A stretch of 64,000 bases of DNA, taken from positions 1-64,000 of the forward strand of contig NZ_RCHI01000009.1 of the NCBI RefSeq assembly GCF_003664585.1, read 5' to 3'. Of the stretch, positions 1-64,000 are shown piece after piece; positions within the stretch are counted from its first letter, which is position 1, and each line of letters starts with the position of its first letter. The notes under the pieces were generated by a model. It made no database searches. It was given only the letters and a program-made list of their open reading frames with translations, and had not been told where the DNA came from. Made by a program: the position numbers and the translations under genes. The stretch is from Paenirhodobacter hankyongi (GTDB lineage: Bacteria > Pseudomonadota > Alphaproteobacteria > Rhodobacterales > Rhodobacteraceae).

Positions 1-199
1 CGAGCAGCTTGCCGAGGCCGAAGCCGTCGACGCCGCAATTGTTCGAGGCGATGGTCAGGTCCTTGACCCCGCTTGCGACCAGCGCGTCGATCAAGAGTTC
101 CGGAATGCCGCACAGGCCGAACCCGCCCGCCGCAATCGTCATCCCGTCGACCAGAAGCCCGTCCAGGGCCTCCGACGCCGAGCCGTAGATCTTTCTCAT
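1..199 (-). CDS. scoA: 3-oxoacid CoA-transferase subunit A (partial, N-terminal 66 aa)
   Basis: Subunit A of a family I CoA-transferase, which moves CoA from succinyl-CoA or acetyl-CoA to a 3-oxoacid such as acetoacetate. Only the first 66 residues lie in the window; the rest runs off the left edge. The visible part holds the family I signature GGFGLCGIP (about residues 25-33) and a SNNCG stretch near residue 51. The ATG overlaps the TGA of the upstream rpoN paralogue by 4 nt (ATGA), and a GGGAGG lies about 10 nt upstream, so the two genes should be translationally coupled. In this context it would activate the 3-oxoacid made by the ketone carboxylase encoded at 5.3-13 kb. The substrate is inferred from neighbours, not from sequence. 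Subunit B presumably follows outside the window. Confidence 0.88.
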
Positions 200-1485
200 G
201 AGGTCCGTCCTCCCTTTCCTCTGTCGCGGGCCGGCGGAATGCCCGCCCGGGCCCGATGATTGGCGACCGCGCGGCGCGAGAGCGCGATGCCGCGCCCGGC
301 CAGAACCGCGACGAGCGCGTCGTCGCCGAGTGGCGCCGCCGCCGGTTCGGCGGCAATGATCTCGGCCAGCAGGGCGCGCAGCGCCGGCGCCGGCACCCGC
401 CCCTGCCCGCGCGAGCCGGTGCGCGCGAAGAAGGCCTCCATCGGCAGCATGCCGCGCGGCGTCTGCAGCAAGAGCCCGCTGCGCACCCGGCTGATCGTGC
501 TGTCATGAAAGCCGAGCGCGCGCGCCACCTCGGCGCAGGTCAGCGGCACCAGCGCCGCCGGCCCGGTTTCCACAAACGCCTGCTGGCGCGCGACGACATG
601 GGCCGCCACCTCGAGCACCATGCGGTTGCGGCGCGACAGCGTGCGCGCGATCCATTTCGCGGTGGCGAGCGCGCCGGGCGACGCGCCCTGATCGGTCACC
701 GACACCGCCGGCAGCGCCTCGCGGTTCAGCGCGACCTGCCAGCCGCCGGCCGCGCGCGTGACGATCAGGTCGGGGGCGCGGCGCAGCTCGGGGGCATCGC
801 CGAAATGCGCGCCGGGCTTCGGATCGAGCCGGCGCAACTGCGCGACGAGCGCGGCGAGGTCCTCGGCGCCGACACCGCAGCGCGCCTGCAAGCTGGCCGC
901 CTCGCCGCGCGCGAGCAGCGGCAGGTTCTCGAGCAGGCGCTGCATCGGCGCGCTCAGCGCCTCGCGGTCGGCGAGCTGCAGCGCCAGGCATTCGGCGAGC
1001 GTGCGGGCGAAAAGCCCGGCGGGCTCCATCTGCTGCAGCCGGGCGAGCACCGCCTCGGCCTCGGCCAGCGTGCAGCCCGCCCGCGCCGCCAGGCCTGAAA
1101 GCGGCGCACCGAGCCAGCCGCTCGGCTCCAGCGCCTCGGCCAGCACGGCGGCAATCGCCGCCTCGCGCGGGGAGCGGACCAGAAGGCCGATCTGGCGCGC
1201 GACATGGGCATGCAGTCCGGGCGCGGCATCGGCCATCCGCTCGGCCTCGCCGCCATCGCCGCCCGCCTGCGGCCGCCAGCGCGGCGGCGCGCGGCCCGGG
1301 CGCGGCGCGTCAGGCTCGGGATCGGGCAGCGTGACCTGCAGGCAGGGGTTGTCGGCCGCCGCCGCGACCAGGGCCCCGCACAGCCCGGCACTGTCCATCT
1401 GCAGATACTCGAGCGCCTGCCGCATCGCCTGCGACATCTGCACCGACATCTTCTGCCCGAGCCCGAGGCCCGTCACTGCGCGCAT
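196..1485 (-). CDS. rpoN: RNA polymerase sigma-54 factor (RpoN paralogue)
   Basis: Sigma-54, 429 aa, directs RNA polymerase to -24/-12 promoters and needs an AAA+ activator. Region I is visible at residues 1-50 ([20 protein letters not shown]), followed by a short Pro/Asp-rich region II, a core-binding segment, a helix-turn-helix near 315-337 (FHDSTISRV) and the RpoN box near 404-413. That box reads [10 protein letters not shown], clearly diverged from the usual ARRTVAKYRE. I chose the ATG at 1485 over one 51 nt upstream because GGAGGGG sits 5 nt before it and the protein then begins directly with region I. The gene lies between a CobW-type GTPase and a CoA-transferase subunit in one operon that itself has a -24/-12 promoter. 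This suggests a dedicated, self-controlled paralogue rather than the housekeeping nitrogen sigma factor. Confidence 0.93.
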
Positions 1486-1545
1486 CTGCCCCTCCGCCAC
1501 CGCGGGCCACAGTAGCGCCCGACGCCGGCCGGGCAAGCTCCGGTC

Positions 1546-2790
1546 TCAGCCATGGCGGCGGATCTCGCCCAGGAACCGCGGCTGGACGATGAACGCCTCG
1601 GAGGCGAACCCCTGCCGCGGGGTGAGCGGGACGCGCTCGGCCAGCCAGCTGCGGGTGGGCAGGCCCGGGGTGGTCGCGGCGCGGCGCAGCGCCTCGCGGT
1701 CGCCGGGCGTCGCGGCCAGGCGGGTGCGGATCGCGGCCTCGTCGGCGGGGGCGAGATCCTCGCCGATGAAGACGAGGCGGCCGCGCCGGTCGGAGAGCGC
1801 CCCGCCGCGCGGCCAGGCCGGCAGGCGCACCGGCAGGCAGGCGGTACCGTCGACGCATTGCACCACCACCGGCACCTCGAGCCCGGGCACCGCCATCAGC
1901 CCCTTCACCCGCAGCAGCCGGCCGCTCCAGGCCTCGAGGATCTGGCCGAGCGCGAGGGCAAAGCCGCGCCAGCCCGGCGCCTCGTGGAACTCGACGACGA
2001 AGCTGCGCACCCGCCCCGAATGCGACGGCGCATGGCCCTGCCCCGGAGTGGGGAACGGCACGGGCTGCGGCGCGCGCAGCGCGGTCACCGCGCCAAGCCA
2101 GTCGGTCGCGTCGGCGGGCACCGCCTCGGCGGCATAGAGCCCCGCGCCGAAAATCGCGGCGGGATCGGCCTCGCCCTCGGTCAGCAGGATCTGCGGCGCA
2201 CCGGGGTTCAGCGCCGCAAGTTCGCGGCGCACCGCGGCGGTCTCGACCTGCCCCGCCAGCGCCGATTTCGACAGCAGCAGCCGGTCTGCGAGGCTGACCT
2301 GCACCCGCGCCTCGCGGTGGCGCGGCAGCTGCATCCGCGCGCGCTCGCAATCGACGACGGTCAGCACCCCGTCACAGCGGAACCGCGCCGAGACCAGCCG
2401 GTCCTCCATCAGCGCGCGCAGGACCGGCGCCGGGTCGGCGAGCCCCGTCGTCTCGATCAGCACCCGCGTCACCGGTGCAATCTCGCGCCGCGACATGCGT
2501 TCGTGCAGGCGCATCAGCGCGCGCATCAGGTCGCCCTGCACGGTGCAGCACAGACAGCCCGAATCAAGGATGACGAGGCTGTCGTCGATTCGCTCGACGA
2601 GGTGGTGGTCGATGCCGATCTCGCCCAGCTCGTTGATGAAAACCGCCGCGCCGGCCATCTCGGGCCGGGCCGTCAGCGCGTTCAGAAGCGTCGTCTTGCC
2701 GGCACCGAGAAAGCCCGTGAGCACCGTCACCGGCACCCGTCCCCCCGCTTTTGCCGCAACCGCAAAGGGTGCAGAGCCGTTCTTGTCCAT
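1546..2790 (-). CDS. CobW/COG0523-family GTPase, putative metallochaperone
   Basis: G3E-family GTPase of the CobW/COG0523 group, 414 aa; relatives deliver metals to target enzymes. Visible motifs are Walker A GFLGAGKT (26-33), the metal-binding CxCC (C79-L-C-C82), ETTG (113-116) and the base-specificity region SKSA (174-177), where the usual Asp of NKxD/SKxD is Ala. A CobW C-terminal domain follows. I chose the ATG at 2790 because GGAGG lies 7 nt upstream; an in-frame ATG at 2796 would leave almost no spacing. It is the first gene after the sigma-54-type promoter at 2821-2837, 60 nt upstream of rpoN. Its position beside a ketone carboxylase (acetone carboxylases hold Mn, acetophenone carboxylase Zn) makes metal insertion into that enzyme a reasonable but unproven role. 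Confidence 0.85.
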   Translation of the reverse strand: MDKNGSAPFAVAAKAGGRVPVTVLTGFLGAGKTTLLNALTARPEMAGAAVFINELGEIGIDHHLVERIDDSLVILDSGCLCCTVQGDLMRALMRLHERMSRREIAPVTRVLIETTGLADPAPVLRALMEDRLVSARFRCDGVLTVVDCERARMQLPRHREARVQVSLADRLLLSKSALAGQVETAAVRRELAALNPGAPQILLTEGEADPAAIFGAGLYAAEAVPADATDWLGAVTALRAPQPVPFPTPGQGHAPSHSGRVRSFVVEFHEAPGWRGFALALGQILEAWSGRLLRVKGLMAVPGLEVPVVVQCVDGTACLPVRLPAWPRGGALSDRRGRLVFIGEDLAPADEAAIRTRLAATPGDREALRRAATTPGLPTRSWLAERVPLTPRQGFASEAFIVQPRFLGEIRRHG

Positions 2791-2820
2791 CGTCATTCCT
2801 CCCTCTCCCGAAGGAACAGG

Positions 2821-2837
2821 AAGCAGGTTTCTTGCCA
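2821..2837 (-). promoter_or_regulatory. sigma-54 (-24/-12) promoter of the cobW-like/rpoN/scoA operon
   Basis: On the minus strand the sequence reads TGGCAAGAAACCTGCTT. GG at -24 and GC at -12 are exactly 12 nt apart, as sigma-54 requires. Predicted transcription start is near 2811, about 20 nt before the GTPase start codon. It shares 14 of 17 bases with the element in front of the carboxylase operon at 13160-13176, including the atypical CCTGCTT at -12. Confidence 0.8.
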
Positions 2838-3223
2838 GTTGACCAAGCGGCAACGAAGACCGGGACTTACTGCGGCGCGGAGGCCGCCCGCCCGCCCGGC
2901 ACCGGACGAGGACCGGACGGCAGACGCGGCCGGGCGTCCGGTTTCCGGACGCGGCGATCGGCCCGGCGCATGCCGGGAACCGGACCCGCCCCTCTGGAAT
3001 TGCCGCGCCGCAGCGTCGCGGACCCGGGCTGCGGACCCGCCCGGGGAGGGCGCCCCGCCCCCTTCGCGCAAGAGAATTTCCCTTTTCGCAAAGGGGAATG
3101 CTAAGCTGCGCGCGAGGAGAGGAGACAGGCCCGGCACGACCGGGCACCTGCCGCAGACGTCTCGGGGAGGAGACGGGCGCAGCAGGGGGCGACCGGCCCC
3201 TGTCTCCAGGGAGGAGAAGTCAC
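2838..3223. promoter_or_regulatory. divergent intergenic region between cobW-like gene and acxR
   Basis: No gene is seen in this stretch. At 3063-3098 there are two direct repeats, TTCGCGCAAGAGAA (3063) and TTCGCAAAGGGGAA (3085), 22 bp apart (two helical turns). The second is embedded in an imperfect dyad TTCCCTTTT-CGC-AAAGGGGAA at 3078-3098. Both are candidate activator sites. At 3158-3175 the acxR leader can form a stem CGTCTC/GAGACG with loop GGGGAG, followed by a stem CAGGGG/CCCCTG at 3183-3202 just before the acxR ribosome binding site. I see no clear -35/-10 for acxR. Confidence 0.4.
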
Positions 3224-5203
3224 ATGCCACAGACGATGCTGCGTCAGCGGTTGTCGCGCCCCGAGAACGACACCCAGATCATGACCTCGTGGGAACGGTT
3301 CATGGAGGGGCAGGAACCGGGATCGGACGCGCTGCGCCGGCTGATCGACGATTCATGGCGGCGCTGTCACGGCGCGGTCGACCCGGGACGCCAGAGCGCG
3401 CCCCTGCCCGCCATGGGCGACGCGCTGCACGACCTGCTCGCCGACAGCGAGGACCTGATGCAGGCCGGCGCGCCGGTGATCGCCTCGGCCCGCGACTTCC
3501 TGTTCGAGACCGGCACGGTGATGGTGCTGACCGACTGCGCCGGCAAGGTGCTCAGCGTCGAGGGGGACAATGCCCTGCGCGACCCGAGCGAGGCGATTCA
3601 CCTGATGCCCGGCGCCGACTGGAGCGAGACCGCCTGCGGCACCAACGCGATCGGCACCACGCTGCAGATCGGCCAGCCGATCCAGATCCACGCCGCCGAG
3701 CATTACTGCTCGGGGATCAAGCACTGGTCGTGCTCGGCCGCGGTGATCCGCGAGCCGGTGAGCGGCGCCACGCTCGGCGCGATCGACATCTCGGGGCTGA
3801 ACGAAAGCTACAGCCGGCACAGCCTCGCGCTCGCCATCGCCGCGGCGGGGCGGATCGAGAACCGCCTGGTGCAGCGCGAGCTGAAGCTGCGCTATCAGCT
3901 GCTCGACCAGTGCCTCGAGCGGCTGCGCGGCCCGGGGCGGGACGGGCTGATCGTCTTCGACCGCTCGGGCCGGCCGATCAAGACGAACGAGCGGGCGGCG
4001 GCGCTGATGGCGGAACTGGCGAAGACCGGGGCGGAGGATGCGCAGTCGATCCGCAACCTGCTGCTGCCCTGGAAGAAGGGCCGCGTCGCCCCCGAGAACA
4101 TGCCGGGCTGGATCGACCACGACTGGATCGAACCGGTGCATCAGGAGGGCGAGCGGCTCGGGGCGGTGCTGGTGCTGCCCGACCGCGCGGCAACGGTGCG
4201 GCGCGCCGGGCTGCGCACCGTCGCGCCCCGTCCGGGCGTCGATCCCTTCGACCGGCTGTCCGGAACGGCGCCGGCCTATCTCGAGGCAATCCGCCGCGCC
4301 CGGCTCCTGGCAAAAAGCCCCGCGCCCGTGCTGTTGCTGGGCGAGACCGGGGTCGGCAAGGACGCCTTCGCCCAGGCCCTGCACGAGGCGGGCCCGCAGG
4401 CCAGGGGCCCCTTCGTCGCGATCAATTGCGGCGGCTTCTCGCGCGAGCTGCTGACCTCGGAGCTGTTCGGCTATGCCGACGGCGCCTTCACCGGCGCGCG
4501 CCGCGGCGGCATGACCGGCAAGATCGAGGCGGCCGACGGCGGCACGCTGTTCCTCGACGAGATCGGGGAGATGCCGCTCGATCTGCAACCGCATCTGCTG
4601 CGCGTGCTGGAAACGGGCGAAGTCTACCGCATCGGCGAGAACCGGCCGCGCAAGGTGAAGCTGCGGCTGATCGCGGCGACCAACCGCGACCTGAAGACCG
4701 AGGCGGGCGAGGGCCGGTTCCGGCTCGACCTGTTCTACCGCATCGCCGTGACCTCGCTGAAGCTGCCGGCACTGCGCGAACGGATGTCGGACCTGCCGGC
4801 GCTTGCCGCGCATCTGGTGGCCCAGATCGCCGCGCGCTACGAAAGCCCGGTGCCGGCGATCGCGCCCGCGGTCCTCGTGGCGCTGGCGGGCCACGACTGG
4901 CCCGGCAACATCCGCGAGCTGCGCAATGTGCTCGAGGGGATGTTCCTTGAAAGCGAGGGCGCGATCCTGCGGCCCGAGGCGCTGCCGCCCGAGCTGCAGC
5001 TCACGCCCCGGCTGATCGGCCTGGCCGAGGCGCTGTCGCCGCTCGACCGGGCCGAGCGCGACGCGATCGCCGCCGCGATCCGGCGCCATCAGGGCAACAT
5101 GACCTCGGCCGCGCGCGATCTCGGCATTGCCAAGAGCACGCTCTACGTCCGGCTCGACAAGCTCGGACTGAAGGACCACATCGCGCAGCTGCGCGAGGGC
5201 TGA
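3224..5203 (+). CDS. acxR: sigma-54-dependent activator, AcxR/AcoR type
   Basis: Bacterial enhancer-binding protein, 659 aa, that hydrolyses ATP to open sigma-54 promoters. The order is an N-terminal GAF-type sensor region (about 60-200), a linker, a AAA+ domain with Walker A GETGVGKD (373-380) and GAFTGA (420-425, contacts sigma-54), and a Fis-type helix-turn-helix (625-649, [20 protein letters not shown]). This is the architecture of AcoR and of AcxR, the activator of acetone carboxylase genes in Xanthobacter and R. capsulatus. The ATG at 3224 was chosen because GGGAGGAGAA precedes it by 5 nt; the longer frame from 3098 lacks family similarity. It is divergent from the rpoN operon and convergent with the carboxylase operon, so it very likely controls both through the two -24/-12 elements. 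The effector (ketone or alcohol) is unknown. Confidence 0.9.
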
Positions 5204-5211
5204 AACGGGAA

Positions 5212-5237
5212 ACGGCACCCGGGGTCCCGGGTGCCGT
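5212..5237. terminator. bidirectional hairpin between acxR and the carboxylase operon
   Basis: A perfect 12-bp inverted repeat (ACGGCACCCGGG / CCCGGGTGCCGT) with a 2-nt centre lies between two converging genes, 8 nt after the acxR stop. It has no T tract, so termination efficiency is uncertain, but position and strength fit a shared terminator. Confidence 0.6.
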
Positions 5238-5294
5238 CCCTGCAGCGCGCCCCCTGGAGGAGGAATGGCAGGCGCCGCAAAGCGCGTGGGGCCC

Positions 5295-6125
5295 TCAGGC
5301 CGGAACGGTGCCGCGCAGGCGGGCGACGGCCTCGAGCACCGCCTCGGGCGCATGGGCGACCGGCACTTCGGCGAAAAGGAACTGCCCCGCACCGGTCTCG
5401 GGCAGCGGTTCGCCGGCGAAGAGCGCCGCCGTCACATCCCGCCCGGTCGCCGCCGGATCGGTGCCGATCACCGCATCGAAGCCGCCCTGCCCCGGCGCCG
5501 CGCCGCGCCCGACCACCGCCCAGCGGTAATGCCGCGCGGCGTTCAGGATCGGCGCATAGCGATCGGCCGGACCGGGCTCGGCCCCTTCCTCAAGAAGCAG
5601 CCCGCCCACCGGCCGGCTGGCGACACAGCGGATGAAATCGGCCATGTACATCGCCGCATCCTCGACCGCGTCGGCATCGACCTCGGCCTCGCGCCCGGCC
5701 GCGACCTGCGCCTCGGCCAGCCACGTCCCCGGCGCCGGCATCGCCAGAACCAAAGGCACCTGGCCCTGCAGATGGGCGCCGACCGCCACCGTCACCTCGT
5801 CGAGCAGCGCCCGCGGGCCCTCCTCCTCGAGCATCCGGCGCAGGGGATAGGGGACGCGCTTCTTCGCCCCCATCTCGGCCGCAAGCCCCGGGTGACGCGC
5901 CCGCCAGGAACGGAACATGTCGCCCACGTCGACCACCGCCACGTCGCCGCGCAGCAGGCCCCGGGCCTGGGTGAACCACGACAGGTATTTCGCCGCGCCC
6001 TCGGCCCAGGGGTCGCCCGCCTCGCCCAGCAGAAGCCGCCGGGCATAGCCCGACGACTCCAGCCAGACCCGCAGCGCCTTCGTGCCCGAACCCTTGGGCA
6101 GATCCTCTGCGAGAGACTGGCTCAT
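5295..6125 (-). CDS. fifth gene of the Apc-type carboxylase operon (putative epsilon subunit)
   Basis: A 276-aa soluble protein, last gene of the carboxylase operon; its ATG overlaps the TGA of the 756-aa subunit by 4 nt. I recognise no clear catalytic motif. Features are a PLVLAMPAPGTWLAEAQ stretch near 120-140, a DAAMYMADFIRC helix and a GGLLLEEG segment, which give a faint impression of a TIM-barrel, UROD-like fold. That fold is a guess. In Aromatoleum acetophenone carboxylase the fifth gene encodes a roughly 34-kDa subunit that is required for activity but separable from the core complex. Size, position and coupling here fit that subunit. The three-subunit acetone carboxylases have no equivalent. 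Assignment rests on gene order, not on motifs. Confidence 0.6.
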   Translation of the reverse strand: MSQSLAEDLPKGSGTKALRVWLESSGYARRLLLGEAGDPWAEGAAKYLSWFTQARGLLRGDVAVVDVGDMFRSWRARHPGLAAEMGAKKRVPYPLRRMLEEEGPRALLDEVTVAVGAHLQGQVPLVLAMPAPGTWLAEAQVAAGREAEVDADAVEDAAMYMADFIRCVASRPVGGLLLEEGAEPGPADRYAPILNAARHYRWAVVGRGAAPGQGGFDAVIGTDPAATGRDVTAALFAGEPLPETGAGQFLFAEVPVAHAPEAVLEAVARLRGTVPA

Positions 6126-8392
6126 TGCTTCTCGTCTCCCGGCACGCCCGCCGCCGCCAGACGCGCCTCGAGCTCGGCGATGCGCACGTCCTTCGGGTGG
6201 ACCATGTAGTTCGGCTTCGGCTCGTCGCCGCGGCGGGTCTTGTCGGGCGAGCCCATGTAGAGCGTCTCGACATCGTCCCCCCAGCAGCCGAAATAGGGCA
6301 GATGCGCCGGGGGCTTGGGCTGGTTCCAGCCCTTGACGAACTCGGCATAGGGCACCGAGCGGGCGATGCGCGCCTTGCGCTCGTCGGCGCGCGCCTTCTC
6401 GGTCGCCTCGAAGTCGATCGCCAGCGTCGCCGGGTCGAACACCACCTTGTAGAGCCGCGCCGCCACCTCGGCCGACATCAGCCCCTCCTCGATGTCCTTC
6501 ACCACGCCCACCGGGTCGCGTTCGAGCAGGTCGCCATAGCCCGCACCGGCGCCCTGGCTGATCATGTAGAGCTCGCCCCGCTTCGAGATGTCGAAGCCCA
6601 TGCCCATGTGATGGGTGGTGTAGCGCGCGCCCTCGAAGGGCTGCTCGTTCATGATCTCCTCGATCGAGTGGCGGAATTTCTCCGGCTCGTTCAGCATCAC
6701 GTCATAGACGTCGACGCCCTGCACCTTCGACAGCGGATAGGTGCCGCAGGCATAGCCGCCGAAGAGACCCTGGATCGGCGGGATCTTCGCCCCCTGAGCC
6801 GTGGTCATGAAGCCCCACTGCTCGCTGTCCTTCGTCGCCACCATCATCGTGTAGCCCTGGCCGCCGCGATACTTGCCCGGCGCGATGGCGTCGCGCGTCA
6901 TCTTCTTCGAGACGAGCTGCAGGAACGGCACGTCTTCCTCGTTCACCTCCTGCTCGCCAATATCGGCCATGGTGGCGAAGATCGGCGCCAGCGCATGTTC
7001 GCCATCGCGGTTCGAGGTCGCCCCCGCCCCCATGCCGTTCAGGTCGGCGCAGAGGTTGCCGAGCGTCTCGCCATGCTGGCTGACCCCACCCCAGATGAAG
7101 GTGTTGATCATGTTGAAGGCCGGCGCGTGGACCTTGGTGAACTTCTCCGGGCAGGAGTAGAGGAACTTCGCCACCGCGTGCTGGCCCGCGGTGAAGCCGG
7201 TGAAGATCGACATCAGCGACTGCGAGTTCGGCGCGTCATAGGAACAGTTCAGGATCGAGTGCGGATCGGTGATCACCTCGATCGGCGCCATCGCCGCCTG
7301 ACCGCGCGGCAGGTCGGGCCAGATGTAGCACAGGAAGAGCTGCGACAGCATCCCCTTGAGCCCGCCGAGGATGGTGTTCGTCGCCCGGTTGGTGAACTCG
7401 GGGCTCGAGCCGCGGAAGTCGAAGGTCAGCTGGTCGCCCTTCTTCGTCAGCGTGCAGTTCACCTTGACCACGCAGTTCTCGCGCAGGGTCGAGTCCTGGA
7501 TGATGTAGGTGCGCACCGACATGTCCGGCCATTCCGAGACCCGGCGCTTCACCTCGGCGCGCACGTCCTCCATGGTCAGCCGCAGCGTCGAGATCAGCGC
7601 GTCGGCGCCGTCCGTCTTCAGCGTCTCCTCGATGCGCTGCTTGATGCGCAGGCAGGCGAAGAGCTTCACCTTCATGTCCTCGAGCTGCAGCTTCGGCTCG
7701 CGCACCGAGTTCTGCAGGAAGGTCAGCAGGTCGCGCTTGATCTGATAGTTCTCGACCACCTTGAAGGGCGACATCTTCAGACCCTCGTCCGAGGGGCTTT
7801 CCGCCATCGACGGCATGCCGCCCGGCTCGATCGCGCCGTTCTCGCCCTCGTGCACGGTCGAGGCGACCCAGCACACCAGCCGGCCCTCGTGGAAGATCGG
7901 CAGGATCATCGACTGGTCGGTGTTGTGCACGTTGCCATAGCGGCTGTCGTTGTGGATGAAGCCGTCGCCGTCGCGCACGCCCACGGTGGGCTCGTTCATC
8001 CAGTTCTTGACGATGAACTTGATCGGGTGGTGCACGACCGACGAGAACAGCAGCACGCCGCCCGCCGAGGCGATGGCGAGGTCGCCCGAGGCCGAATAGA
8101 TGCCGGTGATGACATCGCCCCATTTCGCGCCGGGCGCCGCGCCCATCTGCTCGACCATCTCATAGCCCTCGTCGCAGCCGGCCTGCAGCCGGTCGCGGAT
8201 CTTGGCGATGGTATGGGTGTCGGGGACATTGGCGATGGCGTGCTCCTCGTCGGCCGAGCGCGGCATCAGGTCGTGGTTTTGCATGATCTCGGGATCAGGA
8301 CCAAGGAACAGCGTGGTGTCCTCGAGGAACTTCTTGATCAGCTTCATGTCTTCGGCAGAGGGCGCCGGCCCCCCGGTGGTCATGTCTTTCAT
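6122..8392 (-). CDS. Apc/acetone carboxylase-type subunit, hydantoinase B/oxoprolinase (HyuB) family
   Basis: A 756-aa HyuB-family subunit, corresponding to the acetone carboxylase alpha or acetophenone carboxylase Apc4 (beta) chain. In these enzymes the HyuB-like chain carries the carboxylation site, where the ketone enolate meets carboxy-phosphate. Visible family stretches are FRGSSPEFTNRATNT (about 330-345), a GQTLG-like SQHGETLGNL, and a glycine-rich RGGQGY near 560. The ATG at 8392 has AGGAGGAG 6 nt upstream. The gap to the preceding 718-aa gene is 55 nt and contains a perfect 9-bp stem-loop (8416-8440). The stop overlaps the start of the fifth gene. The substrate could be acetone, butanone or an aromatic ketone; the sequence alone does not say. 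Confidence 0.87.
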   Translation of the reverse strand: MKDMTTGGPAPSAEDMKLIKKFLEDTTLFLGPDPEIMQNHDLMPRSADEEHAIANVPDTHTIAKIRDRLQAGCDEGYEMVEQMGAAPGAKWGDVITGIYSASGDLAIASAGGVLLFSSVVHHPIKFIVKNWMNEPTVGVRDGDGFIHNDSRYGNVHNTDQSMILPIFHEGRLVCWVASTVHEGENGAIEPGGMPSMAESPSDEGLKMSPFKVVENYQIKRDLLTFLQNSVREPKLQLEDMKVKLFACLRIKQRIEETLKTDGADALISTLRLTMEDVRAEVKRRVSEWPDMSVRTYIIQDSTLRENCVVKVNCTLTKKGDQLTFDFRGSSPEFTNRATNTILGGLKGMLSQLFLCYIWPDLPRGQAAMAPIEVITDPHSILNCSYDAPNSQSLMSIFTGFTAGQHAVAKFLYSCPEKFTKVHAPAFNMINTFIWGGVSQHGETLGNLCADLNGMGAGATSNRDGEHALAPIFATMADIGEQEVNEEDVPFLQLVSKKMTRDAIAPGKYRGGQGYTMMVATKDSEQWGFMTTAQGAKIPPIQGLFGGYACGTYPLSKVQGVDVYDVMLNEPEKFRHSIEEIMNEQPFEGARYTTHHMGMGFDISKRGELYMISQGAGAGYGDLLERDPVGVVKDIEEGLMSAEVAARLYKVVFDPATLAIDFEATEKARADERKARIARSVPYAEFVKGWNQPKPPAHLPYFGCWGDDVETLYMGSPDKTRRGDEPKPNYMVHPKDVRIAELEARLAAAGVPGDEKQ

Positions 8393-8415
8393 GGGAACTC
8401 CTCCTGTTGGAATGG

Positions 8416-8440
8416 GCCCCGGCGCTCCTCTCGCCGGGGC
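8416..8440 (-). promoter_or_regulatory. intergenic stem-loop with AGAGGAG loop, upstream of the HyuB-type gene
   Basis: A perfect 9-bp stem GCCCCGGCG/CGCCGGGGC closes a 7-nt loop. On the transcribed (minus) strand the loop reads AGAGGAG. It ends 23 nt before the start codon at 8392, upstream of the genuine Shine-Dalgarno. One of three such elements in this operon (see 10632 and 13078). Confidence 0.55.
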
Positions 8441-8447
8441 ACGCGTG

Positions 8448-10604
8448 TCAGTGCTTGGTGACCGGGGCCTCGTTGCGCAGGAACCAGGTCGCGCCCTGCT
8501 TTGCCGCGACCAGCGTCCAGCCCGGATTGACGAGGAAGGTCGTCACTTCCGAGGCGACGATCGCCGGACCTGCGATCTCGACGCCGGGGTCGAGGTCCTT
8601 GCGGGCCCAGACCGGGGTCTCGAAGGCCTCGTCATGGCCGACGAAGTGGCAGGTGCGGTGCCCGCTCGGGGCCGGGGGGGCCGAACGTTCGGGCTTCGGC
8701 AGCGGCTTGATGTTCTGGAACTGCACCGTCTCGTGCTGGCGATAGCTCGACACGCGGATGGTGTTGATCCGGATCCCCGCCTCGGGCGCCTGGCTGCCCT
8801 CGCCGAAGCGCTTGCCATAGTCGGTCGAGAACTGGTTGATGACCTGCAGCACGTCGCTCGGGCTGTTCAGCTCGTGGATCGGGATCACCGCCGTGGTCTG
8901 CACCAGCTGGTTGCCATAGCGCATGTCCAGTTCCAGGTTGTGCTGGATCTGCTCGGCCGGCACGCCCTGGCGCAGCAGGTCCTGACGGCCGCGTTCCTTC
9001 AGCTCGGCCACGATGCCGTTGAACCGCTCGTAATCGCTGAAGATCCGCCGGGTGTTGCTGTCGTAAAGCACCATGTAGAGCGACTTCTCGTGGATGTGGA
9101 GCTGGTGCATGTTGCCCGCCCCCACCGCCGAGAACACCGAGCTGAGCGGCGGCGCCAGGATCTTGTCGATCGCCAGGTTCTGCGCGATGCCGCAGCAATG
9201 CAGCGGCCCGTTGCCGCCATAGGCGAGCATGGTGAAGTCCTTCGGATCATAGCCGCGGGCACGCAGTTCGGTGAAAAGCCCGTTCGCCATGTTGGCGTCG
9301 ACCTTCTCGCGGATCAGCTTGGCCGCCTCGATCACCGAGACATCGAGATCGTCGCACAGCGCATCCTCGACCGCCGCCTTCGCCCGGCGCGGGTTGAGCG
9401 GGATCGAGCCGCCGGCATAGTTCTCGGCGTCGAGATAGCCGAGCAGGAGGTCGGCGTCGGTCACGGTGGGCTTCATCCCGCCGCGGTCGTAGCACGCCGG
9501 CCCCGGGTCCGAGCCCGCGCTTTCCGGGCCGCATTTCACCGTCTTGTACATCCGGTCGTAGGCCGCAACCGAGCCACCGCCCGCGCCCAGCGTCACCAGA
9601 TGCACCATCGGCACCGAGACCAGCCAGCGGTCGATGACCGGGTTGAAGTCATAGTGCTTGATGCCGCCCTCGACGACGATGCCGATGTCATAGGAGGTGC
9701 CGCCCATGTCGGTCGCCACGACGTTGCCAAGCTCGGCCTGCAGCGACAGGTGCTCGGAGGCGCCGATGCCCGAGACCGGGCCCGAGTGGATGGTCTGCAG
9801 CGCGTCGGTCGAGTTCAGCTGCGCCATGCCGCCCGAGTTGTGGATCACCAGCATCGGCTTTTCGTAATTGTGCACGCGCAGGTTCTGCTCGAGCGCGGAC
9901 AGCGCGTGATACATCGTCGAATGCAGATAGCCGTCGACGATCGCCGAGGTGGCGCGGACGTATTCGCCCTTCCGGCCCGCGACCTGATGCGACAGGATCA
10001 CCGGGATCGCGCCGAGCAGATGCGAGGGGTATTCCTCGAGCACGATCTCCTCGATGCGCTGCTCGTGGGCGGGGTTCACCACCGAGTTCACCAGCGCCAC
10101 GACGATGATCTGGGCGCCGCGGTCGACGAGTTCGCGCAGCTGGCGGCGGACGTCTTCCTCGTCGAGGCCCATCACCAGCTTGCCCTCGAAATCGAGCCGC
10201 TCGCGGATGCCGCGGATCATGTGCGCCTCGACCAGCGGGTCGGGACGCTGGGCATTGGGCAGATCCTGCTTGCCCATGTCGTCAAGCCCCTCGCCATAGC
10301 CGCGCGCGCGGCTGAGCGGCACGGTGGCCTCGTAGCCCGCGGTGACCAGCATGCCGATCTTCGGCCCCTTGTGCTCGATCAGCGCATTGGTGCCGAGCGT
10401 GGTGGCATAGCGCACCGAGTCCACCTGCTGCAGGATGTCCTCGAGTTCCAGATCGAGGACCTTGCAGGCCTTGCCCAGGGCCTCGTTGAAGCCCATCGCA
10501 AGGTTGTGGTGCGTGGTCAGTGCCTTGGTCTCGATATAGCGCCCACCCCAGACGACGAAGCAGTCGGTGAAGGTGCCGCCGATATCAACGGAAACGCGTT
10601 TCAT
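8448..10604 (-). CDS. Apc/acetone carboxylase-type subunit, hydantoinase A/oxoprolinase (HyuA) family
   Basis: A 718-aa HyuA-family chain, close in length to acetone carboxylase beta (AcxA, about 717 aa) and Apc3 (alpha). HyuA-type chains bind ATP in an ASKHA fold and phosphorylate bicarbonate or ketone. Seen here are the N-terminal phosphate loop DIGGTFTD (7-14), YATTLGTNALI (about 68), HSGPVSG (about 275), DMGGTSYDIG (about 297) and GAGGGSVA (about 325). These are the nucleotide-binding elements in family order. The start has GGGAGAGAGC immediately upstream. It is the second HyuA-type chain in the operon. The presence of two (644 and 718 aa) is the mark of the acetophenone-carboxylase plan, alpha and alpha-prime. 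A 99-nt gap with a stem-loop separates it from the gamma gene. Confidence 0.9.
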   Translation of the reverse strand: MKRVSVDIGGTFTDCFVVWGGRYIETKALTTHHNLAMGFNEALGKACKVLDLELEDILQQVDSVRYATTLGTNALIEHKGPKIGMLVTAGYEATVPLSRARGYGEGLDDMGKQDLPNAQRPDPLVEAHMIRGIRERLDFEGKLVMGLDEEDVRRQLRELVDRGAQIIVVALVNSVVNPAHEQRIEEIVLEEYPSHLLGAIPVILSHQVAGRKGEYVRATSAIVDGYLHSTMYHALSALEQNLRVHNYEKPMLVIHNSGGMAQLNSTDALQTIHSGPVSGIGASEHLSLQAELGNVVATDMGGTSYDIGIVVEGGIKHYDFNPVIDRWLVSVPMVHLVTLGAGGGSVAAYDRMYKTVKCGPESAGSDPGPACYDRGGMKPTVTDADLLLGYLDAENYAGGSIPLNPRRAKAAVEDALCDDLDVSVIEAAKLIREKVDANMANGLFTELRARGYDPKDFTMLAYGGNGPLHCCGIAQNLAIDKILAPPLSSVFSAVGAGNMHQLHIHEKSLYMVLYDSNTRRIFSDYERFNGIVAELKERGRQDLLRQGVPAEQIQHNLELDMRYGNQLVQTTAVIPIHELNSPSDVLQVINQFSTDYGKRFGEGSQAPEAGIRINTIRVSSYRQHETVQFQNIKPLPKPERSAPPAPSGHRTCHFVGHDEAFETPVWARKDLDPGVEIAGPAIVASEVTTFLVNPGWTLVAAKQGATWFLRNEAPVTKH

Positions 10605-10631
10605 GCTCTCTCCCTGTGCATTGGGTCCGGG

Positions 10632-10652
10632 GGCTGCCCTCCTCCGGCAGCC
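10632..10652 (-). promoter_or_regulatory. intergenic stem-loop with GGAGGAG loop, upstream of the 718-aa HyuA gene
   Basis: A perfect 7-bp stem GGCTGCC/GGCAGCC closes a 7-nt loop that reads GGAGGAG in the mRNA. It ends 27 nt before the start at 10604 and is separate from the real ribosome binding site, so the loop displays a decoy-like Shine-Dalgarno. Confidence 0.5.
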
Positions 10653-10703
10653 GGTCCCGGCAATGGTTGTGCCCCCCGCGCGCGCCGCGGAGGGCGGCGT
10701 CGG

Positions 10704-11108
10704 TCAGTGCGCGTGGCCGCGCCCGGGCACCACGGCGGGGCCGGCATCGGGCAGCATCGCCGGACCGCGGCTCGCCCATTGCGCCTTCAGCGCGGGCACG
10801 TCGACCTGCATGTCCCACAGCGGCGGGTGACCCGGGGTCGCGTATTCCGTCTCGATCTGGGTGCCGCATTTCGGGCAGCAGAATTCGAGGATGCGCACCC
10901 ATTCCGGATCGGGGCAGAAGGTGTAGCGATACTTCGCCGGGTCGATCACCGGCGGATGGATCTCGCGCGGGTCGCGGTTGTGCACCAGCAGCCCTTCCTT
11001 GTAGTTGCCCGCGGCCGGCGCGATCACGTGATCGCAGACGCGGCACTCCCATTTCTCGGTCTCGAGGTCGATGCGCAGGTATTCGGTCATCGGCACTTTC
11101 ATCGTCAT
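10704..11108 (-). CDS. acetone/acetophenone carboxylase gamma subunit-like, zinc-binding
   Basis: A small 134-aa (about 15 kDa) subunit matching the gamma chain of acetophenone carboxylase in size and motif layout. It has two cysteine pairs, C22xxC25 and C78xxC81 (ECRVC and CCPKCG), that would hold a structural zinc, with conserved NYKEGLLVHNRDPREIH between them. The Xanthobacter acetone carboxylase gamma chain is longer (about 168 aa). The C-terminus is Pro/Gly/His-rich. The start at 11108 lies 3 nt after the stop of the 644-aa gene, whose last codons contain its GGGAGGA ribosome binding site, so translation is coupled. In this family the subunit bridges the ATPase and carboxylase chains in the complex; that role is inferred here. 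Confidence 0.87.
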   Translation of the reverse strand: MTMKVPMTEYLRIDLETEKWECRVCDHVIAPAAGNYKEGLLVHNRDPREIHPPVIDPAKYRYTFCPDPEWVRILEFCCPKCGTQIETEYATPGHPPLWDMQVDVPALKAQWASRGPAMLPDAGPAVVPGRGHAH

Positions 11109-11111
11109 GGC

Positions 11112-13046
11112 TTATTCCTCCCGGTCCAGAATGACGTCGCCCGCTTCGGACACGGTGAGGGTCCACCCCGCCGGAATGAGCGCCGTGAAGTAATCCTCCT
11201 CGAGGATCGCGGGCCCCTTGGCCCAGTCGCCCGCCGCCATGCCGTTCAGCCGGTAGACCGGCAGATCGGTGCGGCCCTGCCCGGCAACCAGCACCTCGCG
11301 CGTGGCTGCCGCCTCGGCACGGGTCCGGCGGTTGACCGCGACGGTGCGGGTCTCGCCCCGGCGCAGGCTCTTCGTCGCGACGAACTCAAGCTCGACCGCG
11401 CCCGCCTTCGCCAGATCGGCGGGGAAGCCCTCGCCCTCGGCCAGCTCGTGGACGACCTCGCCCTCGGTGGTCTCGGTCACCAGACGCGCCGCAACGGTAT
11501 AGCTGCCCGCCTCGAAGCCTTCGGCGAACATGTCGCGCGCGGCCTTCTGCGCCAGCGCCTCGCGCGCCGTGGCAAGCGCCGCGCTGGTGTTTTCGGGCAG
11601 CGTCACCGCATAGCGCTGCGAGACATCGCAGGCGCCGATGCCATAGGCCGAGAACACCGCCGCCATCGCCGGCATCGCCACCCGCGTGATCCCCGCCTTC
11701 TCGGCGACACCACAGGCCAGCAGCGGACCGGCGCCGCCGAAGGCCATCATCACCGTGTCGGGCGAGATCGTGGTGAAGCGGTGCAGCTCGGCCGCGACCT
11801 TCGCCTCGAAGGCGTCGGCCATCATCGTCACCGCGGTCTCGAGATCGACGCCCAGCGGCTCGGCGATGTTGGTGCGGATCGCCGCCTCGGCGCGCCCCGC
11901 ATCAAGCCCCATGCCACCGCCGAAATAGGAGGCGGGGTCGAACAGGCCGGCGAGAAGGCTGGCGTCGGTGATCGTCGCTTCCTTCCCGCCGCGGCCGAAG
12001 CATGCGGGGCCGGGGAGGGCGCCCACGCTGTCCGGACCGATCACGATCTTGCCATCCTTCACCTTGAATACCGAGCTGCCGCCGGCGCCGGCCGAGATGA
12101 TCTCGCACAGCGGGAAGGAGACCGAGATCCCCTCGACATGTCCGCGACGGATCTCGGCGACCTTGCCCTCGGTGCACTGGCCGATGTCGGTGGTGGTGCC
12201 GCCGACGTCGATCGAGACCGCATCGCGGAAACCATAGAGCGCGGAGAAGGCCTTCACCCCCTCCATGCCGCCGCGCGGGCCCGAGGAATAGGTCTTGATC
12301 GCCACCGTCTTCGCCACGCGCGAGGCGTCGCCGTCGTTGCGGAAGATCAGGAGCGGGTTCTTCGTGCGGTATTCGCGCAGCCGGTTCTCGGCCTGGAACA
12401 GGAAGGCCTCCATCGACGGGTGCAGGAAGGAGTTGATCAGCGCCGACCAGGCGCGGCGGTCGGGGTTGCGGTCGACGGTGAGGTCCGAGGCATAGAGCAC
12501 CGGCACCGCCCCCAGCAGGTGGCGCGGATACTTGCGCAGCACGATCTGCTTCACCCGTTCCTCGGCCTTGTGGAAGCCCTCGCCGGTGAAGCAGATCACC
12601 AGACGGTTCGCGCCGGCGGCGGTGAGCTGGTTGATCGTGCGCACGATCGCGACCTCGGCCTCGGGCGTCTCGAGCGCGTCGGTCTCGACAAAGCCCACCC
12701 GGTCACCGACGAGCGCGGCCCAGACCTCGGCATCATGGGTGGCCAGCTGCGCGGGCAGATCCTCGGCGCCCGTCGCGAGAATCAGGCCGAGCTTCGGCCC
12801 CTTGCGCTCGCAGATCGCGTTGGTGCCCTGCGTCGTCGAGTAGCGGATCAGGTCGACTTCCTCGAGCAGCCGCTTCACGTCGGTCGCGCCATAGACGACC
12901 TCCGAGGCCTTCTGCAGCCCCTCGAAGAAGCATTTCGACAGATCGTAGGGCGTGGTCAGGACCTTGGTCTTGGTCACGCCGTCATCCGACATGATGCAGA
13001 CGTCGGTGAGAGTCCCGCCGTTATCAATGTTAATCTGAAATGCCAT
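11112..13046 (-). CDS. Apc-type subunit, first HyuA-family chain (alpha-prime like)
   Basis: First gene of the carboxylase operon, 644 aa (about 70 kDa, the size of Apc1). It is a HyuA-family ATP-binding chain with N-terminal DNGGTLTDV (7-15; Asn where most have Ile or Val), YSTTQGTNAI (about 75), YSSGPRGG (about 257), DVGGTTTDIG (about 283) and GAGGSSV (about 313). The start at 13046 was chosen because GGGAGGAG lies 9 nt upstream and the ASKHA domain starts there; an upstream in-frame ATG at 13205 lies before the promoter. Its leader of about 100 nt comes from the -24/-12 element at 13160-13176 and contains a stem-loop at 13078-13094. With the 718-aa chain it probably makes the paired alpha/alpha-prime ATPase part of the enzyme. 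Confidence 0.88.
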   Translation of the reverse strand: MAFQINIDNGGTLTDVCIMSDDGVTKTKVLTTPYDLSKCFFEGLQKASEVVYGATDVKRLLEEVDLIRYSTTQGTNAICERKGPKLGLILATGAEDLPAQLATHDAEVWAALVGDRVGFVETDALETPEAEVAIVRTINQLTAAGANRLVICFTGEGFHKAEERVKQIVLRKYPRHLLGAVPVLYASDLTVDRNPDRRAWSALINSFLHPSMEAFLFQAENRLREYRTKNPLLIFRNDGDASRVAKTVAIKTYSSGPRGGMEGVKAFSALYGFRDAVSIDVGGTTTDIGQCTEGKVAEIRRGHVEGISVSFPLCEIISAGAGGSSVFKVKDGKIVIGPDSVGALPGPACFGRGGKEATITDASLLAGLFDPASYFGGGMGLDAGRAEAAIRTNIAEPLGVDLETAVTMMADAFEAKVAAELHRFTTISPDTVMMAFGGAGPLLACGVAEKAGITRVAMPAMAAVFSAYGIGACDVSQRYAVTLPENTSAALATAREALAQKAARDMFAEGFEAGSYTVAARLVTETTEGEVVHELAEGEGFPADLAKAGAVELEFVATKSLRRGETRTVAVNRRTRAEAAATREVLVAGQGRTDLPVYRLNGMAAGDWAKGPAILEEDYFTALIPAGWTLTVSEAGDVILDREE

Positions 13047-13077
13047 TGCGCATTTCTCCTCCCATACCTGTTGCGAC

Positions 13078-13094
13078 GGCGCCTCCTGCGCGCC
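13078..13094 (-). promoter_or_regulatory. leader stem-loop with GCAGGAG loop, upstream of the first carboxylase gene
   Basis: A 5-bp stem GGCGC/GCGCC closes a 7-nt loop that reads GCAGGAG in the mRNA. It ends 31 nt before the start codon at 13046. Weaker than the other two operon hairpins but with the same loop length and the same AGGAG ending. Confidence 0.4.
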
Positions 13095-13159
13095 GGGGCC
13101 TCGGCAGATGCGGGAAAGGCTCCTCCCCCTCCACGCGCCGACGAACCTGTCAGCGAAGG

Positions 13160-13176
13160 AAGCAGGGTTGATGCCA
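13160..13176 (-). promoter_or_regulatory. sigma-54 (-24/-12) promoter of the carboxylase operon
   Basis: On the minus strand the sequence reads TGGCATCAACCCTGCTT, with GG (-24) and GC (-12) 12 nt apart. The predicted start is near 13150, giving a leader of about 105 nt. The element nearly duplicates that of the rpoN operon at 2821-2837; beyond the 17 bases both continue CCT. Confidence 0.82.
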
Positions 13177-13191
13177 GATCGGGCCGGTTGC

Positions 13192-13237
13192 TGCGAAAAT
13201 CGCACAACCTTCGGTTTTCGAAAGATTTTATAAAATC
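13192..13237 (-). promoter_or_regulatory. candidate upstream activator sites (two palindromes) for the carboxylase promoter
   Basis: Two dyads sit 16-61 bp upstream of the -24 element: TGCGA-AAA-TCGCA at 13192-13204 and a perfect 14-bp palindrome GATTTTATAAAATC at 13224-13237. Their centres are about 32 bp apart (three helical turns), at roughly -48 and -80 from the predicted start. This AT-rich patch stands out from the GC-rich surroundings and suits binding by the AcxR-like protein or a bending protein. The rest of the 13047-13377 gap holds only the leader and nothing else I can identify. Confidence 0.45.
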
Positions 13238-13377
13238 ATGCAGAGCGGGAGGGCCGGGCCGGGGGCCGCGACCATCCGGCTTTCGGTCACCGTCCGCCAC
13301 GCGGGCGGACGCCCGGACGGATCAGCGCGCCCGGCACGGACGGGCACACGCGACAGGGGGGGGCAAGCAGATCGCCG

Positions 13378-13656
13378 TCAGCGATGCGCGAGATACTCCG
13401 CCGAAACATATCCCGAGACACTGGGCTTGTCGGTCAGATAGACCTTGCACCAGACCTTGCCGTTGTTCGTCACACAGTTCTGACGGGTAAGACGCGTTCC
13501 GTCCGGCAGGCCGATGATGATCTTGCGGTCAAGGCCCGGACCCTCGCGAAGCTTCAGAAGGTCATCCGGCCCGGCGCCTTTGACGACGGCACCGGAACCG
13601 AGCGCACATCCGGTTGCGATCACGAGGGCGAGGAGCGCAGCAAAATGAGGTCGCAT
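13378..13656 (-). CDS. small SH3b-type lipoprotein
   Basis: A 92-aa protein with a lipoprotein-type N-terminus (MRPHFAALLALVIATGC, Cys at 17) and a single bacterial SH3 (SH3b) domain. The domain is recognisable from LLKLREGPGLDRKIIIGLPDGT, then CVTNNGKVWCKVYL and the closing GYVSAEYL. Such domains bind peptidoglycan or serve as targeting modules. The ATG at 13656 was chosen since it begins the signal peptide and has AGGACAG upstream. Two cysteines (in NCVTNNGKVWC) could form a disulphide, as expected for an exported protein. It is separated from the carboxylase promoter by about 140 nt and is not part of that operon. Function unknown beyond envelope association. Confidence 0.72.
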   Translation of the reverse strand: MRPHFAALLALVIATGCALGSGAVVKGAGPDDLLKLREGPGLDRKIIIGLPDGTRLTRQNCVTNNGKVWCKVYLTDKPSVSGYVSAEYLAHR

Positions 13657-13724
13657 GATCTGTCCTGAATCGTTTCGCCACCGATCAAACCGCTGAGCAT
13701 CCAAACCTCGGACGAGGGGCCAAG

Positions 13725-14663
13725 TCAGGCCACCGCCGCGAGCAGGTCCTGGATCACCGAGCGCTCCCATTCCACACCGGCGGGCGAGTTGTAGTCCTTA
13801 ATCGCGCTCCAAGAATATCCCTCGGGATAGGGACGACTGACAAGCGTGACTTCCTCGGAGAGCCGATGCAGCCCCGGAGAGAACTTGTCAGGCTCCATAT
13901 CGATCACTACCAGCCGGGGTGTTGCAGCCCCGGCCTCAGCGATGACCCGCAGCAGTCGTTCGAGATACCCCCCGCAGGTCTCCGGGCGGAAGGGCTTCCA
14001 GCGGCTCACCACGTGAACCGCTCCGGGCTTGCGACTTGCCGTGTAGAAATTCGCTGCGAGCCTCTGCTGCTCGTCATAAAACCGCACGAAGCCATCGGAA
14101 CACCAAGCCTCTCCGCGATGGTGGTTCCAGGTGATGCCCTGAGCGTCATTCACCGCCATGGGTTCCTTCGACGCGCGATGGATGCGCGTGCCCACACTGG
14201 CAGGATGGGCGTAGCCGGCAAAACGGTTTTCCAGGATCTCGACCAGCCCCGGCATGCGGTGGACGCCAAGGCAGAGGGGATTCAGATCCTCAAGGCTGTC
14301 GCGGAAGCCCCATCGATTCAGTATCACCCATGGATGGCATTCGCACCCCATGGGCACAAAGGTGCGTGAATTCAGCTCGTCGGCATGGACCTCACGGAAC
14401 GCCTGGCGAGCGGCGACATTCGGCCCCAGCTGGCTGGCAAGAACCGCCATTTCCCGGACCGGAACACAACTCTGTTCAGCAGATTCGCTCAACCAGAGGG
14501 CGGTTTGCAGGTCTGGCATTTCGCCAGTTTCCTCCATTTTCCGCAGGCTGTCGCGGGCGAGATGGCGCAGGTCGTCCCAGCGATGCTGGCGCACCATCCC
14601 CTGCAACCCATTGAGGAGTTCGCCTTTGGTAAAAACCGGCGTCTGGGACAGTTCGCTTGCCAT
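13725..14663 (-). CDS. hypothetical protein, weakly DUF1796-like
   Basis: A 312-aa protein without a clear family. The central part (FVPMGCECHPWVILNRWGF, then DLNPLCLGVHRMPGLVEILENRF, then WNHHRGEAWCSDGFVRFYDEQQRL) follows the same order of Cys, Asn/Asp, helix and His elements as the DUF1796-like gene at 15154, which suggests distant kinship to papain-like cysteine peptidase-fold proteins. No signal peptide or membrane segment. The N-terminal 100 residues look helical. Codon use is less GC-biased than in neighbouring genes, hinting at acquisition. The start at 14663 is the first Met that removes a non-conserved, weakly initiated extension; the ribosome binding site is poor. It stands alone, 212 nt from the tRNA. 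Confidence 0.55.
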   Translation of the reverse strand: MASELSQTPVFTKGELLNGLQGMVRQHRWDDLRHLARDSLRKMEETGEMPDLQTALWLSESAEQSCVPVREMAVLASQLGPNVAARQAFREVHADELNSRTFVPMGCECHPWVILNRWGFRDSLEDLNPLCLGVHRMPGLVEILENRFAGYAHPASVGTRIHRASKEPMAVNDAQGITWNHHRGEAWCSDGFVRFYDEQQRLAANFYTASRKPGAVHVVSRWKPFRPETCGGYLERLLRVIAEAGAATPRLVVIDMEPDKFSPGLHRLSEEVTLVSRPYPEGYSWSAIKDYNSPAGVEWERSVIQDLLAAVA

Positions 14664-14875
14664 GGTGATCTCGCATTCCGAGGACGTGCCAGCTCGTCCC
14701 AAGACGAAGTTAGCTGCAGACTTCCAACATGTCTAGCGATGGGCGCCAAGCATCTGTCGGATCAGTCTCGGGGGAGGACGCCGCGGGGGGAGGGCCGTCA
14801 GACGAAGGTGTAAACCCGCCCCGACGTTCAAACCGGACAGGCAGACTACTTCTCTTCAAAAGCTGGGGGAAGTTT

Positions 14876-14952
14876 TGGTGGCGAGGGGGGGACTCGAACC
14901 CCCGACCCCGTGATTATGAGTCACGTGCTCTAACCTGCTGAGCTACCTAGCC
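14876..14952 (-). tRNA. tRNA-Met (CAU), elongator type
   Basis: A 77-nt tRNA with encoded CCA. The anticodon loop is CTCATAA (anticodon CAU), the anticodon stem CGTGA/TCACG, the T-arm GGGGG-TTCGAGT-CCCCC, and the D-arm GCTC/GAGC. The 5' half (GGCTAGGTAGCTCAG) closely resembles the E. coli elongator tRNA-Met rather than initiator or tRNA-Ile2. One mismatch appears in the acceptor stem, T4 opposite C69 (GGCTAGG against CCTCGCC). Confidence 0.93.
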
Positions 14953-15153
14953 ACGCTGTGGCGCGTAGCTATGCGATGGCGCGCGGGGCGTCAATAGGCT
15001 TGCGCGAAAAATCTGCGCCCGCCCCGCGCGGCGGGCATCGGCAGGCCCCTGCCCCGCCCCCGGCACCGCCAGCAGGCCTTCGGCGGTGGATTTCGGCCCG
15101 GAAACCCCCTAGCCTCGGCGGACAGCCCCCGATCCCCGAGCACGAGACCCGCA

Positions 15154-15861
15154 GTGACCACAGCCAGCCCCGGCGTCGCCTTCTATTCGATCGGAGAGAA
15201 CTGTCTTGGCCACGGCGTCTTGCAGCGCCACGGCGTCGCGCCGCTGCTTTCCACGCCGTTCAGCCACGCGCGGTCGAACATCGACTATGCGACGCAGCTC
15301 GTCGAAACCGATTTCGTCGACATGCTGACGCCGCGGTTCCTGCACCACGAGCAGCGCAACAAGACGCGGATGCCGGTCCATTCGCTCTATACCTGCGAGG
15401 CCGGACTCTATGAGAAATCCGTCTGCAACGGCTTCGAATTCTCGCATCATGACGTGATCGACGATGCCGAGAACCGCGCAAGCTACCTGCGCAAGGCGCA
15501 GCGGTTTCTCGACGGGCTGAGCGGCACCGGCCCGGCGTGTTTCCTCTATCACCACCGGCTGCACCGCACTCAGGACATCGCGCGGGTGGCGGCCAAGCTG
15601 CGCCGGTTTCAGGAGCTGTGCCGTGCCCGCTCCGGCCGGCCGATCTCGGTCACGATGTTCACCCAGCGCCTCGTCGGCAGCGACGATCAGCGCCGGGTGG
15701 AGTTCCTGCGGCCCGACGGCATCCCCGTGGCGATCCTGCACACCCGGCACAAATGGTGCGGCACCGATCCCGAGCAGTTCTGGGGCCGGGTCGACGACGA
15801 TCTCTTCGCGCGGATGATCGGCGCCTTCGAGTTTCACGCGGCGACGGCCGGGACCTTCTGA
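15154..15861 (+). CDS. DUF1796-like putative papain-fold cysteine peptidase
   Basis: A 235-aa soluble protein beginning with GTG. The N-terminal YSIGENCLGHGVLQRHG followed by STPFSHARSNIDYA is the pattern I associate with DUF1796 (putative papain-like cysteine peptidase), with the Cys at about residue 17 as candidate nucleophile. FEFSHHDV near 95-100 and CFLYHHRLH near 130 offer candidate His residues. Enzymatic activity has not been shown for most of the family, and some members lie near glycan genes. The start is uncertain because the upstream Shine-Dalgarno is weak. It is transcribed away from the tRNA-Met, opposite to a distant relative at 13725-14663. No operon partner is visible; the next gene is convergent. 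Confidence 0.55.
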   Translation: MTTASPGVAFYSIGENCLGHGVLQRHGVAPLLSTPFSHARSNIDYATQLVETDFVDMLTPRFLHHEQRNKTRMPVHSLYTCEAGLYEKSVCNGFEFSHHDVIDDAENRASYLRKAQRFLDGLSGTGPACFLYHHRLHRTQDIARVAAKLRRFQELCRARSGRPISVTMFTQRLVGSDDQRRVEFLRPDGIPVAILHTRHKWCGTDPEQFWGRVDDDLFARMIGAFEFHAATAGTF

Positions 15862-15880
15862 CCCCGGCCCGGGGCCCGTC

Positions 15881-16498
15881 TCAGTAGACCGTCACCGGCG
15901 TGCCGACCGGCACCGACTGGAACAGCTCGATGACGTGGTCGTTGACCATCCGCAGGCAGCCGTTCGACACCGCATGACCGATCGAGCTCGGCTCGGTGGT
16001 GCCGTGGATGCGGATCGCGGTGTCGCGGCCGTCCTGATAGAGATACATCGCCCGCGCGCCGAGCGGATTGTTCGGGCCGCCGGGCATGCCCGTCTCGGCA
16101 TATTTCGCGTAATGGTCGGGCGAGCGCTTGACCATCTCGGGCGTCGGCTTCCAGCTCGGCCATTCGACCTTGCGCCCGACATAGGCGGTGCCGCGGAATT
16201 TCAGCTCGTCCTTGCCCACCGCCACGCCATAGCGCATCGCCTTGCCCGGCGCGATGACGTGGTAGAGGAAGAACTTGTCCGAGACGATGATGATCGAGCC
16301 CACGGCCAGCTCCGGCCGGACGTTCACCTCGGTCGGGTAATAGCGCTTCGCGATCGGCCATTGCGGCGCCGGTTTCTCCGGCGGCAGAACCTCGACCGGG
16401 TTCGAGGCGGAAGAGCCGGTGGCGGTGGTCTGTGCGGCCAGGGCAGTGCCCGCGAAGGGCAGCACGGCGAGGGTGGTCAGAAGGGTGCGGCGAAGCAT
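15881..16498 (-). CDS. L,D-transpeptidase (YkuD domain), exported
   Basis: A 205-aa exported enzyme that forms 3-3 cross-links in peptidoglycan or attaches proteins to it. The signal peptide is residues 1-21 (MLRRTLLTTLAVLPFAGTALA). The YkuD signature is complete: His165 opening HGTTEPSSIGH, then S-N-G-Cys181-LR, with Cys181 as the nucleophile. The C-terminus PVGTPVTVY is typical of the compact Rhizobiales/Rhodobacterales type. It is a single-gene unit, convergent with the DUF1796-like gene (19 nt between stops). The downstream neighbour on the same strand lies beyond a 100-nt gap, so it has its own promoter. Confidence 0.92.
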   Translation of the reverse strand: MLRRTLLTTLAVLPFAGTALAAQTTATGSSASNPVEVLPPEKPAPQWPIAKRYYPTEVNVRPELAVGSIIIVSDKFFLYHVIAPGKAMRYGVAVGKDELKFRGTAYVGRKVEWPSWKPTPEMVKRSPDHYAKYAETGMPGGPNNPLGARAMYLYQDGRDTAIRIHGTTEPSSIGHAVSNGCLRMVNDHVIELFQSVPVGTPVTVY

Positions 16499-16611
16499 CG
16501 CGGTCTCCGGTTATCGTTGGGGCAAGGCTATCAGGGCGCCCTGCCCCCCTCAACGGAAAAGGAAAAGGGCGGGTTCCCCCGCCCTGTCCCGAAATCTGTC
16601 CGGCGCGGGGC

Positions 16612-16821
16612 TCACTTGCCCTGGAAGGCGCAGCCGGTCTTGAAGCCGAGCTTCGAGAAGATCATCGCCGCCGGGCAAAAACCGGTGAAGGCCGACTGCA
16701 GCAGGTTCAGGCCGATGAAGACGGTGAACCACAGGAAGTAATGCGAGACATACCAGGTCAGCAGCACGCTGATCAGGACCATCACGCCGGCAAAGGCGAA
16801 GATCGTGCGGTCGAGGTTCAT
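16612..16821 (-). CDS. DUF2892 (YgaP-like) small membrane protein
   Basis: A 69-aa inner-membrane protein of the DUF2892 family. Two hydrophobic segments (about 6-24 and 29-47) are followed by the conserved FTGFCPAAMIFSKLGFKTGC, whose CP motif resembles the membrane tail of YgaP-type rhodanese proteins. Family members occur next to copper and sulphur handling genes. Here it is divergent from the copper exporter copA, 147 nt away, which supports a link with metal or thiol homeostasis, though the function is not established. The final CAFQGK is typical. Confidence 0.82.
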   Translation of the reverse strand: MNLDRTIFAFAGVMVLISVLLTWYVSHYFLWFTVFIGLNLLQSAFTGFCPAAMIFSKLGFKTGCAFQGK

Positions 16822-16968
16822 GGGGGGACTCCGTGACGGGGGTGGATCGGTTGGAAGGCGCTTTCGCCCCAGCTAGCATTGCCGCAACACAAATTCAAGT
16901 TCAGGAATGTTTTCCGAAGAGTTGACCCGGGCGGGGGCGCGCTCCAAGTGAAGCATCGGAGGTGCCCC

Positions 16969-19401
16969 ATGTCCAAGACCACGTTCACCATCGACGGAAT
17001 GCATTGCGGTGCCTGCACCGGCCGCGTCGAACGCGCGCTGAGTGCCGAGCCGGGCGTGACCAGCGCCACGGCGAACCTGATGGCGCGCTCGGCCCGGGTC
17101 GAATTCGAGGCACCGGCCACCCCCGCCTCGCTGGCCGCGGCGCTGGCCAAGGCGGGCTATCCGGTCAACCGCGCCGAGGCGACGCTCGACATCACCGGCA
17201 TGACCTGCGCGAGCTGCGTCAGTCATGTCGAGCACGCGCTGACCGCGCTGCCCGGGGTGATCGAAGCCTCGGTCAACCTGGCCACCGAGACCGCGCAGGT
17301 GGACTATGCCCAGGGCGCCGTCGCCCCCTCCGAGCTGGTGAAGGCGGTCGAGGGCGCGGGCTATGGTGCGCGCGTCGCCACCGCCGATGCCCCCGCCGCG
17401 CCGGTCGCCGAGCGTCAGGCGGCGGAGGCCGCGAAGTTGAAGCGACAGGTGCTGATCTCGGCCGCGCTCACCCTGCCGGTCTTCGTGCTGGCCATGGGCA
17501 CGCATCTGATCCCCGGCTTCCACATGGCGGTGATGCACACGATCGGCGAGCGCGCGAGCTGGTGGATTCAGCTTGTCCTCACCGCGCTGGTGCTGGCCTT
17601 CCCTGGCCGGGTGTTCCTGCGCATCGGCATCCCGGCCCTGCTGCGCGGCGCGCCCGAGATGAACTCGCTCGTCGCCATGGGGGCGCTGGCAGCGTTTCTC
17701 TATTCCGCGGTGGTGACCATCGCCCCGGGCCTTCTGCCGGTCTCGGCCCGCTCCGTCTATTTCGAGGCGGCGGCGGTGATCGTCACCCTGATCCTCGTCG
17801 GCCGCTGGCTCGAGGCGCGGGCAAAGGGACGCGCGGGCGAGGCGATCTCGCGCCTCGTCGCGCTGCGCCCGGCAACGGCCCGGGTCGAGCGGGAAAGCGG
17901 CCCCGTCGAGCTGCCGGTCGAGGAGCTCGCCCCGGGTGACATCGTGCTTCTGGCCCCGGGCGAACGCGTCGCGGTCGACGGGCTGGTGACCGAGGGCCAT
18001 GGCTGGATCGACGAATCGATGCTGACGGGCGAGCCCGCCCCAATCGAGAAGACGCCGGGCGCCGAGATCACCGGCGGCACGGTGAACGGGCAGACGGCGC
18101 TCGCTTTCCGCGTCACCGCGACCGGCACCGACACGGTGCTCGCGCGCATCATCGCGCTGGTCGAGGAGGCGCAGGGCCAGAAGCTGCCGGTGCAGGCGCT
18201 GGTCGACAGGATCACCCGTGTCTTCGTGCCGGCGGTGATGGGGCTGTCGCTGCTGACCTTCGCGATCTGGATGCTGGCGGGGCAGGGCTTCACCCATGCC
18301 CTCGTCGCGGCAATCTCGGTGATGATCATCGCCTGCCCCTGCGCGATGGGGCTGGCGACGCCGGTCTCGATCCTTGTCGGCACCGGGCGGGGCGCGGAAC
18401 TCGGCCTGCTGTTCCGCCGCGGCGATGCGTTGCAGCGCCTGTCCGAAGTGAAGACCCTCGCCTTCGACAAGACCGGCACGCTGACCCTTGGCCACCCCGA
18501 GCTGACCGATCTGATCCCGGTCGCGGGCATCACTGCGGAAGACGCACTTGCCACCGCCGCGGCGCCCGAGGCGCGCTCGGAACATCCGCTGGCCCGCGCG
18601 ATCGTGGCGGCGGCCGCGGCGCGCAGCCTGCCCCTGCCCCGTGCCCGCAAGGTCGAGGCCCTGCCCGGCCGCGGCCTCTCGGCCGAGGTCGACGGCAAGA
18701 CCGTGCTTCTGGGCAATGCCCGCGCGATGACCGAGGCGGGCGTCGACATCGGCCCGCTCGCGGCACAGGCGCTGGCGCTCGCGGGTGAGGGCAAGACGCC
18801 CATCTACCTTGCCCGCGACAGCGCGGCGATCGCGCTTCTGGCGGTTGCCGACCCGATCAAGGAACACGCGGCCGAAGCGGTCTCGGCGCTGCAGGCGGCC
18901 GGCATCGAGGTGGCCCTCGTCACCGGCGACGCGAAACCCACGGCCGAAGCGGTGGCGCGGCGGCTCGGCATCACCCGGGTCGAGGCCGAGGTCCTGCCCG
19001 AGGGCAAGGTCGCTGCGGTGAACGCGCTTGGCGGCAAAGGCGCCGTGGCCTTCGTCGGCGACGGTATCAACGACGCGCCGGCGCTTGCGGCGGCGGATGT
19101 GGGGCTTGCGATCGGCACCGGCACCGATGTCGCGATCGAGGCGGCCGAGGTGGTGCTGATGGGCGACGACCCGCGCGGCGCGGCCCGCGCGCTCAAGCTC
19201 TCGCGCGCGGTGATGCGCAACATCCGCGAGAACCTGTTCTGGGCCTTCGCCTATAACGTCGCGCTGATCCCGGTGGCCATGGGCGTGCTGCGTCCCTTCG
19301 GCGGGCCCGGCCTGTCGCCGATGCTGGCCGCGGGCGCGATGGCCTTTTCCTCGGTCTTCGTGGTGACGAACGCGTTGCGCCTGCGCCGCGCCCGGTTCTG
19401 A
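16969..19401 (+). CDS. copA: copper-exporting P1B-type ATPase CopA
   Basis: Cu(+)-translocating ATPase, 810 aa, that exports copper across the inner membrane. There are two heavy-metal domains with GMHCGAC (C13, C16) and GMTCASC (C80, C83), then eight membrane helices with the Cu site C456-P-C458, phosphorylation site DKTGT (D500), TGEPxPIEK in the actuator, a SEHPLA histidine-proline motif and hinge GDGINDAP (697-704). Helices 7 and 8 carry YNV and MAFSS, the CopA (P1B-1) signature. This differs from the ccoI-type ATPase at 43-45 kb, which feeds oxidase assembly. Start chosen at 16969 with CGGAGG upstream. A TTGACC at 16922 could be a -35, but I see no CueR-type dyad. Confidence 0.95.
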   Translation: MSKTTFTIDGMHCGACTGRVERALSAEPGVTSATANLMARSARVEFEAPATPASLAAALAKAGYPVNRAEATLDITGMTCASCVSHVEHALTALPGVIEASVNLATETAQVDYAQGAVAPSELVKAVEGAGYGARVATADAPAAPVAERQAAEAAKLKRQVLISAALTLPVFVLAMGTHLIPGFHMAVMHTIGERASWWIQLVLTALVLAFPGRVFLRIGIPALLRGAPEMNSLVAMGALAAFLYSAVVTIAPGLLPVSARSVYFEAAAVIVTLILVGRWLEARAKGRAGEAISRLVALRPATARVERESGPVELPVEELAPGDIVLLAPGERVAVDGLVTEGHGWIDESMLTGEPAPIEKTPGAEITGGTVNGQTALAFRVTATGTDTVLARIIALVEEAQGQKLPVQALVDRITRVFVPAVMGLSLLTFAIWMLAGQGFTHALVAAISVMIIACPCAMGLATPVSILVGTGRGAELGLLFRRGDALQRLSEVKTLAFDKTGTLTLGHPELTDLIPVAGITAEDALATAAAPEARSEHPLARAIVAAAAARSLPLPRARKVEALPGRGLSAEVDGKTVLLGNARAMTEAGVDIGPLAAQALALAGEGKTPIYLARDSAAIALLAVADPIKEHAAEAVSALQAAGIEVALVTGDAKPTAEAVARRLGITRVEAEVLPEGKVAAVNALGGKGAVAFVGDGINDAPALAAADVGLAIGTGTDVAIEAAEVVLMGDDPRGAARALKLSRAVMRNIRENLFWAFAYNVALIPVAMGVLRPFGGPGLSPMLAAGAMAFSSVFVVTNALRLRRARF

Positions 19402-19407
19402 CCGGAA

Positions 19408-19428
19408 GGGGGGCGGTCACCGCCCCCC
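19408..19428. terminator. bidirectional hairpin between copA and tautomerase genes
   Basis: A perfect 9-bp stem GGGGGGCGG/CCGCCCCCC with TCA loop lies directly after the copA stop and before the converging tautomerase stop. No T tract. Confidence 0.5.
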
Positions 19429-19437
19429 CGCCTGCGC

Positions 19438-19827
19438 TTACAGCTCGCCGGTCAGGAACTGTGCCCGGCCATGGCCGAAGGACCAGTCCTCGTCGCCGTT
19501 CTCGGTGAAGGAGATCATCACGTCGCTCGGCGCGATGCCGCATTTCGCCTGCAGATCGGCGCAGAGGTTTTCATAGAAGGCCACCTTCGCCTCGCGCCCG
19601 CGCGGCCGCGAGACCACGTGCAGCATCACGAATTTCTCGGTGCGCGGAATGCCCAGCCCGGTGTCGAGCGCCTTCAGGTGGCTCGGCGCGTGCTCGGTCA
19701 GGATCTGATAGCGGTCGCCCTGCGGCACCTTGAAGGTGCGCACCATCGCCTCGTGGGCGGTGTCGAGCAGCAGCTCGATCTCTTCCGGCGTGCGGCCCTT
19801 GATGACGTGGTATTGCATGAGAGGCAT
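19438..19827 (-). CDS. tautomerase family protein (MSAD-like)
   Basis: A 129-aa member of the tautomerase superfamily that resembles the malonate semialdehyde decarboxylase group in length and in YQILTEHAPSHLK, the RTEKFVMLHVVSRPR strand and C-terminal SFTENGDEDWSFGHGRAQF. The catalytic residue is the amino-terminal proline exposed after Met removal. The start at 19827 gives Met-Pro-Leu with a good AGGAGC upstream, whereas the longer frame would bury the proline. Arg residues in the RPRGRE segment would bind a carboxylate. Physiological substrate unknown; these enzymes are promiscuous. Single gene, convergent with copA. Confidence 0.85.
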   Translation of the reverse strand: MPLMQYHVIKGRTPEEIELLLDTAHEAMVRTFKVPQGDRYQILTEHAPSHLKALDTGLGIPRTEKFVMLHVVSRPRGREAKVAFYENLCADLQAKCGIAPSDVMISFTENGDEDWSFGHGRAQFLTGEL

Positions 19828-19963
19828 TCGGTCTTGCTCCTGTTGGGTCTTTCTCCCCCCCGTTGCGGAACCCATGCCTCCCCGCCATGGCAGGCCCGCC
19901 CGGCGGGCGCACCCGTGCCCGGGCTACGCCCCTGCCCCGGCGCTGTCGAGCCGGCCGCGCCGA

Positions 19964-21442
19964 TCAGACCGAAATCGTTGCCGCGACGGCACGGCGCCAG
20001 CGCGCATAGGCCGCCGCGCGCGGCGCCTCGGCCATCGCGGGCTCGAACCGGCGCTCGAGCGCCCAGTGCCGCCCGACCTCCTCGGGCCCCGGGCACAGCC
20101 CCGACTGCCAGCCCGCAAGCCAGGCCGCGCCAAGCGCCGTGGTCTCGGTCACCACCGGCCGGTCGACCGGGGCGCCGAGGATGTCGGCCAGGAACTGCAT
20201 CGTCCAGTCCGAACGCGCCATGCCGCCATCGACGCGCAACACGCCCAGATCGAGCGTGCCGGCATCGGCCCGCATCGCCTCCCACAGGTCGCGGGTCTGA
20301 TAGCCCACCGATTGCAGCGCGGCGCGGGCGATCTCGGCCCGGCCGGTGCCGCGGGTCAGGCCGAAGATCGCGCCCTGCGCCTCGGGCCGCCACCAGGGCG
20401 CGCCGAGGCCGGTGAAGGCGGGCACCATCAGCACCTGTTGCGCGGGATCGGCGGTCTCGGCCAGCGCCTGAGTCTCGGCTGCGCTGTCAATCAGCTTCAG
20501 CCCGTCGCGCAGCCATTGCACCACCGCCCCGGCGACGAAGATCGAGCCCTCGAGCGCGAAATGCGTGCGCCCGGCGAAGCGGCTTGCCACCGTGGTCAGC
20601 AGTCGGTGCCCCGAGGCGATGCGCGCCGCGCCGGTGGTCAGCAGCGCAAAGCAGCCGGTGCCATAGGTCGATTTCATCATCCCCGGCGCGAAACAGCCCT
20701 GCCCCATCGCCGCCGCCTGCTGATCGCCCGCCACGCCGCGGATCGGCAGCGCCCGGCCGAACAGCGCGGGGTCGGTGGCGCCGAACTCGGCCGCGCAATC
20801 GCGCACCTCGGGCAAGAGCGCCATCGGCACGCCGAAAAGCCGGCACAGATCCGCGTCCCACTCCCCGCGCTCGATGTCATAGAGCATCGTGCGCGCGGCA
20901 TTGGTGGCGTCGGTCGCATGCACCCGCCCGCCGGTCAGCCGCCAGATCAGGAAGGCGTCGACGGTGCCGAAGGCCAGCGCCCCCGCCTCGGCCCGCGCCC
21001 GCGCGCCCGGCACCGCATCGAGCAACCAGCCGATCTTCGTCGCCGAGAAATAGGGATCGAGCAGCAGTCCGGTCTTCGCCGTCACCTCGGCCTCGGCGCC
21101 CGCATCGCGCAGGGCGGTGCAGGCCGGGGCGGTGCGGCGGTCCTGCCAGACAAGCGCATTGGCGATCGGCGCGCCGCTCGCGCGGTCCCAGATCACCGTC
21201 GTTTCGCGCTGATTGGTGATGCCGATCGCCGCCACCGCGTCGCTCATCGCCGCGCGTGCGCAAGACAGCGTCGTCGCCCAGATCTCCTCGGGGTCGTGCT
21301 CGACCTCGCCCGGGCGCGGATAGATCTGCGCGAATTCGCGCTGCACCGTCGCCACCGGGGTCAGCCCGCCCGTGCCCGTCACCGCGAAACGGATCGCGCG
21401 TGACGAGGTGGTGCCCTGGTCAAGGGCCAGAATCTCGCTCAT
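19964..21442 (-). CDS. glpK: glycerol kinase
   Basis: Phosphorylates glycerol to sn-glycerol 3-phosphate with ATP, 492 aa (family about 500). FGGY-family features are [12 protein letters not shown] at the N-terminus, WQDRRT near 110, [13 protein letters not shown] near 240, STYGTGCF and the C-terminal [18 protein letters not shown]. The Asp in VAGDQQ is the catalytic base of the family. GGGAGGAGAGG lies just before the ATG. It follows glpD by 20 nt in one operon. No glpF facilitator or glpR regulator is adjacent, so uptake and control must be encoded elsewhere. Confidence 0.96.
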
Positions 21443-21462
21443 CCTCTCCTCCCGGCCTCTCC

Positions 21463-23040
21463 TCAGGCCTCCGTCATCCCGGCTTCCGCACGGATCTGCG
21501 CCAGCATCCCCGCCACCGCCTGCACCTGCGCCGGGCTCAGCCGCAGGCCAAGCTTGCTGCGCCGCCACAGCACGTCCTCGGCCGTCACCGCCCATTCGCG
21601 GATGGCAAGCCAGCGCAGCTCGGCCTCGGTCAGGGTGGCGCCCAGATCCGCGCCCAGATCCCCGGCCGTGCGCGCATCCCCCAGCCAGGCGCGCGCCTCG
21701 GTGCCATAGCTGCGCACCAGCCGCGCGGCCCAGGGCGCGCTCAGGAACGGATAGTTGCGGATCAGATCGGCGGCGAGTGCGGGCCGGCCATCCACCGGGA
21801 AATCGCCGCCGGGCAGCGCCGCGCCGGCGGTCCATGGCCCCGTCGCCGACGGGAAGAAGGGCGCAAGCTTCGCCAGCGCCGCCTCGGCCAGCCGCCGATA
21901 GGTGGTGATCTTGCCGCCGAAGATGTTCAGCAGCGGCGCACCCTCGGCATCGAGGCGCAGCACATAGTCACGCGTCGCCGCGGTGGCCGAGCTGGCCCCG
22001 TCGTCATAAAGCGGCCGCACGCCGGAATAGGTCCAGACCACATCGGCGGGGGTCACGGGTTTGGCGAAATACTCCGACACGAAGGCGCACAGATAGGCGA
22101 CCTCGTCCTCGCTGCACTGCGCCGCGCCCGGGGCGCCGCGATGGTCCTGATCGGTGGTGCCGATCAGGGTGAAATCGTCCTCGTAGGGGATGGCGAAGCA
22201 GATCCGCCCGTCGCGCCCCTGGAAGAAATAGGCCCGGTCGTGATCGAAGAGCCGCCGCGTCACGATATGCGAGCCGCGCACCAGCCGCACCCCCTCGGTC
22301 GAGGGCACATGGATGGTGGTGCGGATCACCTCGCCGACCCAGGGGCCGGCGGCATTCACCAGCGCCCGCGCCCAGACGCTGCCCGCCGGGGTGACCACGC
22401 GCCACAGCTCGCCCTCGCGATGCGCCTCGGTCACCCGGGTGCGGGTGCGGATCTCGGCGCCGCGCGCGGCGGCATCGCGCGCGTTCAGCACGACAAGCCG
22501 CGCATCGTCGACCCAGCCGTCGGAATATTCATAGGCCCTGGCAAAGCCCGGCCGCAGCGGCGCGCCGGCCGGATCGCGGCGCAGGTCGAGCGCGCGGGTG
22601 CCGGGCAGCGTGCGCCGGCCGCCGAGGTGGTCATAGAGGAACAGGCCCGCCCGGATCATCGCCGCCGGCCGCTTGCCCTTCAGCCAGGGCAGGAACAGCC
22701 CCACCAGCCGGCCGACCGGGGTGTCGGTCGGAAAGCGCATCGCCGGGTCGATCGGCAGCACGAAGCGCATCGGATGGCTGATGTGCGGGCTCGCCGCAAG
22801 CAACACCTCGCGCTCGGCCAAGGCCTCGTGCACGAGGCGAATCTCGAGATATTCGAGATAGCGCAACCCGCCGTGAAACAGCTTGGTCGAGGCCGAAGAC
22901 GTGGCCTGAGCAAGGTCTGCCTGCTCGAAAAGCAGCACCGAGAGGCCACGACCGGCCGCATCGCGGGCAATGCCGCAGCCGTTCACGCCACCGCCGATGA
23001 TGCACAGATCGACGGGATTTTCCTGCGTTGCTAAGGACAT
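21463..23040 (-). CDS. glpD: glycerol-3-phosphate dehydrogenase (FAD, aerobic)
   Basis: A membrane-associated flavoprotein, 525 aa, that oxidises glycerol 3-phosphate to dihydroxyacetone phosphate and passes electrons to quinone. It has the N-terminal dinucleotide fold [17 protein letters not shown] (about 14-30), the FAD-dependent G3P dehydrogenase segment [16 protein letters not shown], and a C-terminal DAO_C domain containing [11 protein letters not shown]. The start at 23040 is fixed by a strong AGGAGGT 4 nt upstream. First gene of a two-gene operon with glpK. The 164-nt upstream region is shared with a divergent lytic transglycosylase and contains an AT-rich dyad. Confidence 0.96.
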
Positions 23041-23158
23041 GACACCTCCTGGGATGGTCAGAGTGGGCCCGAGGTCGTGGCAGATGTCAAAGCCTTTCGG
23101 CGAGATCCCGCTCATCGGCGCACAGGGGCCCCGCTGCGCGCTAGGCGGCTTTCTCACG

Positions 23159-23181
23159 TGATTGTATCAATGTTGTAATCA
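23159..23181. promoter_or_regulatory. AT-rich imperfect dyad between glpD and a lytic transglycosylase gene
   Basis: A 23-bp stretch that begins TGATTG and ends TAATCA matches its own reverse complement at 16 of 23 positions. It is the only AT-rich patch between the two divergent genes and contains TACAAT on the minus strand, a possible -10. It could be an operator, but no regulator can be assigned. Confidence 0.25.
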
Positions 23182-23204
23182 AATGAGGAATGGAGCAGTT
23201 CCCG

Positions 23205-23684
23205 ATGATGATCCGCCGCAGCCTGCTGCTGACGTTGCCCCTGGTTATCGCCCTCGCCGCCTGCGGCGCAGATCCCCGCGCGTCTTCGAAGGGCATGTCC
23301 CCGGATCAACTGCCGCTCCAGCCCGGCGAAAGCACCGAAATGCGGGGCCTCATCAACAAATACGCCGATCACTACGAGGTGCCGCGCACGCTGGTGCACC
23401 GCATCGTGCAGCGCGAAAGCGGTTACAACCCGACGGCGCGCAACGGCTCCTACATGGGGCTGATGCAGATCGACCCGCGCACCGCCTCGACCATGGGCTT
23501 CTCGGGCTCGTCGCGCGAGCTGCTCGATGCCGAGACGAACCTGAAATACGCGGTGAAATACCTGCGCGGTGCGTGGCTCTGTGCCGATGGCAACGAGAAC
23601 GAGGCAGTGGGCTGGTATGCGCGCGGCTACTATTACGAGGCGAAGCGCCGCGGCATCCTGAAAGATGCCGGCCTGCGCGGCTGA
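23205..23684 (+). CDS. lytic transglycosylase lipoprotein (SLT domain)
   Basis: A 159-aa outer-membrane lipoprotein with a single SLT domain that cleaves peptidoglycan glycan strands. The lipobox is LAAC within the first 20 residues (MMIRRSLLLTLPLVIALAAC). The catalytic Glu71 lies in QRESGYNP, followed by GLMQIDPRTASTMGF, the second SLT motif, and the ALKYAVKYL/GWYARGYY region. I chose the ATG at 23205 since GGAG lies 9 nt upstream and the signal peptide starts there; an ATG at 23190 is almost on top of its ribosome binding site. Small, stand-alone versions like this are common in Rhodobacterales. Monocistronic. Confidence 0.88.
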   Translation: MMIRRSLLLTLPLVIALAACGADPRASSKGMSPDQLPLQPGESTEMRGLINKYADHYEVPRTLVHRIVQRESGYNPTARNGSYMGLMQIDPRTASTMGFSGSSRELLDAETNLKYAVKYLRGAWLCADGNENEAVGWYARGYYYEAKRRGILKDAGLRG

Positions 23685-23701
23685 CCCCTCTCGCATGACG
23701 A

Positions 23702-23741
23702 CGCCCCTGCTCCGGGGCGGGATGGCCGCCCCCGGGCGGCC
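23702..23741. terminator. two adjacent GC hairpins between convergent genes
   Basis: Two stems lie side by side, CGCCCC/GGGGCG (23702-23719) and GGCCGCC/GGCGGCC (23724-23741). The second abuts the ybbP stop codon. They probably serve as the shared terminator of the transglycosylase gene and ybbP; neither has a T tract. Confidence 0.5.
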
Positions 23742-26240
23742 TCATTCGTTTTCGCGCAGCACCCGGGCCGGGCGGGCCGCCAGCGGGCGCAGCGCGAAGA
23801 CCAGCCCCGCGAGCAGAACCGCGCCGATGCCCCCCAGGGCAATCGCCACGGCCGGGCCGGGCGCAAAGCGATAGCTTGCCTCCATCACGAAATGCAGCAC
23901 CGCCCAGCCGGCGAGCGCGCCGACCGCGACGGCGATGATCCCGGCCGCGGCGCCGGCGAACGCCGCGCGCAGCGCAAAGGAGCGCAGGATCATCCCCCGC
24001 GTGGCGCCCAGCGTCTTCAGAAGCGCCGCCTCGCGCGCCCGTGCCCCCTCGCCCGCCGCCGCCGCGCCGATCAGCACGGTGAAGCCGGTCGCCAGCGTGA
24101 CCGAAGCCGCGAGCGCCACCGCCCGCGCGATGGTGGCAAGCGCCTCGCTCACCCGCGCGATGGCGTCGCGCACCCGGATCGCGGTGATGTTCGGGAAGGC
24201 GCGCGCCAGATCGCGCAGGATCGCCGCCTCGCTCGCCTCGGGGGCGTAGATCGTGGCAATGTCGGTGTGCGGCGCGCCCGCCAGCGCCGCGGGGTTCAGC
24301 GTCAACACGAAGCCGATGCCGGCGGTCGAGAAATCGACATCGCGCAGCGAGGTGATCGTCGCCTCGATGTCGCGGCCAAGGATGTTCACGATGACCCGGT
24401 CGCCCAGTTTCAGGCCGAGTTCCGCCGCCTCCTTCGCGGCAAAGCTGGCCTGCGGCGGACCGTCATACCCCTCGGGCCACCAGGTGCCCGCCGTCAGCCG
24501 CTCGCGCGGGGTGGCGGCGAAGGTCACACCGCGATCGCCGCGCAGCACCCAGTGATCGCCCGCCACCTCGCGCGCCGGACGGCCGTTGATCTGGGTGATG
24601 ACGCCGCGCAGCATCGGCGCGGTGTCGACGCGGCTCACCTCGGGGAAGGCCCGCAGCCGGGCGAGCAGCGGATCCAGCTGATCGGGCTGGATGTCGATGA
24701 TGAAATAGGCCGGCGCCACCTGCGGCAGGTCGCGCGCGATGGCGCCGCGCAGCCCGGCGTCGATCTGGCCCACGGCCGACAGCACCGACAGCCCGAGACC
24801 AAGCGACAGCACCACCGGCAGCACCTCGGAGCGCGGCCCGCCGATCGCGGCCAGCGCCGCATGCAGCGCGGGCCGGCCCTGTGCCAGCGGGATCGCCGCG
24901 CGGGCAAGCCCGCGCAGGCCAAGCGCCGCAAGCGCCAGCAGGCCAAGCGCGCCCGCGACGCCGGCAAAGGCCGCCAGCGTCAGCCCGACCTCGCCCGAAA
25001 GCGTGGCCGCCGCCCCGACCAGCACCGCCACCAGCGCGCCGATCAGCACCAGCGACCCCGCGGGCGGCAGACTGCGCCCGCGCCCGGTGCTGCGATAAAG
25101 CGTCGCCGCGCGCAGCGCCGACATCCGGCCCAGCGGCCAGAGCGCGAAGATCGCGGCCGTCAGCGCGCCGTAAAGCGCCGCCTCGAAGAGCGGGCGGGCC
25201 GACAGCCCGACCTCGACCGGCACCGGCATTGCCCGCGCGATGGCCCCCGCGGCGGCGAGCACCGCCCCCGCCCCCAGGATCAGCCCGGCCGCGATCCCCG
25301 CCGCGCCCAGCACCGCAAGCTGGATCAGGAAGGCCGCGCGGATCGTGCCCGAGGTCGCGCCCAGCGCGCGCAGCGTGGCGATGGTCTCGGCCTTGCGCTC
25401 GATCCAGGCCGAGACGGTGGCCGAGATCCCGACGCCGCCCACCGCAAGCCCCGCCAGCCCGACAAGGACCAGAAAGGTCGCCAGCCGGTCGGTGAACCGC
25501 TCGGCCCCCGGTGCGGCGCGGCGGCTGTCGCTCCAGCGCATCCCCGCCCCCTCGAACCGGGCCAGCGCCGCGGTCTTGAGCCCGTCGAGCCTCGCGCCCG
25601 CGGGCAGGGTGACCCGGTATTGGGTTTCGTAAAGCGAGCCCGGGGCGAGAAGCGGCCCGGCCTCGATCGCGGCGAGCGAGACGATGCTGCGCGGCCCGAA
25701 GGCGATGCCCCCGCCGGTACTGTCGGGCTCGCGCACGATCCGCGCCATCATCACGAAATCTTGCCCGCCCAGGGTGAAGCGGTCGCCCGGTTTCAGCCCC
25801 AGCCGGTCGGCCAGCACCGGATCGAGGAAGGCGCCCGGCACGCCGCCCTCTCCTGCCAGCGCCGCGGGCGGCAGCGGCGGGTCGAGCACCAGCGCCCCGG
25901 TCAGCGGATAGGCGCCATCGACCGCCTTCACCTGAGTGAGCGCATAGTCGTCGCCTGCGTTCAGCATCGAGCGGAACTCGACCAGTTCCGACAGACGCCC
26001 GGCATGGGCGGTGATCCAGTCGCGTTCCTCCGCCGTGGCGCGGCGATAGGTGAAGTCGTATTGCGCGTCACCGCCGAGCAGCACCGCGCCCTGATCGGCC
26101 AGCCCCGCCCGGATCGCACCGCGCACCAGCCCGACCGCGGCAATCGCCGCGACACCGAGCATCAGGCACAGCAGGAAGACCCGGAAGCCCCGAAGCCCGC
26201 CACGCAGCTCGCGCCGGGCGATGCGCCAGGCAAGGCTCAT
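23742..26240 (-). CDS. ybbP: ABC transporter permease of the YbbP/FtsX type
   Basis: An 832-aa permease with two FtsX-like repeats and about ten membrane segments. The first anchor is at 18-42 (RVFLLCLMLGVAAIAAVGLV), a long periplasmic domain follows, then helix clusters near 260-410 and 690-820. This is the YbbP form, where one chain replaces the LolC/LolE pair. YbbA-YbbP is thought to extract hydrophobic molecules from the inner membrane and is often found beside tesA, as here. The start codon overlaps the ybbA stop (ATGA). The TesA, YbbA and YbbP proteins are suspected to act together on acyl chains or lipids; this is inferred from recurrent linkage. Confidence 0.9.
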   Translation of the reverse strand: MSLAWRIARRELRGGLRGFRVFLLCLMLGVAAIAAVGLVRGAIRAGLADQGAVLLGGDAQYDFTYRRATAEERDWITAHAGRLSELVEFRSMLNAGDDYALTQVKAVDGAYPLTGALVLDPPLPPAALAGEGGVPGAFLDPVLADRLGLKPGDRFTLGGQDFVMMARIVREPDSTGGGIAFGPRSIVSLAAIEAGPLLAPGSLYETQYRVTLPAGARLDGLKTAALARFEGAGMRWSDSRRAAPGAERFTDRLATFLVLVGLAGLAVGGVGISATVSAWIERKAETIATLRALGATSGTIRAAFLIQLAVLGAAGIAAGLILGAGAVLAAAGAIARAMPVPVEVGLSARPLFEAALYGALTAAIFALWPLGRMSALRAATLYRSTGRGRSLPPAGSLVLIGALVAVLVGAAATLSGEVGLTLAAFAGVAGALGLLALAALGLRGLARAAIPLAQGRPALHAALAAIGGPRSEVLPVVLSLGLGLSVLSAVGQIDAGLRGAIARDLPQVAPAYFIIDIQPDQLDPLLARLRAFPEVSRVDTAPMLRGVITQINGRPAREVAGDHWVLRGDRGVTFAATPRERLTAGTWWPEGYDGPPQASFAAKEAAELGLKLGDRVIVNILGRDIEATITSLRDVDFSTAGIGFVLTLNPAALAGAPHTDIATIYAPEASEAAILRDLARAFPNITAIRVRDAIARVSEALATIARAVALAASVTLATGFTVLIGAAAAGEGARAREAALLKTLGATRGMILRSFALRAAFAGAAAGIIAVAVGALAGWAVLHFVMEASYRFAPGPAVAIALGGIGAVLLAGLVFALRPLAARPARVLRENE

Positions 26241-26908
26241 GCCCGCACCCGCCCGTCGGCGATCTGCACCACCCGGTCGCAGCGCGCCGCAAGCTCGGGG
26301 GCATGGGTAACAAGGACGAGCGTCGCCCCGTGCCGGTCGCGCAGACCGAAAAGCAGGTCCATGATCGCCGCGCCATTCGCCGCATCGAGGTTGCCGGTGG
26401 GCTCGTCCGCAAGCAGGATCGCCGGGCGCGGCGCCACGGCCCGGGCCAGCGCCACGCGCTGCTGCTCGCCCCCCGACATCTCGGACGGATAATGGCCGCG
26501 CCGATGCGCAAGACCCACGGCGGCAAGTTCGGCCTCGGCCCGCGCCCGGGCATCGCCCACCCCCGCGATCTCGAGCGGCAGCGCGACGTTTTCGAGCGCC
26601 GTCATCGTCGGCACCAGATGGAAGGACTGGAACACGATCCCCATCGTGCCGCGGCGGAAACGGGCCAGCGCGTCCTCGTCCATCGCCGTCAGGTCCTGCC
26701 CCAGCGCCGTGACCCGGCCGCCGCTCGCCCGCTCCAACCCGCCCATCAGCATCAGCAGCGAGGACTTGCCCGAGCCCGAGGGGCCGGTCAGCCCGACGCT
26801 CTCGCCCCGGTTGATGTTCAGCGAAATGCCGCGCAGGATCTCGACCGGGCCGGCATTGCCGTCAAGGGTGAGCCGGGCGTCGTCGAGCGAAAGGACCGTG
26901 TCCGTCAT
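26237..26908 (-). CDS. ybbA: ABC transporter ATP-binding protein YbbA
   Basis: A 223-aa ATPase of the MacB/LolD family, partner of YbbP. Walker A is GPSGSGKSS (about 41-49), the Q-loop VFQSFHLVPTMTALENV, the signature SGGEQQRVALARA (about 140), Walker B ILLADEPTGNLD and the switch His in LVTHAPELA. Its ATG (26908-26906) physically overlaps the ATG of the divergent tesA (26907-26909) in a TCATGA palindrome. No strong Shine-Dalgarno precedes it, and its promoter must lie inside tesA. Downstream it is coupled to ybbP by a 4-nt overlap. Confidence 0.94.
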   Translation of the reverse strand: MTDTVLSLDDARLTLDGNAGPVEILRGISLNINRGESVGLTGPSGSGKSSLLMLMGGLERASGGRVTALGQDLTAMDEDALARFRRGTMGIVFQSFHLVPTMTALENVALPLEIAGVGDARARAEAELAAVGLAHRRGHYPSEMSGGEQQRVALARAVAPRPAILLADEPTGNLDAANGAAIMDLLFGLRDRHGATLVLVTHAPELAARCDRVVQIADGRVRA

Positions 26909-27599
26909 GAGAAACCATTTTTCCGTGCCTGTCTTCGGATATGGGCCCCGCGCGCGGCTGTGCAAGCTGGCGGCGGCGGCTTTCCTCGCCCTCGCCCTGC
27001 CTGCCGCGGCGGAAGTGCCCGAGGTGCTGGCCTTCGGCGACAGCCTGACCCAGGGCTACGGGCTGATGCCGGGCGAGGGGCTGGTGCCGCAGCTGCAGGG
27101 GTGGCTCGCCGCGCAGGGGAGCGCGGTGCAGGTGGTGAACGCCGGCGTCTCGGGCGACACCACGGCCGGCGGGCGGGCGCGGATCGACTGGTCACTGACG
27201 CCCGGGATCGACGCGGTGATCGTGGAACTTGGCGGCAACGACCTGCTGCGCGGCCTGCCGCCCGCCGCGGCGCGCGCGAACCTGGACGCGATTCTGGCCG
27301 CGGTGACGGCACGCGGGCTGCCGGTGCTCTTGGTGGGGCTGCCGGCGCCCGGCAATTACGGCCCCGCCTACAAGGCCGAGTTCGACGCGATCTGGCCCGC
27401 GCTTGCGGCGAAGTATCACGCCCTGCTGCTGCCCGATCTGCTCGCGCCGATTGCCGCGCTGCCGCCCGAGGAGCGCGCCGCGCGCGGGCTGATGCAGGGC
27501 GACAACATCCACCCCTCGGCCGCGGGGGTGAAGCTGGTGGTGGCGGAACTTGGCCCGAAGGTGCTCGAACTGCTGGCAAAGGCGCAGCCCGCGCCCTGA
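26907..27599 (+). CDS. tesA: arylesterase / acyl-CoA thioesterase I (GDSL family), exported
   Basis: A 230-aa SGNH/GDSL hydrolase with broad esterase, thioesterase and lysophospholipase activity. The signal sequence runs to about residue 35 (LCKLAAAAFLALALPAAAE), so the enzyme is periplasmic. Catalytic blocks are FGDSLTQGYG (Ser nucleophile, about 44-47), Gly in NAGVSGDT, GGND (block III) and the C-terminal DNIHPSAAG that supplies Asp and His. The annotated ATG sits inside the ybbA start codon. A GTG about 20 nt downstream would give a shorter and more typical signal peptide, so the exact start is open. Divergent from ybbAP and convergent with the MFS gene, with only 2 nt between stops. Confidence 0.92.
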   Translation: MRNHFSVPVFGYGPRARLCKLAAAAFLALALPAAAEVPEVLAFGDSLTQGYGLMPGEGLVPQLQGWLAAQGSAVQVVNAGVSGDTTAGGRARIDWSLTPGIDAVIVELGGNDLLRGLPPAAARANLDAILAAVTARGLPVLLVGLPAPGNYGPAYKAEFDAIWPALAAKYHALLLPDLLAPIAALPPEERAARGLMQGDNIHPSAAGVKLVVAELGPKVLELLAKAQPAP

Positions 27600-27601
27600 G
27601 C

Positions 27602-28807
27602 TCAGACCGGGCGGCGGTCCATCCACCACAGCATGCCGGCGCCCAGCACGCCCAGACCCGCGCCCAGCCCGGCCACGAGCCCATAGCCGCCAAGCGTGGT
27701 GCCGATCGCGAAGGTGGCGGCGCAGATGCCGTCGCCCGCAAGCTTTTGCAGCGCCATCAGCGAGGCGCCGGCACCTGGGCGGTCGCTGAGCAGCTCCTGC
27801 AGATAGGCCATCGGCTGGGTCAGCACGATCGCCCCCCCCGCGGCGCCCGGCAGCATCAGCAACCAGACGAAGGGGGTGCCGGCCAGAAGCGGGATGCCGG
27901 CGAGGTGGACGGCGTAAAGCGCCATGCCCACCCAGATCAGGCTGCGCGCCTCGACCCGGCCCAGAATGCGCGGCAGCGCCAGCATGAAGGGCACCTCGAG
28001 CCCGGCCATGATGCCCGCGTAAAGCGCCGTCGCCCCGGCGCCCCGCCCCGGCACCGCCGCGAAGACAAGGCCGATGACGACGAGGTAAAGCGTCACCGCG
28101 CCATGGATCGTGCCGAGCGCCAGCACCCGCGCCAGCACCCGCCCGCCGGCGATCTCGCCCAGCGACTGGCGGAAGGTGAGCCCCGAGCGGGTGTCGCTCC
28201 AGCGCGTCGCGCCATCGCGGGGCCAGAACAGCGCGGTGAGGGCGAGGATCGCGACCGAGAGCGTGAGGCACACGGGATAGACCGCGGTCAGCGGCGTGCC
28301 GGCGCGGAAGGCCACCGCCCAGACCGGCAGAACCACCACCCACGGCACCGCGAAAAGCGCGCGCAGCGTGCTTTGCACGGCGCGGCGGTCTTCCTCGGGG
28401 TGGGTGGAGGCGGCAAGACGGGCCAGCGCGAAAAGCTGGCCGAAGAACGAGCCCGACAGCGGCAGGAGCAGCGCATGGGCAAACGCGAAGCCCGGCGCGT
28501 TCGGCGCAAGGATCACCATCCCGGTGCCCAGCGTCAGGAACGCCCCGGTGACGAGCGCGATGCCGCGCCGGTTCGCGCGCTGATCGGCGAGGATGCCGAA
28601 CACCACCGAGGACGAGACGGCGATCGCCGAGGCCACGACCAGCAGCACCGAAAAGGCACTGTCGCTCAGGTGAAAGACGGTGACCGCCAGCGCCGAGACA
28701 TAGGGGGCCATGGTCGCCGCATGGGCGCCATAGAGCACCAGAAGCGCGGCGGCGAGCAGCAGCGCGGGGTCACGCAGGATCGGTCGGAACGGGGCAAGAA
28801 ACGGCAT
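27602..28807 (-). CDS. MFS transporter
   Basis: A 401-aa major facilitator protein with twelve predicted membrane helices. The loop between helices 2 and 3 carries GILADQRANRRGIAL, the usual MFS motif A position. The general look (short loops, a Gly-rich helix 11) recalls sugar-efflux or drug-efflux MFS proteins, but I cannot give a substrate. The start at 28807 was chosen because GAGGTGACA precedes it; an in-frame ATG five codons upstream has no ribosome binding site. A single gene, convergent with tesA, with no regulator alongside. Confidence 0.82.
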   Translation of the reverse strand: MPFLAPFRPILRDPALLLAAALLVLYGAHAATMAPYVSALAVTVFHLSDSAFSVLLVVASAIAVSSSVVFGILADQRANRRGIALVTGAFLTLGTGMVILAPNAPGFAFAHALLLPLSGSFFGQLFALARLAASTHPEEDRRAVQSTLRALFAVPWVVVLPVWAVAFRAGTPLTAVYPVCLTLSVAILALTALFWPRDGATRWSDTRSGLTFRQSLGEIAGGRVLARVLALGTIHGAVTLYLVVIGLVFAAVPGRGAGATALYAGIMAGLEVPFMLALPRILGRVEARSLIWVGMALYAVHLAGIPLLAGTPFVWLLMLPGAAGGAIVLTQPMAYLQELLSDRPGAGASLMALQKLAGDGICAATFAIGTTLGGYGLVAGLGAGLGVLGAGMLWWMDRRPV

Positions 28808-28882
28808 TGTCACCTCGGGCAATGCCGCCTCATGCGCCGGGGCGCGGCGTGATGCAAGGGGGCGCCGGGGGCGCCCTGCGGC

Positions 28883-30259
28883 TCAGGGCAGCATCTTGCC
28901 GGGGTTCAGGATCCCCTTCGGATCAAGCGCCGCCTTGATTGCCGCCATCACGCTCAGCGCGACCGGGTCCTTGTGCGCGGCAAGCGTCGCGCGTTTCGAC
29001 AGCCCGACCCCGTGCTCGGCCGAGAAGCTGCCGCCAAGCGCCACCGCCTCGCCGGCGATCGCGGCGCGGATCGCGGCCAGATGGCTCGCCTCGTCGCGGC
29101 CCGGATAGACCGAGTAATGGATGTTGCCGTCGCCCAGATGCGCCACGAGGAAGACCTCGGCCTCGGGGTCGAGCGTGGCAAGCCGCAGCTCCATCCGGGT
29201 CAGGAACTCCTGCAGCCGGTCAAGCGGCAGCGCAACGTCGGTGTCGACCATCACCGGCTGCACAAAGGTGATCTCGGCCGCGGATTCGCGCATCGTCCAG
29301 AGCCGGCGGCGCTGTGCCTCCGAGGTCGCGACCACCGCCTCGGTGAGCGAGCCGTCCTCGAGCGCGCTCTCGAGCAGGGTCTCGAGCCGCTCGACCGGAT
29401 CCTCGCCGGCGATCGTGGTCGCGATCTCGACCATCACGTTCACCGCGCAGGGCTCGAACGGGCAGGCAAGCTCGGGTTTCAGCCGGCCAAGACGCTCCAT
29501 GTAATGGGCGGGCATGAACTCGAAGGCCTCGACGGCGCCGCCGCTGCCGGCCTGCAGCCGGTGCAACAGCGCGAGCGCCCCCTCGAGCGTGTCCATGCCC
29601 AGAAGCGCGGTCGCATGGGCAACCGGCGCCGGCGCCAGCTTCAGCACCGCCGCGGTGATGACGCCGAGCGTGCCCTCGGCCCCGATCATCAGATCGCGCA
29701 GATCATAGCCGCTGTTGTCCTTGTGCAGCCCGGTCAGCAGGTTCATCACCCGCCCGTCGGCCAGCACCACCTCGATGCCCAGGCACAGCGCCCGCGCATT
29801 GCCATAGCGCAGCACGTTCGAGCCACCGGCATTGGTCGAGAGGAACCCGCCCACCATCGCCGAGCCCTTCGCCCCGAAGGTCAGCGGGAAGACAAGCCCG
29901 TGGCGCGCCGCCTCGTCGTGCAACGTTTCAAGGATCACCCCCGCCTCGGCGGTGATCGTGCGCGCGGCGGGGTTCACCTCGCGCAGCCGGTTCATCCGTG
30001 CGAGCGACAGCATCAGCGCCCCCTCGGCCGCGGCGCCGCCGTTCATCCCGGTATTGCCGCCCACCGGCACCACCGGCGTGCCGGTCTCGCTTGCAAGCCG
30101 CAGCACCGCGGAAACTTCCTCGGTCGAGCCCGGGCGCAGCACCGCAAGCGGGGTCCAGTGATAGTGCCCGGTCCAGTCGTCGCGGTAGCCCGCGGTGTCG
30201 TCACCGGTCAGCACATGGGCGGGGCCGATCAGGTCACGCAGGCGGTCGAGAAGGGTCAT
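28883..30259 (-). CDS. FAD-linked oxidase, D-2-hydroxyglutarate/D-lactate dehydrogenase type
   Basis: A 458-aa flavoprotein with an N-terminal PCMH-type FAD domain (PVGGNTGMNGGA near 67-78, AEAGVILETLHD, GTLGVITAAVLKL) and a C-terminal FAD-oxidase_C domain. Metal-binding HLGDGNIHY (about 378-386), SAEHGVGLSK and the closing NPGKMLP place it in the D2HGDH/GlcD/DLD group. The likely reaction is oxidation of a D-2-hydroxyacid with electrons going to the quinone pool or ETF. Length and the GDGNIHY motif fit D-2-hydroxyglutarate dehydrogenase. GGGAGACCCGC is just upstream of the ATG. Monocistronic between the MFS gene and hemC. Confidence 0.88.
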   Translation of the reverse strand: MTLLDRLRDLIGPAHVLTGDDTAGYRDDWTGHYHWTPLAVLRPGSTEEVSAVLRLASETGTPVVPVGGNTGMNGGAAAEGALMLSLARMNRLREVNPAARTITAEAGVILETLHDEAARHGLVFPLTFGAKGSAMVGGFLSTNAGGSNVLRYGNARALCLGIEVVLADGRVMNLLTGLHKDNSGYDLRDLMIGAEGTLGVITAAVLKLAPAPVAHATALLGMDTLEGALALLHRLQAGSGGAVEAFEFMPAHYMERLGRLKPELACPFEPCAVNVMVEIATTIAGEDPVERLETLLESALEDGSLTEAVVATSEAQRRRLWTMRESAAEITFVQPVMVDTDVALPLDRLQEFLTRMELRLATLDPEAEVFLVAHLGDGNIHYSVYPGRDEASHLAAIRAAIAGEAVALGGSFSAEHGVGLSKRATLAAHKDPVALSVMAAIKAALDPKGILNPGKMLP

Positions 30260-30353
30260 GCGGGTCTCCCGTGGATGCGGCGGCCGCCACCCCGGGGCGT
30301 TCGGGCGCTGTCCGCGCCAGTGCCCCCCGGAGGCGACCGTCATCGCGGCCGGC

Positions 30354-31307
30354 TCAGCGCCAGTCGAAAAAGCCTTTCGGCGCCTGCGCGAGCAGCCGGC
30401 GCGCCAGATCGGCACCAAGCGCGGCGCCTTCGGTCAGCGGCCCGTGCGCCTCGCCCGGGATCGACTCGGAACCATCCGGGCGCAGGATCTCGCCGCGCAG
30501 CCAGAGCCGGTCGCCGACAATCTCGGCAAGCCCCGCAATCGGCGTCTCGCACGAGCCGTCGAGCGTGGCGAGGAAGCTGCGCTCGGCCGCAAGACGCACC
30601 CCCGTGGGCCGGTCGTGGATCGCGGCGAGCAGATCGGCGCAGCGCGTGTCGGCCGTGCGCCGCTCGATCCCGATGGCGCCCTGCGCGACGGCGGGCAGCA
30701 TCTCGTCGGGGCCGATGGCAGAGCGCGCGACCTCGGCCTTGCCCAACCGGTTCAGCCCGGCCATGGCAAGGAAGGTGGCATCCGCCACCCCGTCCTCGAG
30801 CTTCTTCAGCCGGGTCTGCACATTGCCGCGGAACTCGACCAGCTTCAGATCGGGCCGGCGGTTTGCCAGCTGCGCCCGCCGGCGCAGGCTCGACGAGCCG
30901 ACGACCGCGCCCTCGGGCAGATCGGCGAGGCTTGCATAGCGCATCGAGACGAAGGCGTCGCGGGTGTCCTCGCGCGGCAGGAAGCAGTCGAGCAGCAGCC
31001 CCTCGGGCTGGGCCGTCGGCATGTCCTTCATCGAATGCACCGCGATGTCGATCGCACCCGAGACGAGCGCCTCCTCGATCTCCTTGGTGAACAGGCCCTT
31101 GCCGCCAAGCGCCTTCAGCGGCTGGTCGGCCGCGATCAGCGCGGCATTGTCGCCGGTGGTGCGGATCACCACGATCTCGAAGGCCTCCGGCGGCAGGTCA
31201 TGCGCCGCACTCAGCCGCGCGCGGGTCTCATGAGCCTGCGCGAGCGCGAGCGGCGAGCCGCGGGTGCCGATCTTCAGCGGGTCCGTTGCGGAGGGCATCT
31301 GTTTCAT
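30354..31307 (-). CDS. hemC: hydroxymethylbilane synthase (porphobilinogen deaminase)
   Basis: Condenses four porphobilinogens to hydroxymethylbilane in haem and bacteriochlorophyll synthesis, 317 aa. Family blocks are IGTRGSPLALAQ (about 13-24), TTGD, GGKGLFTKEIEEAL, DIAVHSMKDMP (the catalytic Asp region), GSSSLRRRAQL, EFRGNVQTRLKKL and the cofactor cysteine in DGSCETPI (about 247). The start is one of three closely spaced ATGs (31319, 31307, 31298), none with a strong Shine-Dalgarno; I chose 31307. Divergent from hemE across about 106 nt, an arrangement known from other Rhodobacter relatives. Confidence 0.95.
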   Translation of the reverse strand: MKQMPSATDPLKIGTRGSPLALAQAHETRARLSAAHDLPPEAFEIVVIRTTGDNAALIAADQPLKALGGKGLFTKEIEEALVSGAIDIAVHSMKDMPTAQPEGLLLDCFLPREDTRDAFVSMRYASLADLPEGAVVGSSSLRRRAQLANRRPDLKLVEFRGNVQTRLKKLEDGVADATFLAMAGLNRLGKAEVARSAIGPDEMLPAVAQGAIGIERRTADTRCADLLAAIHDRPTGVRLAAERSFLATLDGSCETPIAGLAEIVGDRLWLRGEILRPDGSESIPGEAHGPLTEGAALGADLARRLLAQAPKGFFDWR

Positions 31308-31365
31308 GGCCCACGGCATAGCCGCGACCGATTGCCCGCGCAAGCGGGGCGAACGTGCGCAATGC

Positions 31366-31394
31366 TTGACAATCGGCCGCAGCCCGCGATGAAG
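31366..31394 (+). promoter_or_regulatory. possible sigma-70-type promoter for hemE
   Basis: A perfect -35 TTGACA (31366-31371) is followed after 17 nt by ATGAAG (31389-31394), a weak -10. A start near 31401 would leave a leader of about 13 nt before the hemE ATG at 31414. Confidence 0.35.
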
Positions 31395-31413
31395 AGGGGC
31401 AAAGGAGATCCCG

Positions 31414-32445
31414 ATGAGCGACAAGACGATCCTGCGCGCGCTGCGTGGCGAGGTGCTGCCCACCCCTCCGGTCTGGATGATGCGGCAGGCGGGCCGCTAC
31501 CTGCCCGAATATCGCGCGACCCGGGCGCAGGCGGGGGATTTCCTCTCGCTGTGCTACAATTCCGAGCTTGCGGCCGAGGTCACGCTGCAGCCGATCCGCC
31601 GCTATGGCTTCGACGCGGCGATCCTGTTCGCCGACATCCTGCTTCTGCCGCAGGCGCTTGGCGTCGATCTGTGGTTCGAGACCGGCGAAGGCCCGCGGAT
31701 GTCGACCACCACGACGCCCGCCGAGCTGGCCGCGCTGAAGGGCTGCGACGACATCCACGACACGCTTGCCCCGATCTACGAGACGGTGCGGATCCTGCGC
31801 CGCGAACTGCCGTCGGAGACCACGCTGATCGGTTTTGCCGGCGCGCCCTGGACCGTCGCGACCTACATGATCGCCGGCCACGGCACCCGCGACCAGGGCC
31901 CGGCGCATGCGCTGAAGGCCACCGATCGCGCCACCTTCGCCGGCATCATCGACCGGCTGACCGAGGCGACGGTCGAGTATCTGGCAAAACAGGTCGAGGC
32001 CGGGGCCGAGGTCGTCAAGCTCTTCGACAGCTGGGCGGGCAGCCTGAAGGGCCAGGATTTCGAGGATTTCGCGGTGGCCCCCACGGCACGGATCATCGCG
32101 GAGCTGAAGGCGCGCTTCCCGGGCCTGCCAGTCATCGCCTTCCCGCGCGAGGCGGGCGAGGGCTATGTCGGCTTTGCGAAGAAGACCGGCGCCGATTGTG
32201 TCGCGATCGACAATTCGGTCTCGGCCGACTGGGCGGCGGCGCATGTGCAGAAGGACGGCTGCGTGCAGGGCAACCTTGACCCCCGTCACATGGTGACCGG
32301 CGGCGACGCGCTGGTCGAGGCGACGCGCGAGGTGGTGCGCGCCTTCTCGAAGGGGCCGCATATCTTCAACCTCGGCCATGGCATCACCCCCGACGCCGAT
32401 CCCGAGAATGTCGCGCTGATGGTCGAGACGATCCGCAAGGGATAG
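31414..32445 (+). CDS. hemE: uroporphyrinogen decarboxylase
   Basis: Decarboxylates the four acetate side chains of uroporphyrinogen III to give coproporphyrinogen III, 343 aa. The N-terminal signature [16 protein letters not shown] (about 19-34) supplies the conserved Arg residues. Also present are [12 protein letters not shown] (catalytic Asp), [14 protein letters not shown], the FDSWAG motif and the C-terminal [20 protein letters not shown] sits 8 nt before the ATG. Transcribed divergently from hemC. A strong bidirectional terminator follows at 32496-32524. Confidence 0.97.
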
Positions 32446-32495
32446 GGCCCGCGACCGCCGGGGCCGGCCCCGGCGAAGATGCGTATTCATGCGAA

Positions 32496-32524
32496 GAAAA
32501 AAAGGGGCCGCGAGGCCCCTTTTG
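32496..32524. terminator. bidirectional rho-independent terminator, hemE / helicase
   Basis: The stem GGGGCC/GGCCCC with GCGA loop is flanked by seven A on the left and four T on the right, so it works in both directions for hemE and the converging helicase gene. Confidence 0.88.
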
Positions 32525-32535
32525 TCATTCGCGGA

Positions 32536-34563
32536 TCATTTGCCGCGGAAGGTCTTCGGCCCGGGCTTGCCACCGGGCTTGCCGGCGAACTTGCCCGCGG
32601 GCTTTCCCGCGTATTTTTCGGCGGGCTTGCCGCCCTTGGCGTATTTCGCCTTCGGGGCAGCGTCCTTCGCGGCGGCGCCATGGCCGCCCTCGCGTGCCCA
32701 GGGGGCGGCCTTGCGGGCCTTCGGCGCGCCGCCCTCGCCTTCGGGGCGGTCGAACTTGCGCGCCGGGCGCGGGCCATCGGTGCCCTCGGCCCGCTCGAAC
32801 TTGCGGGGCGGGCGCGGCGCGCCCTCGCCCTCGGCGCGGTCATATTTGCGTGCGGGCTTCGGGGCACCCTCGCCCCAGCCCTGGCCCTTGCGGTGCGGCT
32901 TGCGCGGACCGCGGTCGTCGTCGCTCTTCGACCAGCGCGAGGGGCGCGGCGCCGGACGGTCGAGCCCTTCGGGGGCATCGGCCAGCGGCGTGACGGTGCA
33001 CTTGTCTTCCATCACCATCGAGGGAGCGAGCGAGCCCTCGAACCGGTCCGCGGCCTCGGCGTGGATCTGCACGAAGGTGTGGTCCTGCATCACCCGGATC
33101 ATGCCGATGTCGCGGCGGGTCAGGTCGCCCGCGCGGCACAGCATCGGCAAAAGCCATTTAGGGTCGACCCACTGGTCATGCCCCATGGTCAGCCGGAACC
33201 AGCGCGAATTGCCGAATTCCTCGCGGGCGCGCGGCTTCGGCCCGTCGAGTGTGACCGGCACCAGATCCTCGGGCGCCGAGCGCGCGGCGCGGAAGTTGCG
33301 CAGCACGGCAGCGGCCAGCGCGCGCGGCTCGAAAGCTTCAAGCAGGCGCTCGATGCCGTCGAGCTCATCGGCGGTCGGCGCCTCGGTCAGCACTGCCTGC
33401 TGCAGCATCCGCTCCTCGTCGCGGGCGAAGATCTCTTCGGGGCCCGGCGCGCTTTCCCAGGTGGCGCTCACGCCCGCCTCGCGCAGCAGCCGCTCGCCCT
33501 TCGAACGCAGGTTCAGCGGCACCACCAGCGCCGAGATCCCCTTCGCGCCGGCGCGGCCGGTGCGGCCCGAACGGTGCAGCAGCGCCTCCTTGTTCTGCGG
33601 CAGGTCGGCGTGGACGACAAGTTCCAGCCCCGGCAGGTCGATGCCACGCGCCGCGACGTCGGTCGCAATGCAGACCCGGGCCCGGCCGTCGCGCAGCATC
33701 TGCAGCGCGCGCGAGCGTTCGTCCTGCGTTAGCTCGCCCGAGAGCGCCACCACCGAGAAGCCGCGGTTGAGCAGCTTGCCGGTCAGGTGCGTGACCGCGG
33801 CGCGGGTCGAGCAGAACACGATCGCGCGTTCCGGTTCATGGAAGCGCAGCAGGTTGACGATGGCGTTCTCGCGGTCGGTCTTGTCGACGACGAGGGCGCG
33901 ATAGTCGATGTCGGCATGCTGGCTGCGCGCGGCGATGGTCGAGATCCGCTCGGCGTCGCGCTGGAAGGTGGCGGCAAGGCGGGCGATCTCGGCCGGCACG
34001 GTGGCCGAGAACATCAGCGTGCGGCGGGTCTCGGGCGCGGTCTCGAGGATGAACTCGAGATCCTCGCGGAAGCCGAGGTCGAGCATCTCGTCGGCCTCGT
34101 CGAGGGTGACGACTTTCAGCTCGCTCAGATCGAGCGCGCCGCGACGGATGTGATCGCAGATCCGGCCCGGGGTGCCGACGACGATATGCGCGCCGCGTTC
34201 GAGCGCGCGGCGCTCGGCCCGCGCATCCATGCCGCCGACGGCGCCAGCGATCACCGCCCCCGCCCGGGCGTAGAGCCAGCTCAGTTCGCGGCTGACCTGC
34301 TGGGCCAGTTCGCGCGTCGGCGCCACGACCAGGGCCCGCGGCAGATCGGCATAGGGCGGGATGCCCTCGTCGCCGATCAGCTCGGAGGCCATGGCAAGAC
34401 CGAAGGCCACGGTCTTGCCCGAGCCCGTCTGCGCCGAGACCAGAAGATCGCGCCCGGACAGGCCCGGATCGGAAACCGCCTCCTGCACGGGGGTGAGGGC
34501 GGCATAGCCCTTCTCGGCCAGCGCCTCTTGAAGCGCGGCGGGAAGGTGATCGAACTGGGTCAT
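32536..34563 (-). CDS. DEAD-box RNA helicase with DbpA-type RNA-binding domain and basic tail
   Basis: A 675-aa ATP-dependent RNA helicase. Motifs in order are the Q motif (LTPVQEA), I AQTGSGKT (about 43-50), Ia PTRELAQQ, TPGR, II DEADEMLD, III SAT, IV-V in the second RecA domain (ATDVAARGIDLPGLE) and VI HRSGRTGRAG. A DbpA/CsdA-like RNA-binding domain follows (RWFRLTMGHDQW to HAEAADRFEGSL, about 450-530). The last 130 residues are a Lys/Arg/Gly/Pro-rich tail with three copies of a roughly 16-residue unit built on ARKYDRAEGEGAPRP and then KPAGKFAG-type repeats, suited to unspecific RNA binding. A role in ribosome assembly or cold adaptation is inferred from CsdA/DeaD relatives. Confidence 0.93.
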   Translation of the reverse strand: MTQFDHLPAALQEALAEKGYAALTPVQEAVSDPGLSGRDLLVSAQTGSGKTVAFGLAMASELIGDEGIPPYADLPRALVVAPTRELAQQVSRELSWLYARAGAVIAGAVGGMDARAERRALERGAHIVVGTPGRICDHIRRGALDLSELKVVTLDEADEMLDLGFREDLEFILETAPETRRTLMFSATVPAEIARLAATFQRDAERISTIAARSQHADIDYRALVVDKTDRENAIVNLLRFHEPERAIVFCSTRAAVTHLTGKLLNRGFSVVALSGELTQDERSRALQMLRDGRARVCIATDVAARGIDLPGLELVVHADLPQNKEALLHRSGRTGRAGAKGISALVVPLNLRSKGERLLREAGVSATWESAPGPEEIFARDEERMLQQAVLTEAPTADELDGIERLLEAFEPRALAAAVLRNFRAARSAPEDLVPVTLDGPKPRAREEFGNSRWFRLTMGHDQWVDPKWLLPMLCRAGDLTRRDIGMIRVMQDHTFVQIHAEAADRFEGSLAPSMVMEDKCTVTPLADAPEGLDRPAPRPSRWSKSDDDRGPRKPHRKGQGWGEGAPKPARKYDRAEGEGAPRPPRKFERAEGTDGPRPARKFDRPEGEGGAPKARKAAPWAREGGHGAAAKDAAPKAKYAKGGKPAEKYAGKPAGKFAGKPGGKPGPKTFRGK

Positions 34564-34661
34564 GTCAGGGGCTTTCGCAACGGCGGAAAGCGCGGGTTCT
34601 AGCGGCTTTCGCCCAGGAAGGAAAGCCCTTTCCGAACGGGCCCGCCGGGGCTGCGCGAAGC

Positions 34662-35140
34662 TCAGCCGAGGTCGGGCTCTTCCGGGGCCGTGCGGCCGCG
34701 CCCGATCACCTGCGCGTTGAAGCGCGCGATGTCGGCGGCAAAGCGCTGTCGCTCGGGTTCGCTCCAGTCGGCCAGCATCTCCTCGAGGCGGCTCAGCCGC
34801 AGCGCCTGCATCTCGGCGCAGCGCGCCCGCCCCGCCGCCGTCGCCTCGATCAGCGCGCTGCGGCCATCAAGCGGGTTCGGCCGTTTCGCGATCAGCCCAC
34901 CCTTTTCCAGCGCCGCAATCTGTGCGTCACCGTGGAATGATCGAGCGCCAGCGTGGCCGCCAGATCGCCGCTCGGCCGCGCCCCCTCGCGCAGCGCCAGC
35001 AGCAGCAGGTATTGCGCCCGTTCAAGCGGATACTTGCGCGAGCGGTAGAGCCCCTCGAGCGCGCGCACAAGAACGGCAAGGTCATGCTCGATCGCCTTCC
35101 GCGCCGGCTGGGGATTGGGCAATGCCTTCTTCGTGGTCAC
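34662..35140 (-). pseudogene. MarR-family regulator, frameshifted and with uncertain 5' end
   Basis: A winged-helix MarR regulator split across two frames. The first part (ARKAIEHDLAVLVRALEGLYRSRKYPLERAQYLLLLALREGARPSG in segments, then LALDHSTVTH) ends in a stop at 34892. Adding one base near 34915-34926 restores the expected continuation QIAALEKGGLIAKRPNPLDGR and a frame running to the TGA at 34662. The lost base falls in the recognition helix and wing. The beginning is also suspect: the only candidate starts lie inside the neighbouring MFS remnant (GTG at 35140). The divergent promoter region normally present between a marR gene and its efflux gene is missing. Either a true pseudogene or a sequencing error for the frameshift. 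Confidence 0.65.
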
Positions 35141-36383
35141 TGCACTGTCGGTTCTGGTCGCGGTGACGCGCGGCGGCACCGGGCGCGCGGTGCTGATCTA
35201 CGAGGCGGCGATGGGGCTGGGCCTCTCGGTCGGCCCACTTCTGGGCGCGGCGCTTGGCGCGCAGTCCTGGCGCTGGCCCTTCTTCGGCACGGCAACGCTG
35301 ATGGCCGTGGGGCTGGTCTCGGCGCTGGTCTTCCTGCCCTCGCGGCCACGGCCGGCACAGAAGACGGCGCTGAGCGCACCGATCCGCGCGCTTGCCCACC
35401 CGGGGCTTTTCACCGTGTCGCTTGCCGCCTTCTTCTATTACTTCGCCTTCTTCGCGGTGCTGGCCTTCGCGCCCTTCGTGCTGGACCTGTCGGCCCACGC
35501 GGTCGGCGCGATCTTCTTCGGCTGGGGGCTGATGCTGGCGCTGTTCTCGGTCTTCGTGGCGCCGCGGGTCGAGGCGCGCTTCGGCCTTGTGCCGGTGGTC
35601 GCGGTGGCGCTTGTGGCGCTGGCCGTGCTGCTCGTCGTGATGGGATCGGGCAACAAGCCCGCGATCGCCGCGGCGGTGATCCTGTCGGGGGCGATCATGG
35701 GCGTGTGCAACACGCTCTTCACCGAGCTCGCTCTCGAAGTGTCGGACGTGCCGCGGCCAGTGGCCTCGGCGGGCTACAACTTCCTGCGCTGGTTCGCCGG
35801 GGTGGTGGCGCCCTGGGCGGTGCCGACGATCGCCGAGCATGGCTCGGTGCTGGCGGCCTTCTCGCTCGCGGCGCTGGCGGCGCTGCTCGCGCCCGCGACG
35901 CTGTGGCTGCGCCGCGGCTCGATCGCGCATCACAAGGCGGTGCCAGGCACCGCCCCGGCGCCGGGGCTGGTCGTCGCCGCGGTCGATGGCAGCGATGCCG
36001 ACGCGCGGGTGATCGACCGCGCCGTGGCGCTGGCGAAGGCCACGGGCAAGCTGGCGGTGCTCGCGCTCCATGTCCGGGTCAGCGAAGTGCTTGACGGCGC
36101 CGAGACCGAGACCGAACCCCGCCCGCAAGCCGCGGCGATCGTGGCGCGCGCCCGCGCCCGGATCGCGGCGGCGGGGGGTGCGGCGCAGGGCGAGGTGCTG
36201 CACGCAACGCCCGGCCAGGCGGTGCGCGCCACCTTTGCCCGGGCCGAGGCGGGCGGTGCCGCCCATGTGGTGATCGGCGCGCCGCACGCGGGGGCGCTCG
36301 ACGACCTGCTGCATGGCAGCTTCGCCCGGGCCGCCGAGGCGGCGGGGCGTCAGGCGGCGATCACGGTGGAAACGGTCGACTGA
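35085..36383 (+). pseudogene. MFS transporter fused to a UspA domain, N-terminally truncated
   Basis: About 425 codons remain of an MFS efflux protein. The similarity begins abruptly at RAGWGLGNAFFVVTALSVLV, which in full-length relatives lies in the fourth or fifth helix, so roughly the first 100 residues are absent. Eight or so membrane segments follow. From about 35940 the chain continues as a universal-stress (UspA) domain (VVAAVDGSDADARVIDRAVALA, then VVIGAPHAGALDDLLHGS), an uncommon fusion. The only start is a TTG at 35115 without a ribosome binding site, and the frame opens inside the marR remnant. The pair looks like a divergent marR/MFS module that lost its middle by deletion. Confidence 0.65.
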
Positions 36384-36411
36384 GGCGCAGCGAGGTGAGT
36401 GGCCCCGCCCC

Positions 36412-37296
36412 TCAGACCCATTTCGCCAGCGGCGGCAGGCTCATCAGCACCGCGTCTGCATTGTGCCCGGTCTCGAGCCCGAACTTGGTGCCGCGGTCGT
36501 AGACGAGGTTGTATTCGGCATAAAGCCCGCGGTGGATCAGCTGCGCGTCACGGTCGGCCTCGGAGGCGGGAGTGCCGAGGCGGCGCTCGGTCACCGGCAG
36601 GAAGGCAGGCAGGAAGGCCGCCCCCACGTCCCGGGTGAAGGCGAAATCCGCGTCCCAGTCGCCGCTGTTCAGATCGTCATAGAAGATGCCGCCGACGCCG
36701 CGCGCGCGGTGCCGGTGCGGGATGAAGAAATACTCATCCGCCCAGGCCTTGAAGCGCGGGTAATAGGCCGGGTCATGCGCATCGCAGGCGGCCTGCAGCG
36801 CGGCATGGAAATGCGCCGTGTCCTCGGCATATTCGATGCAGGGGTTCAGGTCGGCGCCGCCGCCGAACCACCAGGCGCCGGGCGTCCAGAACATCCGGGT
36901 GTTCATGTGCACGGCCGGCGTGTGCGGGTTGCGCATGTGGGCGACAAGCGAGATCCCCGAGGCCCAGAACCGCGGGTCGGCCTCCATCCCCGGCACGCCG
37001 CGCGCCGCCATCGCCTTTTGCGCCCGCGGCGCGAGCCGGCCCCAGACCGTCGAGATATTGACGCCGACCTTCTCGAAGACGCGCCCGCCGCGCATCACCG
37101 ACATCTTGCCGCCGCCCTGATCCTCGCCATCGGCGCCGGTGCGGGGGGTGGGCGTGACCTCGAAACGGCCCGCGGGCAGGTCGCCCGCCCCCTCGACCCC
37201 GTCCTCGAGCGCCTCGAAGGCCGCGACGATGCGGTCGCGCAGGGTCGAGAACCAGGCACTGGCGGCGGCCTTGCGGGGCTCGAATGTGTCGGTCAT
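36412..37296 (-). CDS. hemF: coproporphyrinogen III oxidase, oxygen-dependent
   Basis: The aerobic enzyme, converting coproporphyrinogen III to protoporphyrinogen IX with O2, 294 aa. Recognised by GGGKMSVMRGGRVFEKVGVN (as shorter motifs GGGK and VFEKVGVN), HMNTRMFW with the family His, WWFGGGADLNP, FFIPHRHRARGVGGIFYDDL and the C-terminal YNLVYDRGTKFGLETGHN. AGGGAG precedes the ATG. It complements the oxygen-independent hemN at 53.3 kb; together they let the cell make haem with or without oxygen. A single gene. Confidence 0.97.
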   Translation of the reverse strand: MTDTFEPRKAAASAWFSTLRDRIVAAFEALEDGVEGAGDLPAGRFEVTPTPRTGADGEDQGGGKMSVMRGGRVFEKVGVNISTVWGRLAPRAQKAMAARGVPGMEADPRFWASGISLVAHMRNPHTPAVHMNTRMFWTPGAWWFGGGADLNPCIEYAEDTAHFHAALQAACDAHDPAYYPRFKAWADEYFFIPHRHRARGVGGIFYDDLNSGDWDADFAFTRDVGAAFLPAFLPVTERRLGTPASEADRDAQLIHRGLYAEYNLVYDRGTKFGLETGHNADAVLMSLPPLAKWV

Positions 37297-37398
37297 GGCG
37301 ATCTCCCTTTTTGCGCCGTCCTAGCAGGCAAGGCGCGAGGGGGGAATTGCGTTTTCCGCCCGACCGGAGAAGAATGCGGCATCAGCCGGAGACCCGCC

Positions 37399-37809
37399 AT
37401 GCGCAAGACCGCCGCCCTTCTCGTCCTGCTCGTCCTTGCCGCCTGCGGCACGCCGCAGGAGCAGTGCATCAACCGCGCCACGCGCGAGACCCGCACCCTG
37501 CAGTCGCTGCTGGCCGAGACCGAGGGCAACCTCGCCCGCGGCTATGCCTGGGAAGAATACGAGGTGCCGACGACGCGGTGGGAGGTGTGCGGCTATGACA
37601 CCTACACCAAGCCGAACGGCCAGGTGATCCAGAAGCCGCGGATGTGTCTCGAGGATGACACGATCACCCGCCGCCGGCAGGTGGTGATCGACCCGTTCAC
37701 GGAAACCCGCAAGCGCGACAACCTGCGCGCCAAGATCCGCGCCCTTGCACCGCAGATGAATGCCGAGATCGCGGCCTGCCGGGCCGCCTATCCGGAAGAG
37801 CCGAAGTAA
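37399..37809 (+). CDS. hypothetical lipoprotein
   Basis: A 136-aa protein with a clear lipobox (MRKTAALLVLLVLAAC, Cys at 16). The mature part has four more cysteines (QCINRA, EVCGYDTY, PRMCLED, IAACRAAY) that may pair in the periplasm, a predicted helix rich in Arg/Thr/Glu (30-55) and a WEEYEVPTTRWEVCGYDTYTKP segment I have seen in conserved Rhodobacterales hypothetical lipoproteins. No function can be given. The start has GGAG 8 nt upstream. It stands between hemF (divergent) and an SDR gene (convergent). Confidence 0.75.
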   Translation: MRKTAALLVLLVLAACGTPQEQCINRATRETRTLQSLLAETEGNLARGYAWEEYEVPTTRWEVCGYDTYTKPNGQVIQKPRMCLEDDTITRRRQVVIDPFTETRKRDNLRAKIRALAPQMNAEIAACRAAYPEEPK

Positions 37810-37828
37810 ACGCGCCGGGGCGTGTCGA

Positions 37829-38638
37829 TCAGTAGACCGGCACGCGCACCGTGTCGGCGATGCCGCGGCCGCCGTCGACGGTGACGATCTGGCCGGTGAC
37901 GAAGCCCGCCCCCGACGAGGCAAGGTATTGCACCGTCTCGGCAAGCTCGGTCGGCGGCGCGATGCGGCCAAGCGGCGTGCCCGCGGTGATCGCCTCGCGC
38001 CAGTCGGCATTCTCGCGCAGCGCCGCGTGCAGCGAGGCGCTCATCATCGAGGCGAAGGCGACGCCGTTCACCCGGATCCGGTGCGGCGCGAGCGCAAGCG
38101 CAAGCCCGCGCGTCGCCTGATCCTGCGCCGCGCAGGCGATGGAATAGGCCAGAAGCTCGGGCTGGGTGCGCTGTGCGGCAAGGGTCGAGACGTTGACGAT
38201 GCAGCCGACCTCGCCGGTCCGGCGCCCGTCCTTCTCGGCCAGCGCGATCATCCGCTTCGCCGTCAGCTGCGACAGCCGCAGCCCGGCCTTCATGTTGTGC
38301 CGCAGCATCGATTCCAGCACATCGGCATCGGGTTCGAGCGGATCGCAGGGGGTGAAGCTGCGCGCGGCGTTGACCAGGATGTCGATGCGATCGAAGGCGT
38401 CGATGGTGGCCGACAGCAGGTTGGCGATGGTCAGCTTCTCGCACAGATCGCCCGAGAAGACGCGCGCCGGGCCCTCGGCCTTGGCGCTTTCGCCGAACTC
38501 GGCCATCAGCTTCGCCTCGTCGATGTCGGCGCACATCACCTGCGCGCCGCGGTCCAGGAAGTGACGCGCGATGGCAAGGCCGATGCCGTTGGCGGCGCCG
38601 GTGATGATCGCGGTCTTTCCGGTGATGGCCAGAGACAT
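37829..38638 (-). CDS. short-chain dehydrogenase/reductase with YxxxC in place of YxxxK
   Basis: A 269-aa SDR-family protein with the Rossmann signature TGAANGIG (about 14-21), an NAARS-type segment where NNAG is usual, and VNVSTL with the catalytic Ser. The catalytic Tyr165 is present but the essential Lys four residues later is Cys169 (Y-S-I-A-C), read directly from the codons TAT and TGC. The C-terminal GFVTGQIVTVDGG is standard. The protein may therefore be a binding protein or use a changed mechanism. Substrate unknown. Monocistronic. Confidence 0.86.
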   Translation of the reverse strand: MSLAITGKTAIITGAANGIGLAIARHFLDRGAQVMCADIDEAKLMAEFGESAKAEGPARVFSGDLCEKLTIANLLSATIDAFDRIDILVNAARSFTPCDPLEPDADVLESMLRHNMKAGLRLSQLTAKRMIALAEKDGRRTGEVGCIVNVSTLAAQRTQPELLAYSIACAAQDQATRGLALALAPHRIRVNGVAFASMMSASLHAALRENADWREAITAGTPLGRIAPPTELAETVQYLASSGAGFVTGQIVTVDGGRGIADTVRVPVY

Positions 38639-38680
38639 GGAGGCTCCCTTCGGAGTGGTTTCCGCCCCTGTTAGCGCATT

Positions 38681-39742
38681 TCAGCGCCGGGGGCGAGAGA
38701 CACGGCGACGCTGTGACGCGACGGCGGGGGCAGGACGGGCGGCGCCCTGCACGATCGGCCGCTCGGCACGGATCAGGCGGAAGGCGCCGTCCGGGCCGCC
38801 GGGCGGCACGATCTCGGTCACCTCGTGGAAGCCGGCACGCAGCGCCTCTTCATAAGGCAGGTGGCGGTTCGCCACCATCCACAGCGTGCCCGACAGCGAC
38901 AGCATCGAGGCGGCGGCACGGATGAAGGCCTGCCCAAGCGCCGGGTCGGCGGCGCGCGTGCTGTGGAAGGGCGGGTTCATCACCGCCGCGGTATAGCGCG
39001 CCTCGGGCTTGAAGACGGTGGCGTCCGCCCAGACGAAATGCGCCCGCGGATCGGGGATGTTGAGCCGCGCGCAGTCAAGTGCGGCATGTTCCGCCTCGAT
39101 CAGATCGAGGCTCTCGACGCCCTTGCGCGCCAGAACCTGCGCCGCAAGCCAACCCCAGCCGGCACCGATATCGGCCATGCGGGCGGGCAGCGTGTCGGGC
39201 AGCGCCGCGGCAAGAAGCGCCGAGCCGCGGTCGATGCCATCGGCCGAGAACACGCCGGGCTGGGTGACGAAGCCCGGCGCCACCTCGCTGCGGTGCCCCT
39301 TCCAGTCGTCAAGCGCGCCATGCGCGGCCTCGAGCCGGAAGATCTTGCCATGCGCCTTGGCGATCGGCTCGCCCACCGGCAGCCGCGCGCGCAGATCGCG
39401 CAGCATGGAATCGATGCCGTCGGTCTTCAGCCCGTCGACCCAGATCGGCCCGCCCGGCACCACCACCTCGCAGGCGAGCGCGAGGATCGCCCGCGCCTCG
39501 GCCTTGGCGCGCGGCAGGAACACCACCGCGGCGGCATAGGGCCCTTCGGGGGCGGGATCAGCCGCGATGCCGCGGGCGCGCAGCGCCTCCCAGTCGGGGC
39601 GGAAGCCCTGCACGGCATGCAGCCGCTCGCTGGGCAGATCGCTAAGATCGGTGGCGGCGGTCGGGCGGAACAGCGCGATGCGCCCCGCGGCGGGCAGGGC
39701 ATCGGGTGCGTCAAGCGCAAGGGAGAGGCGGGGGTGGCTCAT
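38681..39742 (-). CDS. class I SAM-dependent methyltransferase, RsmC-like
   Basis: A 353-aa methyltransferase built like RsmC, with a degenerate N-terminal methyltransferase-like half and a C-terminal catalytic half. The SAM loop is DIGAGWGWLAAQVL (about 190-203), and the catalytic NPPF (about 253) is typical for guanine-N2 methylation of 16S rRNA (G1207 in E. coli RsmC). The C-terminal tail is very basic (SQRRRVSRPRR) and could contact rRNA. 22 nt downstream of clpS on the same strand, so probably co-transcribed. Confidence 0.87.
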   Translation of the reverse strand: MSHPRLSLALDAPDALPAAGRIALFRPTAATDLSDLPSERLHAVQGFRPDWEALRARGIAADPAPEGPYAAAVVFLPRAKAEARAILALACEVVVPGGPIWVDGLKTDGIDSMLRDLRARLPVGEPIAKAHGKIFRLEAAHGALDDWKGHRSEVAPGFVTQPGVFSADGIDRGSALLAAALPDTLPARMADIGAGWGWLAAQVLARKGVESLDLIEAEHAALDCARLNIPDPRAHFVWADATVFKPEARYTAAVMNPPFHSTRAADPALGQAFIRAAASMLSLSGTLWMVANRHLPYEEALRAGFHEVTEIVPPGGPDGAFRLIRAERPIVQGAARPAPAVASQRRRVSRPRR

Positions 39743-39764
39743 GGCTGGCAGAGGCGCGCGCGCC

Positions 39765-40106
39765 TCACTCCTTTTCCATCGTGCATTGCAGCGGGTGCTG
39801 ATGGCGGCGGGCGAAATCCATCACCTGCGCGACCTTGGTCTCGGCCACCTCGAAGCTGAACACGCCGACCACGGCGAGCCCCTTCTTGTGCACGGTCAGC
39901 ATGATCTCGAAAGCTTGCGCGTGGCTCAGGCCGAAGAAGCGTTCGAGGATATGGACGACGAACTCCATCGGGGTGTAATCGTCGTTCAGGAGCAGCACCT
40001 TGTACATCGGCGGGCGCTGCGTCTTGGGTTTCGTCTTGAGGGCAACGCCGGCCTCGCCTTCGGCATCGTCCTTGCGGTCGGCCATCATCTCAAGCGGGTG
40101 GAACAT
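39765..40106 (-). CDS. clpS: ATP-dependent Clp protease adaptor ClpS
   Basis: A 113-aa N-recognin adaptor that delivers proteins with N-degrons to ClpAP. The core [18 protein letters not shown] (about 38-55, split here as [12 protein letters not shown]) contains the N-degron pocket, and [12 protein letters not shown] and the C-terminal [10 protein letters not shown] complete the fold. The N-terminal 30 residues are charged and variable. The start at 40106 has GAGGCG upstream; a second candidate (MetMet) is 18 nt further in. No clpA lies next to it in this window. Confidence 0.94.
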
Positions 40107-40227
40107 TGCGCCTCGGTCTTCGGGAATCGCTCACGGTATCGGGGGAATATAGGCAGATCATGGCACAAGGAAAGACTTTGCGGGCGAGGAATCTGCCCGC
40201 CGCGGGTCGCTCGGCGCGGAGGATCGG

Positions 40228-40923
40228 ATGAAACTGACGACGATCGGCTTCGACGCCGATGACACGCTGTGGCACAACGAGCGCTTCTTCCGCCTGACCC
40301 AGGCCCGTTTCACCGAGCTTCTGGCCGATCACGCCGACAGCGCCCGTCTGGGCGAGCGGCTGCTCGCGGCCGAGCGGCGCAACGTCGGGATCTATGGCTT
40401 CGGGGTGAAGGGCTTCACCCTCTCGATGATCGAGACCGCGGTCGAGGTCAGCGGCGGCGCGGTGCCGGGCGCGGTGATCGCCGAGATCCTGGCCGCCGGG
40501 CGCGAGATGCTCGCCCATCCGATCGAGCTTTTGCCCGAGGCGCGCGCGGCGGTCGAGGCGCTCGCCGGCCGCTATCGCCTCGTCCTCGTGACCAAGGGCG
40601 ACCTGATCGACCAGGAGCGGAAACTAGCCCAGTCGGGGCTGGGCGATCTGTTCGACGCGGTCGAGATCGTGTCGGACAAGCGCAAGGCCACCTATACCGA
40701 GGTCTTCGCCCGCCACGGCACCGGGGCGGGGGCGGCGATGATGATCGGCAACTCGTTGAAATCCGACGTTCTTCCGATGATCGAGGCCGGCGGCTGGGGG
40801 GTGCATGTGCCGCATGAGATGACCTGGGCGCTCGAGGAGGCCGAGGCGCCGCATGGACACCCGCGCTTTGCCGCCCTGCCCTCGCTGTCGGGGCTGCACG
40901 AACTGCTCGAGCGGATCGGGTGA
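40228..40923 (+). CDS. HAD-family hydrolase
   Basis: A 231-aa haloacid-dehalogenase-type phosphatase. Motif I is DADDTLWHN (about 9-17, two catalytic Asp), motif II VTKGD (about 121), and motif III/IV with Lys in SDKRK and GNSLKSDVLPM near 172-182. The DADDTLW form and the GNSLKSD loop are found in phosphoglycolate-phosphatase-like or pyrimidine-nucleotidase-like members. The substrate cannot be read from sequence. GGAGG precedes the ATG. Divergent from clpS. A 260-nt gap follows before the carboxypeptidase gene. Confidence 0.85.
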   Translation: MKLTTIGFDADDTLWHNERFFRLTQARFTELLADHADSARLGERLLAAERRNVGIYGFGVKGFTLSMIETAVEVSGGAVPGAVIAEILAAGREMLAHPIELLPEARAAVEALAGRYRLVLVTKGDLIDQERKLAQSGLGDLFDAVEIVSDKRKATYTEVFARHGTGAGAAMMIGNSLKSDVLPMIEAGGWGVHVPHEMTWALEEAEAPHGHPRFAALPSLSGLHELLERIG

Positions 40924-41086
40924 GCGCCCGGAAAATGCCCGTCAACGCCTTGAATTTGTGCGGTTTCACGGCTGCGACACCATGCCGCCGGGGCGTTGCC
41001 GCCGCCGCCCTCACCACCCCTCGCCGCCGCGCCGGGCGGATCCACGAGATCTGGGGGCACTGCCTGAGTGTCGTAGCGAAAGCGCT

Positions 41087-41105
41087 TGAAAATAGGCGGT
41101 TTTCA
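41087..41105 (+). promoter_or_regulatory. dyad TGAAAA-N7-TTTTCA upstream of the D,D-carboxypeptidase gene
   Basis: A perfect 6-bp inverted repeat with 7-nt spacer lies about 80 nt before the GTG start, in the only AT-rich part of the 40924-41183 gap. It overlaps a possible -35 (TTGAAA). Candidate operator; regulator unknown. Confidence 0.25.
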
Positions 41106-41183
41106 GGGGGGAAAAGCCGTGTTAGGCTGGCCTTCAAAGCTCCGGCAAACAACGGGGCACGAGGCAGCACAAGGACAGAAACC

Positions 41184-42836
41184 GTGACCACGCTCGCGCG
41201 ATGGGTCCGTTACGGGCTATTTGCACTCTCCCTGATCTTCCTGCCGCTGGCTGCGCTGGCTGCGCCCTTTGCCGCGATGGTGATGGACGCACGAACCGGC
41301 GAGGTGCTCTATTCCCAGAACGCCGATACCCGGTTGCACCCTGCCTCGCTGACCAAGATGATGACGCTGTACCTGACCTTCGACGCGATCGAGCGCGGCC
41401 AGGTCAGCCTCGATTCCGTGGTCACCGTCACCGCCCATGCGGCAAGCCAGCCGCCCTCGCGGCTTGGCCTGCGGCCCGGGCAGAAGATCCAGCTGCGCTA
41501 TCTGATCCGCGCCGCGGCGGTGAAATCGGCAAACGATGCGGCGGCGGCGATCGGCGATTACCTCGGCGGCGACGAGGCGGGCTTTGCCAGCAAGATGAAC
41601 CGGATGGCCAAGGCGCTTGGCATGAAGAACACCACCTTCAGGAATGCCAACGGCCTGACCCGCGAAGGCCACATGTCGACCGCGCGTGACATGACGCTTC
41701 TCGGGCGCCACCTGATCTACGACTTCCCGCAGTATTACAACCTGTTCTCGCGCCGCACCGCGGATGCCGGCATCGCCAAGGTGTCGAGCACGAACCGCCG
41801 CTTCCTCGATGCCTATGACGGCGCCGACGGGATCAAGACCGGCTACACCGTGCCCGCGGGCTTCAACCTCGTCGCCTCGGCACAGCGCGGCAACAAGCGC
41901 ATCATCGCCACCGTCTTCGGCGGCACCTCGACCGCGCAGCGCAATGCCAAGGTGGCCGAGCTGCTCGACCTCGGCTTCTCGCGCGCGCCGGGCAGCACCA
42001 CCGTCGACAAGCCGACGCCGCCCGCGCTGATGGCGGACGCGACCGGCGTCGCGGGTCCCGAGGTCAGTGGCGCCGAAGATGACGCGGACGAGGGCGATGC
42101 CCCGGTCGCCGCGGCGAAAACGCTCCGCCTTGCCGGCGCGCCCCCGGCAAGCCCGCGCCCGAAGGCGCGCCCGGGAACGGCCACGGATGACGCCGGGGCG
42201 ATCGCCATGGCGGCCGTCAGCGCGGCGGCGCCCGCGGCCCCCGCCGCAGCCCCCGTCGCCGCCGTGGCCGAGGTCACCGATGTCGTCGCCCAGGCGGCAG
42301 CCCCCGCCGCCCCGGCCCGCACCACTGCTCCGGTCGCCGCGGCGGGCTTCGTGCAGGCCGCTGCGCCGCAGCCCGAGACGCTGGCGATGAACGACTTTTC
42401 CGAGGACACGCCGGCCGAGGGCGACGCCCCCGATCCGCGCGAGCCGATGTTCGTGCAGACCTCGACGCCGCAGCCCGAGACGCTGGAGATGGCCGGCCAC
42501 AAGAACCCGACCGACAACACGGTGATCCTGGCCGCCCTGACGCCCCCCGCCCCTGCCCCGCAGCAGGAGCGCGAGGTGGTCGCCCGCGCCTCGAGCTCGG
42601 GCGGGCGCAACTGGGGCGTCAACGTCGGCAAGTTCCCCTCGCAATACGCCGCCGAACGCTCGCTGCTGAAGACGGCGCTGATGGAAAGCGACACGCTCGG
42701 CGATGCGCTGCGCAAGGTCGCCCGCGGCAAGACCGGCTTCGAGGCGAATTTCGTCGGCATGACCAAGGCCGGCGCCGAACTTGCCTGCGCGCGGCTGATC
42801 GCCCGCGCCTCGGACTGCACGGTGATCGGGCCCTGA
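41184..42836 (+). CDS. dacA: D-alanyl-D-alanine carboxypeptidase with SPOR-like C-terminus
   Basis: A 550-aa class C low-molecular-weight penicillin-binding protein that trims peptidoglycan stem peptides. The signal peptide ends near residue 27. Catalytic triad motifs are S55-LT-K58, S115-A-N117 and K218-T-G220. After the catalytic domain comes an Ala/Pro-rich low-complexity linker (about 300-470) that repeats FVQxxxPQPETLxM twice, and then a SPOR-like domain (about 475-550, WGVNVGKFPSQYAAE to CARLIARASDCTVI) that would bind denuded septal glycan. The start is a GTG with AAGGA 9 nt upstream. The PBP-SPOR combination is frequent in alphaproteobacteria and points to division-site action. Confidence 0.92.
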   Translation: MTTLARWVRYGLFALSLIFLPLAALAAPFAAMVMDARTGEVLYSQNADTRLHPASLTKMMTLYLTFDAIERGQVSLDSVVTVTAHAASQPPSRLGLRPGQKIQLRYLIRAAAVKSANDAAAAIGDYLGGDEAGFASKMNRMAKALGMKNTTFRNANGLTREGHMSTARDMTLLGRHLIYDFPQYYNLFSRRTADAGIAKVSSTNRRFLDAYDGADGIKTGYTVPAGFNLVASAQRGNKRIIATVFGGTSTAQRNAKVAELLDLGFSRAPGSTTVDKPTPPALMADATGVAGPEVSGAEDDADEGDAPVAAAKTLRLAGAPPASPRPKARPGTATDDAGAIAMAAVSAAAPAAPAAAPVAAVAEVTDVVAQAAAPAAPARTTAPVAAAGFVQAAAPQPETLAMNDFSEDTPAEGDAPDPREPMFVQTSTPQPETLEMAGHKNPTDNTVILAALTPPAPAPQQEREVVARASSSGGRNWGVNVGKFPSQYAAERSLLKTALMESDTLGDALRKVARGKTGFEANFVGMTKAGAELACARLIARASDCTVIGP

Positions 42837-42862
42837 GCCCCCTGCCCCGCCGCCAGACAGAC

Positions 42863-42888
42863 AAAAGCCGGCCCAAGGGCCGGCTTTT
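42863..42888. terminator. bidirectional terminator dacA / ccoS
   Basis: A perfect inverted repeat with AAAAGCCGGCCC, an AA loop and GGGCCGGCTTTT. A and T tracts on both sides let it serve dacA and the end of the ccoGHIS operon. Confidence 0.9.
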
Positions 42889-42908
42889 GCAGTTCTGAGG
42901 CGCCCGGA

Positions 42909-43067
42909 TCAGCCTTTCGGGTGATCGTCGTATTGATCCGACAGGATGCGCTCGCTGTCGCCCTTCGGGTCTTCATACTGGCGCGTGCGCAGCGTCCAGA
43001 AGAACGCCACGAGGCCAAAGCCGCCCAGGAACAGCGAGATCGGGATCAGATAGGTCAGGACGGACAT
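42909..43067 (-). CDS. ccoS: cbb3-type cytochrome oxidase assembly protein CcoS
   Basis: A 52-aa single-span membrane protein needed to load haem and CuB into cbb3 oxidase. The sequence starts MSVLTYLIPISLFLGGFGLV (membrane helix) and continues with WTLRTRQYEDPKGDSERIL, the family hallmark of an acidic tail after R-Q-Y-E-D-P. It is shorter than the usual ORF cut-off. GGAGGCG lies 4-5 nt before the ATG. Last gene of ccoGHIS, 12 nt after ccoI, followed by the terminator at 42863-42888. Confidence 0.93.
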   Translation of the reverse strand: MSVLTYLIPISLFLGGFGLVAFFWTLRTRQYEDPKGDSERILSDQYDDHPKG

Positions 43068-43079
43068 CGGCGCCTCCGC

Positions 43080-45326
43080 TCACTTCAGCCGCAGGGAGTT
43101 CAGCGACACCGTAATCGAGGACAGCGACATCGCCAAGGCCGCAGCAAGGGGGGTCGCCAGACCGACGAGCGCGATCGGCACCGCGACAACGTTGTAAAGC
43201 GCGGAAAGCGCGAAGTTCTGCTTGATCCGCCGCCGCGCCTGCACCGAGATCCGCACGGCATCGGCCACCGGCGCCAGATCCTGGCCGAGCAGCACGATAT
43301 CCGAGGCGGTGCGCGCCGCATCGAGCGCCGAGGCGGGCGAGATCGAGACATGCGCCGAAGCAAGCGCCGCGGTGTCGTTCAGCCCGTCGCCCACCATCAG
43401 CACCCGCGCGCCCTGGCCGGTCATCTCGGCGACGAGCGCCGCCTTTTCCTCGGGCCGGGCCCCCGAGCGCCATTCGGCAATGCCAAGCCGGCGGGCCAGC
43501 GCGGCGACCGCGCCCTCGACATCGCCCGAAACCAGCAGCACGCGTTTCTTCTGCGCCAGAAGCGCCGACACCGCCGCCTCGGCGCCCGGGCGCAGGCTGT
43601 CGGCAAAGCGCAGCGTGACGGGCGCCTCGGTGCCGATGCGCAGATGGGTCGCGGTCACGCTGCCCGCCTCGGCCCCGACCCAGTCGGCCCGGCCAAGGCG
43701 CAGGATCGCACCGTCAAGCCGCCCCTCGACGCCATAGCCCGGCACCTCGCGCAGATCGTCGAGCACGGCGGGCACGATGCCGCGCGCCTGCGCGGCCGCG
43801 GCCAGCGCCGTCGCCAGCGGATGCGACGAGGCCCCGCCAAGCGCCGCGGCAATGGCGAATTGCGCGGGCGTCAGGTCGAAGAGGTTCTCGGGCGCCGGCG
43901 CGCCCATGGTCAGCGTGCCGGTCTTGTCGAAGACGACGGTGTCGACCTCGGCCAGCCGCTCGAGCGCGGTGCCATCCTTGATCAGCAGCCCCTTGCGGAA
44001 GAGCTTGCCCGAGGCCGTGGTGACCACCGCCGGCACCGCAAGGCCAAGCGCGCAGGGGCAGGTGATGATGAGCACCGCCGCGGCGATGTTGATCGCGTGG
44101 CGCACGTCGCCACCGGTGATCCACAGCCAGGTCAGGAAGGACGAGAAGGCGAGCGTGTGCACCAGCGGCGAATAGGCGCGCGCGGCACGCTCGGCCAGCG
44201 AGGTGTATTTCGTCTTCGCCGATTCCGCCGTGGCGACCAGATCGGCCATACGGTGCAGCGAGCTGTCCTTGCCCGCCGCGGTGACGCGCAGGGTGAGCGG
44301 GCCGGTCAGGTTCACCTCGCCCGCCGAGAGCGTCACGCCGGGCCCGGCATAGACCGGCAACGACTCGCCGGTCAGAAGCGAGCGGTCGGTCTCGGACGTG
44401 CCCTCGGTCACCGTGCCATCGGCCGGGATCCGGCCGCCCGGCCGCACCCGGATGATGTCGCCCGGCACAAGCTCGCCCACCGGCACCACGACCTCGGCGC
44501 CCTCGCGCAGCACCGTCGCGCGCGGCACCTCGAGCGCGGCAAGCTCCTCGGCCGCGGAGCGCGCCACGGCGCGGGTGCGGTAATCGAGATAGCGCCCGAC
44601 GAGCAGGAAGAAGGACAGCATCACCGCCGCATCGAAATAGGCCTGATGGCCGTGATGCGCGGTTTCGTAAAGTGAGATCGACGAGGCCAGGATCAGCGCC
44701 AGCGAGATCGGCACGTCCATGTTGACGCGCCCGCGCCGCAGCCCGGCCCAGGCCGAGGCGAAGAAGGGCTGCCCGGCGAAGACCACCGTCGGCAGCGCGA
44801 TCGCCGCCGAGATCCAGTGGAACATGTCGCGCGTGGCGTCCTCGGCCCCCGACCAGACCGAGATCGAGAGCAGCATGATGTTCATCATCGCGAAGCCCGA
44901 GACGCCGATGCGCATCAGCAGGTCGCGGCCGCGCTTGTCGGTCTCGGTCGCCGACAGCAGGCCCGGGTCAAGCTCGTAGGCCTCATAGCCGATGCCGTCG
45001 AGCGCGGCGACGAGCGGGGCCGCCTCCACCCCGGGCTCGGCGTCGATCGAGACGCGCTTCAGCGTCAGGTTCACCCGCGCCGAGCGCACGCCGGGCTGGC
45101 GCGACAGTTCGCGTTCGACATCGGTGATGCAGACCGCGCAATGCGCCGTCGGCAGGGACAGCATGATCCGCGCGCCGCGGATGTCACCCGACCTTGCCAG
45201 CGCCTCGGCCGAGGGGGCCGCAAGGCAGGCCGGGCAGGCCGAGGCGGAAACGTGCTCCGCCTCCCCCGCCGGCAGGGCGGAAGAGGCGGCGGGGGTCAGA
45301 CCGTTCGCGGCAGGGGCTACCGTCAT
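43080..45326 (-). CDS. ccoI: CcoI, P1B-type Cu ATPase for cbb3 oxidase biogenesis
   Basis: A 748-aa copper ATPase of the CopA2/FixI type that exports Cu(+) slowly to the periplasm for cbb3 assembly. A Cys-containing N-terminus (ACPAC) precedes a heavy-metal domain with HCAVC. Eight membrane helices carry the metal site C423-P-C425. Phosphorylation motif DKTGTLTMG, TGESLPV in the actuator, SSHPLATA and hinge GDGLNDTAAL are all present. It differs from the CopA at 17 kb by one metal-binding domain instead of two and by its operon. The start at 45326 is 4 nt after ccoH. Confidence 0.96.
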   Translation of the reverse strand: MTVAPAANGLTPAASSALPAGEAEHVSASACPACLAAPSAEALARSGDIRGARIMLSLPTAHCAVCITDVERELSRQPGVRSARVNLTLKRVSIDAEPGVEAAPLVAALDGIGYEAYELDPGLLSATETDKRGRDLLMRIGVSGFAMMNIMLLSISVWSGAEDATRDMFHWISAAIALPTVVFAGQPFFASAWAGLRRGRVNMDVPISLALILASSISLYETAHHGHQAYFDAAVMLSFFLLVGRYLDYRTRAVARSAAEELAALEVPRATVLREGAEVVVPVGELVPGDIIRVRPGGRIPADGTVTEGTSETDRSLLTGESLPVYAGPGVTLSAGEVNLTGPLTLRVTAAGKDSSLHRMADLVATAESAKTKYTSLAERAARAYSPLVHTLAFSSFLTWLWITGGDVRHAINIAAAVLIITCPCALGLAVPAVVTTASGKLFRKGLLIKDGTALERLAEVDTVVFDKTGTLTMGAPAPENLFDLTPAQFAIAAALGGASSHPLATALAAAAQARGIVPAVLDDLREVPGYGVEGRLDGAILRLGRADWVGAEAGSVTATHLRIGTEAPVTLRFADSLRPGAEAAVSALLAQKKRVLLVSGDVEGAVAALARRLGIAEWRSGARPEEKAALVAEMTGQGARVLMVGDGLNDTAALASAHVSISPASALDAARTASDIVLLGQDLAPVADAVRISVQARRRIKQNFALSALYNVVAVPIALVGLATPLAAALAMSLSSITVSLNSLRLK

Positions 45327-45330
45327 CGGC

Positions 45331-45786
45331 TTACTTGTCCACGAACAGGTCGATGCGCTGACGGAACTTGGTGCCGTCGTGGGCGACCGCGTCGAGGTGG
45401 ATCAGCCAGGCGCCCGGCGCGAGCTGCACCGGCGCCGAGAAGATCCCGCCCGAGAACGAGAACTCGGGCTCGACGTCTTCGCTGGCCATGGTGGTGCGGC
45501 CGACGAGCGCGTGCAGGGTGGCCACCCGCGCGGGCAGCCCCCCCTTGTCGCGGATCACCAGCGAGAGGACGCCGCGGTCATAGGTCGGCTCGACCACCCA
45601 GCCGAGCTTTTCCTGCGCGGCACGGTCGGCGTCGAAGGTCTGCGACGCGACATAGGAGTTCGACACCTCGAGGCCGGGGAAGGTCTTCACCGCCTTCACC
45701 GCCATGGTGACGTTGACGGCGATGACGATGCCGAAGAAGGCGAGCGCGATCAGCAGGACCTTCCGGCCGGTCAGGGGTTTTCCCAT
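45331..45786 (-). CDS. ccoH: CcoH / FixH family oxidase maturation protein
   Basis: A 151-aa protein with one N-terminal membrane helix (about 9-28) and a periplasmic domain. FixH/CcoH proteins join the cbb3 complex during assembly and work with the copper ATPase. Typical are NSYVASQTFDADRAAQEKLGW (shown as NSYVASQTF and AAQEKLGW), and a beta-rich C-terminus ending in LIHLDAVAHDGTKFRQRI. The ATG at 45786 follows TGAGGAG; 10 nt after the ccoG stop. Confidence 0.92.
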   Translation of the reverse strand: MGKPLTGRKVLLIALAFFGIVIAVNVTMAVKAVKTFPGLEVSNSYVASQTFDADRAAQEKLGWVVEPTYDRGVLSLVIRDKGGLPARVATLHALVGRTTMASEDVEPEFSFSGGIFSAPVQLAPGAWLIHLDAVAHDGTKFRQRIDLFVDK

Positions 45787-45796
45787 TCTGTGCTCC

Positions 45797-47239
45797 TCAG
45801 TGGTGCTGTTCACGGCCGTTGAACACCGCTTCGGCCGCGGCGCGGTCGGTGCCCTTCACGTCTTCGACCCAGATCCTGATCTCGGACCGGTCCTCGCGCG
45901 CCATCTTCGACCCGGCCGGCGCTTCGATGTAGAGCCGCTGGGTATAAAGCTGGTCGGCGGGTGCGGTGACGGTATCACCCGGCTGCCCCTCGAGCGAGAG
46001 CTTCAGCGGCGCGTGGTCTTCACGATCCTCTGAAGTGACGAAGATCCGGTAGGTCGTGTCTTCGCCATGCTTGTTGCGCAGACGCAGCGTGTAGATGTTG
46101 CGGATCGAGCCGTCGCCCTGCACGACGTAGAGCGGGTCGCGGTTCGGGGTAACGTTGAAGTCGATCGGCGAGCGCATGAAGAGCGCGACGATCAGCCCGA
46201 TGCCGATGCCGGCCCAGAGGGTGAAATAGAGGATCGTGCGCGGCCGGAAGATGTGCTTCCAGACATTCGTCGGATGCTCGCCGGCGCGTTCCTTCGCCTC
46301 GTCCTTCAGCGCGATGTAGCCGATCAGCCCGTGCGGCTTGCCGACCTTGTCCATCATCTCGTTGCAGGCGTCGATGCACAGCCCGCAGGTGATGCACTCG
46401 AGCTGCTGGCCGTTGCGGATGTCGATGCCCATCGGACAGACGTTGAAACAGGCCTGACAGTCGATGCAGTCGCCGTTGCCGGCAACGCCCGGCTTGCCGC
46501 GCGGCTCGCCGCGCCATTCGCGATAGGCGATGGTGATCGTGTCCTCGTCCATCATCGCGGCCTGGATGCGCGGCCAGGGGCAGGCATAGATGCAGATCTG
46601 CTCGCGCGCGAAGCCGCCGAAGGCGAAGGTGGTCGCGGTGGCGACGGCGATCGTGGTGTAGGCCACGGCCGAGGCCGAGCCGTGCAGCAGGTCATGCAGC
46701 AGCGTCGGCGCGTCGGTGAAGTAGAAGACCCAGGCGCCGCCGGTGGCAACGCCGATCAGGAGCCACAGCGTCCATTTCGTCATCCGCTTGCGGATCTTTT
46801 CGAAGTTCCACTTCTGCCGCAGCAGGCGGATGCGGGCGTTGCGGTCGCCCTCGACGATGCGCTCGACGAGGATGAAGAGGTCGGTCCAGACCGTCTGCGG
46901 GCAGGCATAGCCGCACCACACGCGCCCCATCGCCGAGGTGAAGAGGAAGAGCCCGAGCCCCGCCATGATGAGAAGACCCGCGACGAAATAGAACTCGTGC
47001 GGCCAGATCTCGATCATGAAGAAGAAGAAGCGCCGGTTCGCCAGGTCGACGAGCACCGCCTGGTCGGGCAGCGCCGGACCGCGATCCCAGCGGATCCACG
47101 GGGTGATGTAGTAGATGCCCAGCATCAGGGTCATCAGCACCCATTTCAGGGTGCGGAAATGACCCTTCACACGGCGCGGGAAGACGGGTTCGCGCGCGGC
47201 GTAAAGCGGGCCGGATTCACTCGGTTCGGTGGAGCTCAC
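45797..47239 (-). CDS. ccoG: CcoG / FixG membrane ferredoxin-type protein
   Basis: A 480-aa membrane protein with five helices and two [4Fe-4S] ferredoxin clusters. CcoG reduces Cu(2+) for delivery to cbb3 oxidase. CxxC pairs occur in WCGYACPQTVW and YACPWPRIQAAM, with ferredoxin motifs CIDCQACFNVCPMG and CITCGLCIDACNEMM (about 265-305). The C-terminal half is an Ig-like periplasmic domain. The start codon is GTG with GGAGAG upstream. An FNR box at 47306-47319 lies 67 nt before the start, so ccoGHIS has its own oxygen-controlled promoter apart from ccoNOQP. Confidence 0.95.
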   Translation of the reverse strand: MSSTEPSESGPLYAAREPVFPRRVKGHFRTLKWVLMTLMLGIYYITPWIRWDRGPALPDQAVLVDLANRRFFFFMIEIWPHEFYFVAGLLIMAGLGLFLFTSAMGRVWCGYACPQTVWTDLFILVERIVEGDRNARIRLLRQKWNFEKIRKRMTKWTLWLLIGVATGGAWVFYFTDAPTLLHDLLHGSASAVAYTTIAVATATTFAFGGFAREQICIYACPWPRIQAAMMDEDTITIAYREWRGEPRGKPGVAGNGDCIDCQACFNVCPMGIDIRNGQQLECITCGLCIDACNEMMDKVGKPHGLIGYIALKDEAKERAGEHPTNVWKHIFRPRTILYFTLWAGIGIGLIVALFMRSPIDFNVTPNRDPLYVVQGDGSIRNIYTLRLRNKHGEDTTYRIFVTSEDREDHAPLKLSLEGQPGDTVTAPADQLYTQRLYIEAPAGSKMAREDRSEIRIWVEDVKGTDRAAAEAVFNGREQHH

Positions 47240-47305
47240 AGGTCTCTCTCCGTTGTCTGATCTCTCAATTCCGGTCCCTTCTGCTATGGCAGGACCGGAA
47301 AGGCT

Positions 47306-47319
47306 TTGACATGCGTCAA
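47306..47319 (-). promoter_or_regulatory. FNR-type box upstream of ccoGHIS
   Basis: TTGAC-ATGC-GTCAA, a perfect 5-bp dyad with 4-nt spacer and the FNR/FnrL layout (consensus TTGAT-N4-ATCAA). A class II start would fall near 47271, 32 nt before the GTG of ccoG. The rest of the 47240-47507 gap holds the ccoP terminator. Confidence 0.75.
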
Positions 47320-47414
47320 AATTGCAGATTTCTGATACAGGATAAGCCGGCCCGGGAAAAGGAAACCCCGCACGCGCAGGCGGCGGGGCGATTGCATCGT
47401 CCGGCAGGAAAGAA

Positions 47415-47459
47415 CACCGGCGCCCCCAGGAAACGCGCGAACAGGACGGGGCGCCGGTG
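47415..47459 (-). terminator. terminator after ccoNOQP
   Basis: A perfect 12-bp stem CACCGGCGCCCC/GGGGCGCCGGTG with 21-nt loop starts about 48 nt after the ccoP stop and is followed on the minus strand by a T-rich TGTTCTTTCC. It separates ccoNOQP from ccoGHIS. Confidence 0.65.
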
Positions 47460-47507
47460 CCACCCGGGGGGCTTCGGATCGCTCCGCAGTCCCCCGAATT
47501 TCTTGTG

Positions 47508-48401
47508 TTACTGACCGCCGCCCAGCGAGTGGACGTAGGCCGCGACCGAACGGATCTGCGCTTCGCTCAGACGCGCGGTGCCGCCTTCGGGGGCATAGCT
47601 CCACGAGGGCATGACGCCCGCGCGGCCGAATTCGACGGTCTTCGTGATGGTGGCCTGATCGCCGCCATAGAGCCAGATCGCGTCGGTCAGGTTCGGAGCG
47701 CCCATTTCCTGCATGCCCTTGGCGTCTTCGCCGTGGCAGGCGGTGCAGTTGTTGGCGAAGACCTCCGCGCCGGCCGTGGCCTTGGCGGCATCGGCCTGCT
47801 GGCCCGAGATCTGCAGCACGTATTGCACGACGTCGTCGATCTGGGTCTGGTCGAGCAGACCGTCGGTCAGGTGCGCCGGCATCGCCGCGGCCGGGTTGGT
47901 GTCCGGATCCAGCGGGTCACGGATGCCATGCTGCACGTCGGTGTAGATCTGTTCGATCGTGCCGCCATGCAGCCAGTCGCTGTCGAGCAGGTTCGGGAAG
48001 CCCGGGTTGCCGCCCGCGCCCGCGCCGTGGCACTGCGCACACCAGGTGCGGAACACCGCGCCGCCGGCGTTGCGGGTGAAGTCGACCAGTTCCGGATCGT
48101 TGGCGATCTGGTTCAGGTCGGTCGCCACCAGCTTTTCCTCGATCGGCTTGTTGGCGTCGGCATACTTCTGGATGTCGGCCGCGACATCGGCGCGGGTCGA
48201 GCTGTGCAGAAGGCCCGGCGTCGCCCCCGAGGCGAAGATCGGCCAGGCCGGCATCGCGATCGAGTAGGCCACGCCCCAGACGATGCAGGCGTAGAAGGTC
48301 CACAGCCACCAGCGCGGCAGCGGGTTGTTATATTCGGAAATGCCGTCCCACGAATGGCCCGTGGTCTCGACTTGCTTCTTGGTGGTCGGTTTTTTGCTCA
48401 T
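47508..48401 (-). CDS. ccoP: cbb3 cytochrome c oxidase subunit III, dihaem
   Basis: A 297-aa membrane-anchored dihaem cytochrome c that passes electrons from the soluble or membrane cytochrome c to CcoO/CcoN. One membrane helix (about 32-52) follows the N-terminal YNNPLPRWW, the family hallmark. The haem sites are C121-AQ-C124-H125 and C219-TA-C222-H223; Met ligands come from MPAHL and MPSW. The start at 48401 is chosen as GGAGG is 7 nt upstream, while a GTG two codons earlier has no spacing. 12 nt downstream of ccoQ. Confidence 0.97.
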
Positions 48402-48413
48402 GTCCACGCCTCC

Positions 48414-48629
48414 TTACAACGTGGCGCCGTCGTCCTTGCAGCAGCCGTCCTTGCAGCCGCCGCCAGAACAGGCGGGTTTGTCATCATGCCGGAAGGGGAT
48501 GCTTGCCGTATCGTCATGGACCCGGCGCGAGCCAGGGCGCAGCGCGAAGACGACGGCTCCCACGAAGACAAGGAGCATCGCCAGCGCAGCCCAGCTGTCG
48601 GCGAATTCACGGAAGATATGGTAGTCCAT
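48414..48629 (-). CDS. ccoQ: CcoQ, small cbb3 oxidase subunit with Cys-rich tail
   Basis: A 71-aa single-helix protein that stabilises the cbb3 complex and, in Rhodobacter, takes part in redox signalling. The membrane segment is about 11-30, after the typical MDYHIFREFADSWAAL start. FRHDDKP is conserved. The last 18 residues are unusual, with four cysteines in CSGGGCKDGCCKDDG, a possible metal-binding or redox tail. It lies 11 nt after ccoO and 12 nt before ccoP. Confidence 0.92.
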   Translation of the reverse strand: MDYHIFREFADSWAALAMLLVFVGAVVFALRPGSRRVHDDTASIPFRHDDKPACSGGGCKDGCCKDDGATL

Positions 48630-48640
48630 CCCCTGCCCCC

Positions 48641-49369
48641 TCAGCGACTTGCCACGGGTTCGAAGGTCGAGAAGTCGACCATCGTGCCGAGAACCTGCAG
48701 ATAGGCGATCAGCGCATCCATCTCCGAAATGCCGGGCTGGCCATCGAAGTTGCGGATGTTGACCTTTGCGCCGTACCGCGCGGTCAGGCCGTCGGTCTCG
48801 CCGTCAGGATTGACCTGCGCGGCGAAGTCGGCCTTCGCGTTGGCGATCATCTCGGAGGTGTAGGGCACGCCCACGAGCTGATCGGTCTTGAGACGGTCCT
48901 CGATATAGGTGGGTTCGATCATGCGGTGCTTGAGGAACCCGTATTTCGGCATCACCGATTCCGGCACGACCGATTGCGGGTTCGTCAGGTGGTCCACATG
49001 CCACGCATCCGAGTAGCGGTTGCCGACGCGGGCGAGGTCGGGCCCCGTCCGCTTCGAGCCCCACTGGAACGGGTGGTCATACATCGACTCGGCGGCGAGC
49101 GAGTAGTGACCGTAACGTTCCACCTCGTCGCGCATCGGACGGATCATCTGCGAGTGGCAGACATAGCAGCCCTCCCGCACGTAGATGTCGCGGCCCGTCA
49201 GCTCGAGCGGGGTGTAGGGACGCACGCCTTCCACCTTCTCGATGGTGTTCTCGAGATAGAACAGGGGCGCGATCTCCACGATGCCGCCGATGGTGACAAC
49301 GAGGAAGGAGAAGATCAGCAGCAGCGTGGCGTTCTTTTCGATGACGCCATGTTTGTCCAGAAGTGCCAT
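48641..49369 (-). CDS. ccoO: cbb3 cytochrome c oxidase subunit II, monohaem
   Basis: A 242-aa membrane-bound cytochrome c. The N-terminal anchor is about 13-35, and the haem c site is C68-YV-C71-H72 within [13 protein letters not shown]. The Met ligand lies in the SVMPKYGFL region. CcoO relays electrons from CcoP to the haem-copper subunit CcoN. It lies 12 nt after ccoN in the ccoNOQP operon. Confidence 0.97.
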
Positions 49370-49381
49370 CTGCGGATCTCC

Positions 49382-50983
49382 TTATTCGGCCGGAACTGCG
49401 GCAACCGAGGCGGCGGCAGCGCGCGGCTGCTTGGCGACGGTGGCCCACAGGTTGTAGGCCATGATGCAGGCGCCGGTGAGATACATCACACCACCCAGAC
49501 CACGCACCACATACATCGGATGCTTCGCGGCGACGGTGTCGGCGAAGGCGTTCACGAGGAAGCCCTGGCTGTCGACTTCACGCCACATCAGCCCTTCCAT
49601 GATCCCGGTCACCCACATCGACGCGGCGTAGAGCACGATGCCGATGGTGGCGAGCCAGAAGTGCCAGCTCACGAGCTTGGCCGAGTAGAGCCGTTCACGC
49701 GACCACAGTTTCGGCACCAGGAAGTAGAGCGCGCCGAAGGTGATCATGCCGTTCCAGCCGAGCGCGCCCGAGTGCACGTGACCGATCGTCCAGTCGGTGT
49801 AGTGCGACAGCGAGTTCACCGCCTTGATCGACATCATCGGGCCTTCGAAGGTCGACATGCCGTAGAAGCCGACCGAGACCACCATCATCCGGATGACCGG
49901 GTCCGTGCGCAGCTTGTCCCAAGCGCCCGAGAGCGTCATCAGGCCGTTGATCATGCCACCCCACGAGGGCATCCACAGGATCACCGACATCACCATGCCG
50001 AGGGTCGAGGCCCAGTCCGGCAGAGCGGTGTAGTGCAGGTGGTGCGGACCGGCCCAGATGTAGAGGAAGATCAGCGCCCAGAAGTGCACGATCGACAGCT
50101 TGTAGGAGTAGACCGGACGTTCGGCCTGCTTCGGCACGAAGTAGTACATCATGCCCAGGAAGCCCGCGGTCAGGAAGAAGCCCACCGCGTTGTGGCCGTA
50201 CCACCACTGCGTCATCGCGTTCTGCACGCCCGAGAACACCTGCACCGACTTCGAACCGAAGATCGACACCGGGATCGCGAGGTTGTTCACCACGTGCAGC
50301 ATCGCGATGGTCACGATGAAGGACAGGTAGAACCAGTTCGCCACGTAGATGTGGGGTTCCTTGCGCTTGAAGATGGTGCCGAGGAAGGTGAGCAGATAGG
50401 CGACCCAGACGATCGTGATCAGCCAGTCGATGTGCCATTCCATCTCGGCGTATTCCTGCGACTGGGTCGCGCCGAGGATGTAGCCCGAGGCTGCGGTCAC
50501 GATGATCAGCTGCCAGCCCCAGAACACGAACCAGCCAAGGCCGGTGCCGCCGAAGAGACGCGCCGCCGAGGTGCGCTGCACCACGTAGAACGACGTGGCG
50601 ATCAGCGCGTTGCCACCGAAGGCGAAGATCACCGCCGAGGTGTGCAGCGGCCGCAGCTTGCCGAAGTTCAGATAGCCCTGGGCCCACTCGAAGTTGAGCG
50701 CCGGGAAGGCGAGCTGGAAGGCGATGATGACGGCGACGAGGAAGCCCACGATTCCCCAGAACACCGTCGCGATCACGCCTGCGCGGATAACGCCGTCAAA
50801 ATATTCGCTTTCGGAGGGTTTCGGCCCTCCCATGGTGCGCAGCACCCAGATGAACGCGATCGCTGCTGCCAGCATGATCTCGATCGCGTTCACCATGTAC
50901 GGAAGATCGCGCGCGTAGTTGGCCGCGATGGCGGCAAGTACCGCCACCAGACCAAGCGCGATCAGCTTGATGTAATCCCACAT
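49382..50983 (-). CDS. ccoN: cbb3 cytochrome c oxidase subunit I
   Basis: The catalytic subunit of the high-affinity cbb3 oxidase, 533 aa with 12 or more membrane helices, carrying haem b and the haem b3-CuB site where O2 is reduced. Conserved His motifs are [14 protein letters not shown] (low-spin haem), [11 protein letters not shown] (CuB), GPHHLHYT (CuB His pair) and [14 protein letters not shown] near the C-terminus with the haem ligands. The extra N-terminal helix is usual in Rhodobacterales. A perfect FNR box at 51089-51102 controls it, giving a leader of about 70 nt. Confidence 0.98.
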
Positions 50984-51088
50984 GTTGTGCGTCCCTTCGT
51001 CTTGTCTTCCCCCCGTTCCCAGAATCGGTCGTTCCGGGGCGGGGAGTTTCGACTATCGCTCTTGTGGTCTCAGGGTATGCCTGACGCA

Positions 51089-51102
51089 TTGATCTGTATC
51101 AA
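51089..51102 (-). promoter_or_regulatory. FNR box upstream of ccoNOQP
   Basis: TTGAT-CTGT-ATCAA, a perfect FNR consensus. Class II activation would start transcription near 51054, 71 nt before ccoN. A second box for uspA lies 73 bp away centre to centre (about seven helical turns). Confidence 0.88.
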
Positions 51103-51161
51103 ATCAATCACGAGGGGGTGAGCTCATTCGCCGCAGGATCGTCCCCGCAGGGCCACACCAC

Positions 51162-51175
51162 TTGATCGGGATCAA
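51162..51175 (+). promoter_or_regulatory. FNR box upstream of uspA
   Basis: TTGAT-CGGG-ATCAA, a perfect consensus. Centre at 51168.5; a start 41.5 bp downstream falls at about 51210, 27 nt before the uspA ATG. A TAGGGT at 51198-51203 sits at the -10 position. Confidence 0.85.
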
Positions 51176-51236
51176 GGTTTTGCCAACTTCCGCAGGCTAG
51201 GGTGCCGGCAGGAAACAGACGCGGAGGACAAAAACA

Positions 51237-52076
51237 ATGGCCTACAAGACCTTGTTGACGATCGTGACGGATGTCGCGGCCGCCAAGGCACAGCTGGACA
51301 CGGCGGTTGCCGTCGCTCGGCAGCAGGATGCGCATCTCGATGTCCTGTGCATGGGCGTCGACCGCACGCAGACGGGCTATTACTACGCAGGCGCCACCGC
51401 CTTCGTGCAGCAGGAGACCCTCGACCGGGCGCAGGAGGATGCGCGCGAGATCGAGGCCGCGGTGAAGACCCGTCTCGGCGCCGAGGACATCCGCTGGAGC
51501 GCGGAGGCCGTCGTCGTGCAGATCGGCGCCATCGCCACCGTGGCCGGGCTGCGCGCCCGCTTCGCCGATCTGGTGATCATGGGCCGCCCCTATGGCAAGG
51601 GCCGCGGTCAGGAGATCGAGGCGGCGGTCGAGGCGGCGCTCTTCGAGGGCCAGGTGCCGGTGATGATCGTTCCCGACGGCTATTCCGGCGCGGTCGGGGC
51701 GCGGCGCGTGGTCGTCGCCTGGAACCAGTCGAACGAGGCGATGAGCGCGATCCGCAAGGCCCTGCCCTTCCTGAAGGCGGCCGAGCTGGTCGACATCACC
51801 GTCATCGACCCGCCGCCGCATGGCCCGGAACGCTCGGACCCCGGTGGCCAGCTGAGCCAGATGCTCGCCCGCCACGGCGTCCACGCCGAGGTGTCGGTGC
51901 TGGCCAAGACCATGCCGCGGGTGTCGGACGTGCTGATCCGCCACGTGCGCGAGTGCGAGGCCGACATGATCGTGATGGGCGCCTATGGCCACTCGCGCTT
52001 CCGCGAGGCGATCCTCGGCGGCGCCACCCGGCACATGCTGGAGCTGGCCGAAGTGCCGGTGCTGATGGCGCATTGA
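51237..52076 (+). CDS. uspA: universal stress protein, tandem UspA domains
   Basis: A 279-aa protein made of two UspA domains (about 1-140 and 155-279). The second has the ATP-binding signature GAYGHSRFREAILGGATRHM (about 250-270, G-2x-G-9x-G-T type); the first has a degenerate version (GRPYGKGRGQE). FNR-controlled stress proteins next to cbb3 genes are common in Rhodobacter relatives and serve survival under low oxygen. GGAGG lies 9 nt before the ATG. Divergent from ccoN. A strong terminator follows. Confidence 0.9.
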   Translation: MAYKTLLTIVTDVAAAKAQLDTAVAVARQQDAHLDVLCMGVDRTQTGYYYAGATAFVQQETLDRAQEDAREIEAAVKTRLGAEDIRWSAEAVVVQIGAIATVAGLRARFADLVIMGRPYGKGRGQEIEAAVEAALFEGQVPVMIVPDGYSGAVGARRVVVAWNQSNEAMSAIRKALPFLKAAELVDITVIDPPPHGPERSDPGGQLSQMLARHGVHAEVSVLAKTMPRVSDVLIRHVRECEADMIVMGAYGHSRFREAILGGATRHMLELAEVPVLMAH

Positions 52077-52098
52077 CGAAATCCACTCCGCGAACGGA

Positions 52099-52125
52099 AA
52101 CGGCGCCCCTCGGGGCGCCGTTTTC
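52099..52125. terminator. bidirectional terminator uspA / ynfA
   Basis: The stem ACGGCGCCCC/GGGGCGCCGT with a 2-nt loop is preceded by AA and followed by TTT, between converging genes. Confidence 0.85.
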
Positions 52126-52135
52126 ACCTTCCGGG

Positions 52136-52462
52136 TCAGGCAGAGCGGGGCGCCCACAGGATGATCGCCGCCCCCAGCAGGCAGAGCGCCGCACCGAACA
52201 GATCCCAGCCATCCGGCCGCTGCCCCTCGACAAGCCACAGCCAGCCGAGCGAGGCCGCGATATAGACCCCGCCATAGATCGCGAAGGCCCGCCCCGCCGC
52301 ATCGGCCGGGCTGCGTGTCAGCAGATAGGCGAAGGCCGCCAGAGACAGCATCCCGGGCAACAACCACCAGATGCTGCGCTCCTGCCGCATCCAGATCCAG
52401 ACGGCGAAACAGCCGAAGATCTCGCACAGCGCCGCCGCCAGATAGAGTGCGAAGGCCGCCAT
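52136..52462 (-). CDS. YnfA/UPF0060 family membrane protein
   Basis: A 108-aa protein with four hydrophobic helices, of the UPF0060 (YnfA) family, distantly related to small multidrug-resistance exporters. Family features are an early Glu in [10 protein letters not shown], the AYGGVYI-type [19 protein letters not shown] and [19 protein letters not shown]. Function not established. It lies 31 nt downstream of fnrL on the same strand, so it is possibly co-transcribed with it. Confidence 0.87.
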
Positions 52463-52493
52463 CCCCTGCCCTTCCGCGTTCCGCGCCGCGCGC

Positions 52494-53240
52494 TCAGACC
52501 AGGAACCCGCCGTCGCTGTCGTCGCCGGCCTCGATCAGCAGCCGGTCCATGTCCGGCACCGTGACGTGGCGCTTGCCCTCGAGCTCGATCACCCCGTCGC
52601 GCTTCAGCGCCGAGATCTGCCGGCTCACCGTCTCGAGCGTCAGGCCCAGGTAATCGGCCATCGCCTCGCGGGTCAGCGGCAGGTCGAAGGTCATTCGCCC
52701 GGTCGCCGTGCGCAGCTTGATCGAGGCATCGCGCCGCGCCACGATCGACAGGAGCGAGGCGATCTTCTCGCGCGCCGTCTTGCGCCCCAGCAGCAGCATC
52801 CATTCGCGCGCCGCATCAAGCTCGTCGAGGGTCATCTGCAACAGCCGCTGCGCGATGTGGGGCGTGCGCTCCATCATCTCCTCGAAGGGCTTGCGGCGGA
52901 AGCAGCACATCAGGATGTCGGTCGTCGCGGTGACGTTGTAGGCGGCGCTCTCGCGGCCCGGGCGGCCGACGAAGTCGGAGGGCAGCAACAGCCCCACCAT
53001 CTGCGTGCGCCCATCCTCGAGCGTCTGCGTCAGCGTCGCGATGCCCGAGACCACCGAGGCCACGAAATCCATCTTGTCGCCCGACCAGATCACCGTCTGA
53101 CCAGCCTCGAAGCTGCGGTAATACTTGATCGATTCGAGCTCGTCGAGCTCGTCCGTCTCGCAGCGGGCGCAGACGGCGCGGTGCCGAATCGGACAGTCCC
53201 CACAGGCGAGGGAGACCGGATGCACGTCATCGTGAGCCAT
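52494..53240 (-). CDS. fnrL: FnrL, oxygen-sensing Crp/Fnr-family regulator
   Basis: A 248-aa global regulator of anaerobic and microaerobic genes, the length of Rhodobacter FnrL. Cysteines for the [4Fe-4S] cluster lie in [16 protein letters not shown] (C13, C16, C24, C27) with a further pair near 111 (LMCCF). A cyclic-nucleotide-like beta-barrel follows, then a dimer helix and a helix-turn-helix [18 protein letters not shown] whose E-SR residues read the TTGAT half-sites. The start at 53240 is taken because it begins just before the Cys cluster. An FNR box 9 nt upstream suggests autoregulation. Confidence 0.96.
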
Positions 53241-53249
53241 CGTTGCCAC

Positions 53250-53263
53250 TTGATTTGGGTCAA
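53250..53263. promoter_or_regulatory. FNR box between fnrL and hemN
   Basis: TTGAT-TTGG-GTCAA, one mismatch from the perfect dyad. It lies 9 nt from the fnrL ATG (a position fitting autorepression) and 29 nt from the first hemN ATG. For class II activation of hemN the start would be at about 53298, at the second hemN ATG. Confidence 0.8.
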
Positions 53264-53292
53264 TTCGCGTTTCGTTATCTCCCCCTAAAGAT

Positions 53293-54654
53293 ATGCGCAT
53301 GGAACAGGAATCGCAACTCACCCGGCTCGGGCTCTTCGACGCACGGGTGCCCCGCTATACGAGCTACCCGACCGCGCCCCATTTCTCGACCGAAGTGGGG
53401 CCGTCGCTTTTCGCCCAGTGGATCGAGGCGATCCCCGCCGGGTCGCGGATCTCGCTCTACATGCACGTGCCCTTCTGCCGCCGGCTGTGCTGGTTCTGCG
53501 CCTGCCGCACCCAGGGCACGCAAAGCGACGAGCCGGTGCGCGCCTATGCCGAGACGCTGCTGAGCGAACTGAAGATGCTGAAGGAGCGGCTGGCGCCGGG
53601 CGTCACCCTGTCGCGGCTGCACTGGGGCGGCGGCACGCCGACGCTGATGCCCGCCGACATGATGCGCCGCATCGCCGCCGCGGTCTTCGACGCCGTGCCG
53701 ATGGGCGAGGGCGCCGAGTTCTCGGTCGAGATCGACCCGAACGAGATCGACGCCGCGCGGATGGATGCGCTCGCGGAAAGCGGGCTCAACCGCGCCTCGA
53801 TCGGGGTGCAGGATTTCGACCCGCAGATCCAGCAGGTGATCGGCCGCGAGCAGAGCTATGAGGTGACGAAGGCCGCCGTGGACATGATCCGCGACCGCGG
53901 CGTCGCCAGCCTGAACGCCGACATCCTCTACGGCCTGCCGCACCAGACGCCGACGAAGATCGCGGAATCGGTGCAGAAGCTGCTCTCGCTCGGCCCCGAC
54001 CGGGTGGCGCTTTACGGCTATGCCCATGTGCCGTGGATGGCGCGGCGGCAGACGATGATCCCCTCGGACCACCTGCCGACGCCGCAGGAACGGCTGGAAC
54101 TCTTCGAGGTCGCGCGCAAGCTCTTCGTCGCCGACGGCTATGACGAGATCGGCATCGACCATTTCGCCCTGCCGACCGACGGGCTGTCGGTCGCGCAGAA
54201 GGCGGGCAAGCTGCGGCGCAATTTCCAGGGCTATACCGATGACCTCGCCGAGGCGCTGGTGGGCATGGGCGCCTCCTCGATCTCGCGCTTCCCGCAGGGC
54301 TATGCGCAGAACGCCCCGGCCACCGGCGCCCATACCGGCGCGATCCGCGACGGGCATTTCTCCACCGCCCGCGGCCATGTCTTCACCGCCGAGGACAAGA
54401 TGCGCGCGCGGCTGATCGAGGCGCTGATGTGCGACTTCCGCGTCTCGGCGGCCGAGCTGATCGCCGATTACGCCGCCGATCCGGCCGAGCTGGCCGCGAT
54501 GTTCCGCCGCTGTGCCGCGAAGTTCGAGGACATGGTGAAAGTGACCGCCGCGGGGCTCGAGATCCCGGAAAAGGGCCGTCCCCTCACCCGGATGATCGCG
54601 CGCCACTTCGACGCCTATGACCTGTCGAAGGCGGGCCACAGCTCGGCGATCTGA
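53293..54654 (+). CDS. hemN: oxygen-independent coproporphyrinogen III dehydrogenase
   Basis: A radical-SAM enzyme, 453 aa, that makes protoporphyrinogen IX without oxygen. The cluster motif CRRLCWFC (C62, C66, C69) is followed by an extra Cys in the C-A-C form of HemN. HWGGGTPTLM, SVEIDPNEID, GVQDFDPQIQQ and the YGYAHVPWM region are all HemN features, separating it from HemW. Two in-frame ATGs exist (53293 and 53299). A -10-like TAAAGA at 53286 and the FNR box both predict transcription starting at 53298-53299, so the second ATG could open a leaderless message. The terminator is at 54665. Confidence 0.95.
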   Translation: MRMEQESQLTRLGLFDARVPRYTSYPTAPHFSTEVGPSLFAQWIEAIPAGSRISLYMHVPFCRRLCWFCACRTQGTQSDEPVRAYAETLLSELKMLKERLAPGVTLSRLHWGGGTPTLMPADMMRRIAAAVFDAVPMGEGAEFSVEIDPNEIDAARMDALAESGLNRASIGVQDFDPQIQQVIGREQSYEVTKAAVDMIRDRGVASLNADILYGLPHQTPTKIAESVQKLLSLGPDRVALYGYAHVPWMARRQTMIPSDHLPTPQERLELFEVARKLFVADGYDEIGIDHFALPTDGLSVAQKAGKLRRNFQGYTDDLAEALVGMGASSISRFPQGYAQNAPATGAHTGAIRDGHFSTARGHVFTAEDKMRARLIEALMCDFRVSAAELIADYAADPAELAAMFRRCAAKFEDMVKVTAAGLEIPEKGRPLTRMIARHFDAYDLSKAGHSSAI

Positions 54655-54664
54655 TCCACGGCCG

Positions 54665-54692
54665 AGGGGCGCGCCAGCGGGGCGCCCCTTTT
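54665..54692 (+). terminator. terminator after hemN
   Basis: The stem AGGGGCGC/GCGCCCCT with a 9-nt loop is followed by TTTT, starting 10 nt after the hemN stop. Confidence 0.8.
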
Positions 54693-54825
54693 CTGGTTTC
54701 ACCCCTCCCCTGCCCCGGCCGCGGGTGCCTCCGGCGGGAGAATTTGGGCCAGGAAAAAGCCGATGCCCTTTTCCCTGGAGGAAATACTCCCGGGGGCGCG
54801 GCGGCAGGCAGCCCCCGCCGCGGCC

Positions 54826-56052
54826 TCAGCCTGCGCGCCCGGCGGCCTCGACGAACGCCACCAGCCGCGGCAGGCAGATCGTCTGCAGGTCGTATTTCTC
54901 GAGGATCGTTGCGCGCGCGGCCACGCGCAGCGGATCATAGCGCGCAGGATCGGCCAGCGCCTCGGTCAGCACGGTGGACCAGCCCGCGACATCGAAGAAA
55001 TCGACGAGCCGGCCGTTCACCCCGTCGGTGATCACCTCGCGCAGGGGGGCGGTGTCCGACGCGATCACCAGCGCCTGCGCCGCCATCGATTCCATCAGCG
55101 ACCAGCTCAGCACGAAGGGATAGGTCAGATAGGCATGCACCCGCCCGATCTGCAGGATCGAGACGAAATCGCCATAGCTGACGCGGCCGAGGAAATGCAC
55201 CCGGCTCAGATCGAGCCGGTCGCCGACCTCGGCCAGCATCTTCTGCTTCCAGCTTTCCGCGTCCTTCGGTGCGCCGCCATAGCTCTGCCCCTCCTCGCCG
55301 ACGATCAGCACCTGTGCCGCCGGGCGCGCGGCCATCACCGCGGGCAGCGCCCGCATGAAGGTGTGAAAGCCGCGATAGGGTTCGAGCGAGCGGCTGACGA
55401 AGGTCAGCACCTCGTCGCCCGGGTGGAAGGTCAGCGTCGTGCCCGGCACGGTGAAGCGCGCCGCCGGGTCGGGCTTCACCCGCTCGGTGTCGATACCGTC
55501 ATGGCATACGGTAATCTTCGCGCGCAGCTCGGGCGGGAAGGTGTCGGCCTGGAACGCGGTGGGCGAGAGCGCGGCATCGGCCTGCACCATCGCCTGGATC
55601 AGATGCGCCGAGCGCGCGGTGGTCGAGATCCGGCTTTCCAGCCCGGGACGGGCGAACTCGGGGTCGAAATCGGTGTCGAGCCCGGTGGTGCGATACATCA
55701 GCTCGGCATAGACGAGCAGCTTCGCCTCGGGCCAGACCTCTTTCAGATAGAGCGTCTCGCCCCAGCCGGAATGGCCGAAGATCACGTCGGGCACATAGCC
55801 GTGGTGCTCGCGCAGGGTGCGGGCGGCGAAGGCCGCGCGCAGGCCGCGTTCGCTGACCTCGGCATACATCTTCGTCAGCCGCGGCTCGATCGTCACCTCG
55901 GAGGGCTTGCGGTATTTCACCACCCGCACCGGCGAGGGGCGGCCGTTCGTCTCGGCGGTCAGCGCCAGAACCTCGTGGCCGCGCGCCTGAAGGGCCGGGG
56001 CAAGGCGGGGAAACTGGCCCGGGAAATTCTGGTGGACGAACAGGATCTTCAA
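54826..56052 (-). CDS. glycosyltransferase family 4 protein
   Basis: A 408-aa GT-B glycosyltransferase. The N-terminal VHQNFPGQFPRLAPAL is typical of a group of alphaproteobacterial GT4 enzymes. In the C-terminal half SRSLEPYRGF and the EX7E-like SWSLMESMAAQALVIASD (donor-binding) are clear. It probably transfers a sugar to an envelope glycan; donor and acceptor unknown. The start is a TTG (56052-56050) that overlaps the TGA of yejF by 4 nt (TTGA), so it is translated by coupling as the last gene of the yejABEF operon, an unusual partner. There is a gap of 133 nt to the hemN terminator. Confidence 0.85.
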   Translation of the reverse strand: MKILFVHQNFPGQFPRLAPALQARGHEVLALTAETNGRPSPVRVVKYRKPSEVTIEPRLTKMYAEVSERGLRAAFAARTLREHHGYVPDVIFGHSGWGETLYLKEVWPEAKLLVYAELMYRTTGLDTDFDPEFARPGLESRISTTARSAHLIQAMVQADAALSPTAFQADTFPPELRAKITVCHDGIDTERVKPDPAARFTVPGTTLTFHPGDEVLTFVSRSLEPYRGFHTFMRALPAVMAARPAAQVLIVGEEGQSYGGAPKDAESWKQKMLAEVGDRLDLSRVHFLGRVSYGDFVSILQIGRVHAYLTYPFVLSWSLMESMAAQALVIASDTAPLREVITDGVNGRLVDFFDVAGWSTVLTEALADPARYDPLRVAARATILEKYDLQTICLPRLVAFVEAAGRAG

Positions 56053-57641
56053 ACGGTCTCTCCAAGCGCGGCCGCCATCAGCGCGCGGGTGTACCCGGTC
56101 TTCGGCGCAGCAAAGAGCTCGGCCGCGGGGCCGGCCTCGACCACGTCGCCGCGGCGCATCACCAGAACCTTGTGCGCGAGCGCGCGCACCACGCGCAGAT
56201 CGTGGCTGATGAAGAGATAGGCAAGGCCATGGCGGCGCTGCAGCTCGCGCAGGAGATCGACGATCTGCACTTGCACCGTCATGTCGAGCGCCGAGGTCGG
56301 CTCGTCGAGCACCACGAGCCGCGGCCGCAGGATCATCGCCCGGGCGATGGCGATGCGTTGCCGCTGACCGCCCGAGAATTCGTGCGGATAGCGCTCCATC
56401 ATCGCCGGGTCGAGCCCGGTCTCGGCCATGATCTCGGCCACCATCTCGCGGCGGTTGCGGCCGGGCTCGACGCCATGCACGGTCAGCCCCTCGGCGATGA
56501 TCTGCTCGACCGTCATCCGTGGCGAGAGCGCGCCGAACGGGTCCTGAAAGACGATCTGCATGTCGCGGCGCAAGGGCCGCAGCGCCCGCGCCTGCCAGTG
56601 CGAGATTTCCTGCCCGGCGAAGGTGATCGGCCCCTCGCTCTCGATCAGGCGCATCAGGGCAAGGGCGAGCGTCGTCTTGCCCGACCCCGACTCGCCGACG
56701 ATGCCCAGCGTCTCGCCGGCGCGCACGCTCAGCGTCGCGTCATTCACCGCCTTCACATGGCCCACGGTGCGGCGCAGGAGCCCGCGCTTGACCGGGAACC
56801 AGACCTTGAGGTGATCGGCCTTCAACAGTTCGGCCGCGTCCGCCGGCACCGGCTCGGCCCGGCCCTTCGGCTCGGCCGCGAGCAGCTTGCGGGTATAGGG
56901 GTGCTGCGGGTTCGCAAAGATCTCGGCCGCCGGGCCCTGCTCGACGATCTCGCCCTGGCTCATCACGCAGACCCGGTCGGCGATGCGCCGCACCACGCCC
57001 AGATCATGCGAGATGAACAGCAGCGACATCCCCTCCTCGGCCTTCAGCTCGGCCAGAAGCTCGAGGATCTGCGCCTGGATGGTGACGTCGAGGGCGGTCG
57101 TGGGCTCGTCGGCGATCAGCAGGTCCGGCCCGTTCGCCAGCGCCATCGCGATCATCACGCGCTGGCGCTGCCCCCCCGAGAGCTGGTGCGGGTAATCGGC
57201 AAGCCGGGTCTCGGGCTCGGGGATGCCGACGCGGGTCAGCAGTTCGAGGATGCGGGCGCGCGCCGCGGGGCCGGACAGCCCCTGATGCAGCGCGAGGCTC
57301 TCGCCGATCTGCTTCTCGATCGTGTGCAGCGGGTTGAGCGAGGTCATCGGCTCCTGGAAAATGAAGCTGATGTCATTGCCGCGCACCCGGCGCAGCTCGG
57401 CCTCGGGCGCGCCGATCATCTCGGCGCCGGCATAGCGCACCGAGCCCTCGAGCACCGCATTCGGGCCCAGAAGCGCCACCGTCGACAGCGCCGTCACCGA
57501 CTTGCCGGACCCGGACTCGCCCACCAGCGCCACGGTCTCGCCCTTGTTCACGGCAAAGCTGACCCCCTTCACCGCGGGCACGAGCCGGCCGTCGGCGCGG
57601 AAGGAGATGCGCAGGTTCTCGACCTGGAGGACGGGGTTCAT
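56049..57641 (-). CDS. yejF: peptide ABC transporter ATP-binding protein YejF (two ABC domains)
   Basis: A 530-aa protein with two complete ABC ATPase domains. First: GESGSGKS (about 41-48), signature [23 protein letters not shown]. Second: GESGSGKTT (about 320), [22 protein letters not shown]. Both Oligo_HPY-type tails are visible ([15 protein letters not shown]). It powers the YejABEF importer for oligopeptides; in E. coli this system takes up microcin C. The start overlaps the yejE stop (ATGA) and its stop overlaps the glycosyltransferase start. Confidence 0.96.
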
Positions 57642-58744
57642 TTGAACACCTTTCTGGGGTCGAAGGCGTCCCGCACGCCCTCGAACACGAAGACGAGCAG
57701 CGAAAGCATGATCGAGAAGGTGAAGAAGGCGGTGAAGGCAAGCCAGGGCGCCTGCAGGTTCTGCTTGCCCTGCAGCGCCAGTTCGCCAAGCGACGGCGCG
57801 GAACTCGGCAGGCCATAGCCGAGGTAGTCGAGCGAGGCGAGGGTCGAGATCGCGCCGGTGATGACGAAGGGCAGCATCGTCAGGGTCGCCACCATCGCAT
57901 TGGGCAGGATGTGGCGGAACATGATGACCCGGTCGGCAACGCCAAGCGCGCGGGCGGCACGCACGTATTCGAAGTTGCGCGCGCGCAGGAACTCGGCCCG
58001 CACCACGCCGGTCAGCGCCGGCCAGCCGAAGAGGATGACGATGAAGACCAGCAGCCAGAAGCCGCGCCCGAGGATCGCGAAGAGGATGATGATGACGTAA
58101 AGCGAGGGGGTCGAGGACCAGATCTCGAGCAGACGCTGCAAGATCAGGTCGGTGCGGCCGCCGAAATAGCCCTGCACCGCGCCCGCCGCGATCCCCACCA
58201 CCGAGGAGATCGAGGTGACGATCAGCGCGAACAGAACCGAGGTGCGGAAGCCGTAGATCACCCGGGCGAGCACGTCGCGCGCGGTGTCGTCGGTGCCCAG
58301 CCAGTGCTGCGCATCAGGGGCGGACGGTGCGGCGCCGACATTGTTGATGGTGCGGTAATGATAGGGGATCGGTGGCCAGATCATCCAGCCGCGCTCGATC
58401 TTTTCGCCGCCGACGGTGCCGGCGGTCTTCGCCTCGGCCATCGTCTCCTCGGGCGTGTCCCAGCATTCCTCGCGCCCGCCGGTGACGATCAGGCATTGCA
58501 CCGAGGGGTCGCGATAGATCGCCTCGGTGCGGAAGTCGCCACCGAAGGCGGTTTCCGGGTAGAAGCGATAGGCCGGCACGAAGACCTCGCCGCGATAGCG
58601 CACGAGGATCGGCTTGTCGTTCGCGATCACCTCGGCAAAGAGCGACAGCACGAACAACGTGGCGAACAGCACTAGCGACCAGAAGGCGCGGCGGTTGGCG
58701 CGGAAGTTGCGCCAGCGCCGGGCGTTCAGCGGCGACAGGATCAT
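57638..58744 (-). CDS. yejE: peptide ABC transporter permease YejE
   Basis: A 368-aa inner-membrane permease of the DppC/OppC class. One N-terminal helix (about 23-42) is followed by the long periplasmic insert typical of YejE (VPAYRFYPETAFGGDF to RGWMIWPPIPYHY), then five helices with the EAA loop RARNFEYVRAARALGVADRVI near 265-285 that docks on YejF. HWLGTDDTARDVLARV is the OppC-type motif before helix 2. Its ATG shares one base with the yejB stop (TGATG). Confidence 0.95.
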   Translation of the reverse strand: MILSPLNARRWRNFRANRRAFWSLVLFATLFVLSLFAEVIANDKPILVRYRGEVFVPAYRFYPETAFGGDFRTEAIYRDPSVQCLIVTGGREECWDTPEETMAEAKTAGTVGGEKIERGWMIWPPIPYHYRTINNVGAAPSAPDAQHWLGTDDTARDVLARVIYGFRTSVLFALIVTSISSVVGIAAGAVQGYFGGRTDLILQRLLEIWSSTPSLYVIIILFAILGRGFWLLVFIVILFGWPALTGVVRAEFLRARNFEYVRAARALGVADRVIMFRHILPNAMVATLTMLPFVITGAISTLASLDYLGYGLPSSAPSLGELALQGKQNLQAPWLAFTAFFTFSIMLSLLVFVFEGVRDAFDPRKVFK

Positions 58745-59895
58745 CAGCCGGCCCTCCGCTCGAAGTCGATGCGCGGATCGACGAAGACATAGGTCAGGTC
58801 GCTGAGGATGCCGACGACCAGCGAGATCAGCCCGAAGACGTAGAGCGTGCCGAAGATCACCGGGTAATTGCGCTCGACCGCCGCCTGGAAGCCCAGAAGC
58901 CCCAGCCCGTCGAGCGAGAAGATCGTCTCGACGATGATCGAGGAGCCGAAGAAGACGCCGAGGAAGGTGGCCGGGAAGCCCGCGATCACGATCAGCATGG
59001 CGTTGCGGAAGACGTGGCCGTAAAGGACCTTGCGCTCGCTCAGCCCCTTCGCCCGCGCGGTCATCACATATTGCTTGTTGATCTCGTCGAGGAAGGAGTT
59101 CTTCGTCAGCAGCGTCATCGTGGCAAAGCCCGAGATCGTCATCGCCACCGTCGGCAGGGTGATGTGCCACAGGTAGTCGAACGCCTTGCCCGCCATGCTG
59201 AGGCTGTCGAAATTGTCCGAGGTCAGGCCGCGCAGCGGGAAGATCTTCCAGAAGCTGCCGCCCGCGAACAGCACCATCAGCATCACCGCGAAGAGGAACG
59301 ACGGGATCGCATAGGCGACGACGATCGCCCCCGAGGTCCAGGTGTCGAAGGGCGAGCCGTCCTTCACCGCCTTGCGGATGCCAAGCGGGATCGAGATCAG
59401 ATAGGCGAGCAGCGTCGACCACAGGCCAAGCGAGATCGACACCGGCATCTTCTCGAGCACCAGCTCGACCACCGTCTTGTTGTGGAAGAAGCTCTTGCCG
59501 AAGTCGAAGGTCAGATAATCGCCCATCATCGTGACGAAGCGCTTCCAGGCCGGGATCTTTTCCTTGCGGCAATCGGGGTTCTTCAGATCGGGCGTCACCC
59601 CCTCGGGGCAGGTGATGCGCGCAAAGCCCATCTGCACCTCGAGCTGCGCCAGCAGCTCGGGCGAGATCCCGCGCGCGCCCTGATAGCCGCCGTCCTCGAC
59701 GCCGCCCTGCCCCTGCGTGCCGGCATCGCCGCCGCCCGAGAGGTTGCGCATCGTGTCCGCCTCGCCCTGCACGCGGGCGATGATCTGCTCGATCGGCCCG
59801 CCGGGAACGAATTGCGTCAGCGTGAAGTTGATCAGCATGATCCCGAACAGCGTCGGAATCACCAGAAGCAACCGCCGCAGAATATAGGCCCCCAT
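58744..59895 (-). CDS. yejB: peptide ABC transporter permease YejB
   Basis: A 383-aa permease of the DppB/OppB class, starting MGAYILRRLLLVIPTLFGI, the common first helix. The periplasmic insert includes a Gly-rich loop (NLSGGGDAGTQGQGGVEDGG) not seen in E. coli YejB and two cysteines (ITCPEG and NPDCRKE). The EAA loop TARAKGLSERKVLYGHVFRNAM (about 275-297) contacts YejF. 31 nt downstream of yejA. Confidence 0.95.
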   Translation of the reverse strand: MGAYILRRLLLVIPTLFGIMLINFTLTQFVPGGPIEQIIARVQGEADTMRNLSGGGDAGTQGQGGVEDGGYQGARGISPELLAQLEVQMGFARITCPEGVTPDLKNPDCRKEKIPAWKRFVTMMGDYLTFDFGKSFFHNKTVVELVLEKMPVSISLGLWSTLLAYLISIPLGIRKAVKDGSPFDTWTSGAIVVAYAIPSFLFAVMLMVLFAGGSFWKIFPLRGLTSDNFDSLSMAGKAFDYLWHITLPTVAMTISGFATMTLLTKNSFLDEINKQYVMTARAKGLSERKVLYGHVFRNAMLIVIAGFPATFLGVFFGSSIIVETIFSLDGLGLLGFQAAVERNYPVIFGTLYVFGLISLVVGILSDLTYVFVDPRIDFERRAG

Positions 59896-59926
59896 GCCTG
59901 TCCGCCCTTTCGTGCCGCGCCTTGGG

Positions 59927-61816
59927 TCAGAACGCCCCGGCGGCTTTCAGCTTTTCGCCCTTTTCGGCGTTGTACCACCAGAAGTCCAGCTCGCCGAGCG
60001 CGTGCGGCGGCAGCGCGGCGGGGTGCTCGTACATGTCGTAATAGGCGACGGTGTAGCTCGCCTTGAACCATTGCGGCACCCAGAAGTGGAAGGCGCGCAA
60101 CGCACGGTCAAGCGCATGCACCCGCGGCGTCAGCTCGTCTTGCGTCTGCGCCTCCTCGACCAGCCGCACCAGCCCGTCGATGCCCGGGTTCGCAAGCCCC
60201 ATGGCGTTGAACACGTCCCCCGCCCCGCCCGAGCCGAAATACTGCTGCAGATCGGCGCCCGGGATCTCGTTCTGGCCGAGCGAGGTGGTGATCATGTCAT
60301 AGTCATGCGAGCGGCGCCGGTTTTCATATTGCGCGTCATCCACCCGCGCCATCGCGGCATCGACGCCCAGGGCGCGCAGGTTCTCGACATAGGGATTGAC
60401 GACGCGGTCGAAGCTCTGGTCGTCGTTCAGGATCTCGACCTTCAGCGTCTCGCCCTTCGCATTGCGCCGCATGCCGTCATCGGCCACCGGCCAGCCCGCC
60501 GCATCGAGAAGCGCCGCCGCCTTGCGCAGGTTGCCGCGGTCGAGCTGGCGCTTGCCCGAAACCGGCGCCATCGCCACCGGATCGGTCAGCACCCCCGCGG
60601 GCAGATCGGCGGCGAAGGGCTTCAGGATCTCGGCCTCCTCGGGCGTGGGCGTGCCGGTCGCGGCCAGAGGCGAGTTCTCCCAGATCGAGTTCACCCGTGC
60701 GTAGATCCCGTAGAACAGCGTCTCGTTCGACCATTCGAAGTTGAACATCAGCCCGAGCGCCTCGCGCACGCGGATATCCTGGAACCGCTCGCGCCGCAGG
60801 TTGATGGCGAAGGCCTGCCCCGAGGCGACATTGCCGTTCGGCAGTTCCGCCTTCACCACCTGCCCCTTCTTCAGCGCCGGGAAGTCATAGCCCGTCGCCC
60901 AGGCAAGCGAGCTCGCCTCGTTGCGGAAGGTATAGCTTCCGGCCTTGAAGCCCTCGAAGGCGGCCTGATAGTCGCCGTAATACTCGACGCGGATCTTGTC
61001 GAAGTTGTAGCGCCCGACGTTGATCGGCAGTTTCGCCCCCCAATAGGCGGGGTTGCGCTTCCACACCACGGTGCGGCCGTTCTTGGCGCTGTCGAACGTA
61101 TAGGGGCCCGAGCCGATCAGCGCCACCTGCGAGGATTTCGCCAGGTCGATGCCGTCGCGCGCGAACTGCGCCTTCGAGAACACCGGCAGCCCGCCCGCCG
61201 ACTGGATGATGTCGCGCCGCGGATAGCCCGGCACGAAGGTGAACTTGACCCGTTTCGCATCGAGCACCTCGACCGAGGCGATCTGCTGCGCCACCACCGC
61301 GCGGAAGCTCGACAGCCCCTTGTCGCGCAGCTGCTCGTAGGAAAAGAGCACATCCTCGGTGGTCAGCGGCGTGCCATCCGAGAAGGTGATGCCGTCGCGC
61401 AGGGTGAAGATCACCCAGTCCTTCGAGGCCGGGTATTCGAGGCTTTCGCACAGCAGGCAATAGGCCTCGCCCACGGTGTCGTCGGTGCCGGCCAGCATCG
61501 ATTCCTGCGAGATCGAGGACAGCGCCGCCGCCCGCCCCTCGAGCGTGTAGGGGTTGAAGTTGTCGAAGCCCCCCGGCGCCCATTCCGAGATCTCGCCGCC
61601 CTTCGGCGCCTCGGGGTTGACGTAGTCGAGATGGGCGAAATCGGGGCCGTATTTCAGGTTGCCCAGCGTCGAGATCGCCGTGGCGGTGATCGTCTCCTCG
61701 GCCCGGGCCCCGGCCGCGAGCCCCGCCCAGAGCGCCGCGCCCAGCAGCAGTGCCCCGACCATCCGTCCCGCACCATTGCCCTGCATCCGCCGCACCGCGA
61801 CCATCGAACCCGTCAT
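59927..61816 (-). CDS. yejA: peptide ABC transporter substrate-binding protein YejA
   Basis: A 629-aa periplasmic SBP_bac_5 protein. The signal peptide is residues 1-39 (hydrophobic VGALLLGAALWAGLAAGARA). The family core is visible at GPDFAHLDYVNPEAPKGG, FTLRDGITFSDGTPLTTEDV (shown in parts), GSGPYTF, VWKRNPAYWG and LDFWWYNAEKG at the end. It captures oligopeptides for YejBEF. The start at 61816 has GGGAGAG upstream and removes a nonconserved extension. First gene of the operon yejA-B-E-F plus glycosyltransferase. Confidence 0.94.
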   Translation of the reverse strand: MTGSMVAVRRMQGNGAGRMVGALLLGAALWAGLAAGARAEETITATAISTLGNLKYGPDFAHLDYVNPEAPKGGEISEWAPGGFDNFNPYTLEGRAAALSSISQESMLAGTDDTVGEAYCLLCESLEYPASKDWVIFTLRDGITFSDGTPLTTEDVLFSYEQLRDKGLSSFRAVVAQQIASVEVLDAKRVKFTFVPGYPRRDIIQSAGGLPVFSKAQFARDGIDLAKSSQVALIGSGPYTFDSAKNGRTVVWKRNPAYWGAKLPINVGRYNFDKIRVEYYGDYQAAFEGFKAGSYTFRNEASSLAWATGYDFPALKKGQVVKAELPNGNVASGQAFAINLRRERFQDIRVREALGLMFNFEWSNETLFYGIYARVNSIWENSPLAATGTPTPEEAEILKPFAADLPAGVLTDPVAMAPVSGKRQLDRGNLRKAAALLDAAGWPVADDGMRRNAKGETLKVEILNDDQSFDRVVNPYVENLRALGVDAAMARVDDAQYENRRRSHDYDMITTSLGQNEIPGADLQQYFGSGGAGDVFNAMGLANPGIDGLVRLVEEAQTQDELTPRVHALDRALRAFHFWVPQWFKASYTVAYYDMYEHPAALPPHALGELDFWWYNAEKGEKLKAAGAF

Positions 61817-61895
61817 CCGTCTCTCCCGTATCTTGCCCGCCCAGCTAAAAGGGCATCGCGCCGGGGTGCAAGTTGCAACTGCGTGAGAGCATGGC

Positions 61896-61924
61896 AAAAG
61901 GGCCGCCCCCGCGGGACGGCCCTT
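61896..61924 (-). terminator. terminator after the membrane cytochrome c gene
   Basis: The stem AAGGGCCG/CGGCCCTT with 11-nt loop ends in TTTT on the minus strand, 32 nt after the cytochrome stop and before yejA. Confidence 0.75.
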
Positions 61925-61955
61925 CCGGAACGCGATCCGATCAGCCGTTCGGCGA

Positions 61956-62489
61956 TCAGTTGCTCAGGCTTTTCAGATAGGTGATGACGTTGTTGCGGTC
62001 CTCGGCCTTGGGCAGGCCGGCGAAGGACATCTTGTTGCCCGGGATGTAGTCCTTCGGGCCGCTCAGCCACTGGTTCAGCGCCTCGAGCGTCCATTCGCCG
62101 CCATGCGCCTTGAGCGCGTCGGAATAGCCGAAGCCCTCGACCGAGGCGACCGGACGCCCGACGACGCCGTCAAGATGCGGGCCGGTGGCGTTGGTGCCGT
62201 CGACCTTGTGGCAGGCCTTACACTTGCCGAAGACCTTGGCGCCCTTCTCGGCATCGCCCTCGCCCAGCACGATCTGGACCTCTTCGGCCGGTGCCGCAGC
62301 GGCCGCGTCGCCGCCACCCGCGCCACCCGGGGCCGCGGTCATCATCGCGACCTCGGTGCCGTCGGCCGCGACATGCTCGCCCGAGGCGAGCGAGAACAGC
62401 TTGCCCGAGGCGCCATTGGCGACGAGGAAGAACAGGAAGGCGCCCAGCACGCCGCCCGCAGCCTTGGTGATGGTGGTCGAATTGAGCAT
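61956..62489 (-). CDS. cycM: membrane-anchored cytochrome c (CycM / c552 / c-y type)
   Basis: A 177-aa class I cytochrome c with an uncleaved N-terminal anchor (about 9-30, AAGGVLGAFLFFLVANGASG), an Ala/Gly-rich flexible linker (about 45-75) and a haem domain with C90-KA-C93-H94 and the Met ligand in GNKMSFAG. The length is near that of Paracoccus CycM (about 176 aa) and the plan matches Rhodobacter cytochrome c-y. It shuttles electrons from the bc1 complex to cytochrome oxidases such as cbb3 or aa3 while tethered to the membrane. AGGGGCG precedes the ATG. Divergent from pheA. Confidence 0.93.
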   Translation of the reverse strand: MLNSTTITKAAGGVLGAFLFFLVANGASGKLFSLASGEHVAADGTEVAMMTAAPGGAGGGDAAAAAPAEEVQIVLGEGDAEKGAKVFGKCKACHKVDGTNATGPHLDGVVGRPVASVEGFGYSDALKAHGGEWTLEALNQWLSGPKDYIPGNKMSFAGLPKAEDRNNVITYLKSLSN

Positions 62490-62689
62490 GACTCGCCCCT
62501 GAGTTTCGCTGTCCAGTTGCCGGCACTTACCCGGTTTACCCCCTTGCTTTCAAGATTTTTTGAAGAAAGCTCCGAATTCTGCGCCTTTTGTCGCGCCTGG
62601 ACGGCTTTTCCCGGCACCGGCGCGCGCGATCCGGCTTTTCCTGTCCGCGCGCGCGGTATAGGCAGGCGCGAGGAGAGACGGAGGGACCG

Positions 62690-63538
62690 ATGAGCATTCC
62701 GCGCAAGGGCGTGATCGCATTCCAGGGCGAACTTGGCGCCTATTCGCACGAGGCCTGCCGCGAGGCGCGCCCGGACATGGAGGCCCTTCCGTGCAACACC
62801 TTCGAGGAGGTGATCGAGGCGGTGCGCCGCGGCGACGCCGATCTCGCGATGCTGCCGGTCGAGAACTCGACCTATGGCCGCGTCGCCGACATCCACCGTC
62901 TCCTGCCCGAATCCGGGCTGCACATCCTTGACGAGCTGTTCGTGCGGGTGCGGATCTGCCTGATGAGCGTGCCGGGTCGCAAGCTCGACGAGATCACCGA
63001 CGTGCGCGCGCATCTGGTGCTGTTGCCGCAATCGGCGCGCTTCCTGCGCGAGCATGGCATCACCGGGCATGCCGCCGCCGACAGCGCCGGTGCCGCGGCG
63101 GATCTGGCGCGCAGCCAGGCCCCGGGCGAAGGCGTGCTGGCCTCGGCCCTTGCCGCCGAGATCTATGGCCTCGAGGTGCTCGCCCATGACATCGAGGACC
63201 ACGCCCACAACACCACCCGCTTCCTGGTGATGGGGCGCGAGCCCGACCTGAAGCGGCGCGGCCACGGCCGGATGATGACCACCTTCGTGTTCCGCGTGCG
63301 CAACATCCCGGCCGCGCTCTACAAGGCGCTTGGCGGCTTCGCGACGAATGGCGTGAACATGACCAAGCTCGAAAGCTACATGGTCGACGGCAATTTCACC
63401 GCGACGCAGTTCTATGCCGATGTCGAGGGACACCCCGATGACAGCAACCTGCGTCTGGCGCTCGACGAACTCGACTATTTCACCTCGAACATGGCGCTGC
63501 TCGGCGTCTATCCCGCCGACCCGCGCCGGCACGGCTGA
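62690..63538 (+). CDS. pheA: prephenate dehydratase
   Basis: Converts prephenate to phenylpyruvate in phenylalanine synthesis, 282 aa. The catalytic domain shows QGELGAYSHEA (about 11-21), LPVENSTYGRV (about 57) and N174-TTRF178, the active-site motif. A C-terminal ACT domain (about 195-275) has GALYKALGGF-type and NMTKLESYM sequences; the Phe-binding ESRP motif is ESYM here. No chorismate mutase domain is fused. GGAGGG lies 5 nt before the ATG. Confidence 0.95.
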   Translation: MSIPRKGVIAFQGELGAYSHEACREARPDMEALPCNTFEEVIEAVRRGDADLAMLPVENSTYGRVADIHRLLPESGLHILDELFVRVRICLMSVPGRKLDEITDVRAHLVLLPQSARFLREHGITGHAAADSAGAAADLARSQAPGEGVLASALAAEIYGLEVLAHDIEDHAHNTTRFLVMGREPDLKRRGHGRMMTTFVFRVRNIPAALYKALGGFATNGVNMTKLESYMVDGNFTATQFYADVEGHPDDSNLRLALDELDYFTSNMALLGVYPADPRRHG

Positions 63539-63559
63539 GTCCCCCGCGCGCGGCGCGGC

Positions 63560-64000
63560 TCAGGCCGCGCCCTGCGTTGCGGCGAAGCGCGCGCCAAGCG
63601 CCGCACCGAAGGCCGCGATGCGCTCCTCGAAACGATGCTCGAGCCGGCCGCGACCGAGCTTTGCCGATTGCAGCAGCAACCGTGCGCCCAGCGTGCGCGG
63701 CTTTGCCTCGAGCGTCACATGCAGCCGCGCCCGCCCCGTCGCCGGTTCGACGATCTGCAGCGTCAGGCTCAGCTCGAACCCGTGCGACTTGCCGAAATAG
63801 TCGAGCGCGGCGGGACGTTCGAAACGGGTGATCTCGGCGCTCAGCTGGCGCAGCCGGCCGCGGAAGCGAAAGCCGATGTCCCAGGCCATCCCCGCCCCCG
63901 GCGCCGCAAGCGTGTCGGTGCGCCGCAGGCTGACGCCCTTGCGCCGCGCCGCACGCTCGAAGGTCGAGAAATCGGCAAGCTGGTCGAAGACGAATTCAGC
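63560..64000 (-). CDS. SRPBCC (START-like) domain protein, partial
   Basis: The C-terminal 146 residues of a small soluble protein of the SRPBCC superfamily; the 5' end lies beyond the right edge. The frame reads on from the window end (AEFVFDQLADFSTFERAARRKG) through WDIGFRFRGRLRQLSAEITRF and FELSLTLQIVEPATGRARLHVTLEAKPRTL (shown here only in part) to the C-terminal amphipathic helix. This is the polyketide-cyclase/coenzyme Q-binding type of fold with a central hydrophobic cavity. The ligand cannot be named. Convergent with pheA, 21 nt apart. Confidence 0.75.
   Translation of the reverse strand, partial: AEFVFDQLADFSTFERAARRKGVSLRRTDTLAAPGAGMAWDIGFRFRGRLRQLSAEITRFERPAALDYFGKSHGFELSLTLQIVEPATGRARLHVTLEAKPRTLGARLLLQSAKLGRGRLEHRFEERIAAFGAALGARFAATQGAA

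Follow-up and report, generated by a model that had tools for sequence, protein, structure and literature searches.

A ketone-carboxylase module of the acetophenone-carboxylase branch with a probably private sigma-54 circuit

Gene content of the locus

We analysed a window of 64,000 nucleotides from Paenirhodobacter hankyongi (contig NZ_RCHI01000009.1), in which a ketone-carboxylase module and its regulators occupy positions 1-13237. The carboxylase genes and the cobW-rpoN-sco genes form two minus-strand groups, with the plus-strand activator gene between them (Table 1). The carboxylase gene order A-B-C-D-E was read from the translations and from Pfam and NCBIfam profiles, the start codons of rpoN and of the activator gene were assigned by choice in this analysis, and long antisense open reading frames in the GC-rich DNA (for example 8202-13490, plus strand) were rejected as genes. 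All the parts named in a preliminary description of this DNA were found here: five apcABCDE-like genes in that order, an activator, an RpoN paralogue, a CobW GTPase and a CoA-transferase, the last as a gene start only. The module was also described as self-contained, which has to be qualified, since the contig stops within scoA and a near-identical second scoA copy lies elsewhere in the genome.

Table 1 Genes and predicted regulatory sites of the module in the window
Feature	Position	Strand	Details
scoA (5' fragment), 3-oxoacid CoA-transferase subunit A	2..199	-	gene truncated by contig end
rpoN paralogue (module sigma-54)	196..~1485	-	PF00309, PF04963, PF04552, all above cut-off
CobW/G3E GTPase	1546..2790	-	PF02492 and PF07683; GCLCC metal motif
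Predicted module-type sigma-54 promoter of cobW-rpoN-sco	2818..2837	-	TGGCAAGAAACCTGCTTCCT
Predicted enhancer palindrome for the activator	2935..2951	.	CGTCCGGTTTCCGGACG
AcxR/AcoR-type enhancer-binding activator	~3224..5203	+	GAF PF01590, Sigma54_activat PF00158, Fis HTH PF02954
E, ApcE-like fifth subunit	5295..6125	-	276 aa; uroporphyrinogen-decarboxylase fold
D, HyuB-type subunit (ApcD)	6122..8392	-	756 aa; PF02538
C, HyuA-type ketone kinase subunit (ApcC)	8448..10604	-	718 aa; PF01968
B, small zinc-type subunit (ApcB)	10704..11108	-	134 aa; four cysteines, CxxC...CxxC
A, HyuA-type subunit (ApcA), expected bicarbonate kinase	11112..13046	-	644 aa; PF01968
Predicted module-type sigma-54 promoter of apcABCDE	13157..13176	-	TGGCATCAACCCTGCTTCCT
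Predicted enhancer palindrome, one mismatch	13291..13307	.	CGTCCGCCACGCGGGCG

The carboxylase chains belong to the Apc branch

The carboxylase chains fall into the acetophenone-carboxylase (Apc) branch, whose gene order apcABCD(E), given in PMC5214803, is also that of the window. Each of A, B, C and D has an Apc chain of 5l9w as its best match of known structure: A matched 5l9w_b with 321 bits and C matched 5l9w_B with 543 bits, while the best structure match was 5l9w_A for D and 5l9w_C for B. A tree built from 35 chains of types A and C placed A with ApcA in a node of 14 chains (support 100) and C with ApcC (weak support, 64), while AcxB and the hydantoinase HydA fell outside the Apc nodes; the Apc placement of B and D rests on their best matches. 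The NCBIfam cut-offs for acetophenone carboxylase were not reached (NF042974/75/76/60: 131/250, 581/1500, 320/1500 and 362/1250 bits, the first of these being the score of B).

Sequence searches with E gave no useful relatives, and at the sequence level no similarity to ApcE could be picked up (hhalign probability 1%). A fold search had ApcE (9fou) as best match (E 2.2e-8, TMq 0.67), so the idea that E is without known relatives was rejected and E is, on its predicted fold, an ApcE-type fifth subunit. The Apc architecture proposed in the preliminary description thus draws support from the tree of A and C and from the fold of E.

The translations of A and C carry ASKHA ATP motifs (DNGGT, DVGGT and PGPAC in A; DIGGT, DMGGT and PGPAC in C), that of B has four cysteines arranged as CRVC/CPKC, and the metal site of D, D93/H156/D159/H181, equals the Acx metal ligands and is invariant in the seven sequences of A1, window included. 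Using the pocket residue positions of Apc alpha in PMC5214803, we predicted the ketone pocket of the window C chain to be T-I-H-P-I-H-L, and T-I/V-H-P-I/V-H-L was predicted in 78/78 C chains; this is neither the Apc pocket (L-F-N-P-I-Q-T) nor the Acx pocket (L-I-V-P-M-A-M).

The predicted pocket bears directly on the possibility that the enzyme is just another acetone or acetophenone carboxylase and the catabolic side of the module ordinary. Such a view would accord with the place of the chains in the Apc branch, with a CoA-transferase consistent with acetoacetate, with the second scoA copy in the genome, and with the lack of an AcxA match in 13 of the 20 hosts (E 1e-60). We nevertheless consider it unlikely, since the pocket differs from both known types, the NCBIfam Apc cut-offs were missed widely, and canonical AcxA is also present in seven hosts, the window genome among them. 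The window genome has a separate canonical acetone carboxylase, and the module itself falls outside that family, having five genes against the three acxABC subunits and chains outside the Acx clade of the tree. No viral relatives were found in a viral-contig scan with D as the sole query.

Accessory genes

Over residues 8-72, the scoA fragment of the window shares 86% identity with its counterpart in the N. petrolearium module, a full-length ScoA that passes the TIGR02429 cut-off. Its identification agrees with the earlier proposal that a CoA-transferase takes the place of the CoA ligase known from the apc-bal operon; the simple 3-oxoacid product proposed at the same time is no more than a suggestion from this CoA-transferase. 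Of the 82 loci examined, 20 have CoA-transferase genes, 14 a thiolase, 12 AMP-forming ligases, eight a ZIP transporter and six a zinc alcohol dehydrogenase, as counted by protein clusters with one or two members scanned per cluster; the alcohol dehydrogenases of the loci had no NCBIfam match at E 1e-60.

The CobW-type protein was correctly anticipated as part of the module (PF02492 and PF07683), and the GCxCC motif is kept in 46/46 module CobWs. Linkage of cobW is confined to 46 of the 82 loci, and published acetone carboxylases, AcxABC included, are loaded with metal without a chaperone according to the available part of PMC10865871.

Distribution and history

The same gene set with rpoN was found in 12 of the 82 loci, which led us to reject a single-genome oddity: the gene combination is a conserved module. 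Eighty of the loci are the best 80 of 428 relatives, so that the counts describe close relatives only, and loci truncated by contig ends miss genes. The rpoN+ loci span three alphaproteobacterial orders, with at least one copy on a plasmid, in an order other than that of the window genome.

The 12 rpoN+ loci form a single clade within a larger group without rpoN. A first locus tree covered 77 of 84 loci (the 82 plus the plasmid loci L021 and L024), and a tree of 73 tips likewise had one rpoN+ clade of 12, with a support of 1.0. The A chain was present in 73 of the 82 loci; in four further loci, left out of the 73-tip tree, the A query had matched the C gene. Since the rpoN+ loci are a single clade, the sigma-promoter switch counts as one evolutionary event, however well it was kept afterwards.

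Sigma-54, activator and promoters

Sigma-54 is usually one shared factor, with operon specificity gained via activators, and its canonical RpoN box is ARRTVAKYRE. The window RpoN has activator-interacting (AID), core-binding and DNA-binding domains above the Pfam cut-offs, narrowly misses the TIGR02395 equivalog cut-off (271.5 vs 277.35 bits) and does not match the canonical box. Two changes, Lys to Asn in the RpoN box and an Arg in the HTH helix, were present in 12/12 module RpoNs and in 0/36 others chosen for comparison. In a tree built without the truncated L045 copy and L135 (a Gemmobacter module gene from a second fetch), the remaining 11 module RpoNs grouped as a single clade (UFBoot 100).

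Three of the 11 hosts, two of these being drafts and one a MAG, yielded no further sigma-54, and a sigma-54 match was absent in 266 of 380 genomes of the order. On the best reading, a private sigma-54 enables the module to function where the host has no general one; a canonical sigma-54 is also present in four of the 11 hosts, so independence from the host factor is not the whole story there.

The activator, which was expected to be AcxR-like, has GAF, Sigma54_activat and Fis HTH domains and is 33% identical to an AcxR-like protein of its own genome; the GAFTGA read in its translation, together with the AAA+ (PF00158) and HTH (PF02954) domains, identifies it as an enhancer-binding protein. GAFTGA was present in 11 of the 12 rpoN+ activators, the twelfth (L045) being an 11-residue extracted piece. 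The activator count of 51 (tblastn, at least 200 bits) possibly includes other activators, and each of eight hosts had 12-16 activator matches per genome, partial matches included. The palindrome CGTCCG-N5-CGGACG, of which CGTCCGGTTTCCGGACG is the sole exact copy in the window, recurs in both rpoN+ and rpoN- loci and is the probable target of the activator.

In the rpoN+ clade, TGG[CA]A..AAACCTGCTTCTC stands in place of TGGCACGN4TTGC, and we refer to this module-type core promoter as the CCTGCTTCTC promoter. The block [CT]TGC[TA]TC was present in 24/24 rpoN+ sites and in 0/60 rpoN- sites. Within the 20-base site the GG and GC cores are unaltered in all 24 rpoN+ sites, position 6 is no longer C/T, position 12, usually T, is C in 22 of the 24, and the strongest new bases are positions 16-20, downstream of GC. 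Five of the 24 sites were detected with the module matrix only, and the promoter counts exclude loci with too-short upstream DNA or a tblastn start beyond residue 25.

When the whole lineage was held out of the scan, the A and cobW sites were the top two in 12/12 loci of 17-32 kb; in the window the cobW promoter ranked first and the apcA promoter second, and the weakest site, that of L056 apcA, scored 9.6 against 9.0 for the next place. Over seven loci, identity was 0.69 and 0.86 in the promoter motifs and 0.30-0.36 in the flanks. A score threshold of 13 was dropped because shuffles passed it as often, and a threshold of 18, checked against shuffles, was adopted, at which 48/64 rpoN- apcA regions passed against 15/640 shuffles, and 12/34 cobW regions against 4/340 shuffles. 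The new pattern occurs only twice in the window genome, before cobW and before apcA. In 11 host genomes 19 of 21 matches fall within the module and two outside, while nine other genomes had two matches; single matches lay in one genome without sigma-54 and in one rpoN- host, and a reversed-pattern control gave three matches in 20 genomes.

The sigma-54 DNA-reading residues and both promoters have therefore changed together in the rpoN+ clade, with the probable activator palindrome kept, and it is this co-variation that backs the earlier claim of a dedicated sigma factor. One could suppose instead that rpoN is a passenger, that module and host sigma-54 read these promoters equally and that the TTC extension became fixed by drift in one lineage, as the single rpoN+ clade, the unaltered GG and GC cores and the retention of canonical RpoN in four of 11 hosts would allow. 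This is rather improbable: the extension occurs at both promoters of every locus and, like the RpoN residue changes, is kept across three orders while identity in the flanks is at background level, and three of 11 hosts had no other sigma-54 that we could find. Improbable, too, is that the CTGCTTC block is another factor's site overlapping an ordinary sigma-54 promoter, with the private sigma incidental. Although positions 16-20, downstream of GC, would leave room for a regulator, positions 12 and 6 have changed as well, the one regulator linked to the locus probably binds the palindrome, which lies further upstream, and the promoter changes track the RpoN expected to read the element.

Discussion

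The results are best explained, and quite probably so, by a transferable ketone-catabolic module under a private, self-amplifying sigma-54 circuit, as far as sequence comparison can indicate. The least credible alternative would make the chains a hydantoinase, oxoprolinase or lactamase driven by ATP instead of a carboxylase. It takes its appeal from their Pfam names and from remote resemblance to hydantoinase 7hk5 and caprolactamase 6yra, and we rejected it as highly improbable, since bit scores and the tree place the chains with Apc and the set includes B, two kinases and a fifth chain with the ApcE fold; a grouping of A and C with hydantoinases or oxoprolinases, on which the preliminary description would have fallen, did not occur with one hydantoinase of the same genome as reference.

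In the private-circuit reading, the ApcABCDE-type chains would form an ATP-dependent, biotin-free ketone carboxylase. By analogy with Apc and Acx, A would phosphorylate bicarbonate and C the ketone in its enol form. The D metal site would help to join the two into a 3-oxo acid, and E, with its URO-D fold, would complete the active complex. ScoAB may then form the CoA ester, followed by thiolysis, with CobW presumably delivering the metal. A ketone-responsive activator would bind the CGTCCG-N5-CGGACG palindromes and switch on RNA polymerase carrying the module sigma-54, the putative reader of the changed -24/-12 promoter TGG[CA]A..AAACCTGCTTCTC, and the regulon in the window genome would consist of two promoters, those of apcA and cobW-rpoN-scoA. 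With the sigma gene downstream of a promoter that its product would itself read, we propose positive feedback and independence from the host sigma-54.

With the AcxABC/AcxR system (Xanthobacter, Aromatoleum; 5m45/5svb) the module shares a related type of activator, the same metal ligands and a product handled by a CoA-transferase; Acx differs in its three subunits, its clade and its pocket. Like ApcABCDE of Aromatoleum aromaticum (5l9w; ApcE 9fou), the module has the gene order A-B-C-D-E, the same kinds of subunit, a four-cysteine B, the D metal ligands and a URO-D-like E fold, but its predicted ketone pocket is different and its E is undetectable by sequence. The Apc operon has the ligase Bal where the module has a CoA-transferase and, in the available part of PMC4729919, predicted two-component systems where the module has a sigma-54 activator.

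Coexisting sigma-54s with separate activators and promoters also occur in Cereibacter sphaeroides, whose specialised paralogues are RpoN1 (nif), RpoN2 (flagella) and RpoN3 (xrpA); base -11 matters in discriminating RpoN1 from RpoN2 promoters (PMC11999139, available part). Unlike these, the module sigma sits in one catabolic operon, behind its own promoter type, and crosses orders. An extra rpoN on a secondary or mobile replicon is likewise present on the Mesorhizobium loti symbiosis island, a Ralstonia megaplasmid and the Bradyrhizobium DOA9 megaplasmid, where it serves other functions, and the available parts of those sources mention no changed promoter class.

The gene set itself is not unique; the new point is the regulatory co-change of sigma-54 and promoters. 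We lean slightly towards a broader view, in which a sigma-54 captured once gave an orthogonal single-locus system, together with a third ketone-carboxylase subfamily having its own ketone. If true, an orthogonal self-controlled sigma with a two-promoter regulon would make the module able to enter hosts without sigma-54, and would explain how enhancer-dependent operons spread into such lineages. Because residues and promoters changed in pairs, the question of which sigma-54 residues read the -24 and -12 elements can be tested directly. The system is a candidate for a naturally occurring, orthogonal pair of enhancer-dependent sigma factor and promoter, and the group would mark a widespread ketone-carboxylase subfamily. 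In contrast to activator-based specificity, this appears to be a metabolic island that brings its own sigma-54 and a private promoter code.

Organisation and distribution of the module

The window is the initial 64 kb of one contig in a 3.8-Mb draft genome, and its carboxylase module, arranged as summarised in the table below, contains four-base overlaps between the D and E genes and between rpoN and scoA, suggesting that translation within each of these pairs is coupled. Chain D is 99% identical to its counterpart in Sinirhodobacter ferrireducens (L034). Upstream of apcA, at a distance of 1.8 kb, is a tRNA-Met gene, and the GC content dips to 64-66% in two stretches (6-10 kb and 12-16 kb); together these possibly mark an island boundary, with comparable dips also found at 46-52 kb.

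Coordinates of the module and of related features in the window genome (G000; C, contig; L, fetched locus)
Feature	Location	Strand
apcA, B, C, D, E-like genes	window, 13046 down to 5295	minus
Activator gene	window, between the apc group and the cobW-rpoN-scoA group	plus
cobW, rpoN, scoA (second group)	window, 2790 down to contig end	minus
scoA, module copy	window 1-200	
scoA, other copy	C1 (L183 1-200)	
tRNA-Met gene	window 14876-14952	
Heavy-metal P-type ATPase gene	window 43080-45326	minus
AcxR-AcxABC-type set	G000:C6 (L031 9013-16457)	
Second Apc-like set	G000:C8 (L029 14478 to L030 7660)	

The two scoA copies of this genome are near-identical, that on C1 adjoining a topA-like gene (read from its translation). 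The window contig and C1 start at the same point within scoA, which is also where two S. ferrireducens contigs stop. Within the first 150 bases of coding sequence, the two copies share 146 identical positions in the window genome and 149 in S. ferrireducens, versus 142 and 145 between the species, a weak hint that gene conversion may act on them.

Relatives of D were collected with one genome per species, and the best 80 of 428, together with the window and a plasmid copy, gave 82 loci, several of which end at contig edges. Among these, A was present in 73, B in 76, C in 78, E in 81, the activator in 51, cobW in 46, scoA in 20, scoB in 17 and rpoN in 12. The loci carrying rpoN are those of the window, S. 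ferrireducens, two Celeribacter, Gemmobacter, one Rhodobacteraceae MAG, Antarcticimicrobium, Neorhizobium petrolearium (plasmid), Allorhizobium, Ciceribacter, Ochrobactrum and Novosphingobium. All 12 form one clade (support 1.0) nested among loci without rpoN in a tree of 77, and a cleaned 73-locus tree recovered the same single clade.

Specialised RpoN paralogues, replicon-borne rpoN genes and Apc-like operons are already known, and the module is an unexpected combination of these known kinds. In the largely open-access literature searched, no report of rpoN within a ketone carboxylase locus or of the module promoter type was found.

A distinct sigma-54 and a distinct predicted promoter

The RpoN box, canonically ARRTVAKYRE, and the HTH helix are the parts of sigma-54 responsible for recognising the -24 and -12 promoter elements. 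Of the 47 sequences in the RpoN tree, the 11 module RpoNs grouped as a single clade (UFBoot 100), placed among divergent RpoNs of Rhodobacterales. With the Novosphingobium copy added, all 12 have Asn in the RpoN box where 36/36 others have Lys, as well as an Arg in the HTH helix that none of the 36 others has.

In loci without rpoN, a canonical TGGCACG-N4-TTGC site scoring at least 18 was found upstream of apcA in 48/64 regions (15/640 shuffles) and upstream of cobW in 12/34 (4/340 shuffles). The corresponding sites of the 12 rpoN-carrying loci read TGG[CA]A..AAACCTGCTTCTC, with a [CT]TGC[TA]TC block in 24/24 sites versus 0/60 canonical ones. Since 19 of the 24 were chosen by the canonical matrix, which is blind to positions 17-20, the extension is not a search artefact in those 19; the other five were chosen by the module matrix. 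With a lineage-held-out matrix, the apcA and cobW sites ranked first and second in 12/12 loci of 17-32 kb, the weakest, apcA of Celeribacter HF31, being barely ahead (9.6 versus 9.0). Across seven diverse loci, motif identity was 0.69 (apcA) and 0.86 (cobW) versus 0.30-0.36 in the flanks. With the C of GC taken as position -12, 23/24 module-type sites have T at -11, a position described as important in discriminating RpoN1 from RpoN2 promoters in Cereibacter sphaeroides (PMC11999139).

Allowing up to two mismatches, the palindrome CGTCCG-N5-CGGACG occurs in the rpoN-carrying loci upstream of apcA in 11/12 and of cobW in 12/12 (shuffles 5-6%), and in the other loci in 26/64 (shuffles 3%) and 9/34 (shuffles 7%), respectively. 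This palindrome would be the activator's enhancer, and such a probable activator site appears to have been retained while the sigma factor and the core promoter changed.

Predicted metal site and proposed metal supply

The four metal ligands reported for AcxA (E89, H150, D153 and H175; PMC5543143) align with D93, H156, D159 and H181 of D, which are invariant in seven aligned D sequences including that of the window. All 46 CobWs linked to the 82 loci carry the GCxCC metal motif, and in eight loci (L053, L054, L059, L060, L061, L062, L064 and L090) E is followed by a gene assigned to the ZIP metal transporter family from one representative scanned; six of these eight have no cobW in the stretch fetched. 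From this linkage and the ZIP genes we read metal supply as a recurrent need of the module. CobW is the putative supplier, a role we infer because acetone carboxylases are reported to be loaded with metal in the absence of a chaperone (PMC10865871). The window further encodes, 30 kb from the module, a heavy-metal P-type ATPase that combines E1-E2 ATPase and HMA domains.

The predicted ketone pocket

Seven residues of Apc alpha are proposed to line the ketone pocket (PMC5214803). They read L-F-N-P-I-Q-T in Apc, L-I-V-P-M-A-M in Acx and T-I-H-P-I-H-L in the C chain of the window; the T, H, P, H and L are present in 78/78 C chains, with I or V at the remaining two places, and a haloarchaeal relative has T-M-H-P-I-Y-M. 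As this predicted pocket is unlike both Apc and Acx, acetone or acetophenone as such is unlikely to be the substrate. Two further sets are encoded in the window genome, one a canonical acetone carboxylase and the other Apc-like. The latter has an AMP-forming ligase, lies near a gene of the thiolase cluster and one resembling Baeyer-Villiger-type monooxygenases (scoring below its cut-off), and differs again in its pocket (T-H-N-P-I-E-V). Between cobW and rpoN, the Celeribacter baekdonensis module has a thiolase gene, and in the Gemmobacter module a member of that protein cluster occupies this position; such an arrangement is consistent with 3-oxoacyl-CoA as the product.

Zoogloea-type loci (L057 14618-21154 and others) have MMPL, YCF48-type, DUF1302 and DUF1329 genes after the carboxylase, and in the Apc reference locus (L177 4727-8149) YCF48-like and MMPL-like genes, read from translations, follow apc and a ligase-like gene; such neighbours hint at hydrophobic substrates. 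On a haloarchaeal plasmid (L023), a related carboxylase set is accompanied by a thiolase and two AMP-binding proteins and has a different pocket.

A proposed private and portable circuit

A promoter pattern was used that covers most module-type sites and does not fit those of apcA in three hosts (L038, L056 and L065). The window genome has two matches to it, one at each module promoter. The pattern gave 21 matches in 11 host genomes, 19 of them within the module, and 2 in nine other genomes, the reversed pattern giving 3 across all 20. The matches outside the module, in Allorhizobium (G391:C17:33118-33136) and Novosphingobium (G400:C3:110968-110986), are within noise and could be further targets of the module sigma-54. 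With rpoN located behind the cobW promoter, that promoter would drive rpoN too, and the circuit should amplify itself.

A sigma-54 match of any strength was found in 114 of 380 genomes from the order, and in 105 a match exceeded the cut-off. The module copy was the sole sigma-54 found in 3/11 rpoN-carrying hosts (two isolates and one MAG) and a canonical sigma-54 was present in 4/11, compared with 9/9 tested hosts of modules without rpoN, counts that are not independent and do not prove absence, the hosts being interrelated and the genomes drafts. This distribution fits a scenario in which sigma-54 would have been captured for portability, with the module then transferred into Rhizobiaceae, Brucellaceae and Novosphingobium.
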